Notes under the pieces: model-generated
Databases searched by the model: none
What the model saw: only the letters and a program-made list of their open reading frames with translations
Told to the model about the DNA's origin: nothing
Shown: positions 1 to 64,000 of the stretch, piece by piece
Position numbering within the stretch: position 1 is the first letter of the stretch
Layout: each line of letters starts with the position of its first letter
Assembly (NCBI GenBank): GCA_002900995.3
Contig: CM035305.1
Span: 5,364,908-5,428,907 of the forward strand
DNA: 64,000 nucleotides
DNA from: Ganoderma boninense
Lineage: Eukaryota > Basidiomycota > Agaricomycetes > Polyporales > Polyporaceae
Reading direction: 5' to 3'
Translations under genes and position numbers: made by a program

Positions 1-3000
1 GGCTTCCTGAATGCAGCCGGAGGCAGGTTATCTGCAGTCTGTCCGCCTATCACTTGCTGCCTGGCCCTGTCGCGTGGCGGCCTATCCAAGCAGTCCAGCC
101 TTGAGTCCAGCTTCCAGCCAGCTAGCGACAGCCGACAGCCGATGGTTGGCTACTGCGGGCCTGCACGACAAAGGATTAGCATTAAGCAGTGTTTGCGGGG
201 CGCGGAACCGAGTACGTACGGTCGCAATTACTCTGTCGTTGCATGCTGTGGTTGTAATCGCGCTGACCGTTTTCCGTACTGGAATTGTTTCATGTTAGCT
301 TTTGAACCGGCGGTCAGATTGATATGCAGAATACGCACGTCCGAGCCATCTACCCCGCAGTTAAGTTATTCAGCTACACTCCAGGTTTATTTCTCAGCGT
401 GCTCATGTACCGCATGGCAGACTGTTGGCCGGTGGGGGCGGCCAAGGTTGCAGGGAAACAACAACTCATTCTGGGGCAGCTGGGCGCGTCGTCCAGGCCG
501 TCTGCATGATGGATCATGAGCCACAGCAACATGAGAGGGCCAGACGATACTTACGAGATCAGAAACCAGTCAGCCCTGGGGATACGGCCGGCATTGAGGA
601 CGCCGCCACGCCAATTCGCATCCGAGCGGGAGTCGGAAGGTGGCGAACCGCACGGGTATGTGGACATAGGGTCCGTGCCCTAACAACGGACAGGGAAACG
701 AAACCAGCCGTGCTTGGTCTCGACCGCAGGTGGTACTTGCAAGGAAAACGAAACGAAATGTGGGGAGAGGAGGAAGACCGTCCCCGCGGACGTAGCTGAG
801 GTATGCCCGTGCTGATCTCTATCCGCGATTTCAGTCGTGTCGAAGCTCAATGCATCCCCTTCACTCCTCCTCACACTGACAGTGATATCACGCTCCCAAC
901 ATGTTACTCCGACCGTGACATATGCCGGGGTGAAGTGCAGGGCGGCCTCAGCACTGCGTTTAGTGAGCCTCATTGAGGTCAATCTCAGCCGCACTACCCT
1001 CTTCAAATGCAAAGCCCGGGCTCTGAGGATTTACGGCACGGGTGTGCCGTACTCAAAGGAGAAGTACGCGCGGCCTGCTCCTCGACGGCTGGCCGGCCCA
1101 CATCCCGTTTACGAACGCGGCACTGCCTCGCTTCGACTCCTGAGGGACCTCTTACGTGGCGGCATGCTCAAGTTCATCCGTGCACGCTAGCGCGCTCTCC
1201 ATTACCCGGAGAGCATCCGGCCGCACGTCCTTGCCGCCGCAAAGGCTCCCTCCCCTCCCGCTAATGATCCCGGACCTCCAATTCTCCACATCGCACCATG
1301 GCCAGGTCCCACCTCTCACACGCCGAAATGCAGTCTCGCCGCCTGCAGCTCTGCCTGCCACCATCCCCGATGCGGCTGAGGCACGTTCTCCATCTCGAGC
1401 CCGTCCTGACCGTACCCCTTGGCGCAGAGCCCTCATACCATCCGCACGAGCGCCGCGAATGCTGCGACGTCAACAAGGCCGGCTGCTTCCCCGTCTCCAA
1501 CACAGAGGGAAGGCCCATGCGTGCACGGACAGTCGGCGTACTCACCTCGGACTTTGTGCTCGACCGACCTGCCCGCGCGAACCACGGACGGGGCACGGTT
1601 CTGAAGCCGCTGTCAGAGCTGCGGCGCAAGATGGTGGTTAGCGACCATCTTGGCAGTTACGGTGTGCCGGGCAGGGATGATGGAGAGGCGGAGGACATCG
1701 CGTCGTGTTCGGCCTGGGAGGACGAGAGCGAGCGGCGGAACCGGGCGAAGTGGCGGCGTTGCGTGTAGTCAGACGCCGTGCAGTGGTTCGCGTGCCATCT
1801 CATTCGTAAAACAACGCATTTGAATGACGGTCGAGGGCTCGCAGGATGCGGAGACCGACGGAGCGTGATGGTGGTTCGAGGGCAGGGTCGACGAGCGCCC
1901 GTGCCTTCCGTTTGCGGAACTCGAAGCCGTCGCGCGCTTATGCTCGCCATTGCCTTGCTCCCGGTCCCCCACGGCCGTCCCACTCGTTTGCCCGTCTGCC
2001 CCAGCGGCGCGCGTGCAGCTCTGCATCTCACCTGCAGCTAGTGGTCTCATATGCTCTGTGTGCTCTCGTCTCGCCCCAACTCCACTCTGGCTGCTCTCGG
2101 CCTCGGACACGTATGCTCTCCAGCTGGCAACGACGCGACCAAGCGGAGGGCACACCAACCGGCAGCATCGGCCCTTGTCCTGTAGTTCTTGGCCCCCGAC
2201 GCATGGAGATCTGATTGCAAGGATGTGTTGTTGTGCCCGCAGTGAACTGGTGCGTCCCCTCTCTTGTGTATTCTTGCCGTCCACGGCGTCTACCGGCTCT
2301 GGTGGCTCGGGTTCAGCTGGGATCTCTGTGGCCTCATCTGTGCTCCTCTCTCTTGCCTCCCCTCATGCTTGCCGCTGCATCAACCTCTGCTCTTCGGGCT
2401 CGAAGTGCCCATGGCCCCTCTCGAGCTTCAAGTGTGTCGCTCCCTTTGCTCCGGCACCTTGTCTCTTCGCTCTAGATTAGACGGACGCCAGTTGCGGGTG
2501 AGCACAGTGCTGTATACATCATCGCAAGGCCTGCGTGCCATCCTGCGCCATCCTGTTCTGCTGGCCGCTGGGCCGTCGTTTTTGTACATATGGAATGCAT
2601 CCATTTCCGCCTCTCCTCGTGATATCTTTGCGTCTCGCTCGCTCAAACGAAGGTGAGTGCTGTTATCGTTTCAGCTGGATTTTCCCCGGTGCGAAGCCGG
2701 AACGAGGCTTGGTGCGCTCGTCGGAGCGGGACGGTCCACTTACCGTGGGGCGGTCTGTCGTGCGCCAGGATCCTTGACCCTCCATGCTCGTGCTGTCTGC
2801 TTGGCGTCAACTTGCTGTCATACCCTCGCTGCTGTTAGGCCAGTGCACGTCCCATGAGCTACCCTCGAGCGTGTGCATTTACTGTTGCACTCACAGGAAG
2901 TCCGCGTTTTCCCGCCCCTCCCGAGTCTCGAACCCTCGCACCCTCGTGCGGATGCCTCCGGTGGGCTGCAACTGTGTGTGCAGTAGGTGTGCGTGCCAAG

Positions 3001-3976
3001 CTGACGGCGTGCTGAGGCTCGGAAGACAGGGCACCGATCCTGCGTCGGCCCCCGTCCGTATTTCCTCCTGCCGCGCTGTCCACCGGCCCACTGCCGCAAG
3101 CCGATCACGAGGATCACAGTTCATCTCGCATCGGGGCTCGGTCGTTGGGGGGTTTCTGCACTGAGGGGCTGGGTACACGCGTCGCCAAGCCACGTCGCCC
3201 CTTTGATAGATATTTTACATGTTCAGAACAGAGTGAACATTTAGCGTGCGTCAAATTCTTCTTACACGACCGGCAGCGCGCAGTGCAGGCTGCTGAAGCA
3301 GCAGAGCCAAGCAGTCGAAAGAGAGCCGCGCACAGCCCACGTTCGGGCGGTATCCAGCCGCTAATCAGTGGGTTTCGGGCGTGTTTCGGCAGCCCGTGCG
3401 CGATGGGAAGGGCCGAGGGGAGAGCGCAAAAGAGTGCGTTTGAAGACTGTTCCTTGCGGAGCAGATCTCCGGCAGAGCCGTTTCGGGCCGGCAACACCAC
3501 GTCCCGGATCCGAGACATGCAAGACGAGAAACCAGCTACCGACACATCTTTATTCTAACCCTCCCGAGCTCCAAGCTATTTTGCCCTCAACCCTCATCAT
3601 CCTTTCAGTGTACCGACTCAGGCCTCGACGTCTTCGGGACGAGGTTTCCACAGCAGATGGCTGGCAGCAGCGGACACGGAACGCAGGGCTCGAGGGGCGG
3701 TCAGGGCGGCATGTTGGAAGGTACGCGAAGTGCGCATACATGCGGGTATATGCTGTGACTAACCTACGTTTTCCGTGTGCAGCTGCATGCCGGCATCCCA
3801 CCATCTGTTCTCGCTTGCCCGTTGTCTCCTCGGGTCGTGTATGCGCGTAACGGCCCGGCACCATGCCTCTCGGGAGCATTTGGAACTGATGTGGGAGACC
3901 GTACCAAGCGGCGTGCAGGTACGAGCATCGCATGCATTCACCACCTCGCCAGACGGTCTCAAGCTCTTCGCGTGCA
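1..3976. other. No supportable gene; noncoding or decayed sequence
   Basis: I read both strands and found only short overlapping open frames without a coherent exon chain, a recognised motif or a conserved splice pattern. Nothing here could be tied to a protein family, and no tRNA or rRNA structure was seen. Decayed repeats are the likeliest content, but that is inference. Confidence 0.5.
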
Positions 3977-3981
3977 ATAGG

Positions 3982-4787
3982 CAACAACCATCCAGGACCG
4001 TGCGTGCTGCCGGCCGGCCGCCGTGTCTCGGAACATCCGGCCGCAGGTGTACAGTGCCAGGTTAGCTGTCTGCTTCAGGTGAGTGAATCTATCACTCACT
4101 CGGCATTCTCGGGTCCGATGTGTGCTCTTAGGGCCCTATGGCGCATGCGATGGCTCTCGACTTCTCGCAGCAATAATGCTGGCGCACAACAGGCCTCTGT
4201 CCCACCATACTTACTGTCAGGCTCTCGGTCGGACATAAACAACAACCATCCAGGACTGTGCAGCTGCATGGGAACGGTCCATTGTGTCCGGCTGCGTCCA
4301 TTCGAGGGGCATTGTGCCGCTTTATGCAGGTGAGTAATTCCGCTTCGCTTGAGTCTTGGACGGCTGCCATTCACCGCTGTGATGTCAGAACATTTTCGAC
4401 CTGGCAGCCGGCCATGGTCCGCCTCTCGCCAGCCTGGACGCAGGCGGGGGACCTCATTCCATGCGCAGTTGCTGCGGGCGAGGTGCTGCCGGTTGTCAGC
4501 GAGGATATCCATGCTCCGGCTTGGCGAAGAGAATCTAACCAATGTGCGTTGCCTCGCCAGGCCCTCAAATCCCCGGCGGCATCTCGCAAAGACGTCAAGC
4601 GACATCACCATAGTCAATCTTACCAGTCCCACTGCCCCACGTCATGCCGTCGAGCCTTCAGATGGTCATAAACAACAACCATCCAGGACCCGGCGGCCGC
4701 AAGCGCTAGGTACATCGAGGGACATCCGACTGCAGCCGTCAGAGGGCCATAGTGTTACCTCGCACAGGTGAGTGAATAATTCTGCTG
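3982..4787 (+). repeat. Three dispersed exon-like repeat modules
   Basis: Three related segments lie at about 3982-4088, 4240-4338 and 4671-4787. Each opens with a version of CAACAACCATCCAGGAC and closes with CAGGTGAGT or CAGGTGAGTGA, so each looks like an exon of roughly 85-95 bases bounded by an acceptor-like CAG and a near-consensus 5' splice donor. The interiors are diverged, with a shared GCTGC and CCGGC flavour. I cannot assign a protein product. They could be duplicated exons of a lost gene or a repeat that happens to carry splice-like ends. Confidence 0.55.
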
Positions 4788-5186
4788 TGCTTCGTTGGGG
4801 TACGGCATCGTCTCGGCGTACTGCACAGTGCTCGTTAGTAGCAACTGTGCGTAAGAATTGAAAGAAAATATATTCCGGCCCCGCCGCGCACCAGGCACGG
4901 GGCCGAACATCGGGTTCTACTATGCACATGGCAGTCGCGCAGACGGTGCACTAGCGACTCAGAAGTAACTTTGAGCAGCCGTCGACAGAGGTCTCAGGTG
5001 CCGCTACACTGTGTCTGTCTCCAAGGAGACTTTGGGGTGACTGCGAGCGAGTCTGTCTTCCGGGCCCCGCCGGCAGGTCGAGCTCAAAGTCCGACTGTCT
5101 GAGGCCCTCATGCAGACAGCACCAAGGTGCCCGCGCTGTAGCAGCATCGGCATGAGGGCATCGGCCCGAGTGCTGAGTACAGAGTC

Positions 5187-5286
5187 NNNNNNNNNNNNNN
5201 NNNNNNNNNNNNNNNNNNNNNNNNNNNNNNNNNNNNNNNNNNNNNNNNNNNNNNNNNNNNNNNNNNNNNNNNNNNNNNNNNNNNNN
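5187..5286. other. Assembly gap of 100 N
   Basis: Exactly 100 N bases, the usual placeholder for a scaffold gap of unknown true size. Sequence on the two sides need not be adjacent in the genome. Confidence 0.95.
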
Positions 5287-5375
5287 CGGCACATTTCCTC
5301 CAACGACGCCTCCTTTCTCGCCTTACATGCATCTACGAAACACGCCACGACTCATCCCTTCTCTCTCTCGCCCTT

Positions 5376-5720
5376 CGTCGATCTTGATGGTGGCACTCGA
5401 CCGTACGACGGGGCGCCCGGCAGACCAGCGATGTTCAAGCGGATCATCTGGCAGAGTCCGGGCGGCAGCACGCGCTCGCGCAAAGGGTCTCCGGCACCAT
5501 GTGCAGGCGTCCTGTGTGCAACAGGCCATTTTTGGTGAGTGCATGCATTATAACCACTTCGTACTCGCGCTCTCACCGGCTGACATCTTTTGTTTGCAAC
5601 TAGAATGGCCGACTTCGACTGCCGCACTGGACGGGTCGACGGAGCGCCCGGCAGACAGGCTGTCTTCAAGCGGATAGCCTGGCAGAGTCTGACGGCGAGC
5701 GCGGACTGGAGGACGCGAGG
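5376..5720 (+). repeat. Tandemly duplicated block, two copies
   Basis: The stretch at about 5376-5500 and the one at about 5605-5720 share the order GCGCCCGGCAGAC, TTCAAGCGGAT and CTGGCAGAGTC at similar spacing. Read on the plus strand both contain G-A-P-G-R, F-K-R-I and W-Q-S in the same frame, so this may be a duplicated exon of an unrecognised or dead gene. The first copy starts about 90 bases after the N gap, so its 5' context is unknown. Confidence 0.5.
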
Positions 5721-6221
5721 GGATGGCGGCGGGCAGACGGGTCGTCCTTGGACGGACGGACTCATGGTGGCGGCGGGAAACGAGGCATACCCTCGGCCGG
5801 GAGGCCATAGTTTGCGGGCAGGAAACTTGTGAGTTCATTTCGTCCCGCCTGTGTTGCTGTGCGTGCTCAACCAGTGCGTCTGATTGAGACGGGCGTATGC
5901 ACCCCACAGAGACCGGGCCATGGCGCGGGCCAACTGGTGGGTACATAGGTGTCAGCCCGAGTTGAAGACGCGGCGACATTTTGTGTGCGGGATGATGCAT
6001 GGTCGTTGGGGGCACTGTATGCGCTTTTCCATCGCGCGAACTGCGAGAGTGTGTATAGCATCGTTTGCACGCGGAGAGTCGATGCAAGAATCTTAGGATG
6101 CATAGCCTCTGGATGAGGCATCAAATATATTTCATTCGTAGTGTATGTACAATGTGTGCTGCCTCCACCGTCGTTCTCCTCTGTTCTCAGCCCGGGTGCC
6201 ATGCCGAGAGTGGAACACACG

Positions 6222-6412
6222 CCAATTCCCAATATTCCAACTCTCCGTACTCATTCTAATTCCCCATACTCATTCTAACTCTCCGTACTCATTCTACCTC
6301 TCAATGCCCCATACTCATTCCAATTCTACGTACTCTATATTCCAACACTCTGTTCCAATTCTCAATATTCCAATTCCCCATACCCATTCTAACTCTCAAT
6401 ACTCTACTCGAG
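6222..6412 (+). repeat. Degenerate AT-rich minisatellite, about 18-20 bp unit
   Basis: The words CCATACTCATTCTAA, CTCCGTACTCATTC and CAATATTCCAA recur with small changes about ten times. The block is much more AT-rich than its surroundings and has no coding sense. Confidence 0.8.
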
Positions 6413-7473
6413 TCCGTGTTTGTTTCTCTGGCTGAACACCCTCGCGTCAACGCCCCTGGGACAAACACCGGCTCGCGCACATCACCGGGCAATCAGTCCG
6501 GTGCCCGAGGCAGAGCTGCCACCAAGGCCGCGTGCGAAGTCATGCGGTGAGTAGAAAGACGCATATACATAGAAGGACTTGGAATCGTCGTGTACACTTT
6601 CAAACATTCCTACTCAGCCGTTATTGTGTGCTTTCGTGTTGGCCTCACGATGATTCTAAGTTGCTGCCGGTCACGTACGGTCACCAGACCTCCCAGGAAT
6701 GTCGGATGTTCCATTAGACGGTGGACGAGCTCCGCGTTCTATGTAGCGTTGTGTTAGAATGCTAGCGCTTACGACCCTCGACGGCATCACCCGTCGAGGA
6801 GTATCTCGCCGTGTATCACAATATGAACATTCATTCGTTCTTCTCCTTCTACCACCACCATCGGACAGCGTCCAACCCCTCAGGGCTTTTAGGGCTTTAA
6901 CACGTTGTGACCTCTGCAGACCAACACACTCGGCACTCATGGGCTTGGCCGCACTCCTTACCTCCCGGCCAGCTTCCTTTCACGCAACATGAATGGTTCC
7001 CACTATTCTCTTTCAACACCATCCGACATCTCATCCGTCGACACCGAGGCCTGAGGAGCTCTACGCCAGCTCTCGTGCCAGAACCTGTTCTCTGCTGAGC
7101 GCGGAGCTGCCGTCCCCAGTCTCTCGCTCTCAGACCCCCATTCTATTCTAGAACTCCGCCACCCACCGAGTGCTCAGCGAGCCCCTCACGCCCCTCCCTG
7201 GCCTCTCCCATCCACAGCCACGGGCTCGCACTCGCAAGAGCGATGGTGTTCTCCTTCCAGTTCCTCAGCCTCCAGGTGACGAGGCTAGTGATGGAAATTG
7301 GCTGAAGTCGACGCTTATCAGGATGACGGATTCGGAAAGGAGGAACACTTACGCGCGACAGCGACTTCTCCTATCCGACCTCTCTCTCCTCTCCGCATCG
7401 CACTGGTACTCGAATATAGCCGTATCAGACTAGGGTATGCCACATTCCTGCAAGATCTCTTGTCCTTCGAAAC
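6413..7473. other. No supportable gene; upstream region of the Crinkler-like gene
   Basis: No coherent exon chain was seen on either strand. The part nearest 7474 is presumably the promoter and 5' leader of the next gene, but no clear TATA box stands out. Confidence 0.45.
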
Positions 7474-9752
7474 ATGACCGTAAGTTCAAGCTTTATCCTG
7501 GTGCTTTCTGAGGTGTACAGGCCCCTGACGTAGGAGCATAGACTCGCACCCAAGAATCAAGCCGTGGCCACTGGGAACCCGTCAGTAGCAGTGGCCTGCG
7601 AGAATTCCAGGACACCTACTGGGGTGCCCGAGGCAGAACGGCCCTCAAGAACGTGCTCACGCGCCCGCCGCTCGAGTGGTTTCTCCACTTCAGGCAACCC
7701 GCCGTCCAGGACCTCTTCGATTTGTCCCTCCCTGACGGTCTCCACTTCGTCCGCGAGGAATATCTTCTGCTCGCTGACCGCCTCCGTAACTCTCGCAAAC
7801 AGAAAAGGCGGTGTCCGAGATGCACGGATGCTTGTTGCTGGGTCAGCAGGGCGTCGGTATGTGGCTCCTACTCCCGATCCTTCTGCAGGGAAATATCTGA
7901 CGTTAACAGGGAAATCGCACTTTTTGCCACTCTTGCTGGTGCAATGCCTGTCTCGCGAAGAGACGATCCTCTTCACGTCCTCCCACGGAGACACCTATCT
8001 CTTCGATGAAGACGGTATTGTCAGGACGAGGACGGCTGACTTCTCCCCGTCCACTCACCTCCTCGAGGACTTTCCTGAGCCCCCCGGAAGGCTGTGGTCA
8101 CTGGTGGACTGCTCTCAGGCGAAGGGGACTATATTCTCGTCTGTCACCTATGCCGCACGGCAGCTGTTCTTCGTGGCCGCTGCACGTCCCGACCTGTCGC
8201 ATTGCGGAGATCTGAAGGGGCGATTTAATGTTCGGGAGTGGTGGATGTCTGAATGGACGGAGAATGAGCTCCGTGCGCTGTAAGGTCAAGTTGTCTAGTC
8301 CTGTGCTGTGTGATGGCTAACATAGTCCACTTCGGCACTCCCTAGCTTGGCGTCCATACCTCACAACCAGATCCCCCCTCTCAGCCAGGACGGTACCCTC
8401 TGTCGTCTCCCGATACCGCCAGATCTCTCATTCAAGACGTTGGGCCGTCCCCTCAGGATATCCTCCTGTACCTAACCGCCCCAGACCGGTACGAAGAATT
8501 GGTGAATGACGCACTTCTCCATTACACGAGTGTGGACGCGATCTACCGCCTCCTGTCAGGACTCGACCTAAGAATCAACCCAGACGTACACAAACTCGTC
8601 CTCATCTCGCGGGAGGGACCCGTCCCCGTTGCTCCAACTGCGCTCGACGCCGACGATCGTGCCATCGCACACTTCAAGACCCGCGCCATCCACTTCCGCG
8701 TGCTTGCCAGCGTCATGGCGCTCAGCGTCGAGGACACTGAGCACCTCTACGCCGCCTTCAGAGCCAGCGACGGTCCCAGGCATGGCGGCGTGGGACCGTT
8801 CGCTGCCGCGTCCTCCGCGCTCCTCTTCGAGAACATGGCCCTCCGGTACGCGCGCGACGAGGACAAGTTACAGAAACCCCTCTTCGCGCCGTTCCGCGAC
8901 CCCTACATACTCATACACCAGCACAAGGATCCTGCTCCGGATCCCCATCGCAGGGTGCACATGACACGGGCGCAGACGTCCGCCTCGTCGTCCGCCACGG
9001 TGCGCTTCCTCTACCAGAGCAAAAACGAAACCAGCTGGCGCACGACGGTAGCGGTCTCCTCCCGGGCCGAGTCCCGCAACGTTGTGTGGCGCCCTTCGCG
9101 CGGCGCCGAGCGGGACGGATGCGGGAGGTGGCTGTCGGACGTCTACCAGTGCACCAAGCTGCAGGACAATTTGCCCGATGCGATGCACACATGGCCGAGT
9201 GTTGCGGCACTCTGCGCGGCCGTGCGCTCTGGTCCGTGGGACTGGGACGTGGGTGGGGCGTTCTGCCGCGCGCCCGACTCGGCCCCGGGGCATGGTGCGC
9301 TGTTCGACGCGTACGCGCTCCATGTAGACCGCAGCGAGGACTCTATATGGGCGATCCGTGTCGCCACCCCCGAGCAGGAATGCGAGTGTGGCGCGACGGC
9401 CGGTGGGGAAGGAGGGTTCGCGGCGATCGCGCAGCTGAAGGAGGCTCTGCGTGAGGGGTTTCACAATGAGGAGCGACCGGTGCACGTTTGGTACGCGCTG
9501 ATCGTCCCGTACGGGGAGCCAGAGTTCGGAGTGGAGTGGAGCTTGCCTGCGGCGGGATTCGACGAGCATCCCGGGGGCGTGTATGTCCAGTTCCTGGACG
9601 TCAGTGCGTTCGGAGGGGACGTCGCGGATGTGTTTGGGGTGCCGCGGCCGGACGTCGACGAGGACGCCGACGGTGCACCCGACGCAGGTACGGCTCGGAG
9701 GGTAATGTCAAAAACGGCAGGAAAGCGCAAGCGGGATGAAGGAAGGTACTAG
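7474..9752 (+). CDS. Crinkler/RHS-like P-loop NTPase
   Basis: Proposed exons: 7474-7479, 7542-7785, 7803-7856, 7910-8279 and 8423-9752 (667 residues). The N-terminal part reads EFQDTYWGARGR, then VREEYLLLADRL, then a Walker A motif GQQGVGKS that is intact only after removal of the 53-nt intron 7857-7909. A short acidic segment (GDTYLFDED) and WWMSEWTENEL follow, then GPSPQDILLYL and a long variable C-terminal region ending in a basic KRKRDE tail. This order fits the high-copy fungal proteins called Crinkler- or RHS-like, whose NTPase part precedes a variable effector part; that assignment is from family knowledge, not a search. The frame between VREEY and the Walker A motif is restored only if 17 bases (7786-7802, GTAACT...ACAG) are removed, so there is either a micro-intron or a frameshift. 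The two-codon first exon is the least certain part. Confidence 0.7.
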
Positions 9753-10511
9753 GAGCAGTCTCTTCTGAACCGGGCAGTCTTGATACGAGAACAAACACGG
9801 GCGGATGTGGACACTGCAGGCACTCATTCCTCTCGAAGCCCATCCGTATGTTCCCTAGCCACTGAAGTTCGGACCTGTACCAACAGATTCCAGGTCAGCT
9901 ACCATCCATGCTTTGACAGCTCCTTCACTTGCAGGAGACCGGCAACTTCAGCGTAGTATCGCTCATGCGAATCCAAGGTGTTCCGAGTTCAATTTTGTTT
10001 AGTCTTCTACTGTGACCGCATGCCGGTGCATGGCGAACTTGGAAACCATAGGCCCGAAATGTTCTCTCAACTGACATTGACCTCCCCTCTGATTCCCTCA
10101 AAAGTTCGATCTTTGCGAGACACTGTGATCATGACCTCCGGAGGAGAGGATGGAGCTGTTGACGGCCGTTCGGTCAAGGTGTCGAGGGCCGACGCCGGGT
10201 CTCCGTCTGTCGCTTCTCCGTGATATAGATGTGCGTATGTAGCCTCAGTCTGTTGGAGAGGTAGAAGAGCGAGAGTCGGATGGGGAGAACTGACGAGCTG
10301 TTGGGGGATGGATGCCGTCATGTGCTATGTTTGCATCGGATTGCACATTTCGCTCGTGTCGCCACTCAAGCTCCATGACGGATGGCCAGGAATCTACATG
10401 TGCTTATTCTCAGTGACACGGAGTGATTACAAAATCAGAACTCGGGAAGGGCAACACGGCATGACTCGAGCAGCCCACGAGGTACAACTACAGACAAGAC
10501 TACGGAGAACA
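9753..10511. other. Intergenic region, no gene seen
   Basis: Between the convergent 3' ends of the Crinkler-like gene and the next minus-strand gene. Only short random frames; probably 3' UTRs and spacer. Confidence 0.5.
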
Positions 10512-11188
10512 TCAACGCCGGGGCTCCGAGAGCGTGACGAAAACAGGGCTTGGGGACCGGAATTCAGTCCTCTTCTCGACCGCGAATTGGATATGGCTGA
10601 TCAGAGTGTTTAACAGGATCTCGTCCCTCAAGGTGGGCGTCGAGAGCCTGAAGGTGTGGCGTTCGAGGTGTCTGATCACGTAGAGCATCCAGTCCTTGCA
10701 GCTCCGTCTCCCGGAGGCGTCGGAAGGAGGAAGCTGGCAGCTGTGAATGAACTAATACACGTCGACGACAAAGATAAATGCCACTCATTCAGCGACGCGG
10801 GATCATCATGACGATTGGAGTGGAAAGCACGCACACCCTCGAACGTGCGCAGGTGAGCGCTGAACACCGTGCCGATGCGGACGCCTCCCTCATAGCCCGA
10901 TGCACCATTCAAGTCCTCGTCCTGTGCACGCACAGTCTGTCCAGGAGAGAATTGGACGTGGTGGTCGGAAAGGTGGTATACGCGGGCTCGGCGGGTTTGT
11001 TCGTCAGTGATGACCGCGATGGCCCAGTGGCGGGAGGCCGGCCCCAACGGTCTTGAAAGGACGACGATCGACGCGTAGCCGTTTACTGGGTGTTCGTCTC
11101 GAGCGAATGTAGTGCGGGGCATGACGGCATGAGCGTCGCTGGCCGCGGTGGCGGATGCTTGTAGTCCAGCCTGCGACGGTTGCTCCAT
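10512..11188 (-). CDS. Copy A of an undescribed two-exon family, possibly permuted NlpC/P60-like
   Basis: Exons complement(10512-10751, 10835-11188), 197 residues. Exon 1 carries HWAIAVITDE, then RVYHLSD, then GGVRIGTV; exon 2 carries CQLPP, SCKDWMLYVIRHLE and a closing PVFVTLSEP. The same order and the same phase-0 intron occur in the copies at 13923-14593 and 15695-16395, and exon 2 is 240 bases here and in the first of those, which supports the model. No described family was recognised by name. The order His (HWAI), His (YHL), then Cys (SCKDW) resembles permuted NlpC/P60 or LRAT-type enzymes, in which His precedes a Cys in an N-C-x-x-F/W context; this is inference. Copy A keeps all three candidate residues. 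ATG 11188 was chosen because MEQ aligns with copy D. The donor (GGT then GTGCGT) and the acceptor TTAG are acceptable but not strong. Confidence 0.65.
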
Positions 11189-11231
11189 GACCTTCGGTAT
11201 ACTGATCGCCATTCGGAGGAGTCTCTGTACG

Positions 11232-11297
11232 GTGATGAGGCTGAGGGTTGACAGTGATGCGGCTGAGGGTTGACAGTGATGAGGCTGAGGGTTCAGG
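11232..11297 (+). repeat. 22-bp tandem repeat, three units
   Basis: GTGATGAGGCTGAGGGTTGACA is repeated three times with one-base changes (starts 11232, 11254, 11276). It lies in the 5' leader of copy A, between its TATA box and its ATG. Confidence 0.85.
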
Positions 11298-11346
11298 ATT
11301 GAGTCGACGAGGAGTTGGTTAGGTCTCTCCTCGCATTTTTTACGGG

Positions 11347-11352
11347 TTTATA
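11347..11352 (-). promoter_or_regulatory. TATA box of copy A
   Basis: On the minus strand the context is GCAGGATATAAACCC, about 160 bases before ATG 11188. Near-identical GGATATAA contexts lie upstream of the copies at 14593 and 15695, and a close TATATAAA at the pseudogene copy, which argues for function. Confidence 0.65.
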
Positions 11353-11410
11353 TCCTGCGCATAACCGCCCGTCAGCTTGATGAAGTTCAGTAAAAATTTC
11401 TCAGCCTCCC

Positions 11411-11765
11411 TGTGCGGTCGTTATTGTCGTGCTTTGGTGGCAGAGGTGCCATGATTTTATCGTGCCGCCAGTTTGCCGCCAGTCTTTGCGCCATAACGCT
11501 TCCTCGTATATGTGGGACGGAGGACAACCTGTAAGGCTAGATGCAATGGGTGAGGACAAAAATGATCTGAGCTCACCCGCCGCCAGAACTACTATGCAGT
11601 CTGCTATTGTCGTGCTGCAGTGATGAAGGTGCCAGAATCCTAGTACGGCGCCGCCAGTGTGCCACCAGTGTCCAGACTCTTGGACCAAGGAGGCGATGAT
11701 GCTTCCTTCCATTCGTGGAACAAGAACACGTACTTGAAAGGCAAGGTGGGAGACGACACTGCGAC
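11411..11765 (-). repeat. Two tandem copies of the family's conserved upstream element
   Basis: Two related blocks (about 11411-11510 and 11598-11765) read on the minus strand as ACTGGYGGC...GGCACCT...AAGCACGACAATA. The same element occurs once upstream of copy C (about 14776-14960) and once upstream of copy D (about 15385-15530), always on the promoter-distal side of the TATA box and oriented with the gene. It is therefore a promoter-linked repeat that was duplicated with the family. Confidence 0.65.
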
Positions 11766-11766
11766 T

Positions 11767-13922
11767 CACCGCGAGGCGTGGACATGGCTCTGCCTAGTAG
11801 CAATTCACGACGCTAGGGGAGAACAATAAGCAGGAATCAAGATCGCCAGCGCAAACGTGTTTTTGTGGGGATTTCTGAGCGCTGTTCACCTCAGCATTCA
11901 TGGGAAGATATCTGAAAAGGGTGAGAGGGCACCGTCTGGGGGGGCCGCGCCTCGAGGTAAGCAGTGCTAGCAACCTCCATAGGAGTAAGTTCGTACAGGT
12001 GGCACTGTCACTTGGATTAGTCGGCGTCGCATTTTTGTCGGGCATCGGCGGCGTTTCACCAAGAGTGGACAGCCACTCCGAGCCGGGCCCACCATCTGAA
12101 GACCTCGCCACTGGTCGTCTGTTCCGTTCTGTGGTCTTAATCTGTGCTTGTCTCCACACTCAAGTTGGGCCACCTCGACCTGTGTTTGCGAGTTAGATCT
12201 TCAGTGACTCAGAGAACAGCGCTTTCGAACGCCCGATTGGCCACCGCCTTTCGCGCCGTCTGAGGGCCTGCAGACCGCTGTCGGAGTCGGCTGGTAAGCG
12301 TGAGTGCGTACATGACAAGACCACGGCCTACCTACCGAGCAAGCCATTCCGAGTCAAGCACGCTGCTACCGCGACGCGATGAGCGGCAAGGATGTGGCAT
12401 TGGAAGAGCATTCGCGCTCGAGTCTCGGACGTTGATGCGAACTCGGACACAACAGACATGATCTCCACTGCGGGTGGACTCGGAGGCGGCTCGAAGGTGG
12501 CGGTGGTCCGCGCCCCAACGCCAGCTCGATCCGAGTCTGTCCACTGGCAGAGATGGAAGGGCCCGACCATTCGTAATAATGAGAATCTGTAGCACTGGCA
12601 CGGACCCAGCATCGCCCGGCGATCGCTGGCGTGCGAGAAGTAGGAACGATTGCGTCGCTGGGACTCATCTGGAGACAGGCGACCCGGAAGGCAGCCAGGG
12701 GGCGCCGGGAACGGCGAAGCTTATATCTTTGCGACGTCGACAGTCTGAACCCGGGCGGGCTTGAGTACTCAGCGGTCGGCGCTGTCAGCAGGCGGCTGCA
12801 TCCGCATCGCCCAGGGTTCCTGACGCCTGCGCGGTGGCGACTTCGTGGCGGGACGGATTATTGGTGGGGTCGACAAGCCGTCACGCCGCTCCCGGGTCAC
12901 TGCGCCGAGTCTGGGGTCCGGTCCGAGTCTGGAATGGGGATGCTAATCAGTGTTCATGCGGATAGGAATAGGCGACCCAACAGGAAACTTCGCTTTTGAG
13001 GCGCGAGGAGACTCGAACGCCGATATGGCGCCGTCATCCTGAGTGGCGACTGATGCGTTGTGGGGGGTGGCAGTATTCATGAAGGTAGCCGAAAGAGGAG
13101 AAGATAGTCGCCGGAAATGAGCATTTGTAGGATTGGCCGAGGTATGGGCGAGGAGAGAGGAGGCGATAAGTACGGCATCATCGGTGACAGAGGCGAACGG
13201 TGCCGCTGGTAGTGACCATGTGGGAGTGAGAGACTACCGGCAGAAGTTGGGAGTCGACCTAACTGGAGGAGAAGACCTTCGCCAGTGATGAACAGGACGT
13301 GGCCGCCATAGAGCATCGCGGTCATTCATAGCCTTCCACGGGCCTGCAGGCTGCACCGTCGAGGCCAGCAGCGAACCTCCCTAGTTCCGGACTCCGATCC
13401 AGATTTGACGGCTGCTGACTGGAAAGGACTGCTGTAAGAGGTAAAAGTAAACCGGCACAATGAAGCGAAGTGAGTTTATCCCCGTTGTCCTGCACGTACT
13501 GTGAGGGTCATCGTGGAACAGAGGCAAAGACGTCGAAGAGTACAAAATTGTGAAAATTGCACGCTGTCTGGGACGTCTCGGTCGGAGACTTCCGGTGAGC
13601 AAGCGCTCGTTTGCCGAAACTGCGAAACAACTTGAAGCACTCGATCGAATACATGCAGACATGGATTTACGTTCAGACCAAACCCCTCCGAGTCCATGTA
13701 AGACACGCGGACGGTCCTGGCATGAGACGCGACTCAGGTTGCGGGACATGTTGTCACGAAGGCGCGGGAGGAAGCAGTACTAGTGCATGAGGTAATGTGC
13801 GTACTACAGTACTAGTGTCGATCCGCAGGCCACAGAACCAGGAAGAATAACATGGTACGACAGTACGCTCAGTTCAAACGATGTGAACGAAAACGAAAGA
13901 AAGGATAACAATAGCATTAACC
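11767..13922. other. Long region without a supportable gene
   Basis: Several open frames of 80-120 codons exist on both strands but none carries recognisable motifs or joins into exons. Part of 12830-12970 resembles 25930-26160 (shared CTTCGTGGCGGG and CCCGGGTCACTG words), so dispersed repeat remnants are present. Confidence 0.45.
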
Positions 13923-14593
13923 TCAAGGCACAGAACAAGTCAGCGAGAGCGGCACGAACGCCGGAGAACCGTTGTGCAGTTCAGTTGACCTCTTTGCTTT
14001 CCAGCCATCCCAGGTCAGCCGAAGGAGCAGGTAGCCATCATCCATGCCGGACGTGGAGAGCGGGAATCCTTGTGCTTCTATGTCTTTGATTACTGCCGTC
14101 GTCCACTTCTTGCAATCCATTATGGAGGATTTGGGAGGAGGGAGCTGGTTGCCGCAGATGGCCTGCCCGGTCATTCATGTTGACGACGTCAAACGGTCCT
14201 TGAGCGACGCGCGATGACTGAGCGGAGGGGAGGAGAACATACCTTTTCGAGCCTCGTCAGGTCGTCTCTGTGCACTTCTCCAATACGGACGCCCCCAAGG
14301 CAGCTTGACGAGCTGTCGAGCACCTCGTCTTCGGCGAACACCTCCCACTTGATAGCATCAATGTCGCGGATGTGCAAGTCGCATAAGTGGAAGACGCGAC
14401 ACAGGCACGAAGGCTCGTCGATGATGACGGCGATGGCCCAATGAGGAGTTGCATGCGACCTGGGGGAGCACGAGACGACCAGGATGGAAAGGCTCGATTG
14501 CGCTGGCAGATGTCGAGCCTTTTGAGTGGCGTGTCGCGTCGGATGGGTCGTGCCGAGCAGTCTTCGTACTAGACCCCGCAACGATTGTACCAT
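13923..14593 (-). CDS. Copy C of the two-exon family, putative active-site residues kept
   Basis: Exons complement(13923-14162, 14243-14593), 196 residues, with an 80-nt intron (GTATGT...GGCAG). Exon 1 carries HWAIAVIIDE, RVFHLCD and GGVRIGEV; exon 2 carries ICGNQLPPP, DCKKWTTAVI, EAQGF and AFVPLSL. The candidate triad His, His, Cys is complete, as in copy A. The start at 14593 matches the MEQSL start of copy D, and an in-frame GTG six bases earlier is also shared. The gene is divergent from copy D, with about 1.1 kb between the two ATGs. Function is unknown; a permuted NlpC/P60-like thiol hydrolase or acyltransferase is only a hypothesis. Confidence 0.7.
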
Positions 14594-15694
14594 GTTCACC
14601 AGTTATACGCTGTACCGTTCGGAAGGCTGCTTGCGACTGTCGCGAGGTCGATCGAGGGTCGAGGGAAAGGTGGATGGGCTGCTTCACGCATCGTTGCCAA
14701 TTTATATCCTGCACACACAGAAACATAAATTCCCGTCAGACTAGGCTAATGTAGTCAATTCTCAACATGCCTATGCGCTGGTCGTCATTGTCGTGCTTCG
14801 ATTATGGCGGTGCGATGATGGCGGTGCGAGGTCTGCAACTGGAAGGTGCCGCACGTTTGCCCCCAGTATCCAGACTCCTAGAGGCTATGACTCGGCGGTT
14901 GCTTCCCCACAATTATGGAATCCGAACACGGACTGGAAAGGCAAGGCGCGATAAGTGAAGACAGAAACGATCTAAACTCACCGCCAGTATCAGCTGAGGC
15001 ATGAATGACTTGAACAGTTTACCAGTCAATCGCGGTATGTTTCCTGCGGCTGAACCCGGCGGTCGCTAGTAGCGTTGGTGACCAGAAAAGGTGACCATGT
15101 GGGGACTGCAGGCGCATTTTGCGGTTCGACGAACAGATTTATAGATATCCAGAGAATGCATGTCGGAGGGAACCATTGGGAGCTCGGGCGGGGTTGGCGG
15201 ACAGGTCGACGTTGTCCAGCCGCGTCAGCATTTCAACGCGAGAATACAAGGAGTGCACCTGACTGTCCATAACCTGCAAGCCGTTGCTGGACACTGGGCG
15301 GCACCGTATGGTACTTACTACGATTCGTATCGGTATTGTTCAACCACGACAGTAAGCTGGAATATGACATGTCCCCTCATTTCGCACCTTGCCTTTCCTG
15401 GCCGTTTTCGGGTCCAAGTATGTTCATCAAAAGCATCACCGCCCCCAGGAGTCCGGACACTGGCGGCAAGCTGCTGGCACCTTCGGAATCCTGCCGCCGT
15501 CATTACCAAAGCACGACAATAGCCACTGGATAGGCATGTTGAGAGAGCTCAACTACAGTTGCCTAAACTGGCAGAGCTTCATGGGCAGGATATAAGCTCG
15601 CACCGATACGGAGGAGCAGCCCACCCATCTTTCCCCCGACCCTCAACCTCACCACAGTTGCAAGCAGCCTTTCAAGCGAAGACTACCGGTGAGT
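14594..15694. promoter_or_regulatory. Divergent promoter region between copies C and D
   Basis: Each half carries the same layout: a TATA box (minus strand 14701-14706 for copy C; plus strand 15591-15596 for copy D, context GGATATAAG), then a leader with GAAGCAGCCCA or GGAGCAGCCCA and a C-rich CCCTCGACCC or CCCCCGACCC stretch, and farther out the upstream element ending in AAGCACGACAAT (about 14776-14960 and 15385-15530). The rest of the region, about 14961-15384, shows no gene. Confidence 0.6.
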
Positions 15695-16395
15695 ATGGAG
15701 CAATCTTTGCAGGACCAACTTCGAAGACTGCTCCGTGCGACCCATCCACCGCGCGGCACCACTCCGGGCGTTCAAGACGACTCGGAATCCAACCCGACCC
15801 TTCCCATCGTGGTCGTTTCGAGGCCGCCGGGGTCGCGCGCAGCCGATTCCTGGGCAATCGCGGTCGTCATGAACAAGCGTTCGCACCAATGCCGCGTCTT
15901 CCACGTGTCTCAAGCCTACGACCGTCACGGCATGAGGGCTCCCGGATGGACGGTCTTTGCCGAGAACGAAGTGCTCGACAGACGGTCGGACTACGCGGGG
16001 GGCGTCTGTATCGGACGGGTGGACAGGGCCGATCTTGCGAGGCTTGAAGAGGTACGTTTTCCCTTCCGCTCTGCTCCATCGACCCGTGTCGCTCACTGCT
16101 CGTTTGTCGTCGTCGTCGTCGAACATGGACGACCGTGCACGTACAGGCCCTCTGTGGCAGCCGGTTCCCTCCTCCGATGTGGGAAAGATGGAGTGCCGAG
16201 ACCTGGACGGTGGCAGCGATCAGACACCTCGAAGCGCAAGGGTTCACGATCGTCACGTACGGCTTGGACAACGATCACCTGTCCGTCCGACTGACGATAG
16301 ACGCCTACTGTGCACGGAGGCTCACCGAGGAGCAGAACAGCGCGCCGATCTTCGTGCCGCTCTCGCTGTCCGGTGCTGAGCGGCGGCCCCGTTGA
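15695..16395 (+). CDS. Copy D of the two-exon family, putative active site lost
   Basis: Exons 15695-16051 and 16147-16395, 201 residues, joined by a 95-nt intron (GTACGT...GTACAG). Exon 1 has SWAIAVVMNK, RVFHVSQ, WTVFAENEVLD and GGVCIGRV; exon 2 has LCGSRFPPP, AETWTVAAI, HLEAQGF and IFVPLSL. Splice phase and layout match copies A and C. The reading frame is intact, yet the first candidate His is Ser and the candidate Cys before the Trp is replaced (AETW against SCKDW and DCKKW), so if the family is an enzyme this copy is probably inactive. It may still be expressed, since its TATA region is conserved. Confidence 0.7.
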
Positions 16396-16889
16396 TGTTG
16401 TCCATTCTCCCATTCCGAAGGCCTACGCACTGACTGTGTCGTCGTGCTATTATGTATTCCCTGGTCCTGCGTGCCGAGTCCCGAGCCCTGTAAGCACATC
16501 GCGTATGAGTATGTACGCATGCTCTGTGCGTGGGATTGGGCCGACTAGTTACACTGTGACAGCACGAGCAGAATGTTTGAATTTGTTAGTTTGTCAGTGA
16601 TACGAAACATAGCGAGTGCGTTGTGTCGCAGGCGAGGGCCCGCACGGTGTTCATGACTGCGCAGGTTGGGAACGCTCCAGAAATCCTCGGTTCCAGTTCG
16701 AGTCCTCGTGGGCGCTCGGTAATTGGCAATCCTGAGTATTCCGCCCGTTTTCTGCCGGTACTTACTTAGAAGCGCCAATATTTGCGGTGTTTCAATCCTA
16801 CTAACGCTGGTACACAAGTTGAAACTTGAGCCGCGTGAGCCCACGGTCCGAGTCCTCACCCAAGTTCATTCTGCCCGGCCACACCCACC
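16396..16889. other. Intergenic, no gene seen
   Basis: 3' flank of copy D and upstream region of the kinase gene. A tRNA-like GTTCGAGTCC word near 16700 was tested and rejected. Confidence 0.5.
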
Positions 16890-18495
16890 ATGCTCAATGT
16901 ACGCAACTTGGGCCGCCGACTTGCAGGCCTCGTCGCGAGCAGACCTAGACCACCTTCGCCTCCTCGTCCACCCTCGACAGCTAGCTTCGAGACGCTCGAC
17001 CCCTCGCAACGTGTCGAAGAAGAGACTCTGTCGTGGTATAATCCGCAGGCCTTCTACCCCGTGCGAATAGGAGAAGTCTTCCACTCGCGGTACCAGGTCG
17101 TCGGTAAGCTTGGCCATGGTGCGTATTCCACTGCCTGGCTCTGCCGAGACCTTGTGTAAGTGTTCCCTCCGTGTAACCTTGGGATTCTGCTTCTCCGTCG
17201 CTGACAGCACATCGACAGAGGACATCGCTACGTGACCATCAAGGTCTGCACCCGGAATGCTTTCCCAGTCAAGCGCGAGCTTGCTGCCCTCCAACACCTG
17301 CACAGCCTCCCCAAGACACGCCACGCCGGGCGGATGTTCGTCCGCAGCCTCCTAGACCAGTTTGTGCTCACTTCAGAGCAGGCGGGGTCGATTGACTCTC
17401 AATCTACTGGCGTGGGCCCCTTGCCACCGCAGTCCTTCCAGTGCCTTGTGCACAAGCCGCTGCTGGTGTCCCTTTTCGCGTTTCGCGACGGAAGGAAGCT
17501 TCTAAAACATTTCACCAAGCTCGTCGTGCAGCACGTGCTCCTCGCGCTCGACTATTTGCACTCAGAGGCCAAGGTCATCCATACCGGTTCGTCTCTTAGT
17601 CCGTGTCTACGCTTCAAATCAGCTCCGTCATGTTCACGCCTCCTCCGTGTCTATCTGTGTTCTTTAGACATCCAAGAGAAGAACATCCTCCTCGACCTGG
17701 ACGACATCCCCGCCCTCGAAGCATTCGAGGAGGCCGAACGCACGAACCCCGTCGCGCGCAAGGACGCCGGCGACCGCACCATCTATCTGTCTCGAGAGAT
17801 CAACACTGCGCCCAAGAACTACGGCCGACCGGTGCTGTGCGATTTTGGCGAGGCGCGATTCGGGCGCACGACGTACACCGATCCCATCCAGCCGTTCCCC
17901 TACCGCGCCCCAGAGGTCATCCTGGGCGTGCCGTGGGACGAGAAGGTGGACATCTGGACCGTCGGCGTGATGGTGAGTGCGAGCCTCCGAGTCTAACTTT
18001 TCTACCCCGGGCCGTCCCTCCTGCCCCGTCCCCGTCGTTGTGTGCTCCCTGACAACTGTTTTTGTGGCAGATTTGGGACATGTTCGAGGGCAAGAACATG
18101 TTCAACGTGACGGGTGGACCAGAGGGGCAAGTAGGTGACTTGTACCACCTGGCGCACATGGTCGCCTTGCTCGGGCCCCCGCCCGTCGAGCTTCTGCAGC
18201 GCAGTACGATCGATGTTGGACAGTACTTTGATGCACAAGGCAAGGATTTCATCCGTTGTAGTCTCCGTTCTATTCGTCAGAGGCTCATTTTTATTGACGT
18301 GCATTAGGCAATTGGGTCGGGGCGACCGACCTGCCCAACGATAGTCTCGAACAGTCAGAGTCAAGGTTGGAGGGGGATGATAAGGCTCAGTGTCTGGCAT
18401 TTGTGCGGAAGATGGTGAGATGGAAGCCTGAGGAGCGTTGTTCTGCCTATGAGCTGCTGGATGATCCGTGGCTCAACAACGTAGAGATCCCGTAA
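16890..18495 (+). CDS. SRPK-like serine/threonine protein kinase
   Basis: Exons 16890-17155, 17219-17586, 17668-17972, 18071-18239 and 18308-18495 (431 residues). The kinase fold is complete: glycine loop LGHGAYSTAW, beta-3 lysine in VTIKV, catalytic loop VIHTDIQEKNIL with the Asp codon split by the intron 17587-17667, DFG in LCDFGEARFG, APE in YRAPEVILG, and DIWTVGVMIWDMFEGKNMF. The last phrase, and the RMVRW-like segment KMVRWKPEERCSAYELLDDPWL, are typical of the SRPK-related kinases that are abundant in Agaricomycetes and are thought to act on SR-type proteins; the substrate here is unknown. The last intron is best read as GC-AG (GCAAGG...ATTAG, 18240-18307), giving DAQGNWVGA, because the GT alternative at 18256 adds five residues that break the pattern. 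An N-terminal start at 16890 is supported by an open frame and the absence of a better ATG. Confidence 0.85.
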
Positions 18496-19402
18496 TACGA
18501 AAAGGGTATCCTGTGCCAGTGCGTGTCACATGTCCGACGACGCGTTCTCCTTGTCCTGTATGCCACATTTTGGCACCAAGTCCATGTTCAACGTAGTATT
18601 CTCCCGACCAATCCTCACTGCTCATTTTTATTCCAGCCGCCATTGTACCCTGCGCTGACAGCTGTAGTATCACACGACTGAAGCCCTCTGCCACGTTACG
18701 GAAATCGTCCCGCCATCTGGAGATGGTTCTCCTGTTGAGCTGTGTAAGTGGAGCCCTTGCGTCCCGTCTCAATGAGTACATGATATTTGTTGACATTCTT
18801 GGACATATTTCAGGACGTACGCTAGCGTGTATTCCCTTGAAGAAGCTTATAGCGCGCGCACAGTTTCAATGCCGCTTCTGGCATCCGCTTCGCCAAGTCT
18901 AGTAATCCCCGAAGAACCCGGTGCACCCCTCGAGCCACCTGCACCATCCGAAGTTTTGGGGCGTTGAGAGAAACGGCATAGGAAGATGCGGGTGCAGAGG
19001 GCTCGTAGCTTCCAAGCCGCCGCAGTGACATTTGTTGCCGTTATGCTTGTGTTGGGACGCCCACCTTCGTCTCTGCGGGCTTGCCAGGACTTGTTCCGTA
19101 TGAACACGGGTCGAGGATGAGCGACAGTTGACGGTGCGTCGCTTGCAGTGCCTTCGGATCGACTCGATGGCAGAGTGGCGAGCAAGCTCTGTCGGACCAT
19201 GGCGGCGATTTCAGGACGCATTATTCTTCGCCGACATCCCCGACCACTGGCTTCCTTTCGACGAAGTGACCCTCGCAATATTGTCGCGCATCATTTCATG
19301 GAACGTAGATGGTGAGTCTTGCTTGCAGACACGTAGTTCTCCCTGTTGTTGTTGGCAGATCTGCTCTCGTCACAGGGTATCAACAAATCACGCGCATTCG
19401 AG
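18496..19402 (+). repeat. Left unit of a segmental duplication (5' flank of the HsbA gene)
   Basis: From about 18870 on, this flank is repeated at 22180-22740, with shared stretches such as TTCGCCGACATCCCCG, TTTCGACGAA and GCACGCTCTGTCGG or GCAAGCTCTGTCGG. On the plus strand both copies contain FFADIP followed by LPFDE and a TGAGTC donor-like end, so an exon of an unrecognised gene may once have existed here; no complete gene can be drawn. 18496-18870 shows nothing. Confidence 0.5.
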
Positions 19403-19408
19403 TATAAA
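19403..19408 (+). promoter_or_regulatory. TATA box of the HsbA gene
   Basis: TATAAA in the context GAGTATAAAACCCACC, about 100 bases before ATG 19506. The relic copy has GCATAAACCCCACC at the matching place, so its box has decayed. Confidence 0.65.
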
Positions 19409-19505
19409 ACCCACCTTGTACTGTCACTCATTCTCTATCCCCATCCCCCACCCCATACAAACTCAGCAGCCTCGACATCTTCTCCACGCCTCTCGCACCG
19501 TAACA

Positions 19506-20463
19506 ATGAAGTTCTTCAGTACCTTCCTCGCGGCCGTCTTCGTCGTTCAGACCATCGTCGTCGGCACCGTGGCGCAGACCTCGGACGAAGTGATCAGCGC
19601 GATCCAGTCGTTCATCACCGCCTCCAGCAACCTCAACGCCGAGGTCACGCCTCTCAACGCCGTTACCTTCCCCTCTATGGGCTTTGCAAGTTTTCCTCTT
19701 CTTCGTTTGGGCGCAGTTCTCACTCTTACTCCGGTCTTAGGTGATTGCTGAGGGGTTCAACAACATCACGTCGGCGGTCAACACGTTCAACGCCGAGTTC
19801 TCTGTGAGATTCCCGAGTCAAATGCGATCCCGGGCCCACTGTCCTGTTATGCGTGAGGGTCAGACTTCGCTCACCAAATATTCCGATAGCCTGCCACCCC
19901 GGCGTACTCCGACGATGCCGCAGTTGCGGTGGTCGACGTCTTGACGACCTTCGTTTTGGTGCACCAGTAAGTCTGTTCTCCCCGTCATGCTGTAATTTGT
20001 ATCAAACTTACCAATTTCGTCGCGTCTGCAAAAGGGATCTTCTCAACGTCGTCATTGGAAAGCACGTGCGTACCATCTCGTGCGGATGCTCAACTCGTCC
20101 TCATAAATTCTCTCCGCCTCTGGGACAGTCCCTCGCGGCGATGTTCTTCCTCACCGCTCCGATTGCCGCCGCCCTGCGCTCCTTGGAAGCCGTCGTCGAC
20201 GTAAGTGCCACAACTCTCAATCTGACGGAACAATGAGTGCAACTAACATATAAAACCTACAACCCGCTCCTTACCCCGTCTAGACCTTCGCCTTCGCCCT
20301 CATCAACCTGATTCCGACTCAGTCGGGCCCGGCTACAGCGCAGATCGTCCGTGCCACTTTTTCTTCTCCATCTCTGGCAGACCGAGGTGGATGATGCTGA
20401 CGCATGCTACAGAACGCGCTCTCCGTGACGTTCACGAACGCCACCACGACCTACAGTTCCTAA
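19506..20463 (+). CDS. Secreted hydrophobic surface-binding protein A (HsbA) family protein
   Basis: Seven exons: 19506-19685, 19741-19803, 19890-19966, 20035-20065, 20129-20200, 20284-20346, 20413-20463 (178 residues). A clear signal peptide (MKFFSTFLAAVFVVQTIVVG, cut near AQ) is followed by an all-helical, Ala/Ile/Thr-rich chain with DEVISAIQSF, LNAVTFPSM, NTFNAEF, VVIGKHS and ALINLIPTQSG, the pattern of the HsbA / cell-wall galactomannoprotein family. In Aspergillus, HsbA adsorbs to hydrophobic surfaces and helps recruit a cutinase; the same role here is inferred. The first intron is best read as GC-AG (GCAAGT...CTTAG, 19686-19740) because no GT donor fits the frame. Introns are 54-86 nt and exons as short as 31 nt. 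A deleted duplicate lies at 22120-23190. Confidence 0.85.
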
Positions 20464-20957
20464 GCACCCCCATATAATGTGCGCATAGCCCGTACGGCAT
20501 CCGCCGCGTCCTCGGCGCGACGTTGTCGTCGTCCCGTGGTTAGGCCCCTGGCGTTGGTTCGGTTGGACTGGCTCCGGTGTCGGTGTCTTGTCTATTTCTG
20601 TTCGGCTTGTTCTTTCTTGGGATCTCGTGTTTGTGCTATAGAGGGCTCTCTCTTGTACGTTGATTGCCTGAGCGAGTGTCGGGGTCTTGAATAGAATCAC
20701 TCTGTCGTCCTCACCTCGCGCTGGAGACTTATCAGCTGAGAACGTATTGCTCGTCCTTCAGGACGGGCAAGGATATCATCAAATGCTCAGTAAACAATAT
20801 TATACCATTTACCTCGTAAAAACGAAAAGAGGAGAGGTCACTAACACGTCTCCAACCAGATACAAGGAGGCTGAAATCTCCTCCCGCACCGCTGGTCGCT
20901 GAGCTTTGCTGAAGCAGGAGATACGACACATTCACTACGCAGGCTCAGGACCAGTCA
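20464..20957. other. 3' flank of HsbA and spacer, no gene seen
   Basis: 20464-20660 is probably the HsbA 3' UTR, because it is partly repeated after the relic copy (CCGTGGTTAG, CTCCGGYGTCGGT). The rest shows no coding signal. Confidence 0.5.
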
Positions 20958-21517
20958 CTAAACGAAAGAATGAATAGCATCAACGGAGAGCGGCAGGAAA
21001 GCCGGAGGGTGGTTGTGTGATTCTGCGGTCCGCGTCTGTGCTCGCCAGCCAGCCGTGGTCAGTCGGTCGTCCATGCCAGCCGTGACGAGCGGGAACCCTT
21101 GCGCTTCGAGGTGTCTGATTACTGCCATTATCCAGTCCTCGAAGACTCATGTGATGGATGCGGGAGGAGGGAGCTGGTCGCTACAGATGGCCTAGCACGT
21201 CGTCCACGCGCAGTGAGAAACGTGAGTTGGCTGAGCGCACCTGTTCGAACCTTTTCAGGTAGTTCCTGAGCACCTGTCCAATACAGACGCGACCCCGGTC
21301 GTGCGATGATCTGTCGAGCACTTTGTCCTCGGCGAACGACGTCCATCGGGGAACAGGCACGCCATGGGTGGGCCAGCGGTGCCGGCGGCGGATGCGCGAA
21401 AGACGCGGCACCGGCGCGAAGTCTCGTCGGTGACGACCGCGATTTCCCGGCGATAGGGCGCGTAGGTCGGGGTGAGGGGGATGATGGGTGGGCTGCTTCG
21501 CACGTTTCAGGTTTATA
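20958..21517 (-). pseudogene. Copy E of the two-exon family, disrupted
   Basis: Read on the minus strand it begins with TATATAAACC (21512-21517) and the family leader GAAGCAGCCCACCC, but the N-terminal coding part is missing and the leader runs straight into YRREIAVVTDE. RVFRASA follows, then a frame change before WTSFAEDKVLD, then an intron-like segment and ICSDQLPPP. A TGA stop interrupts exon 2 before VFEDWIMAVIRHLEAQGF. Loss of the 5' coding part, one frameshift and one in-frame stop make this a pseudogene. All three candidate catalytic residues are also changed. Confidence 0.75.
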
Positions 21518-22119
21518 TACTGCCAGTGCACGTAGGACGCACAGTGGAGTCCAGTCAGTGACTCTATCCAAATCGAATGCCAGTGAGCTCCCTGATCCTG
21601 TTGGAAATGTTGCCTACGAGCTGCTAGGATATCCATGGGGGGATTATCCAGGATATATCCATCTGATGATTCGCCAGGATACTGGTAGGGACTACAAGGG
21701 AGTTCGCAAACTGCAGACACTGACGGTGCAGGGCTTCAAGTTAGCTGACCAATCAAAGCATGGGTAATCGGAGTTTGAATGGCATTCTTGACAGCGCTCG
21801 GCCACAGACGCGGCAACAAAGCTGGAGTTCGATACCTCTCCTCCCTGCCCTCACCACCTTCTACGATCTTGACCATTGTCGTGACGTGGTGACTTGAAGC
21901 ACTACAGCTTATCTCATGTTTCGTATCTCCTCCTGGCTATCTCAGGCTGCCACTGGCTAGACCGTGCTCATAGTGAGGGGCCGTGCAACGCCTTGCTCGA
22001 GCCCTTGAGTCCTTGGTTTTCCACCCATACAGGTTCGTTATCCATTTCTGCAGATACGGATTTGACGTTTACTGACGTGATCCGAAGAACACCGGGACGC
22101 ATGCTGTGGCCTGCCGTAT
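21518..22119. other. Spacer, no gene seen
   Basis: Upstream side of pseudogene copy E. A short ATTGTCGTG word near 21873 matches the end of the family's upstream element but the rest of the element is not recognisable. Confidence 0.45.
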
Positions 22120-23190
22120 CCTCCCTCGACGAAGAAGCTTCTCCTGCACGCACCACTGGCAAGGCAGATGCTGGCATGCGCTGGCGGCCCAAGTACAGGC
22201 GTCCCCGAAGAGCCCGTCACAACCCTGGATCCACCTGCAACGTTCGAAGCTTTGAGGTATTGAGAGAAACGGCATGGAAGGTGCGCAGTGCCATTCAGGA
22301 CGTTGCTCGCTTCCAGGCCACGGTAGCATGTGTTGCCGTCACGCTGCCAGCAGTGGCCCCAGGACGCCCATCTTCGTGACGTCTCCAAGCTTGGAACTTG
22401 TGATGTATGACCATCGAGGGAGAACGGGACATTGACGGTACGTCGCTCGCGATGTCCTCAGATCGGCGCCTTGATAACTGGGTGGTGAGCACGCTCTGTC
22501 GGTTCCGCATATAGGCGATAGAGGCGACTTCAGACAGCATTATTTTTCGCCGACATCCCCGCCGACTACAAGCTTCCCTTCGACGAAATGAACCTCGCAA
22601 CATTGTTGTCGCACATCATTTCCAGGAACGAACGTAGACAGTGAGTCATGTTCCCGGACATGTCATTTCTCTGGCGAGGTCCCTTGGCCATCTTTGCCTG
22701 TAGGTCTGTTCTCGACACCGGGTATGAGTAAACCAGCGCATGTAGCATAAACCCCACCTGCCAGTGTGCCGACACTCATCGAGTCGGCATCCTCATTCCC
22801 CATCCCATGCGACTCAGCAGCCGCCGCCAATTTGATTCCGACGGTGTCGGGCGCCGCTTCCGCCCAGATCGGCATGCGTACTTCCAACTGTTCTCTGCTG
22901 TCTTGAGATGGCTCGCGCTAACGCGCGCTGCTGCAGGACGCGCTAGGCTCCGTGGCTTTCACGAACGCCGCCAGGGCCTAGTACGATACCCGCGGCCGCA
23001 TATAGTGTGCTCATGACCCGTCCGCATGCTCTGTGCGCCGGAGTTCCGTGGTTAGACGTTCGACTCTTGCCACGGTTTGTATGACTCCGCACGGTTCCAC
23101 GCTCTGAGCGTGGAGGCTCCGGCGTCGGTTTCTTGTCTGCCTCTGTTTCATATCGGGATCTGGTGTGTCTGCGTGTGTCAGTGTCTGGCT
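22120..23190 (+). pseudogene. Relic of a duplicated HsbA gene with internal deletion
   Basis: The 5' flank (22180-22740), a decayed TATA region and a leader ending CTCAGCAG match the intact HsbA locus. The leader then joins directly to sequence matching exon 6 (NLIP...SG, near 22830) and, after an intron remnant ending CTGCAG, to exon 7 (ALGSVAFTNA, near 22940). Exons 1-5, including the signal peptide, are gone. The 3' flank to about 23190 again matches the intact locus. This is therefore a segmental duplicate that lost about 0.8 kb. Confidence 0.75.
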
Positions 23191-24235
23191 CCCGAATAGA
23201 TGTCATCATCTCGCTCGAGACATCCTATCCTTATCCGAATCATCATCGCATACATCGCCATGCTCATCCTCCGCCATATGGACCCCTTCATGTGTAGCGC
23301 GGACGCCCCCATGGCAGTCGCTCGATGGGCGACGAAGCGGGCCCCGTCGCCGGGCCGCTGCTGTCCGACTGTGGAGGAGCACGTCCGAGTCGCTGGACTA
23401 GTGCTGCACGGCGGAACGTGGTGCTTGGCGAGACGTCGTTTGTGACTCCGAGGCGTGAGCTACGGTGGTGGCTAATCATCATCGGCTGCATTGGGCGCAT
23501 GAGGAGGGAGACTGGGAGGGCGCGCGAATACTGACGCTGCAAACAAGGCGTTCCGACTCCAGTCAATGTATGTCCGCTTAAAACCAATGGTGTACGAGCA
23601 GAAGCCAGGATCGCTACTCAACGTTGAACCCGCTTTCGCAGCCCAGGAACCCCCCCGACTCACGCATCCATGGACTATCGCGACGCGTTCCGAGTCCAAA
23701 TTTTCTATTTTTTTGGTTCTTTTCTACTCCGGACCGGCATGTACACAGCGAACCCAGAAACCGTGCACATGCTGATGATCCGGAGTGTTCACCCCACCTT
23801 GACATCGAACCTCCCAATGTCCAGAACAATTCTCTCCTACTTAGTCCGCGTCGACCCGCTGCACGCGGAAACTGACGGAAGCCGCTGTGACCGCGACCGC
23901 AACCGCGGCAGGTCCCGCAGGCCCCTGCCGCGTCTCTCGAACGGTGCCCACCCTGCGCCCCGGCCGAAGGATTGAGGTGGGACTGGTAGGAGGAGATGCG
24001 TGTGCGTCCATGCGGCGCCGTCTGCTAGTGCGCCCGCCCTCCGGGGGCGAGTGTAGGCCGTTGGCTGTCGCTTGTCCAACTTTCTTGTCGTCCGAGGTCT
24101 GATAGAGATAAACTTGGTCCCACGGCTCTGTCCAAAACATGTCAGCGTGTGCTAGTATTAAGGTGCGCGCCGTCACGGTGACGTACGCGCGCATATGATG
24201 TGAGGTCTACTTGCACTGACTGAGCGCTGGACTCT
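23191..24235. other. No supportable gene
   Basis: Open frames on both strands overlap one another and none has a family motif or a consistent exon chain. Confidence 0.45.
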
Positions 24236-25805
24236 TCCGGGACGCTCAGTCTCCTGCCGCGACGCCGTGAGCGACAGGAGCAGAACGCCTCGAGGTGCGG
24301 CGAAGATCCGGTAACCCAACCGTGTTCAAGGGCGGCGCCGAGGCGACGCCGTTGTCCCGCCTGGCCATGGTCCGAGTCGCAATACCCGCTCAGTCTATAA
24401 CAGCAGCGGGAGTCTACGTCAGGATTCGAGTGCGAGACAGAAAGTTCCTACAGCACCCACCAAGCATCCCCCCGCGATCGCAGCCGCACTAGTATGGCGG
24501 CAGGCAAGCGGATTGCTTCGGGATCATGGAGGGAGGCGACCGAGCAGTCTGCGGCGGCCCGCAAACGACGTCGAATGGCGGCAGCCGTCGCGATCGGCTT
24601 GCCGTTTCCTCGCGTCGCTTGAAAGCCGGTAGGCCTCTGTTCGATCGGTCTGAGGCATGTGCAGAGTCGGATGAAGCGGTGAGAAGTGCGTACCGAGTGG
24701 ACCCTTCGAACACGCTCAGCGCTGCCGCGACGCCGTGAGCGGCAGCTTGTGGGCGTGTTGTTGTTTGTTGTGCAGTTGAAGGGTATCTGTGACTCGGCTT
24801 GAGACCGATGGAGACCGCCTCCACCAAAGGTGGAGTCCGGTCGACGACGGGGGTCGCTGCGCAAACTCAGTCTGCCACCGGAGTAGCGGCAGAGAGTCAG
24901 GGACTCGATTGGAGCGCGGAAGAGAAAGTTGGATACCCGCAGCACTCACTAAGCGTCCCTCCTGTGAGTGCCTCCCGCATTACTGCAGATGAGCGGGTTG
25001 CTTGGGGACAGGGGAGGGAATCGACCGAGAACTTGAATGCGACCCAGAAGGATACGTCAATGGTAGGGGTGGCGATCGTGATAGGTTGCCGTTGGTTCGA
25101 GTCATCTGAGGATCGGTGGACCAAATGCTCTGCCTCGTCCAAGACGCGTCGATGTCAGCTGGGTCTAAGGTGTGCGTGCAGATGTTGCGAGAACTACTCA
25201 CGAGTAGGATGAGACCTTTCGAGCACGCTGTTGCCGCGACGCCGTGAGCGGCAGGAGCATGACGCCTGAAGGTGCACCGAAGGTCCGATATCCACGTTCG
25301 AGGCCAAGTCGAACTCCAGCGTGAGCAGTCCGTGTTCTCAACTCCACTCCGAGTGCAAGCGAGTCAGCGGTACTCACACTCGCTGCACCAACTCAGTCTG
25401 AGGAGGTGGGCAGGCAATGTCGTGGTCAGGAGTCGAGCAGACGGCCGAAGGTTTTCGAAATGCACTCACCAAGCATCCCCCCGCGATCGCCGCCTTACGG
25501 CAGATATAAGCGGATTGCTTCGGGATCGGGGGGAGAGGCGACCAAGCAGACGGTCCCCGTGCCAGGGACGACATCGACGTCGACAATCGGTGCCGTCCGA
25601 GGGTACTGGTGGAGGCGAGTGGGCGGTGGTCCGAGTCGTCGCGCCATCTTGAGCTCAGTCTGCGGCGGAAGTCGCGGTAGCAGAGTGAGTGCGAGACAGA
25701 TGAAGGATAGAGAGAATGTGCTCACCAAGCATCCCTCCCGCGATCGCCGCCTTACGGCAGGTAAGCGGATTGCTTCGGGATCTGCGGGGAGGGAGGCGAC
25801 CGACT
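24236..25805 (+). repeat. Degenerate tandem array of about 0.25-0.5 kb units
   Basis: Two words alternate. One is GCCGCGACGCCGTGAGCG in longer related blocks near 24257, 24722 and 25230. The other is a block with ACCAAGCATCCCYCCGCGAT, then GCGGATTGCTTCGGGATC or a variant, then GAGGCGACCRA, near 24454, 24944 (diverged), 25461 and 25720. The spacing is about 490, 517 and 259 bases. No protein is coded; the array looks like a local satellite-type expansion. Confidence 0.75.
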
Positions 25806-27116
25806 TGGGGCAGGCGGTCCGGGGACGGCGGAACTTGAACTTGAACTTGGACGGCTTTGACAGCATGTGCAGTAAACAGGCGTCGGCCGCATGTCCGAGG
25901 GACCTGCGCGGCCTTTCGAGTCGCTGGGAGTGACAGCGGCTTCGTGGCGGGGTCGACACGGTGCGTAGGAGAGAAGAGGGGAGGGAGGTCGAATGCGGGG
26001 CCCCAGGGACGCGGCGGGCGGGCAGATGTGCCCGACACGCCGTCCCCGGGTCACTGTGATGAGTCGGGAGGTCGAGTCGGGTGGAAGAGGAACACAGGCA
26101 TGCAAGATAGAGGGGGGCTGGAGATGGAGATGCTACTGAAGAGTCTTCATGCAAATAGGCGAGACGGCCTGAGGAATTCTGGATGAGGCGCTAGGAGACG
26201 ATACCGTGCCGAAGGAACTGCTGCTAGTAGAGAAGGATGCTGCTGATGGAGACGATACTGGTGGAGGCTGGGAGTAGTCGCGAGAGTAGCTGCAAGAGGA
26301 GAAGATCGTTGTTGGGGATGAGGAGGATGGGCCGTCGAGGGAGGTCTTTTATACCCGCGAGGCCGGTGGCTAACCACCCGTCCTCTCGTCCAGGTTTGGC
26401 GGGAGACCTGCCGTAGAATGTGGGCTGGCTTCGGCTGACCACAGAAGACCCGATCGAAGACGTCGACCTCGAGTTGCCGGTCAGTCCTTCACGGAGGCTG
26501 GGTTGCCGGCGTCGTGAAAGACGGGCGCCTGATGATCGTAAGGCTCGTCCGTCGCGTTTGCCTCCCCGAAACCCGAGGAACCGACGCAGGACCCGATCGT
26601 CCTCATACATGTGATTATGTAGTGCGTACTAGCCAATCATCTGGCTCGCGAGGGGAGCAGGTTCCAAGTTCTGTCCTGGCTGCCTCCCGAGTTGGAGAGT
26701 TGGACAGTGTGCTGAGGCTAACAGATTGAGTACTTACGCCCGCGTGGCTCGCTGCCGAATCTTCGATCTACCCTGCGATCTACCCTGCTATTGCGGTGAG
26801 TATATGCGTGGATGCAGGCTGGGACGTACCGTCGCGACTGTATTGTGTGCTTGCGTGGATGAATCAGGCCGTAGAGTCGTGCGTTTTACGGTCCACCACG
26901 CAACGAGACCGTACGCTCGCCCTGGCCCTGGGGGGGGGGAAAGACATGAAGGGGCCGACACTGGGCAGAATCCTTGAAGTCATAGTCGAAAGGCGCAGTC
27001 GCCGTCATCCGCATGCTGAGTTCAAAAGCGCGTTCTCAGAGCGCGTTGGTCGTATGCAACTATGTAGCGAGGACGCAGACGAACAAAGACAACAGAAAGG
27101 GGGCGTGGGAACCGAG
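25806..27116. other. No supportable gene
   Basis: 25930-26160 shares words with 12830-12970. 26890-26940 ends in a G-run. No coherent exon chain was found. Confidence 0.45.
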
Positions 27117-27124
27117 TATATGAA
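27117..27124 (+). promoter_or_regulatory. TATA-like box before the truncated kinase gene
   Basis: TATATGAA about 95 bases before ATG 27212, at the spacing seen for the other TATA boxes in this window. Confidence 0.4.
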
Positions 27125-27211
27125 GGCGCGTCCTGCCAGTCTCTCAAGCGCTCAAGCTCTTGACCACCACCGCAGTGCCCATCCCGCCACTCACGTTACC
27201 TTCTGCTTACC

Positions 27212-27749
27212 ATGTCCACCGCCGTACAGATGGACGTCGATTCGACTTCCTCCGCTCATCCCCCCGAACACTCGCGATCCGAACCCGACGTGGCGAACAG
27301 CAGCTCCGCGACTCCATCACGCACGACAAGTTCCTCGACTACAGAACGCGAACGGCCCGCCAGTGGCGCAAGCCGCCTCGAGAAGGTCTCTGCGAGGGAT
27401 CTCGGCGACTTCAAGAACGGCCTCGAGCTCGTATGGATCATGTGTGGCGCCATCCACGGTGAGTATCCTCGTCTCCTGGCGTTCGGATGAAGACGCTTCC
27501 GTTCTGACCGGCCGCCGCCACCACCCAGCACACAAGAAACTGCATGAATGTGCGGGGATCCTGCACGGAGACATTAACCCGAACACGATCGTCGCGCTGG
27601 ATACCGAGGACGGGAAGGTCGAGGGCGCGCTGATCGACTACGACATGCCGATGTGCAGGGCGGCGATGCGCAAGCTCGCCAAGCCGGATCCTGTGGTTCC
27701 CCCGCCTGCGCCTCCTAGGCAATTCTACATACCCGCTTACTACCACTAG
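27212..27749 (+). CDS. Truncated FunK1-like protein kinase fragment
   Basis: Exons 27212-27458 and 27529-27749, 155 residues, joined by a 70-nt intron (GTGAGT...CCCAG). The first exon codes a Ser/Thr-rich leader and LVWIMCGAIHG; the second codes HKKLHECAGILHGDINPNTIV and GALIDYDMPM. The HGDIN and IDYD segments match the catalytic and metal-binding loops of the fungal FunK1 family (the canonical motifs are HRD and DFG). The glycine loop, the beta-3 lysine and everything after the metal-binding loop are missing, and the protein ends in a Pro-rich tail. It cannot be an active kinase by itself. The open frame and intact splice sites suggest it may still be expressed as a decoy or be a recent truncation. 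Confidence 0.65.
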
Positions 27750-29993
27750 GTTGGCTTGGAGGGTGAGTAATGCTACTGTCACCTCTCGATATGCGTTGGC
27801 TGAGGGGTGGTCTGTTTCCGACGGGTCACTCGGAGAGGAAGTTGCTCGGTGTTGTATGGAGATAATGATAATGTACGACGCGACGTGCTTGAATGTTACT
27901 TATGGATATGAAAACGCCACGGGAGTCCAAGTTGGGAGCCCCTTCGATTGGAGTCTCCGCACGCCCCATTGGCATCTCCGACTCGACCAAGTGCTCCTTG
28001 ACTCAACGCAGCGCTCCGATTCCGAATACATGCCTCTGGGCCACGATCTGGGAGATATTTGTACACACATCTGTCGTGGTTTTATGTCCTTGGAAAGCGT
28101 CCGACCAGGTAGACGTCCGATAAGACGAGGCGAAGGCATGACGAGCACTCGTCGCGAACCGCCGTCTTTCTGGGCGCGCTGCGCGCTAGCGTTTCAGGCT
28201 CTTGAGCGTCGTGACTATAGCACGTGATTCTGTCACGTCGCGTTCGTGATGCCTCGAGTCGACATCAGCAAACTGGGTTACCCTATTGCAGGGCCCTACA
28301 GGTCTCAGTCGGGCTCTGTATCCTTCTTAGTTATTCGTAAGTACCCCGCGGAGTCCTATAGGACCTCATATAGCTTTATAGGGACCTGTAGAATGGCGCA
28401 TAGTCCACTGTAGGGTCATGCAATCCGTCTCCTGTAGAATTGTAGGGAGCTGTAAGACTATGTAGCATACCCCGTGTGTCATGGCAGAGCCCTGTAAGGA
28501 GCATGGTGGGATGATGCAGAGCCCTATAAATTCCTACGAAGAGCTGCAGACACCGACCTAGAAATGTGTACCATTCACCTCAAAAACGCTCGAGATATTT
28601 ATGCACAATAGATATATTGCGTAGACACTATATCATAGAAAAATACATAGACAAGAGTCGACACGGCGTGTAGATAATAACGTGGAAATAATTATGCAGG
28701 AATAATTTGGCGAGGGAGAACGTGAAGTCAAAGGAGAATGTGCGAACGCCGCACCTGAGAGTCAGCAGACCGGGCAGATCGGACACCGCAACAAGTCCAA
28801 ACGGAAAGGGGGGCAATCAAACAGACGAACACGACATGGTGGAAACGGACGCACTCACTCACGTACCTGTATGCCCGGAGGATGACAAATCCACGTACCT
28901 CGAATCTTCAAGACGACTAGCGATGCTCCTATAAACTCGCACTCACCGGACGGCAGAGAATGGGACGGGTACGTACCTTCATACTGCCGTGTACTTCAAC
29001 TCCAATCTAACGGACCTACCTCTGACCTATCAAATATATTGCACACACGTACGCACCTGATTGGAATCGAGAAAGCGACGAGCGCATACACCCGACGTGG
29101 CGTACTGGTAGCTGAAGGGAACGCACCAGTGGATATTCTGTGGGCCTCTTGGTAATTCACCGGAGAGATAGAGGGAATGAACAAGCGAGATTAACGAGCA
29201 AAGCCAGAGGATGAGGAGGAGGTGGTGGTGGATGGGGGGAAAGTCATGTCGCCGTGAGTGCGGTCGCACCCCGCGCCTATATTGGGTTTCAGGCGCGACG
29301 ATGATGTCATACGTTCAGTTGGGTGCAGGACACAACTCGTTGGGGGTGACTGACCGGGCGTTGGGGAAGGGCACACCTGTTCTCTTCACGGTGGTCTGGT
29401 GAACAGGGACTTGGGGTGGAGAGTGAAAGTTTGCAGAAGGCAGCCGTCAGCGCAGGCATACTGGCGCCGTTGCAGAGCAGTTTGAGCTCCCGGACCGACT
29501 GTCCGAGTCATCCAGAGTACTTGCACGGAGATGGGTAAGGGCATGCAGCCATCGTGGGGAAACAATTTCCAGGTGTGAGGGCCAGTGCTGCGCTCCAGAA
29601 CATAAACAAGTGGGGATCCTGTGGAAGCTTGTAGTATTCTGGAGCTGATGGTCGTGTCCGCTGGACGCACTGCATCTCCATGCAGCTGTAAGACGTGTCC
29701 GCTGAACAGACTGTATTGCTCTACAGTAGTGTATCGTGCACGACACGATCCTCCAGAGGAACGTCGTATCCTCCCATTCGCTGCAGGCCTCTGTCGGACA
29801 CAGCCGGAGCCTGCAAACTCCGTCATCTCTCTGTAGGTAGCGTAGCGCTTTGCAGGAAAGTTGCGCTTTTGCTGAGTCGGACCAGTGGGGGACGGTAACG
29901 ACGACTTTGCCTCGGGCCAGCGTCCTCATCCTCATCACCGCGTTGCAGAAGGTGCATGGTACATGGATATGCATGTTGCCTTCCTCGTTGATG
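27750..29993. other. No supportable gene, repeat-rich
   Basis: 27750-28250 and 28600-29990 hold only weak open frames. The stretch 28280-28560 is described separately. Confidence 0.45.
28280..28560. repeat. Cluster of CCTATAGG / CTGTAGG-like words
   Basis: At least ten variants of CCTATAGG, CCTGTAG, CTATAAA and TGTAGGG occur in 280 bases, including the perfect palindrome TCCTATAGGA near 28354. There is no open frame of note and the base composition differs from its neighbours. Confidence 0.55.
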
Positions 29994-30502
29994 TCACCAT
30001 GCCTCCGCCAATGAGCTCGATGGCGATAAGCCCGCCTGCGAACTTGAAAGCCGCCGCTTCGACTCGCGCCCGGGCCGACTCGGAGCAAGCAGGCCGTGCA
30101 GAGAAATCGAGGCCTTCTCATAAGCACCTGGAACATAAACATTACAGTACACACAGTTCAGAACACTCGGCCGGAACAGCAAGCTCGTCTATCCTCTGCG
30201 CTCATGCAGGATCTCAACATCTGCAGGCCGTAGGTTAGCGTCGGAGCCACGACCGTCGCAGCCGCCCGTGGTTAGCTGGGACGCAACTTAGGCGCCACTC
30301 ACCCTCTGGCTGGCGCGGCGCTGCACGCTCGTGGCACTGGGTATGGATATCTTCTTTGACCGTGACCGGTTGAGAGGTTTGGGATATAGTGTCTCGAAAA
30401 TGGCCGTGGAGTGTGAACGAGGAGGCGGAGGTCGACTTGGTGTGATGGATCAAGATGAAGAACAAAGTGCGAGGGACGATTACGAAGAACCCGATGGTTG
30501 AA
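29994..30502 (-). CDS. Possible 3' exons of an unrecognised gene or relic
   Basis: Two segments join in frame: complement(30303-30502), reading GFFVIVPRTLFFILIHHTKS and on through KEDIHTQC, and complement(29994-30127), reading AYEKASISLHGLLAP to a TGA at 29994, across a 175-nt intron (GTGAGT...TTCCAG). The hydrophobic start and polar tail look like the last membrane helix and cytoplasmic tail of a membrane protein. No start codon or upstream exons could be found before the next gene's stop at 30616. It may be a relic or an alternative end of that gene. Confidence 0.3.
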
Positions 30503-30615
30503 CTTAGAAGATGGCTCGTGCTGGTAAGTGCATAGTTGCAAGTGAGAGTAAGGATACTATCTACCTCAAAATGATAGCATGTTTCAGTCCCATGCCCTAG
30601 TGTGCGCCGCTGCGA

Positions 30616-32369
30616 CTACGGGCCACTGGTACTACGCGCCTCCTCTTTTCCGCTCTCCTCGAATTTTCTTTCGTCTTCGGATGTGGTGTCGCTCAGTTCT
30701 GTGGAAGAGGACGCTGGCATGCCAATTACGACGATCGACCGTGTACCCACACCCGCATCCCGCGCCGAGCAGATGGTGTCCGAGTCGGTAGCAACGTCTC
30801 TCCGTCGGCGAGAGCCATGTGCTGCACTGGGACAGACCACCGGCAAGGACCATGCGTGGGACTGCTTCTCGATCTCGGACTTTTCCAGCGCGACGAGGAT
30901 GATGATCACAGTCGGATATATGCCCTGCATGTGAGACGCCCATCAGCGCTCTCGATTATTGGGGAGTCCCGAGCATGACGGATAACTCGACACGTACGAC
31001 CAGTGCGAGGAGACACCCCTCTGAGAAGTACTGTATGCCATACGAGAAGGTGGTGTACCCGGACACTCGGGACGAGAGCATGACTGCCTAACAATATGCT
31101 TCTCAGTCAACGCCTGAAGCAATGGAACCGGATAGACTCGAATTGGGTACGCTACCCAGATGAGAGAGTACGCAATGCCGGATTCGACCAGCAGCATCAG
31201 CACGCGCTGCACTCGCCCCACGCTGGGAACGCTAGCGAAGTGCGTCTTCGTGTCCCGCCTGTGCTTCCTGTCTCACGCCGGTTTTAGTGGCCAGCATGCG
31301 CGAGCTGCCAATGACGTCGGTGCTCACCAGGCCTTATATCCAACGAGGAACGTCGCGACGGCGTTCGAGAAGAGGGACAGCGCGATGACGACCGTGCCGA
31401 AAGTGCTGAGCGCCACGGACGAGCTGAACGTCGGGGCCTGCGTAGCTCCGTTCTCGAGCCCGAGGAAGGCGGCATACGTCAGTCCAATGCACGAGATCGT
31501 CGTGTCGACCGCGCCAAATGCTGGACGATCGGCGTGGTCAGCACCAGCCTGGAGGTGAATGTCAACAGATCGAGTCCAACGAGCACGAACCGAGAGTGGC
31601 AAAGAGAACGAGGCAGGACAGCACGAGGACAGGGCGGTTTTTGTTCCATAGCACCCACACCCTCCACCATACGATCGCATCTCCCACAGCGACCTAGCGA
31701 CTGGAGAATGAGCACGAAATGACGCATTTTGAGCAGCTGGCATAATCGTACGTTGAATGCCAAAGCAGAGGTCCCCACGCACTCCGACGTCTCCGGCCAG
31801 TACCTATCGAGGTCGTGGGAGGCCTCTGAGGGGATGGTCGTGCAATATCCGGGGAGGTCGACTTGGCCTTGAAAGAAACAGTCGGCAGGCGGGATCCAAG
31901 AATATACCTGGGAGAGGTTGTTCCGGAGGGTGCCGAATGTCTGGAACTGGGTGACCACGAACACGATCCAGGACACTAAACTTGCCAGGTACATGGCGAC
32001 GGTAACGTATATCAGTTTTCTTCGAGAACCCGTCGGGCCGCGACAACTGTAAGCGTGAGATTCATACAGGACCTAAGTGTTCCACCCAGAGCATCCGAGA
32101 GCGACGCACGTTAGTGTTCGGATAGCATACGCGACACAAATGGTGTACGCTCCTTTCCGGGGCAGTTCAGGGAATGCACAATAAGTGAAGACAGCAAGTT
32201 ACTCACCCAGGAAGATGGTTGAGAGCAGCGTGGCGGCCATCTGCTCGTGCATCCTGTCCATTGTCCAAAAGTTTGTGCTTTCCAGCGCCGAGGAGACGTC
32301 CGCCAACGCCCTGGTCGGAATAATGAAGTCTGGGGATTGAAATGATGACGTGTTCAGCGCGACAGACAT
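30616..32369 (-). CDS. Multi-pass (7-TM-like) fungal membrane protein
   Basis: Eight exons, complement(30616-30924, 30998-31087, 31156-31267, 31328-31520, 31591-31693, 31752-32046, 32110-32152, 32207-32369), 435 residues. About seven hydrophobic segments are visible: LLSTIFLGAYTICVAYAI, YVTVAMYLASLVSWIVFVV, ALAFNVAVGDAIVWW, LVLSCLVLFATLAFGAV, FGTVVIALSLFSNAVATFLV, VLMLLVESGIAYSLIW and GCLLALVGIYPTVIIILVAL. The phrases WWRVWVLWNKNR and GCLLALVGIYPTVI are recurrent in a large Agaricomycete membrane family of unknown function. A soluble loop with four Cys (WIPPADCFFQGQ to SECVG) lies between TM2 and TM3, and the C-terminal 90 residues are polar and Ser-rich. All seven introns keep frame and are 54-73 nt. 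It may be a receptor, but there is no direct evidence. Confidence 0.75.
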
Positions 32370-33373
32370 GGCGGAGGTACAAGGAGCAACGACCGCGAGG
32401 ACCGAGAGGGTAGGATAGGGTGGTCAAACTACAAGCGTAGAAATGAAGCCATAGATATAGAAGAGACACAGAAGATCCATGCTAACGCTCACAGCCTCAG
32501 GGCAGTCCCATGGACCGCTCATAACTCACACTCGACACTTCTGTTGCCCCATCAGCAGCGTACGAACGACAGCTCTCTGATAAACATACCTCTCCTTCCC
32601 CGCAGGAAGATGTTACCGGCGAAACGAAGCCCACAGATGATGGGAGCCGGTCTCGATAAGCCAATACAATTGCAGGTGTGGTTCAATGAGGCAGTCTCGA
32701 CTCCTATCATGCGCACCTGCATCGCTCAAACTATGAGAATGGGCGTTGGTGAGTGGAGTTGAATCTTCATCAGAGTCTGATGTGCAGACAACTGTCCGCG
32801 AGCTGTCATGCGTACAGGGTTACCGCGCCTTGCGAACCCGATGGATCACACCCCAAAACGCTCCAGAGTCCGAAGCGGAGGAACAAATACCAACATACGC
32901 AATGCGCACGCGGACAGCGCCTGAACACCGCTCTTGTTCACATATGTGCTCGTTATAACTGTCAGACCAGAGTTGTGCCGCGCGAACAGGATGCGATAAT
33001 AGAGAACTGTTGAAGGCGGAGTCGACACCTTTAAGGCTCGCTCCACGGCGCGTGGTGACCGTGCCATTTGGTCATCAAACCTTGAGGGTTCCTGGGCAAA
33101 GTTGTGGAGAGCGAACTGCCGTTTCAAGCAGCTGGAGGTCGACACGATGCGGCTGTTGTACTTGTACACGCACCTGAGTCCGTCCATACCCGCGCGCACT
33201 GTATGGTATATAACGGTTCTACCTCTGATGCGGACGGCTGTCACGTTTCACTGTCGGAGCGAAGTGAGAGACCATAAGGGACGGTGGCAAGGGGTACCGT
33301 ACCTCTATACATTATATCCCGGCAGAAAAGTGAACTTTATAAGATTTAGCACCGACTATATGCCGTAATAAAG
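32370..33373. other. Spacer between two minus-strand genes
   Basis: Holds the upstream region of the membrane protein gene and the 3' flank of the aminopeptidase. No coding signal was recognised. Confidence 0.5.
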
Positions 33374-35870
33374 CTACTGGTGCGCAAGTTTCCGCACGAA
33401 CTCGATCAACGCCCTGTGAGCATGCGCATCCGTCGTCAGAACGAATCCAAATCCAGCGCGAGGACGGAAAATAAGCCAATATCAACGGCCAACGAACCTT
33501 GTCGGACGTCCAGTCATGCCCTTCTCGTGATACGGTCCACTGCCCGACGCCTGCACAATACGTGATCAGCCACTCGTCCTCCAGGTTCACTTTCACAGAC
33601 GACACGCACCTCCATCGAACCTGCAATGTCGATGTGCGCCCACCGGATGGACGGCTCGTCAGCGCCTTCAGCGGGCTCGACGCCCTCCACGAAGGACTTG
33701 AGGAAGAGTGCAGCGGTACAGCAGCCCGCGCGCTTGCCACCAGTCTATTGAACAAATCCATTTCGTCGTCAGCGCATCAGTTCTGCTAATTGTTCAAGAA
33801 GACATACATTGCAGAGGTCGGCGTTAGACGAGTAGATCTGCGGGCCGTACTCCTCGTCCAGGGGCATGCGCCAGAAGCGGTCGTGCTCACGGAGACCGGC
33901 GGCATGCAGCTCGTCCCAGAGGGAGTCCGAGTTCTATATCACAGCGTTAGATATTGTGCACGTTGAGCCGTCTGAGGAATGGCATACGGTAAAGACCCCA
34001 GAGTAAACCTCGCCGAGACTGTAATCCATCGAGCTGGATGGAGGCACGCCACAGTTAGCGAGGTGACAGATGGACATTACATACGCGACCTCACCCAGTG
34101 AGCGTCGCGACGTCGATGAGGGTACGCGGTTTGAACTCAGTTGAGCCGTAATAAATCGCGTCTTGTTTATTATCCTGTCAGAAAAAACGTAAACGACACG
34201 GATAGGTTGACATCTTACCGGAGAGGACGAGGCGACCTTCCGCGTCCGTGTTATCGATCTCGACGGACTTGCCGTTCATCGCATAAACACTTTAAAGACA
34301 CGTCAGTGAGGACTGGGTGGCGGCGCTGGAATGTGGACATGAATGGACATACGTGTCTCCAGGCTTGTTCGCCGTTGGTCCGGGGAGGTTCTCGGTAAGC
34401 GGAGTAAGAACCACGAGGTTGATGCTGGAATGCGGCATGGTTAGTACGGTATAAGACACGTAATGGAACAGGACGTACGGGACCTGGAGTTTGGCGATAG
34501 CAAGCACAGTGGCTGCAACACTCGCAGCACCACCTACGATGAAAAATGAACACGTGGTGCATCCCGTGGGCCAGAGGTAGGCCTCTTACCCATGTCTCCA
34601 CGCATGAGTTTCATCCCCTGTATACGAAAGAAAGGTTTTCCGTAAGTCTCGTCGTGCAAGCTTGGACGTAAACGAGGACTTACCGAAGCCGGCTTGAGAG
34701 AGATACCCCCGGAGTCGAACGTGATGCCCTTGCCGACGAGGACTAGCGGTGCAGCATCCTTCGCGCCACCTTTGTAGTGGCTAGAAGTCACCCAGTCAAA
34801 ACGTTCACGGATAGAAGTGGGCGAGGGAAAGGACTTACATCTCGAGGAACTTGGCGGGCTCCTGGGAACCTTTGGCGACGGAGAGGAAAGTGCGCTATTT
34901 CGAGACGTGAGGATACCACAAACTCCGCGTTCGCCAGGGTGTACTAACCATGCCCTTCTGTGAGGCCCATTCTATAAGCGGAAATGTGAGTAAGAAAAAC
35001 GGGCCCATCTAGGGCCATCCAGGCTGAGAACGTACCTGTGTCTCGGACGATGACCTCGAGGTTGGGGATTCCAGCAGCCTCGGCCTTCACCCGCTCCGTA
35101 AACATCTGGGTCGAAGGATTGATATTCAACCCCTTGTCAATGATGCGGAATGCATACATCGTACCGTAGGTGTCATCATGTTTGCAGGGAGCTCCATGAG
35201 CTAGACGAGAAGTCAGCGGATGCGAATAACACGGCACACGCGCTGGACACGTACCGTGCGCGCGAGGTTCTGGGCCTGACCATAAACGACACCAGTCTCC
35301 CACTCGCTGTTCTCAGACACCGCAGAGAGGGTGAGATTGTCGGGGAGGGGCTGGGCGAGACGGGGGTCGAAGGCGGAGGTGGGCTTCGTCTTGAGGGTGA
35401 AGTGGTAGAGCGCGAGATGGGCAGCAACAGCTGTTTCGCGGTGCGTTCACTCGCGAGTCGATTTGAGCATGACGTGTGGACGTACCTGCAGCATGGGGGT
35501 CTGCTGACGCATCGACGACGACCTTGCTGCCGTCGACGGCCTCCCCGAGCTCGCGCACCTTCTTGATGGCGCTGCCTACGGTCTTGCGAACCACCTCCCT
35601 GCGCTCGTCGCCGTTCTTCTGGCCGAATTTGTCGCCGAGAGAAGAGACAGCGGCGACATTCTCGCCGTAAAAGAGGTGAGTTGTGCCGGCCTTGGGGGGC
35701 TTGGGAGCGTTTGCGGCGGGAGTCGTGCCCCAGAGCTTCGCAGCGTCGACAGGAGTCGCTGTCGCGGCGGGTGCGGCGGGGTCGATGGGGAGGACGTAGA
35801 TGGAGGACATTCTTCTGAGGAGCGACGGCGAGCGGAGGACGAGGCGGGCAGCAGAGCGAGGGACCAGCAT
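33374..35870 (-). CDS. Leucine aminopeptidase, peptidase family M17
   Basis: Seventeen exons, all in frame, complement(33374-33413, 33498-33550, 33610-33744, 33808-33933, 33988-34033, 34095-34161, 34219-34289, 34353-34424, 34479-34533, 34590-34617, 34684-34780, 34839-34894, 34949-34971, 35036-35105, 35165-35200, 35255-35430, 35486-35870), 511 residues. The M17 zinc site is complete: [11 protein letters not shown] (Lys, Asp), MRGDMGG (Asp) and the signature NTDAEGRL (Asp, Glu, Arg). The family hexamer cuts N-terminal residues, Leu preferred, from peptides. The first 20 residues ([20 protein letters not shown]) are basic and lack acids, like a mitochondrial presequence, and a second Met at 21 (MSSIYVLP) is the usual cytosolic start, so dual targeting by two starts is possible. 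Introns are 54-84 nt; the acceptor of exon 12 is an AAG. Confidence 0.93.
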
Positions 35871-38223
35871 CCCACCGAGCTTTATGACGAAGAGCGGGGC
35901 ACACTCACAAGCGCCCGGCGCTGGGGAAAGATCTGCACGCGCGCCCGCAGGATCCGGAGCCTGAGGACCATATCAGTCATCGTCCTCGCTCTCCTCGTCC
36001 CCCGCCCCGCCGTCCAGCCTTTGCCTCCGACCACCACCATCCCCATCTCACAGGCTTCCGCTCAGTGTCCTCTGCGTCATTCAACAGTTTCGAACTCGAG
36101 TTCAAGCCTGCTATCCAATCTTCGTGGCCTCGCGATTGGACGACAAGGAAGAAAATTACCATCCGTATCGCGTCCACATGTTCCGCTTCGTACATGCTCC
36201 GGTCTCATCGATAGTATCTCGTCGTCATCTTCATCTTCCCCCGCCGTAGTTAATTCTCCATCCCGAGAAACCCGAGGCCAATTCACTTCCGTCGCCGAGG
36301 ACCCGTGCCGTTTCGAGCACCAGGTGCTTGCGCCCCGCTTCTCTTGTGAGTGACCCCAGCTTCGGCATACATCCTTGGCTTTCGAGCCCAGTTTCCGACG
36401 CCGCTACTCTCGACTCTTCCCTCGGTCTCAAGCTGTATATCAGGCGATTCGGCTTCCTGAATCTCGACCATTCGCTATGCTCACCCCCAAAAGACCAATG
36501 CGATCAGACGACGTCTTCAGAGTTAGTATCCGAGGTTCGCCCATAAACCGGGTATGCTTTACATGCGGGTCGCCAGTCGTACGTCCCGTATTCTTTCGTG
36601 TGGAATAACAGTTCTCGGTTCGTGGTCGGGGTTCGTCTCTACTACGTGATCTGCAGGACGATCTCTTCACCGTCACTGTAACGGGTGGCCTGCTGCCGCG
36701 AGGCACATGGAAGAAAATCGTGAAGTCATGGCCTGGGTCACGGGAACCGCTACACTCATCGCGCCTTCAGTCTACCCTACTAGCAGATCACTTCAACTCC
36801 ATAGCAGACTTTAAAACTTGAAGACTCGATCGATACTTCGAAGGTGAGAGAGGTCCCAGGAGCGACCGGACGGGGTTGTCCGGGACACATTGATACCGTC
36901 AAGGCCACGAAGGACGGCCAGGGCCTCTCGTACGGGTCAAGAACGGCGGAGACGCACGACTTCTAAGTACGAGATTACTTGTCCTCTCGAGCATACACCA
37001 GCCTTGTATCGGCGACCCAGCGCATGATGGTTTTCGTTTCTCTCTCTTCCTGACCCGTACCCGTGATTTACGGTGCCGTGCAAAACGATAGCGCAGTCAT
37101 ATTCCCGCCCTGAATGTTCAAAAGCACTCGTTAACAAAAGAACAATGCAACCTTTGCGTGGGTCTTTTACCGAGTAAGTATTCATTGTTATTGACTTCTA
37201 TATGGCGCTTACACGAAATCGCGGTCCGCGATATGATTGTGGCAGGACACCAGTTCCAGCCATTTTGCATTTATATTCTGCGTGGCGGTGCCCGTCGCGC
37301 TCTCCACAACCTCAGGAACCGACCCGCATCAGGCGCCGTCGACATCCACCGACCTTGATGGCCAGGTTCTGGTAATGTTCTGGCACAGATGTAAGAACAC
37401 GTATTGTCATCATCCGCGACAGTTTCCAGGGCGTCATGCATCGCTCTTCTGAGTATCTGGTAAGGCGCCTATAGGTCTTGGAATGCGAAAATTCCTGCGC
37501 AAAGCTGGCAACGAGCTCGGAATATCGCATTCCCCGCCTGGCCAGCTATGGCTGTGGCCATGGCTGCGAAAAGAGATTCTCGCCGTTTTCCCGAGGATCC
37601 GGTGTCGACAGCCGAGGCCGGCGCCTTCGCGTAACAGGTTCATCCCGCTCGGCGCCTTTTCTTCCCCGCCGTCCCTAGTGGCTAATTTCTCCCCATCGCC
37701 CTTGCTTTCTGGGACTTAGGCATAAATCAATGAAAAAGAACATTGGAAACTTTCCTGGAACTTTTTGGGGGCGGTGGCCGTCCCGATTCGGCGGGACACG
37801 CCCAATGGCATTCAGCGGTTGGGAAAAGGTGAGAGGTCTCCCCTCAGTCGTTCAGGCGCAATCGTGGTCGGCCGACATGTACATGTTCAAATTGCAGGTG
37901 GTACCCCCCCCAGGAACGAGGTCCTGAACACTTGGTTGGCGAGTCGCACGCAAGCGACGCTGATGCCTTTTGTTGACCCAGTTTGGTAATCATCTCGCTT
38001 ACGCCGAACCCCTTTGTTCAAGCCGCGCTGCCGAGGCCGGTGTATAAAACGAACCGCCAAAGTCCGTTTCAACCAACCACTACTACTTGCCCTCCCCCAT
38101 CCACTGGGTGGAGGCCTCTGACTGTTTACTCGACTGGTGATTGGCCTCTCGCGGCCTTAGTTCTGTTCTCCTGTACGCATACTTGTGCTCCGTTCTCAGT
38201 CACGTTATCCCCTCACCCTCACG
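35871..38223. other. Divergent intergenic region, no gene seen
   Basis: Lies between the 5' ends of the aminopeptidase and the gene at 38224. No exon chain, tRNA or repeat of note was found; promoters for both genes must lie here. AT-richer sequence occurs near 37000-37300. Confidence 0.5.
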
Positions 38224-40093
38224 ATGGAAATCGCTCGTCCGCCGCCCTCCTCCCTCTCTCCTTCTTCTCAACCACCGCCTCTGTCTCTATCCCATCCACG
38301 CCACCGACGTCCTGCGTTCAGCGGCAAGCTCCTCAATTTGTTCAGTTCGAAGGCCAAGCCCAGTCCTGCACAGTCGCGCCCGGTCATCTCCCAACCACAA
38401 CCACTCCAGAGCCGCATTCCCGTCTCGACTCCACGGAGGCGCGAGTACAGGCAGGTTTTCAACGACGAGAACGAGCCACCCGCCCCACTCCCTCGTCCGC
38501 GTTTCCTTCGTGCGGACAACAGCGTCGCGCCAGCCCCCGCGCCCAACCACCCCTGCCCTTCGCTCCCCCTCCCCCGAGCGCAAGCTCCATACTCCTCCTC
38601 GAGGTGACCGTGCCCGACCGCTCAAGAGCGCACTGAAGAAATCCACCGCGGAAAACGCGTCTCTTCTTCCTTCGTCGGACACTGGTGTTCTCGGTTCCTC
38701 GACCTCCCCTCCGTCGTCGGACACTTCGGCCTCTCTCAAATCTCGCAGGTCCAAGGTCACCGCGCGTGTCGTCGGAGGTACCTGGATGCCCTTCTCGTCG
38801 CTGACACGCAACCACGCCACTCGCGCGCCCAGCCAGGCTGCGGATCCTCGCCCTCCTTCGGACGCCCCGCGGCAGAAAAAGACTGTGTCGTTCGCCCTCG
38901 ACGAGCCGGAGGCCGAGGAAGAGGCCGAAGAAGAAGAAGATGTGGTGCCCCGCTCATCCACGAGCAACCCCCCACGCGCTTCGTCGCCAGGCGAACTGAG
39001 CCACTGGGACGCGATCGCGCAGGAGCTGGACGGCCCTGCCCCTGCCCCTTCGCGCCCTTCGTCCGTGCTCAAGCGCAAGGCAGACGACTACCCCGAGCCC
39101 CGAAGGACCAGGATGTCGATGTCGCTCGCCCCCAGGCGACCTGGGTCCCCGACCGTCACTCGCAGGACCGTGTTCGGGCCTTCCTCGTCTCCCCCCCTCT
39201 CGTTCCGGCGTCCGCCCTATACCAGGTCCGTCCCGAATTATAATCATGACGGCGCCGACGACGATCGCGTCCCTCGCACGACGGCCTCCTCGTCCAAGGT
39301 CGACTCTCCGCATGGCCTCACGTTCATGGGCGGAGTCGCCGACGCGGCGCTGCGAGAGTGCGCCCGGGACAAGATCCGCGCCCTGCCGCGCAACGTGAAG
39401 GCGGCGGCGCGGCCGATGGAGGGAGCCCCGGGCGTGCTGCGGCGCATCACAGCGGACATCGTCCCCAACGAGCGCCACTCGACCGTGTGGGACGCCAGCG
39501 AGCGGTGAGTGTTTCCCGTGTTCGTCCCCGTATGTTGTCTGACGTCGGCTCTGTTCTGGAAAACCAGCGACACGTTCGCGTGGGGCGGCACCATCATCCT
39601 GCGCGACGCCAAGGCCGCGTCGTACTTCTACCCCCGCCCCTGCATCAAGGACTTCCACCTCGAGTTCTGCGCCTTCCCCGAGCCCCGCTCCGACCTCCCC
39701 ACCTCCGCCCCAGCCGACCCCGACGCCCCGCCCACGTACGACTGGCGCACCGCGTACACGGGCCAGTTCCTCAAGCGGCAGGACGTCCGGCGCGAACTCG
39801 ACGTCGCGCGGGGGATCGCGGTCGAGCCCGACTTCGTGTTCGTCAAGCCCGACGACCCCGACGGGCCGCACGCGTGGATGGTGCACTTCTGGGTGCCCGT
39901 GCCCCTCGCGCTCTTCGCGCGCTCCGTCCACCGCACCTTCGTCTGCCGCGCCAAGGTCACCGTGGGGGGCTACGACACCCCCGAGACCGTCATCCCGGCG
40001 GGATGCATCGCGGCGGGGATCGAGAGCCTCAAGTCGGACGGGTTCATTGCGCTCGCTGGGGGGCCGAGGGACGGGAGGGCGGAGGAGAGTTGA
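38224..40093 (+). CDS. Conserved-looking protein of unknown function, with an apparent frame error
   Basis: Two exons, 38224-39504 and 39568-40093, joined by a 63-nt GT-AG intron (about 600 residues). The N-terminal half is Pro/Ser-rich and probably disordered (FSGKLLNLFSSKAKP, VFNDENEPP, then SPSPERKLHTPPR, KKTVSFALDEPEAEEEAEEE). The C-terminal half is folded-looking: RHSTVWDASERDTFAWGGTI, FYPRPCIKDFHLEFCAFPEP, DPDGPHAWMVHFWVPVPLA. I do not recognise a family. The frame changes once by one base between VFNDENEPP (frame of ATG 38224) and SPSPERKL, somewhere in 38480-38580, a C-rich stretch. A 28-nt GT..AG segment (38495-38522) would also restore frame but is unusually short. The KKTVSF phrase resembles an RVxF-type PP1-docking motif, which is only suggestive. 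Confidence 0.6.
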
Positions 40094-40854
40094 TCTTCTG
40101 CATCGTTGAGGCTTCCGTATGACTTTCACGGACACGACATCCATCATTATCATTATCATCAGCATCGCACTCATTCCGTATCATACGCATCGTACACATC
40201 CGTAGGTAGGTCCCCTCCTTAGCACTAGTTGTCTCACTAGGTTATCGTTATTCCGCGGTCGGACACGCCGTTGTTGCTTACTGTACACGCACGGATCCTC
40301 TCTGGTTTCCGTACCTACTGCCCCTCCTTTGTAGCTTATCCTGTCCTGATTTTTGTAGTTGTAGGCAGTGCGCGGATAGTGCTATGGTGTATGCCGTCCA
40401 TTGGAATAACAACTCGTCTCAGATCGCGCTTTGTGGAGCTTTCTGACTGACATAATGTTAACGACTATTTAAATGACCAATTTCGCAGTCGTCCTCGCAA
40501 GATTCGACATCGACACTCAAAGGAGTAGCGATACATTGCAAATCCGGAGGCGTATCAGGGAAGGATGCCGTGGCACTCAAATGCACGAGTCAGAGCTCCC
40601 GCGAAGACGGCCGGAAGGGGGGAATAAAGATCATGTTGCGAAGCATAACATAGACCCTAAATATAGCGACAGCAGACACCCATAGGAAGGAAAATATGCA
40701 GGGTATAACAGCGGAAGAGAATGATGATTGCGAGCGAATAGCAGAACGACAGCTGGGATGAGTACAGATGTCCGTGATGCGGTGGTTATCGATGCATGTG
40801 AGGTGGCTATACGATATGTTGCGCGACGAGTACACGAGAAAGAAAGAAAGGAAT
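40094..40854. other. Spacer between convergent 3' ends
   Basis: Contains the 3' flanks of the 38224 gene and of the TBC gene. A CATTATCATTATCATCAGCATC stretch at 40140 is simple sequence. No gene was seen. Confidence 0.5.
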
Positions 40855-43800
40855 CTAACTACCATTTTTCGGGAGAGAAATAGTGGATGCGATAGTGGGT
40901 GTCATGGGCGCAGCTCGGGCTTGCGCAGTGCGGCGCTTTACTTGGGCCTCGAGCTTGCTGCGCTGCTTGCGGACGTCATCGTCCTTGAACTTCATCGAAA
41001 ACGCAAGCTCGATGAAAGCGTCGGGATTGGGCGGAGGCAAGTCGGCGGGGGGTGGGCTAAAGCTTGTAGCACAGCTTCGGGCGACGGAGACTGTAGAATA
41101 ACACGTCGAGTACACGCGAATAGCGCCAAGCCAGCTCGGAACAGGAACGTTACACCTTAGACGGCCGAGGGAACATGTGAGCGGGTATCTGACAGCCTGA
41201 TTAAAAGGAGACGGACCTTCAAACAAGAATACATCCCAAAGACGGACAAGGTAGTCCGGGGGCAGGGCGTCTGCAAATACAGTAGTAAACCTGTCGAAAG
41301 CACGGTCATCAGATGCACGAAGCACACGAGGAGACGAAGCTCACCATGCGCGACAGACAACTACAGGCGATATTGCCATGCTACCGAAAAGCTTCTTCGC
41401 CGATGCAGCGTCGTTCGACTCCAGCACCTTGGCAAACAGCGTTGCGTCGACTTCGAGTTGAACGCTGCTTTTCGAGAAGTAAGGGCGCAAGTGGCTGTCC
41501 ATCAGAGAGATGAACGTCCAAAACGCGTCTTCCTCCGGCGACTGAAGCAGGAGCTGGGCGGCGATCAGACTGAGACCTATATGGAACAAACAATGGACGT
41601 CAGCGGCGTCATCTAGAGACCCTACTTCGCGAAGTAGACCAGCCATAGGTCACGAGTCCACGAACCTCTCGTATACTGAATGTCTGGTACCATACACAGA
41701 TACGCCTGCAACAGCTTCGCGAGCGATCCGTCCTGGAGCTGTGGATGCGCAGCGAACGACATCTGTACATCGCGCTCGATCTGCGCATATGCCGCGACCT
41801 TCTCGCGCTGTGCCAGGCGCTGATACAGGCCCTCCATCCGCTTGCCCTTGCTGTCCGTGAGCGCGGCCCACACCTGGTAGCGCACCGACGCCGGTACGCC
41901 GTCGAGCACCATCTTGCGGATCTTCTTGCTCTTCCGCGCCTGCGACGGCGATATCGTCGACAACGTCGAGATCCAGCGGAGTTCGCGCTGGCGGTGCGCT
42001 TCGACCTGGGATGCATCGCTTTCCTTGACCGGCCTCGTGTCGCTAGGCGACGCGCTCCCCGGCTGCGCGAAAGCTTGGCCCGCACCCAGGCTGTGGCCAG
42101 AGAGCTCCGACAGCGCTGGGCTGTCCGTCCGCAGGAAACCAGGGCGTGTACTGACCGGACTTGGGCTTGGAAGCGACTCGAAGCTCCCCCCTAACGGCGA
42201 CATCGGGAGTGAGGGTTTGATGAGCTCGAAGTCGGTATCTTGGACCTGCACCGTATCCTGTTCGGTAATGTACTCGCTTGTTGTGCTCACACTAACGGTG
42301 GGGCTCTTGATCGACTGATGAGATCCTTGATCGCTGGGCACGAGGCGGAGCGGGGTCATCTGTGGTCTGCCGCCGCCGCCAGCGCCGTTGCTACGCTTGT
42401 TAACATGTAGCCCAATCACACCTCCATCCGACGCTTCCTCCATCCGTGATACGCCAGACGGCGACGAGGCTTCCGACCGAACAGTGTCCACGGACAGCCG
42501 CGGGTTAGACAGCCCTTGCGAAGCAATCCTAGTGCGCGGCGGGGATGACATATGATTAGAGAAAGACGTTCTCGTGCTAGTAGGCAACATCGCAGAACGA
42601 CTGTGGCGAAGCACCCTCGGGGATCCGGGCGGCGGGAAGTTGATCACGGACCGCGGTGACGAGGGCGGGCTGGTGCTGAGGATAACGGCCTCGGGCAATG
42701 TCGCCAACGGCGACTGGAGCTGCGGCTCAGGTGACCCTTGCCCAATGCCGTTCATCGCGAGACGCGGCGATGCGGTGCCGTTGGATTCGAGCGAAGGCCG
42801 CTCGTCTAGAGAAATCGACCTAGAAATCTGTTGCTGTGCTGGAGTGACAAGGTCCGCTGGAGGAGACGATGCTGGGAGCGGATTCGTAGACGCACGCAGG
42901 GGAGGAGAACGTACGGGCGGAGCGACGACGGCGGACCGGCCCCCGGGGACTGTATTGGTCTGCGACTGCGACAGCGGCGAAGGCGCGTGGAGGCCCCGCA
43001 AGACCGTCGGCGAGTGCGAGACCGTCGCGCGCTGCGGCGCCGGCACGTTTGCAATCGTCGTCGTCGTCGCCATCGCCGACTTCGAGCGTTTGGTTGTGAT
43101 CTGCAGAGGCCGAATTGGCGACAGAGGTGGCGATAGGGGGCTTCCCGAGATAGTGTCAGAATCGTCCCGACTGTAACAAGATTAAGAGTTATAGCGCGGT
43201 CTAGAGAAGCAAAACCAGAAGAAGATACGCACCTTCCCTCGTTCAGCGTCTGCACTTTTATGGACAAGTCCATACCGCTCGTGAGTGCAGAGAAAGACCG
43301 TGACCTCGGGCGTGACTTGTGGACCGTAGGCGTGAAGTTCGTCCGCTGGATCAGCGCTGGCCCTCCTCCCAAACCGGCAGGCCCCAGGGGCGGCCCAGCG
43401 GCACTCAGCATCTGCTCGATATGAGCCGGAGGAGGGATTGGCGGGGACGCCGCGCTCCGTCTACCCGTCGGGTCAGCGCTTCTTCGTCCGGCCAGGTCGA
43501 TCGCAAGCTGAGAAGGTGGCGAAGAGCCCGGAGCGTTCAGCATCTGGGGCGGGGGCAGCGCGGGCGGAGAAGTCGCACTGCGCCGAGTCGGGTCCGCGCT
43601 CCTCCGTCCCGCGAGGTCGATCGCGAGTTGCGACGCAGGCGATCCCGTTCTGCTAGGCGTCCACGGCATCGGGGGACGAGCAGCGCGGTTTGCGGGGATA
43701 TTGTTCTGCGGCTCGTGGCTGAACGTGATCGGAACTGGTCCGAACGACGTCGACAAATCGTATTCGAGTCGCCCATAGACCGTCGGCGGGGCAGGTCGCC

Positions 43801-46343
43801 CTTCGCGCCTCGCAGCAAACGCCATGCCCAGAAAATGGTGAATCGAACCGGGGGGTGGTCCCATGTGCTGAGGAGGTGGCAGCTGTTGCTGCGACGGCTG
43901 CGGGCGGCCGTACATGGGACCTGCTGTCGACGGAGCCGGTTTTGGGGCACCCGGATGCGGCATGAAGAGACTCTGTCGCATGAGGGGATGGGGCGCAGGG
44001 CGATTCGGGTCTCGGATGCGGGCCTGGGGATGTCCGGGTGGCGGAATGACGACAGGTTGCGGTGGAGGCGAGGTAGCGGGAACGGGAACGGAGACGGGGA
44101 CGGAGACGGGGACGGGCATCTGGGACGTCGAAGGGCCTGGCGTAGGCATCGAAAGAGGACTTGAAGTGTCACTGGCGGTCGGGCTGTAAGGCGGTGGTGG
44201 AGGGCCTTCGGTTTCGTCCGCGTTCGAAAGCGCCAGCATCCGCTTCTCTTTCGCCGCCGAAGATTCTGCGGCTTGAGAGACGTGTGCGGGGATCGCCGGA
44301 GTAGGAGGCGGCGACTGTCTTGCTGAAAGATGCTCGTCAACAATTTCGCCAGCTTGCGACTTGGCCGTCATCGGCATGCCCTCGCGCTCTTCGGATGGGG
44401 GGTGGCTCTCGCGGGAATCCGTCCTCTCGTCTTCACCCGCGTCAGCCCGCCTCTTCGCGTTAGTCGCGGCAGCCGTATTGGACGGATACAGGGGAGACAC
44501 GAGCGTCGGAGAGCCGAACGTTCCCGAAGTCGCAGAAGGGAGGGACGGCGAAGCTTGGGGCGAACCGAATGTCGTATGCAGCAGCGGAGACGGCTGCGGC
44601 TCCTTGTTGAACGTCAGCGGCGCCGGCCTGTTCTTCTCCAACTTGCTCGGCTCCTTGGCGTCGTCGACATCCGCGGGGGTAGTCGACTCTGCTAACCGCG
44701 ACGGAAGCTTCCCCTTCGATTCCTTCCGCTCGCGTCCGCTGCTGGTCGACTCCACGCTCGTGCGCTGGTTCGGCATTGGCGGGGCGTCCGACCCAGACCC
44801 AATGGTGTAGATCGAGCCCTTGGAAAAACGGGACATTTTCGAGGCCATCGAGAACCGCGAGTAACGGTACTGGTCGTATATGTCGTCCGCACCCTCCCAA
44901 TCGCCTTCGCCGTCGGACTCGTACTCGGACTCCGAACGAGCCATCTCAAGCGAACGAGGGGATGTCGGCGAACGAGAGGATGTCGGCGAACGAGGGGACA
45001 GTGGTTCCACTCCCGGTAGGGGCCCTGGCGGAGGATGGTTTGCGCTCATAGGTGGAGAGTGGGAGTACTGCGAAGCGGAGGGTTCAGAAAACTCGGAGCG
45101 CCCGGTGAGCGGAGGCTCTAGCGCATTCATGTTCGGTAGCACCTGTGTCGTACTGCATGGGCTCTCCGAGTACTGTGAATTAGAGCGCAGAGAGTCGGCG
45201 TAGTCGAGGGCCTCATCGATAGCAGATTCCGGGGACTTGACTCGAGGGATCGGGATGGACGGCGAGTCGTCATCCTCAGAGTCAGAATCGCCCATGCCTC
45301 CCACGAAGTCCTGCAAGAGGGAGAGTCCGATGTTGCCAGCGCCGTTGTCCGACATGGCAATAGAGATGCGGTGGTTTGACTGGTCGTCCGAGTAGATGCT
45401 GGAGTCGCGGTCGACGGGAGGGAAGCGAGACGTGGTAGGGTCCGGCAAGTGCGGATGCTCTATCGGACTGTCGGTGCTGAGCTGCTTGGCGAGGTGGTCA
45501 ATTCGAAGCGGAGGCGCCAGGGGTGCAGCTTCCCACTGATCGTCATCATGGTCGGATGCGATGCTGACCTCGTCATGACTGTAGTCCGCTGGAGTTTCGG
45601 GCATGGAAGAAAAGGACGTCGCTTGGGATTCGTGGCTCATGGAGCGTTCAGGATGGGAGGAGGAAGAGCCATGGCCGCTGGATTGCTCCGGCTGAGGGGA
45701 TGGGGGGGCATGGGAGAAGGCGGTGATGGAGATGGTGCTCGAGGACGAAAGGCTCGGCGCAATGGGTGGAGAGGACACATCTGGCTCGCGTGTGACAGAG
45801 ATCACGGGCGACTGCAACTCACGGACAGAGGTCATGACCGGCGAAGGCGGGTCACGGACGACAGATACAGCAGGCGAGACGGCATCGCGAGCGAAGACGG
45901 TGAGGGCGCTCTGGGAAGAGGACGGGCGGGAGACGGGAGAGGCAGTCGACAGTCTCTTTGTGAGAACAGGCTTTTTGAGGCGGCCATGGAATCGCACGGC
46001 TTCTCCACGAAAGTGGCCGACGACGCCCTCGCAATAGCCCTTGCACAGGATCAGCGGCGAAATCTTGAGACAGGGCTAGTGGCATACTTACGAGGTAAAG
46101 GTCGACCTGGCCTGGCACTTGCATGAGGACTGTAATCTCGTCGTCCTGACATAACGTTGGGGGCGGCGTGGGGATGAGGATTAGTGGGATTAATATCGGG
46201 AGGGTGCCATGTGGGCGCGGTCGTACCTGCATGAACATGAGATCCTCTGCGCGCTCTGCCACGCAATCCTGGAGAGCGGTGCATTTTCCAATCCCTCCCT
46301 TGGCTGCGAAGCGGGTCCACCTCCCCAGCTGGCCGGCGTCCAT
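40855..46343 (-). CDS. SH3 and TBC domain protein, RabGAP-like
   Basis: Seven exons, complement(40855-41155, 41217-41290, 41345-41576, 41666-43170, 43233-46039, 46092-46145, 46227-46343), about 1696 residues. An SH3 domain spans roughly residues 20-80 and is split over three exons (AERAEDLMFMQ, DDEITVLMQVPG, LGYCEGVVGHFRGEAVRF). A very long Pro/Ser-rich region follows (about 85-1390). The TBC domain (about 1400-1640) reads KMVLDGVPASVRYQVWAALTD, IERDVQMSF, QLQDGSLAKLLQAYLCMVPD, SPEEDAFWTFISLMD and DYLVRLWDVFLFEG. TBC proteins usually switch off Rab GTPases in membrane traffic. Here the IxxDxxR arginine is Met and the YxQ glutamine is Arg (YTRG), so catalysis is doubtful. The last exon needs one extra base in a C run (near 41042-41060) to join LALFACTRRVILQS to PPPNPDAFIELAFSMKF, so it contains an indel or sequencing error. 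Confidence 0.85.
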
Positions 46344-48790
46344 GTTCACGAGATTGTGGCGGGTACAAGCAAGGCCGGTCGATATCGGGGCCTGTTACGA
46401 GAACCAAAGGAGTGGGAGCAAGCGGAAAAACTAAGGAGAGGAGAAAGAGGGGTATGGGGGTCGACGACGGGGAGGAGGAGGACGTTGACGTCGAGGACGG
46501 ACTCAAGAAACGAGTGCACAGGCGACCTCCGTCAAACCCTAACTACGCTTCTGAAACATGTTAAGGTTAGGGCTAGGGTTCCCATTTCGGCACTCGGCCG
46601 GAGTCAGTGGTCACGGCGGAGGCACCCTCGGGCCTCGACGACGACAACTTCAGCCCCAACGTCAAAGTCTAAGACTCTGAAGCTGCTGCTAGGCTCGGTG
46701 GGTATCACTTGTTTTGCATATCAATGTGCTGATTTATTCCCAATCATCGAAACAGATCGGAAGTTTGTACTGTCTCGACTCTGCTGTCACAATCGGGATT
46801 CGCTCGAACTCCGACCCAGTCTCCTTGCGCTCTTCGCACCGTTGCCCGTCGACTGGTCCTGCCTGGTCACACTCCACACGTCCATCACCGTCGTGCCGGG
46901 ACAAGACAATGCCCAAGAACTGGATGAAGATCTGGCCCGTGCTCCTCGAACCGTACATATCGGCAGCCGTCGACGAGTATTGATTCCTCGCTCTTCGTTC
47001 GTCGCCACGAACCGGCATCATGTTCACCTCGACCGTCGTTCCCGACCGCGCGTTTACGCCGCATCGCATCCGTCGAAATGTCGCCGCTCGAGCGCTCTGT
47101 ACTTACCGCTGCTCATTTCAAAAGAGCCACCTTCCTCTGGGCGGCCTCGAAGAGAGGTCGAATAAGTAGCAATGACATCGCCTGGTCATTGAACAGATGT
47201 GGTTCCTCCACTACCGCGAACATGAAGAACCAAATTTGTATTGCCTGATGGCCATGGAGAAACGCGCTCGTCGTCAGAGACCTCCATACATTACTTATAC
47301 GTTGAAGACCGGGCGCATGACTTTCTGATGTCCGTCCTTTAGCCACGCCCGGCGACGTCCAGTACGAGTACGTCCTCTCTCCGCCTAGCAATTCTCATGT
47401 CTGACTTTGTTCACCCTCGCGCCGTTGCTGCTGCTGCTTCCTTGCCACAGGTTCCGCAAACCCTCGATTGTGCCCTGCACCGCTCAGGGAGAGCGAGCCT
47501 GAACTAGGTGGTCTCACAATAAGTTTACCCAGCAATCTTCCAGGTCCCACGCCTAAACATGCGTCGTAAAACACCGCCGGCCAACTCGGAGTCTCAAGGG
47601 GATCGACTCCGAACCTAAAGCGTTGGCGCACACTGTGTTCTTGCAACGCAACTCTGAGCTTTGAAAGGTATAACGGAAACGTGTTTCTTATCGAGGAGGG
47701 TGTTCAGGACTTGTCTCCATGCGCACTGCACATCTTGGTATTCATTTACGGGGCCTCGACCTTGAGTACGCATTCGCAAGGCGCTGTAAAGCCGCACACA
47801 TCACAGCTCCCGACCGCGTCCTGCACATCGGGATCCGATGAAGATTTGACTTCGTACCTAGTCCGCCCATATCCACGAATCTCGGGTCAAAAACACAAAC
47901 ACTCGCCCATGCTCTGGCTGGGATCTTTCATGGCTTCAAGTTCCACAACGCAGGCGTTCGAGGTCAGACTCATCTTATGTTTTAACCATCTCTCCAGTGG
48001 CACTCCGAGATTCCAGTTCGATTCGTGGGCGTAGCTCTGAACATTCGCAAAGCATCATTTCCTCACATCTTCCCGCGGAGAAGTCGAAACATGTTTATCA
48101 GAGTGCTGTCGTCTATGCGTTACTGATGGGCCAACAAAAATGTCGAGCGTGAGTTATGAACTGTCCATGGCACCTTCCCGGGGCTGTGAGCGTGGGCATC
48201 ATTCTACCGTGACCGCTTTGCACCCACATACCGCGGGTTATGGGAAGGTGCAAAGGGGATGGACCCTAGGGTCGAGATAAACCCTACCCTAGGGTTTAAA
48301 TTACTTTCTATGGCAATTCTGAAACTCTGAAGTACAGTCGACATACAGGTGGAATAATGAAGGCTATGAAATACATAGAGGAACTCGCAAAAAAACAAAT
48401 ACAGCATAACAGGCGCACATGGACCGCTGCTGTAGGTGGCACTCCTAGAGGGCCACGCACAGCACAGCTGCCTCAGCATAGGTATGAGGCTGCAAGTACG
48501 CAGGGTGTGTGGTCGGGCTTCCAGGAGTACCAGTGCTAGTCGAGGCATACGTGCACCGGGACTAGATGCCTGCTGATGGCCTTCCAGGAGGGCTACGTAG
48601 TTCAACACTGATGTTGACAAACAATAATACATTTTTCTGACCAAGCAGATATATACATATTACATGGGCAAGTGATGGCGCGACGCAGTACAAGAACATT
48701 TCAAGCATGAGAGGTCGACACTACAGTGCGAAGAAGGTACCACAGCCACACAAACCCTTTTCCTCATCTTCGTGCTGCTGAGAACTGTCT
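46344..48790. other. Long region without a supportable gene
   Basis: Short frames only, for example about 25 codons from ATG 46910 and 60 codons from 48357. A telomere-like GGTTAGGGCTAGGGTT lies near 46564, and CTTCCAGGAG words appear at 48516 and 48579. Expression data could reveal a small gene, but the sequence does not. Confidence 0.45.
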
Positions 48791-49686
48791 TCAACAACAG
48801 CGATGCTCGACATGTACACACTATTGAATGTGAAAGATAAGCAGGCGCACCTGAGACGAATCAAACAGGACTTACGCTGGGAACGGGAGCATAGGGAGAG
48901 ATAGGATGGGCAGGGCAGGAAGGCCGGGAACAGGAGGGAGTGGGCGCACTGGAGCAGGTCGACGGGGTGGCAGCTAGCTGGACGTCAGATGTGTAGGACA
49001 ATACTGACGGAGTCACGTACCTGGCGTACTACAACAGCAGGAGGAGAGCGGATGCGAGCCTCGCAACGTCTGAGGAGGTGCTCGCGCACCTCCGCCGCCT
49101 CACCGCGCACCTCCGCAGCCGCACCGCGCACCGCCGCCGCACCGCGCACCGCCGCCGCCTCACCGCGCACCTCCGCCGCCGCACCGCGCACCGCCGCCGC
49201 CTCACCGCGCACCTCCGCCGCCGCACCGCGCATGTCCGCCATCTCCTTGCGCCCGTCCGCCATCTCCTCGCGCTCATCCGCCGCGGCGTGCTCGTCCGCT
49301 GCCTTGTCACGCTCCTCCGCTACCTCGTCGCACTTGCCCACCATGAGGTCGCCATCTCCCGGTTGGTAGAAAAGGCCAGCGAACTTGCTGATGTCGTCGG
49401 TTTGGAAGTCCGAGAGCTGCGACTCAGCGCGAGAGGGCGGGGGCGTAAGAGAGGGCTCGGAAGACGCGACGTAGGTACTGGATGAGTCGATGCTGGCGCT
49501 GACATCTGGGAGGCTCGGGATAGAAGAGGGGGAGTCCACGCGGGAAGGAACGAGCTCGTCATTCGAGGCGGGGCTCGCCGGCGGGGTTCGAGAGACTTCG
49601 TCAGCGTCGCAGGCAGCGCGGACCGTGGCGTTGCTCGCGGTCGAGCCGGGGATGGAGTACAGAGACGACGGGGAGAGTGAGCGCAT
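48791..49686 (-). CDS. Predicted coiled-coil protein with an Ala-Glu-Val-Arg-Gly repeat
   Basis: Exons complement(48791-48820, 48876-48977, 49021-49686), 265 residues. The first 120 residues are Ser/Pro-rich (RTPPASPASNDEL, SLTPPPSRAESQLSDF), then SKFAGLFYQPGDGDL, then a heptad-like charged helix (DEVAEERDKAADEHAAADER) that runs into seven or so copies of RGAAAEVRGEAAAV coded by a GC-rich minisatellite (49060-49235). The gene ends in a Pro/Ser/Cys-rich tail. Splice sites are near consensus (GTACGT, GTAAGT) and all joins keep frame. The opposite strand is also open across the minisatellite because of its composition, but it gives only Arg/His-rich sequence. Family unknown. Confidence 0.5.
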
Positions 49687-50043
49687 GGTGGGGGGGTTGA
49701 GTGCCTGCGCGCTACGGACGCCAGGCAGGACCTTTAAATACTGGTTAGTGCGGAGGCCGAGAAGACCACTTACGCAACATGGGCGACAACGAGGCAGCCA
49801 CGAAGGCACGGAAACGGAAACTTTAAGTAGGACAATACGAGATGTGGAACACCAGAGGAAGACTCGGCCAGTAAAGGAAAAGAACTCGGTTCTTAAAGGA
49901 GGTCGTCAGTCCCGCGTGCAGAACGTAAACAACACAGACGTTCCAGAACGGCTCACCGGTCGGCAGGAGAAGAGGCCGATCACGCCTAACAAAGCAGTGG
50001 GCCTGCTAAATTCATGCTAAGTTAGATCGCGCGAGGGTTTAAC

Positions 50044-50301
50044 CCTTTGACCCCAATAGCGCGCGTTGTGTCCAGGATCAAAGTCCAGCACGGAAGGAGG
50101 TCGCGAAGTGTTAACTCATCACAACCCGGAGGATGGCGGCCATGTTCCGTGTCGCCAATCGGCCGCAAGGCCGAGTGACGACACGGAACGGCGACATGGA
50201 ACATGGCCGCCATCCTCCGGGTTGTGTTGAGTTAACACTTCGCGACCTCCTTCCGTGCTGGACTTAGATCCTGGCACGACGCGCGCTAGTGGGGTCAAAG
50301 G
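50044..50301. repeat. Foldback / MITE-like element with arms of about 110-120 bp
   Basis: The left arm starts CCTTTGACCCC at 50044 and runs through AGCGCGCGTTGTGTCCAGGATC, AGTCCAGCACGGAAGGAGG, TCGCGAAGTGTTAACTC and CCGGAGGATGGCGGCCATG. The right arm is its reverse complement, ending GGGGTCAAAGG at 50301, with only a handful of mismatches. The centre is another small hairpin (CGGCCGCAAGGCCG). There is no coding capacity. It lies about 720 bases before the SNF2 gene. A target-site duplication could not be identified with confidence. Confidence 0.85.
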
Positions 50302-50932
50302 AAAGGCGGACGTACATACAGTGGTGAAGTCGGGTGCCCCGATTCTGGAGGGTGAGGAACATTCGGTGATATCCGCGGGTGAAGCGGAAGATGGAGTGTC
50401 GACGCGACTATACGAACAAGCGGGAGGGAGAAGCAAACGGTGGGTGCGTCGGGTGGAGAACGAAACGGGCTTCCCAGGACCTGCAGAAAAGGCTAGTGCG
50501 TGAGCGGCCCGCGGGCTACCGCTGGAGAGCCGCATAGCCGGCTGGCCTTCCTCGAAGGCCATGCAGACACACACCTGCTTCACCCCTCTACCTGCGCCAT
50601 TCCCCTCTCGACCTCCATAGCGCAACGTCGCCGGCTTCAAAGCATTCCAGCGGGACGAGCAAAGGCAAGGATTCCGGCTGCTCCTCTGTAGGGCTGGCTG
50701 ACGGAGTTTATGGAAGTCTTAGGGTCCGCGTTTCCCGTCGAGATTCACTGACTGGTGCCTGGGTATTCCCCCAATCCGGCGAGGAAAACGGTGAGCATGC
50801 TCCCATTTGCAGCTTTTTGGGAACAAGTGAACGGCACACTTGGCTGTCTAGGAAACTGAATTCCATGGAATCGCTGCGCGGCGCAAGTCCGTGGCGCGGA
50901 TTCACGCTCAGGCAAAGAGGCGGGGCTAGGCA
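50302..50932. other. Upstream region of the SNF2 gene, no gene seen
   Basis: Contains one GGCCTTCCTCGAAGGCC palindrome-like word at 50544-50560 and a run of CTCCCACCG triplicates at 50950 just after the TATA box. Confidence 0.5.
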
Positions 50933-50938
50933 TATAAG
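50933..50938 (+). promoter_or_regulatory. TATA box of the SNF2 gene
   Basis: TATAAG in the context GGCATATAAGGTC, 87 bases before ATG 51025. Confidence 0.55.
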
Positions 50939-51024
50939 GTCAGCCCACCGCTCCCACCGCTCCCACCGCTCGTGCGCTCCTTTCACCTCCCCCAACTCCC
51001 CGCGCCCCCATCTCCTCCGGCGCC

Positions 51025-54000
51025 ATGCCGGCGCTTACCAATGTCGCGCACTTCCTAAATCTTATCGTCGACAGTCCTCAGGTCTTCGGCTGGGCGACCT
51101 TCCAAGAGATCACCGGCATCGAGGTCGTCCCATTCAGCGCGAACACCACCGCGGACGACATCGAGTTTCCGAATGACACGTTCGCAGTGGCCGAGGCGTT
51201 CTTCCGCGCCTACGAGACGTACGACACGTCCGAATCGCGGTCTAAGTTCCTCCGCGGACGGGAAGACTCCTATAAAGAGGGCCGGGAGGCTGTAAAGCAG
51301 TGGATCGCGGCGAGCTGGAAGGCGTGGCGGATGAGCGATCGCATCGCTGACGCGTTGAAGAAGGCGGGATTCGAAGGATTCGAATACCACAAGGATCTGG
51401 AAGGCGGCAAGGTATGTGACACGATGTTCTTTGTTTGACTTCGCTGACGCTCCTACAGTGGCAAGACTCGCGGGAGGCACAGATTCACTACGGACACTAC
51501 GTAGTCGCGCACGCGATATTCGGCCGTGAGGGCGTAATTGAAGGCCGCAAGCGCGTGCAGCCCTTCCTCATCTCCATCATTCAAGGGCTGTCCGTCGCGT
51601 CGTGGAAGGCGCAAGGCAGAGCATGGGTCCGGGCGCGCAACAAGCTGTCAGTGCTGCACGCCGACTTGGAGACGGCCTACTTGGGTGAGCAGCGTTCAAC
51701 ACTCGGAACGCGTCTTACGCGCATCTAACGTGTAGCTAGCGCTCGAAAGCGCCGAGAACTTGACTACCCACCAGATCAGCCGAATCATCAAGCGGATGAA
51801 GGGGATTTTAGAAAAGGCTGGGAAGTTTGGCGACGTGGAGATGAAGACGGTCGTGGCGCTGTGGGAGGAACGTCTATCTGAGCTACGACAGGCGACGGAG
51901 AAGGGCAACGTCGTGAGCAACAGTGAGTACCCTGTCCCGTCTACCTCCAACATCTATGAATGGGCGTGGCAGAGATTCCGAAGGCATTGCGTAACGCGCT
52001 GGCGGCGCTCGCTGACTCCCCGACAATGCGCTTTGTCGTTGCTGAGCTCGACCAGGCGCTCGTCGACATGGAGGCGCAGCTTCCGCCTGAGCCTCTGCCC
52101 GACGAGATCATCAGCCTCCTCGACTGGAAGTCGGGCGTTGAACATCTACAAAACAAGACGCCAGACGAGCTCTGGGAGATGCTCGGGTTCGGTAACGTAA
52201 AGGCGCTCCCAGGCTTCAACACCGTCGAGGACCCCGACGGCGTCATCGACCCTTGGGATGACGAGTGGGAGGAGTTTGCGAAGGGTCCGCGGGCCGTACC
52301 ATTTGGGCCACGCTGGCACCAGCTCGTCGGCATGGTGAAGCTCATGCACCATGCGATCTCCGGGGACCCGCTGCTGCTCATGGATGAAGTCGGTGTTGGC
52401 AAAACCATGCAGGTCATTGGTATGGTTGCGCTCTACGCGCTGTTCCGCCGCTACTATGCCAAAAACGACCGCTTTCCGGGGGCGTTTGGTAAGTGAACGC
52501 GTCCTTCTTCCTCTCGCTGTACTGAATGTTCCTTGCTAGCAAATATGCGATGCCGTACCGCGGACGGTAACCTTCCTGACCTTCCTCACGTCATCGTCGT
52601 CCCGCCCCCCCTCTTTCGCCAATGGAATACTGAATTTAGGCGGTACATACAGAAGGGATTCCTAGACTTGCTGCCATATCAGGGTCAGTGGGACAGAGAG
52701 GCTCGGAACGCTGTCTGGGAGGGCGTGAACAACCTGCAGGAGGATCAAATGTTGTGTCAGAAAGTCGTCTTGGTCTCTGGCCCAGTACGTGCTCTTTCAT
52801 CCGTTATTGACAATATTTGACGTCTTCTTGAAGGCCGGAGAGCGCGACTTGGACTACGCTTTCAACCTGCCTCTCCCTGTACCACCTGAACGCCCCACGA
52901 AGGACGCGAGCGTCGATGACCACCTCTCGCTCTTCGGGTACGACCTGGGCTTAGTCGTCATCGACGAGGCAGCGAAGCTTCGCAACCTCAACCGCCAGTG
53001 GACTGTCATCCACGAGCTCGTGGAGAGGTCGCAATGCGGTGTTGCCATGACAGCGACACCCATCCACAATGGTCCTGCGGTACGTTGTCAAATTTCAGAG
53101 TGAGCGCAAGGCTGAAACCGAAAATGGAAGGACTTGTTCCATCTCGGCATGGCGCTCAACATCCCAGGTTGCGACGACCTCGATTGGCTGTTCGACATGA
53201 AGAAGGCGGTTGCGCGCGCGACAAGACGGTCCAACGCCGAGTTCCGCCTTCTCCGCGAGTCCGACAACTTCACCCAGTCCCTCATCGACGGGAGTCTCAA
53301 CCTTGAATTCAAGCGCGAGCAGATCGACTCAATGCAGGAGTATGTCTACTACTTGCGGGACCTTTTCCAGGGGTATACGATTCGCCGGACAATCGACTCC
53401 GTCGATTGGGAAGGCAAACCGATCTCGGGGTTACGCAAGTACTTCGAGAAGCGTCTGTTGCTTTCCGTCAAACAGGAGGAAAAGCAAGAGCTGGAAAACA
53501 CGGCGACAGACATTATGAACGAGCACCAGACATCTTGTGCGGCCACGCTCGTGGCGCAAGCGGAAGGACACGTGAGTAACTTCATACAATCATTTTTCAC
53601 GTCAGCTTTGCACTACGCGCCGTGTTCGAGGTCTACGAGATTGCAAGGATCTCGTAGTAGAAAACGGAGAAGTTGAGGGCGAGGACGTCAGCTGTTGGTG
53701 TCGGCTGCGTAAGAATGTGACCCTCTTGGAAGACCACACGCACAGGCCCGGCCTTGCCACTGCGGTTTGGATAGTCGTGCGCGATGCTTCGCCATGGATT
53801 GTAGCTGGTCTAGGGCATCACACGAGTCCAGGACTCGGCGCTCACTTTGCTGTGCGTGGACCCCTCGCTGCGGCTGTGGCCTTCCTGGAGGCTCACCCTC
53901 GCAAGCGCGGGGTTGGCGCCTAAATGCCTCACAGGTCCTCGTGCGTGGTGGCCTTCCTGGAGGTCTGTTCTGGTTGCTGTCTCACGCATCTCGACAACGC

Positions 54001-56667
54001 GGCTCGCCCCAGTGCGCTTCTGAGAGGGCCGCTTGATTTCGCAGTCACGGCTGTTGGCGCTCGCGATCGGCTGTGGCCCCCGACGCTGTTGGCCTTCCAG
54101 GAGCGTCGAGTTCCTTCAGTTCCCTCTCTCGCCGCGAGGTCTGAGGCACGGCCATCCCTGTGCGGCGGCACTCTTGGAGTTCCATCTCAGGTTTCTGCAA
54201 CGCTGACGGCTCCTTTAACAGGCTTTCTACGGTCAGTTCCGCCGCACCCACACGCATTGGAAGCTGCGTACAAATCCGACGTGGGTTCCCGAAACGTTGG
54301 AGGAGTGGGAAGCGAACAAGTCCAGCAAGTTGGATGCGCTGATACAGATGTTGCTGTGGCACCTCGAAGAGGATAACCGGGCGCCCCTCATCGTTGACGA
54401 AAGCCGTCCCGGTGAAAACATTTTGATTCCTGATCCTAATTTCCAGCCCCTTCCTCGCGCGCCCAACTCTCCGCCCGATCACATGGTCGTCTATTTTGCG
54501 TTTCCATCCAACAACCCTCTCATCGTCGCGGTACATTTATTCCATCGCGTTGTTTTGTGTCCACAACTCACGCATTTGAGCAGGCTTTGCGCTTGTTCGG
54601 CATTGAAGTGTTGGAGGTCAATGGACAGAAATCAGGTAATATCCGGCAAGCCGTTATGGACAAGTTTCGAAAATCTGGTCGGGATGGCCCGCGCGTCTTG
54701 CTTCTTTCAAACGTCGGGATGGCTGGCATCAACCTGCCTGAAGCCAACATTCTGATTGCCCTCGTAAGCCCGCATGCTCCCGTCATCACAATATTTGTCA
54801 TTTACGCCTGTATTAGGATCAGTTGTGGTCGCACCAGGATCTCACACAGCTCATCGGTCGCGTATGGCGCCTTCCGCAAGAGAAGGACGTTATTGTGTAC
54901 ATTCCGGTGTTGAATGACACAACCGACATGTTCCTCAGCGTCCTGTCATTTACGAAGTCGCAGCTCTTGTCGGCGTTTACCCACGCCACGAAGGAACAAA
55001 GTACGTTGCAGATTTTCGGCGCTGTTTGTCACTGACAGCGGGGTGCAGAAAATCTTTTCCAACATCTCCTTCCGCCCACCCTCCGGGAGTTGCAAGAGCA
55101 CGATGACGATGAAATCGACGATGACGACGACGACGTTCAAGAGGTCACCAACGATTCCGTGCCCCTCCCTAAGCCCGTCTTGAAGCCCGGCTCAACGAAG
55201 GCCACCACGAAGTCGAAGACCGCTGCGAAGCCCCCACCCGAGCCGAAGCAGAAAGCCGCCCCCAAACCCAAATCCGCTGTAAAGCCGACGCCCGCCCCGA
55301 AACAGAAAGCCGCCCCGAAACCGAAGCCTGCTTCGAAGGCCGCAACGAAGCAGACAGTAGGTCAGGCCGATGGTGAAGGAGCGCCGACTGGAAGGAAGAA
55401 AGCTAGCACGGCCGGTAGCGCAACGACTAAGAAGGGCAAGTCTACTGAGCAGCAGGTACGTACGAAACCAATCGTCACGCTCCACTCTCATCCCGCTTTT
55501 CAGCGCGGTCGGCCGTTACCTCCGCAACTCCACCCGTCCTCGTCGATCCATGAGACGCTCGTCTCCGCGAACCTGTCGCCGCTGCCGCCGACTGAGGAGC
55601 GCGGGAACCCGCTGGCCGCGGAGATTGGTCCGCCTCCACCGCCGCCGCCAACTGAGGAGAGTGCTCCTGCTTCGCTGCCCCCGCCCGCGACAGAGGAGGC
55701 TGCTCCTGCTTCGCTGCCCCCGCCCGCGACGGAGGAGTCTGCTCCTGCTTCGCTGCCCCCGCCCGCGACGACGGAGGCTGCTCGCCCTCTGTCCCGGCCT
55801 CAGACGGAGGAGGCTGCTCGCCCTTTGCCGCCTGCAATAACCGAGTCCAGTGCTCCTGCTCTGCCGGAACCCGCGCCGCAGCCACCAGCTCAGCAGACTG
55901 CTGTCCCCGTCACAGAGGATCCTGCTCCTCTCAAGATTGTTCATGCACCGCTGTCGGCGCCACACACTGGCAACCCTGCCGGGCCATCGTTCCCGCTTCC
56001 CTCCGACGATGTGCCGCCGGGGAACGTGATCGACGACGCGGTGCCTCCCGGCTTTGAGCCCCTGCCCCTCGACTTCGACGCGCCGCCGGCGCTGGATGGG
56101 CACGAGACAGCTGTGTCTGGGGATCCCGAACGGGAACCGCGACCCCGTAAGCGCGGTACCGAGGAACGACCGCAGTCCAAGTCATCAAACCCAGAGTCGC
56201 AAGATGGCTCCGAGGCGAAGAAGCAGAAGACGAGCACAGAGGCGAAGAAGAACCTCCGGCCTCGGGTTAGTACAAGATATTATCGTTTGCTTCGTTGCTG
56301 ACCTTTTCTTCAGAAGACTCCCTCCTCAAAGGCTCCTGCTCCTGCCCAGGAGCACGCCTCCGAAGCTGCACCTAGGCGCGGTCGCAACCGCTCGCAGGCG
56401 AAGTCGAAGGAAACCATTGAGAACTCCGATGAGGAAGCTGAAGCCACGCCTGTTGCCGGCCCTTCAAACCCGCGCGTGAGCTCCACCCTGTCATCGGTCC
56501 CAGACAGTCGCGCGGGGGCACCAAAGCCACAGCATGAGCGACCGTCACCCACTACTACGCGCCCGTCGAAGCGTCACCACACGCGCGACCAGTCCGAGTT
56601 TTTGGATCAGTTGCAGGAATCCGGGCCTCGATCGGCGAAGGATGTTGGCAAGGGTGCGACGTTCTAG
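51025..56667 (+). CDS. SNF2-type helicase-like ATPase with long disordered tail
   Basis: Thirteen exons: 51025-51411, 51459-51684, 51740-51922, 51973-52488, 52540-52784, 52834-53079, 53131-53571, 54222-54530, 54584-54763, 54817-55000, 55049-55455, 55504-56265, 56314-56667 (1479 residues). Superfamily 2 motifs appear in order: I, MDEVGVGKT (about residue 404); II, VVIDEAAKL (about 560, DEAA rather than DEAH); III, MTATPIHN (about 595); V, SNVGMAGINLPEAN (about 893); VI, QLIGRVWRLPQ (about 925). This is the SNF2 chromatin-remodeller-like type, which moves along DNA by ATP hydrolysis. The tail has an acidic run (HDDDEIDDDDDD), a Lys/Pro-rich AT-hook-like section and repeats of SLPPPATEE. Eleven introns are 47-55 nt, but intron 7 is 650 nt and holds GGCCTTCCTGGAGG words. 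The N-terminal 390 residues match no domain known to me. An unknown giant gene follows in the same direction. Confidence 0.88.
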
Positions 56668-58652
56668 GTCGCTATCTTGCTGCTTGTAAGTTGCACTCTC
56701 GTTCTCCGACGTTTTCCCCTCGTGTATGTCCCTATCTCCCGTCGACTTTTGTATCTACTCTTCCCCAGTCGTTCTGCTTCTTCCTCGACTCAACTCGCTC
56801 CTACTCGCGCTTCAACGCGCTCTCTTTCGCGACTCAACTTGCCCCCACTCGCGCTTCCACGCGCTCCCACCCGGGCTTCAACGCGCTCCCTTTCGCGACG
56901 GTTTGTGCATGACGGCGTGGTCACAGATGACTGTTGTCTTGATGTAACGTACATATCTGACGGAATAATACGTTGATTTCCAACACGACATGCAGGGTTC
57001 GCGGACGCGAGTCGCAAATGGTCTCCTTGGAATGTCACACGCTGCACCTTGCATGATCGCCACTTATGCGTTTTCGAACCTTCGACAGCGCCTCCATCGA
57101 TGAGTTCCCCTTCTGCTGCCACCTGGTTTCCGATGAGTACGTGCACGTCCGTCGACGAGTTCCCCTTCTGCTGTCACCTCGTAATGCCGCTCTTGAGGCA
57201 GGTATCCTTCAGCGTTGCGACTGAGGCCTGAGGATTTGTTGCGACCCAGAAAGCGTGGCATTTTCAAACTGATGTGACGGCCCTTCGCAGTGATAGTAGG
57301 GAAAGGAGCTGCCAGTGGGCGAAAGCAGAACCGGCACTCTTGGAGTACCACCACCGCAGGCCCTCCACCCAGATACCACCGTCTGGAGGGGGCCGGAAAC
57401 CGACCCACCTGGAAGGCCGCCCCCTGCAGTGCTGGTGACCGGCATGCCGTCAACTGCTTATTCGCTCGCGCACACCACGCGTCGCGCCCACCTGCCCCTC
57501 CTGGAAGACCGTGCCCGCAAACACTCGTCCAGAGCAGTTGCGTGCCTTCGGGCTGCCCGAGGTAGGCCCAACCGCCCGTATTTCACACGAGGCGCCACCC
57601 CGTCCCTCCAGGAAGGCCGCACCACACGAGGCGCCACCCCGTCCCTCCAGGAAGGCCGCACCACACCATGCCCACCCTCGCGCAGGTGGAAGCCCACGCT
57701 AAGCGGGTCATCTAACTCGTACGTCGTTGTCCGTGTTCATCACGAACATTTCATGCATTGTCCTTCGTGACGCTCTTGTCAGACCTTGCACGGGATATTT
57801 GTCGTGCGTCGTAGCGTCGCAGTGCGACATCGTGTGCGTTGCGCCTGTCTCTACTACTGGTGGGTGAATGACGCGTGATTCGCGACGCGCTCAAAGTTCA
57901 ATTGTACGTCTCATTTTGGAATGTTCTCCTCTGGCGACGTGCACAGCTAACTAACGAAGCAGGATCTTTCGCTCAAGTAGGTACCAGTACCATGTTTGAA
58001 TTGCGATATATATTCCTCCACCTTTTTCGCCACCTGTCGGCACAGTGCGACGGCAGTGCGACGTCGGAGAAGGACTTAACAAGTACAGCACGTAGCAGAT
58101 GACGTCTTACCATAAAGGAGAGGCTGCTCGGAACGCCTGGTGTTCTAACGCTCACGGCGCAGACGGTGCAAGTGCGGCGCCGCTGACAATCCACTGTGCC
58201 GGGTGGTCTTCCTGGAATGCCGCTTCCCTTGCATATGGCTGACAACTAGCACCAGGCTTTCCGATTTGGGTTCACTGCTCACCTGTCTGCGCGGTCCTCC
58301 GGGAGGCCCATTTCCACTGCATGTACTCGGGACCATGTGCCGCCTCATTTAACCTGCTAAATCACATTTCTCTTGCCCTTCTTGACGGTCTTCCTGCTGG
58401 CTGGCTGTTTTTTGCGCAGCATGATCGTACGTGGTCCGTCTTTAACCATTCCCATCCTTCCGCAAAGTTCGAGGCTCCCCACCTGACTGCCACCCTCCTA
58501 GAACAACGTTTTAGCACCGCGTGGCTCTCATCATATGCGCGCGACGTTAGGGGAACTGTGCATCTGTCTTTGCGCCCGCAGCTGCTCGATAAACCCACTC
58601 TCATGCGTCGCGGCGCTGCTGCCCGACCGCCTCTTGCTCGTCAGCCATCGAC
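56668..58652. other. Intergenic region with several small repeats, no gene supported
   Basis: Holds a CG-rich minisatellite (about 56784-56899, CTCGCGCTTCAACGCGCTC units), a duplicated GAGTTCCCCTTCTGCTG word (57099 and 57157), a two-unit 38-bp repeat (57585-57665) and several CTTCCTGGAAGGCC-type words. An open frame 58321-58794 overlaps the start of the next gene in another frame and is probably its leader. Confidence 0.5.
57585..57665 (+). repeat. 38-bp tandem repeat, two units
   Basis: CACGAGGCGCCACCCCGTCC followed by CTCCAGGAAGGCCGCAC occurs twice in a row without change in the core. The unit contains the recurring CCAGGAAGGCC word. Confidence 0.85.
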
Positions 58653-61600
58653 ATGCCTCCCTTTCCCGACGAATATCTTCACCCGCAAACTGTCTCCCTC
58701 GAGGGCTTCGTGGAAACAGCTCATCGAATTGGGCGAGAGAACGCAGAAGACAGCTTCGTCAATTTTGTCCTGGCTGGGCGCGCCCGAGCTCTAGTCGAAG
58801 ACGTAGACCCGCCGGAATTGCGTCAGGCCCGAATCTTCGTGAATCCGCGCGTTGACCTCGGCCCCCCAGATGACTACGCAGTCCACGGCGACTTCGACTC
58901 GGTCATCGGTCTGACCAAGCTCCTTCCTTTCACTAAGGCAATTTCTTGGCAATGTTTTCCCCAGTTCGCCGAAACTTTGACAACAGACGTCCATGTCAAA
59001 TTCCCAATTGTCGCTGCGGTTAGTTTTTCACAAGATTGTGTTTTTCGCATGCTCAATACGACGGGATAGACCGGCACTCACCATGTTCCACTCCACAAAA
59101 TTCCCAACTACATGTGTTTGAAGTTCGACATCCGCCACCAAGGACGCCTTTTTTTCCCCCGCAAGTACGAACACCATGTTTCGCCGACGCTACCGAATGA
59201 TTTCCTCGCCGCGGTCTATGATCGGGCAGTGCTCCCAGCGATCAATGCCTGCAACCCCGCTCTGGCGTCTCATTGGCCCAACACGTTTACGCAGGCCACT
59301 CGTCTCGCTCGCGCACAACACGGTCACCTCTCTAGCGTCTCGCGAGACATCCCTGAAGATCTCCTTGAGAGGTTTGCCCAGGAACTGCTTGCCCGGCTCG
59401 ACAGGATGGGCGGTGGATTTCAGGATGCTTTCTTCGAGTTAGAGGCTAAAGGCATCAAGGCTACGTCTTTCCACGATCCATCCGACGGTGATGCGCGGAG
59501 AGACGCTTTGGAGAATGTTCTCGACCCCATAAATCTTCGCGTCATTCCCATCGAGGAGCTCAAGACGCGGTGGTGGATTGACGTTGCCTTGGAGGTCCAT
59601 GAAAGAGGCCGCGTCCTCCTCTGGCTGTCCGAGTCTCACTCTCGTTTGATTCGCCACGCCCTTCCCCATGTCGATCCCACGCATGCCGCTGCGCTCCTTA
59701 GAAGTGAAGGCTACAAGCAGGACTTCAATGCCCACCTGACAGCCATATCGGGGTTCCGCTTGGAACCTCGCTCGCGCAGCACTCGCGATCATGTCACGTA
59801 CCTGAACGTGTATACGACAGACAAGGCCGTGACTTACCAAGTCAAACCGGGTCTCTATCGACGGCGCACGTCCTCGGACCTGTATCCTAAGCGACTCGAG
59901 CAGTTCCTCAAGGACGTAGAGGACATTACCACGACATTTTCGGAGTGCGGAGGACAAGGTGGCGTCTTGCAAGATGCCTGCACACGCATGGAAGTGCGAG
60001 TGAATATCGGCTACGCTCGGACCTCTCTCACAGAAGTTCCCGAAGAGCTCGTTCAGTTATCTATTCTCTCTGTGCCTGCAGTTTTGTGGTGGTACGTACC
60101 CCGAGTCGTTGCAGCTTATATATATATTAATTATTGTTTACAGGTACTTCAAATTCTATCGGATGACTGCTATATACCGCGTACTTACAGACCTCGCCCG
60201 TACTCCGCCTGCTCCCCGCGGATGGATTCCCAGCCTCATGCTTGGCTCGGTTTGCGTATATATGTTCAATGCGGTTATATTTCGCCCCAGCGCCCGTCGT
60301 GTCGAGCAAGAACTTTCAAGGCTTTGCGCTTACTGGTGCCACCCTCATTTCTCCCCAGACGATGAAGATAATAGAGGTGTCGAGCTTGAAGATGAGATGC
60401 TACAACCCTGCACTCTGGACCGGGGACTGTACTTTGTTTCAGAGATTGTCCGTGATGAACACCATCGGTTCCTCCGCCTACCGGCCGTGCGGCAGCTCGA
60501 ACGGACGGACATCACAATTCTTTACGGGCAACGTACTCTAAATGAGGTCCTTCGAGCCCTAGGTGGAACCCCTCTTGGCCTTGCGGGATTAACTCGAGTT
60601 AACAAGCTCCGTACCAAAAACAAGAGCCAAACACGCCCAGTTGCTCTGCTCGCATCGCAGTTGACGCTGCATGATTTCAACTTTGCCGCTGAAGGTGGGC
60701 ATTATATGTATATCATCATGCGCTAGTCATAGTTGTTAATAATATGTAAGGTATCACTCGGAACTTGGAGATTCAGATGACAGGACCGGATGTTGATCTA
60801 GCAGACGAACAGAATCAAGACGACGAGACTCTCGATGGTGCATTTTCAACTCTTTGGGCGCAATTTCCGTCGGACATGGTTCAGCAATCTCCCAACTTCC
60901 GTCATCGCACCCAGCCAGCCTACATCAAGCTCAACCTAGGAGAGCGTGATGAAGTGTCGATCGATCTCTTCAAATCACTCCAACTTCCCTTCGACGCAGC
61001 ATACATTCGCCTTTGCACGCTCTCTCAATGGCGAGAGCTTGTGTTCGACAAGTTTTTCCCCCCCAAAAATGCTCGTCTTCCAGATAGCCTCCAGAATTTC
61101 CGTCAATGTCGATACTTCGGATCCTACACCTCAGAATTAGCTCGGCTCTCTAACGAGGATGCTACTCATACGCGGGAGTCCTTGCGGTCTTTGTTTGACG
61201 AACTTCGATGGGTTCCCCATCCATACTCAGAGAGGATGTGGTCAACAAAACGACGCGACAACACAAATGGCTGGGTCGCTCTCCCGGAGGGCCACCACAA
61301 TCTTGCGGTCCATATCGCGATTAATCCGAAATATTACACCAGCCTTGCCGCTATCACTCTCACGTCAGGTGTCCGCCCCAGTCAGGACGACGATGACGAT
61401 GAGCTCGCTTGGGCGGAGCTTGGCAGGCGCATTCCTTTTCTGCGGCACTCTATCCCACCTCCAGATAGCATCATCCAGCCCGGAGATCGACAAGTACTCG
61501 ACCAAATCCGGCATTTCTCTCAAACTCCCACCAATGCTAGTGCTGGTATCAGTCTTCAGGACGATCGCGGCGGCGTTGGCAGGGGGAGAGACAGCCAAAC

Positions 61601-62642
61601 GAGAACAGCGGAGAGCAGCGCGAGTCGCGCGGGCGGTGGACGGGCTCCGCCGGCTCCGAGTCAGCCTGTGAGCCGTGCACCGTCCGTCCTTCCTCCACCG
61701 CAGCAATTCCGTGCGCCTTCATGGCGGGAAGGTCTTGGGGGCGTCGACGTCGTTTCAGAGGGCCGAGCGACAACGGCGGAGAGCAGCGCGAGTCGCGCGG
61801 GCGGTGGACGAGTTGCGCCGTGGGCTCCGAGTCAGCCTGTGAGCCGTGCACCGTCCGTCCGTCCTCCACCGCAGCAATTCCGTGCGCCTTCATGGCGGGA
61901 AGGTCTTGGGGGCGTCGACGTCGTTTCAGAGGGCCGAGCGACAACGGCGGAGAGCAGCGCGAGTCGCGCGGGCGGTGGACGAGTTGGGGGCGTCGACGTC
62001 GTTTCAGCGGGCCGAGCGACAACGGCGGAGAGCAGCGCGAGTCGTGCGGGATCGGATGGACGAGTTGCTCCGCCCGTTCGGAGTCAGCATGGCCTACCTC
62101 CGCCTGCTATACCGGGTCCCTTGGCTAGAGTATCTCGACACCGAGGTCCTCTCATTATCACACCGCTCCCATCAGAGCCTCGGTCTCCGCTTGCAGCCCT
62201 AGCACCGACGCTTTCATCCTCTCCCGACATGGAAAGCACTCCAGAGATGGGGCGCGCACAGCATGGACCTGCCGCAGCGGCATCGCCGGGTTACTGGCAA
62301 CAGTCTCTGGCAATGCAACCAAGCCCCAGTCTCGCAAGCCCTCATCTATTTGATTCACCTGCGCCGTACATATCAAAGCGCACGTTATGGTGGAATGACC
62401 ACTCTAGCTCTCAGCGCGAGTCCTCAGAATTTAGCCGACTCCGCCCGACTCCTGGTCCCTCGCAAGTAGTGTCCACTCAGCCACATATCGCATCTATGCC
62501 TGTTCTGAATCGGCCCCCGTCTTCTACCCAACTCGTCTTCCATTCGCCTCCTACACCTCAAATGTCAGAAGACAGGCCTGTAACTCCGCCGTCGCCGTTG
62601 GCGAAGTACGCTCCTCTGTACCCCAAGATGTTGAAGGATTGA
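58653..62642 (+). CDS. Giant protein of unknown function, lineage-specific Agaricomycete type
   Basis: Four exons, 58653-59018, 59070-60091, 60144-60694 and 60751-62642, all in frame (1276 residues), with introns of 51-56 nt. No catalytic domain was recognised. Readable landmarks are MPPFPDEYLHP, VPLHKIPNYMCLKFDIRHQ, LFFPRKYE, TRWWIDVALEVHERGRVLLW, SRSTRDHVTYLNVYTTDK, YFKFYRMTAIYRVLTDL, LRLPAVRQLERTDITILYG and YIKLNLGERDEVSIDLF. From about residue 880 the chain becomes Ser/Pro/Arg-rich and contains in-frame 57-residue repeats. From memory, similar chains with an IPNY, FFP and WWIDV pattern are numerous in mushroom-forming fungi and are of unknown role; a search must confirm this. It follows the SNF2 gene in the same direction, 2 kb downstream. 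A part in a mobile or chromatin-linked module is a guess from this context. Confidence 0.75.
61607..62075 (+). repeat. In-frame coding minisatellite, 171-bp (57-codon) unit
   Basis: The unit starts GCGGAGAGCAGCGCGAGTCG at about 61608, 61776, 61948 and 62025: two full units, one shortened by an in-frame deletion, and a final partial unit. It codes TAESSASRAGGGR, APSQPVSRAPSV, PPPQQFRAPSWREGLGG and VDVVSEGRAT. Unit length and the deletion keep the frame, so copy number can vary without breaking the protein. Confidence 0.85.
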
Positions 62643-62840
62643 TCTTCGCACCCTTATACTTGTAATGCATGTCTTCCGACCGGTTCGTCAGTGGCTCTGT
62701 ATAATTCATTCGGTGTTCTCGGAGTGCCGCCGCGCCGAAAAGGACAAGCTCAGCGGGACTGTCCATGGCCTGGTGAACCACGAGGTATTTATAGGGTGTA
62801 AAGTAGGGGGGTATGCGGGTTAGAGTCGGGTTAGAGCGAC

Positions 62841-62957
62841 CATTTGGGCGAAAATGTGCGAAGTGACGGTCGCACCGTCACTTCGCCAAGAATCAGGCGC
62901 CCAAAATGATAAGCGTGGGAGCCAAAGATTGCGAAGTCACGGATAGACCGCGACTTC
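62841..62957. repeat. Nested inverted repeats (two related hairpins)
   Basis: The first hairpin has perfect 13-bp arms, GCGAAGTGACGGT / ACCGTCACTTCGC, with a 3-base loop (62858-62886), inside a larger pairing of CATTTGGGCG with CGCCCAAAATG. The second, about 62931-62957, is GCGAAGTCACGG / CCGCGACTTCGC with one mismatch. They sit about 200-300 bases after the stop of the giant gene. Confidence 0.85.
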
Positions 62958-63101
62958 GCATCACCTCAGGACGCGACATGCCAACAGTGTATAATCAATG
63001 TTAGCAAACAGTATGTGTACCATGACATCGGCGGTGAATATATAAGTACGATTGGCACCATAAGTTTAACCAGCGGGAATCAAAGGACTCTGCGACAAAT
63101 G

Positions 63102-63201
63102 NNNNNNNNNNNNNNNNNNNNNNNNNNNNNNNNNNNNNNNNNNNNNNNNNNNNNNNNNNNNNNNNNNNNNNNNNNNNNNNNNNNNNNNNNNNNNNNNNNN
63201 N
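63102..63201. other. Assembly gap of 100 N
   Basis: A placeholder gap of unknown true length. It removes the start of the GMC oxidoreductase gene that follows. Confidence 0.95.
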
Positions 63202-63203
63202 AT

Positions 63204-64000
63204 GACGAGAAGCTACATGGCGCTGATGGTAAGCCTCGCCGTTGTGAAAACGACCGAATGCTGACCCTGCCCTTGTGCAGGGCCGGTTGTCCTTGGATGG
63301 CCGAACACGCGACCTGGATGGGATGTGGCACTCCAAGACACCCTCGAGGCGCTTGGCATCCCCCGTATTGCCGAGCCGGTGCGTCATTCTCCTCGACGTG
63401 CCGGCCCACTTTTTCCCGCCTTGTCTGCCCTACGATATGTTCTCTTTACTCACCTAGCGCTGGATCCACGTAGCAAGGAGGTGATCGAGTAGGGTCTGGC
63501 ATGGATCTTTCGACCGTGGATCCGCGTACGAACAAACGCGTGACATCTGTGGTGAGTTCCAAGTTTCATAAATTCATACCACGTATGCAGACCTCCACAT
63601 CATCCTATAGGCCTATCTGGAACAAGCCGGCACTCGCCCAAACTTGAAGGTGCTTGTGAATGCGCCTGTGGCACGAATTCTGTCCGCTCCGGGAGAAGGC
63701 TTCACCGCCAGCGGCGTCGAATTCCTATTTGACGGGGAGAAGCACACCGTTTCGACTGCTCCCAATGGAGAAGTCATTCTTTCTGCAGGGTAGGTCTGCT
63801 TTCGTACCATGCCGCTCGGATGTGCTTATGATTCCCTTCTATATATTCTGCAGAGCCATCAAATCTCCCCAGGTTCTCGAGCTCTCCGGTATTGGCGACA
63901 CAAAGATCCTGAGTACCCTCGGTATCGACACGAAGGTCGACTTGCCCTCGGTTGGCACGAACGCGCAGGACCACCTGTTTGCGGGGGTGGCATACGAGCT
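63204..64000 (+). CDS. GMC oxidoreductase, aryl-alcohol-oxidase-like, partial at both ends
   Basis: Visible exons: 63204-63228 (start in the gap), 63281-63378, 63474-63551, 63611-63789, 63854-64000 (runs off the end). The protein reads DEKLHGADGPVVLGW, GWDVALQDTLEALGIP, QGGDRVGSGMDLSTVDP, AYLEQAGTRPNLKVLVNAPV and then the second GMC signature GAIKSPQVLELSGIG, followed by VGTNAQDHL. This is the middle of an FAD-dependent GMC enzyme; the spacing is like fungal aryl-alcohol oxidases and glucose/pyranose dehydrogenases, secreted flavoenzymes that feed hydrogen peroxide or redox cycles in wood decay. The FAD-binding GxGxxG part should lie within the gap and the catalytic His region beyond 64000, so the exact subfamily cannot be set. 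Confidence 0.85.

Follow-up and report, generated by a model that had tools for sequence, protein, structure and literature searches.

In its available text, a 2023 superfamily survey (PMC10318531) lists the Pfam family DUF6540 (PF20174) as papain-like with a Cys-His-His triad, reports the same triad for LRAT, and groups the family with LRAT, NLPC_P60, and Ac81; as a feature of its cluster II it names a GD motif, located on strand 1, whose Arg partner lies on strand 5. This survey was the only report recovered by a full-text search of 5.39 million papers for DUF6540 and PF20174, so that no member of the family appears to have been studied individually. The available text of PMC9686302 describes CLN5 as both lysosomal and secreted and predicts it to be a depalmitoylase or a glycoside hydrolase; that of PMC13015511 describes it as a BMP synthase.

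The window analyzed here, a 64-kb stretch of DNA (C2:5364908-5428907) in a genome of 55.6 Mb searched as 74 contigs, holds four copies (A to D) of a small gene, and three more intact copies lie 65-70 kb off on the same contig, all on the + strand (E at 5305096, F at 5307229, and G at 5309408 in C2 numbering). A previous sequence-only reading took these genes for an undescribed group with no named family, a view overturned by profile searches with the spliced proteins, which identify the family as PF20174. The family is thus named and known, its function is uncharacterized, and the cluster is a polypore branch of it. We consider it probable that this branch comprises predicted small cysteine enzymes of permuted NlpC/P60 fold, with copy C non-catalytic and copy D dead, in an array that arose through duplication.

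Against the DUF6540 gathering cut-off of 27 bits, spliced F (47.0 bits), E (32.1 bits), and, only just, C (27.3 bits) score above, and B (20.9 bits), A (16.8 bits), and G (16.3 bits) score below, with DUF6540 still the best family for each; A, B, and G are probably members as well, given their clear similarity to C, E, and F. The homologues P0001 to P0004 pass the cut-off (29.8-32.5 bits), P0006 and P0007 bear a precomputed PF20174 label, and P0005, an exon-1 read-through, returned no DUF6540 row. Spliced models were needed for this assignment: unspliced open reading frames (ORFs) used as Pfam queries gave no DUF6540 and a single chance Herpes_capsid row below its cut-off. Genome-wide, DUF6540 has 14 matches, 7 of which exceed the cut-off and 3 of which, all under it, are pieces of E and F. 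The branch shares its HW ... C-x-x-W layout with the genome's other DUF6540 ORFs but adds a conserved RVFHxSD, a PVFVPLSL tail, and a phase-0 intron. DUF6914 (PF21858) is the second-best profile for several branch proteins, and six of its seven matches in the genome fall at DUF6540 loci, but the window copies stay far under its 27-bit cut-off (B 13.6 and C 15.9 bits; no row for A). Searched at E <= 10, the six spliced proteins (A, B, C, E, F, and G) gave no row for LRAT (PF04970) or for PPPDE/Peptidase_C97 (PF05903), although the filters of HMMER discard most matches with E above about 0.1. A separate PF05903 gene is present on C5 of the genome.

Searches of the genome returned at least 18 matches to P0001 and at least 14 to P0006, in each case with 13 in the two copy groups and the rest weak (E 0.002-0.05) and elsewhere; the unspliced ORF of copy A matched five other places, at E values from 6e-51 (copy G) to 3e-10, a resemblance well beyond what chance would give. 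Among proteins, the second and third homologue searches recovered the same 13 sequences, the third even at E <= 10; because each search scored only about 8000 candidates, more distant relatives may be missed. The copies are 72-153 kb from the contig end, but the last 10 kb of the contig contain one TTAGGG and no array and so give no support for a subtelomeric location. An Rfam search of 9800-22400 gave no match.

The gene models, established from sequence, place copies A (11188-10512, - strand, 191 aa), B (14593-13923, - strand, 196 aa), and C (15695-16395, + strand, 201 aa) exactly where they had initially been proposed, as intact genes of two exons separated by a phase-0 intron of 101, 80, and 95 bases, respectively (Table 1). 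An in-frame ATG at 11212 offers copy A an alternative start and a length of 199 aa. Spliced C is identical to P0006, an annotated protein of Ganoderma boninense (Polyporales, Polyporaceae) with 201 aa, at 194 of 201 residues (96.5%; 7 differences), and the equal length and gap-free alignment back its splice model. This near-identity makes G. boninense, or a species close to it, the probable source of the window. Across its full length, spliced B shares 53-54% identity with P0001 and P0002, and P0001, P0002, and P0007, which run on without interruption at the exon junctions of B and C, agree with these junctions. In A and its duplicate G, we infer from sequence that the phase-0 acceptor sits a few codons further in, which would remove the CGxQ piece. 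Reading frames are open in six of the seven copies (A, B, C, E, F, and G). The exception, D, is a pseudogene as first called: its N-terminal part is gone, its similarity is split between two frames with in-frame stops, and the genome-search matches to P0001 and P0006 at this place contain stops.

Table 1. Features of the array and its surroundings, in window positions
Feature	Position	Strand	Basis
Half of inverted segmental duplication	7562..13619	.	blastn 84-91% identity and alignment
Neighbor ORF, 417 aa, no Pfam match, co-duplicated with A/G	8499..9752	+	internal rate control
Copy A exon 2 (SCKDW; stop at 10512)	10512..10733	-	spliced model; acceptor inferred
Copy A exon 1 (HWAIAV, RVYHLSD, GGVRIG)	10835..11188	-	spliced model, GT donor, phase 0
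TATA-type box GCAGGATATAA of copy A	11348..11358	-	
Copy B exon 2 (CGNQLPP, DCKKW)	13923..14162	-	spliced model
Copy B exon 1 (HWAIAV, RVFHLCD, GGVRIG)	14243..14593	-	spliced model
TATA-type box GCAGGATATAA of copy B	14702..14712	-	
TATA-type box GCAGGATATAA of copy C	15585..15595	+	
Copy C exon 1 (SWAIAV: Ser for first His; RVFH retained)	15695..16051	+	spliced model and alignment
Copy C exon 2 (AETW: Ala for catalytic-position Cys)	16147..16395	+	spliced model and alignment
Copy D pseudogene	20958..21517	-	three-frame translation
GCAGTATATAA upstream of copy D	21513..21523	-	

The core motif originally proposed as common to all copies does not hold for the set, being complete only in B; its GGVxIG element does recur in A, B, and C (GRVCIG in D). 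HWAIAV occurs only in A and B, with SWAIAV in C and no corresponding His in D, and RVxHxxD is likewise confined to A and B (RVFHVSQ in C, RVFRAS in D). What had been written as CxxLPP is really a Cys followed by three residues and LPP, found in B and D; C has CGSRFPP, and A lacks the element in the phase-0 model. CKxWxxxVI is again limited to A and B (AETWTVAAI in C, FEDWIMAVI in D). Of 19 aligned sequences, 16 have the first His (replaced by Ser in C and P0006 and by Asp in L018, where an adjacent His leaves the alignment uncertain), 16 have the second His (replaced by Gln in L008, Asn in L009, and Glu in L011), and 17 have the Cys (replaced by Ala in C and P0006). The His-Trp and Cys-x-x-Trp positions are conserved in five of the six intact copies, C failing at the His and the Cys. 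The copies form a natural series, suited to telling a requirement for catalysis apart from changes in the rest of the protein, as follows.

(i) The putative triad is complete in copies A, B, E, F, and G. In the proposed mechanism, a beta-sheet would bear the base His (HWAIAV) and a further His (RVFH), and the nucleophile, the Cys of DCxxW, would come last in order, opening a helix; the two His would activate the Cys thiolate for attack on an acyl bond (ester, thioester, or amide), and from the resulting acyl-enzyme the acyl group would be released or transferred, as proposed for LRAT-type enzymes and CLN5. The branch enzymes are probably thiol acyl-hydrolases or transferases.

(ii) Copy C is open, and with two of the three catalytic residues gone it is predicted from its sequence to be a non-catalytic paralogue. 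P0006 carries the same two losses, so the dead state probably predates the split between the two. The novelty here is modest, namely, a polypore branch one of whose members is catalytically dead and 96.5% identical to a likewise dead G. boninense protein.

(iii) Copy D is broken and has lost both His positions and the Cys position.

A GCAG[G/T]ATATAA box stands upstream of all seven copies. Within the window, GCAGGATATAA occurs three times, only upstream of A, B, and C, and GCAGTATATAA occurs once, upstream of D, which bears out the shared promoter that had been suggested; in the 9-kb region of E, F, and G (L007), GCAGGATATAA occurs three times, one ahead of each copy, and neither 11-mer was found again in the window or in these 9 kb. 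The ATATAA of GCAGGATATAA lies 104-165 bases ahead of the ATG in the six open copies, in which a second element, ACGACAAT, also aligns (it is absent from the alignment of D). Common promoters in this array are simply inherited through duplication.

The array expanded and decayed through duplication, and one of the events was an inverted segmental duplication. The segment in Table 1 has its partner at C2:5308354-5313065, which contains copy G, and the duplicated unit carries A/G and the 417-aa neighbor ORF. Between the duplicates, A and G are 83.9 and 84.8% identical in their exons, 83.2% in the intron, 85.9% in the 5' flank, and 90.7% in the 3' flank, and the neighbor ORF is 95.1% identical; the part past window position 12005, which was misaligned ("other," 56.5%), did not enter this comparison. 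The interval 12006-13362 is nearly missing from the partner segment and, with a single further match (81% over 69 bases), does not qualify as a high-copy repeat; searches of it found no inverted repeats and no convincing terminal direct repeats. Although 13 of the 19 inner branches of the tree are open, four are well supported: all branch members, A with G, C with P0006, and P0012 with two Dichomitus proteins. With most branches open, lineage-specific amplification is shown for A/G at most. The suggestion of recent amplification fits the A-G pair (dS 0.15) and fails for the other 14 pairs of copies (dS 0.58-1.06; NG86).

In the 14 pairs other than A-G, omega is 0.52-0.75, which indicates constraint. 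For A-G, dN is 0.190 and dS 0.153 (omega 1.24), but dN exceeds dS in 0.80 of 2000 bootstraps, and the 95% range of dN-dS (-0.054 to 0.120) makes the excess not significant. Core codons have a dN of 0.063 and a dS of 0.124, and codons outside the core have a dN of 0.254 and a dS of 0.167. Coding gaps between A and G are whole codons, and when their 92 substitutions were placed randomly, both copies remained stop-free in only 7.1% or 5.7% of 3000 runs, depending on which copy served as ancestor. Together, the rates and the random placements point to about neutral divergence in codons outside the core and to a reading frame that has probably been maintained.

These data bear on the view that the array is mostly decaying by birth and death, with frames still open, little selection left, and the enzyme being lost in this genome. 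We regard that view as unlikely, although the pseudogene D, the loss of two putative catalytic residues in C, the A-G omega, and A-G exons as diverged as the intron and the 5' flank (next to a much less diverged neighbor ORF) are all as it would predict; six open frames, the low dN in the A-G core, gaps in whole codons, the rarity of stop-free random placements, the omega values of the other pairs, and the mere 7 differences between C and P0006 argue the other way. Slightly more doubtful is diversifying selection on the protein surfaces that spares the catalytic core, as in systems of conflict or recognition (self/non-self or directed at microbes or viruses): the excess of dN over dS outside the A-G core and its reversal within it, an omega of 0.38 for the co-duplicated neighbor ORF, and the clustering and duplication of genes that include a dead paralogue suggest it, but the A-G excess is not significant and is equal to neutral drift, omega is below 1 in the other pairs, and no partner genes or functional link were found. 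We give still less credence to the idea that the cluster is polypore-specific and diversifying and that its active permuted papain-like enzymes of acyl transfer would cooperate in such recognition or conflict with the dead paralogue that has been retained, their surfaces positively selected and their core kept.

The preferred reading, that of cysteine enzymes with a permuted fold, draws on a structural model of P0002, a Ganoderma leucocontextum homologue (pLDDT 75.5; alignment of six full-length rows). In this model, the strands bearing both His (H48 and H66 in P0002 numbering) come first, followed by Cys131 as the first residue of a helix, the His, His, Cys order and helix-opening Cys of LRAT/PLAAT and of the picornaviral 2A H-NC proteins. 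The branch differs from LRAT/PLAAT in having C-x-x-W where LRAT has its NCEHF-type Cys motif and in lacking, by inspection, a hydrophobic C-terminal tail. The top structural neighbors of the model are CLN5 and Aichivirus 2A, with modest scores (Foldseek, VIA); these two occupy ranks 1 to 3 in VIA (Aichivirus 2A at ranks 2 and 3), and CLN5 differs in its 11-12% identity and its longer chain (285 residues versus 193). The 50 Foldseek and 32 VIA rows listed include no chain from LRAT, PLAAT, or bacterial NlpC/P60 proteins, which excludes nothing, and a profile search against PDB sequences gave no match. Matches in the viral library begin with three unrelated or unnamed rows (a granulovirus protein, Tunisvirus, and an unnamed entry, with probabilities of 0.63, 0.35, and 0.77), and ranks 4 and 5 are a kobuvirus polyprotein fragment (0.95) and a fish picornavirus (0.82), all at E >= 0.017. 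Fold matches of a nine-row model that included exon-1-only proteins were discarded as meaningless (pLDDT 48.2).

It is quite improbable that DUF6540 is instead a different alpha/beta fold whose His-His-Cys order is kept for structural or metal-binding reasons, since the modest scores, the poor nine-row model, and a second His that varies within the family are set against the leading VIA rows, the Cys at the helix start, and the independent papain-like classification in the available text of PMC10318531. The circularly permuted NlpC/P60 (papain-like, LRAT-like) fold is predicted by the model, and the proteins probably share the fold of cysteine enzymes that act by cleaving or transferring an acyl group; neither a fold without a permuted core nor a match to an unrelated named family was found. 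Together with membership in DUF6540 and the published listing of that family as papain-like, the model supports the original guess of a permuted, LRAT-like fold, so that a motif-based guess from raw sequence arrived at the published fold assignment.

No Pfam match was found for the 417-aa neighbour ORF, the two duplicates of which share 95.1% identity, align with no gaps and have an omega of 0.38. Also adjoining copy A is a segment of ~1.36 kb that the other half of the segmental duplication, next to copy G, almost entirely lacks; this segment has one further short match genome-wide, at C2:5352004.

An ORF adjoining copy C has a Pkinase match that scores above the cut-off. P0006, the protein from G. 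boninense to which copy C is related, carries the name "Protein kinase domain-containing protein," perhaps a naming slip taken from the adjoining gene. Elsewhere in the window, three unspliced readings gave weak Pfam matches, each below the cut-off.

Features in the window other than the DUF6540 copies
Feature	Window coordinates	Pfam match (bits)	Remark
Neighbour ORF, 417 aa	8499-9752		Duplicated together with copies A and G
Extra segment	12006-13362		Adjoins copy A
Protein kinase ORF	17232-17996	Pkinase (39.8)	Adjoins copy C
Weak match	26796-27749	Pkinase_fungal (21.1)	Unspliced
Weak match	41622-43073	RabGAP-TBC (22.5)	Unspliced
Weak match	51960-52496	SNF2-rel_dom (17.6)	Unspliced

The window contains 200 N, and runs of X occur in translated ORFs near positions 5200 and 63200.

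A second group of DUF6540/DUF6914-type ORFs, with four loci in ~57 kb (L012, L013, L014, and L060), lies at G000:C5:134836-191182; judged by eye, L013 and L014 are close duplicates.
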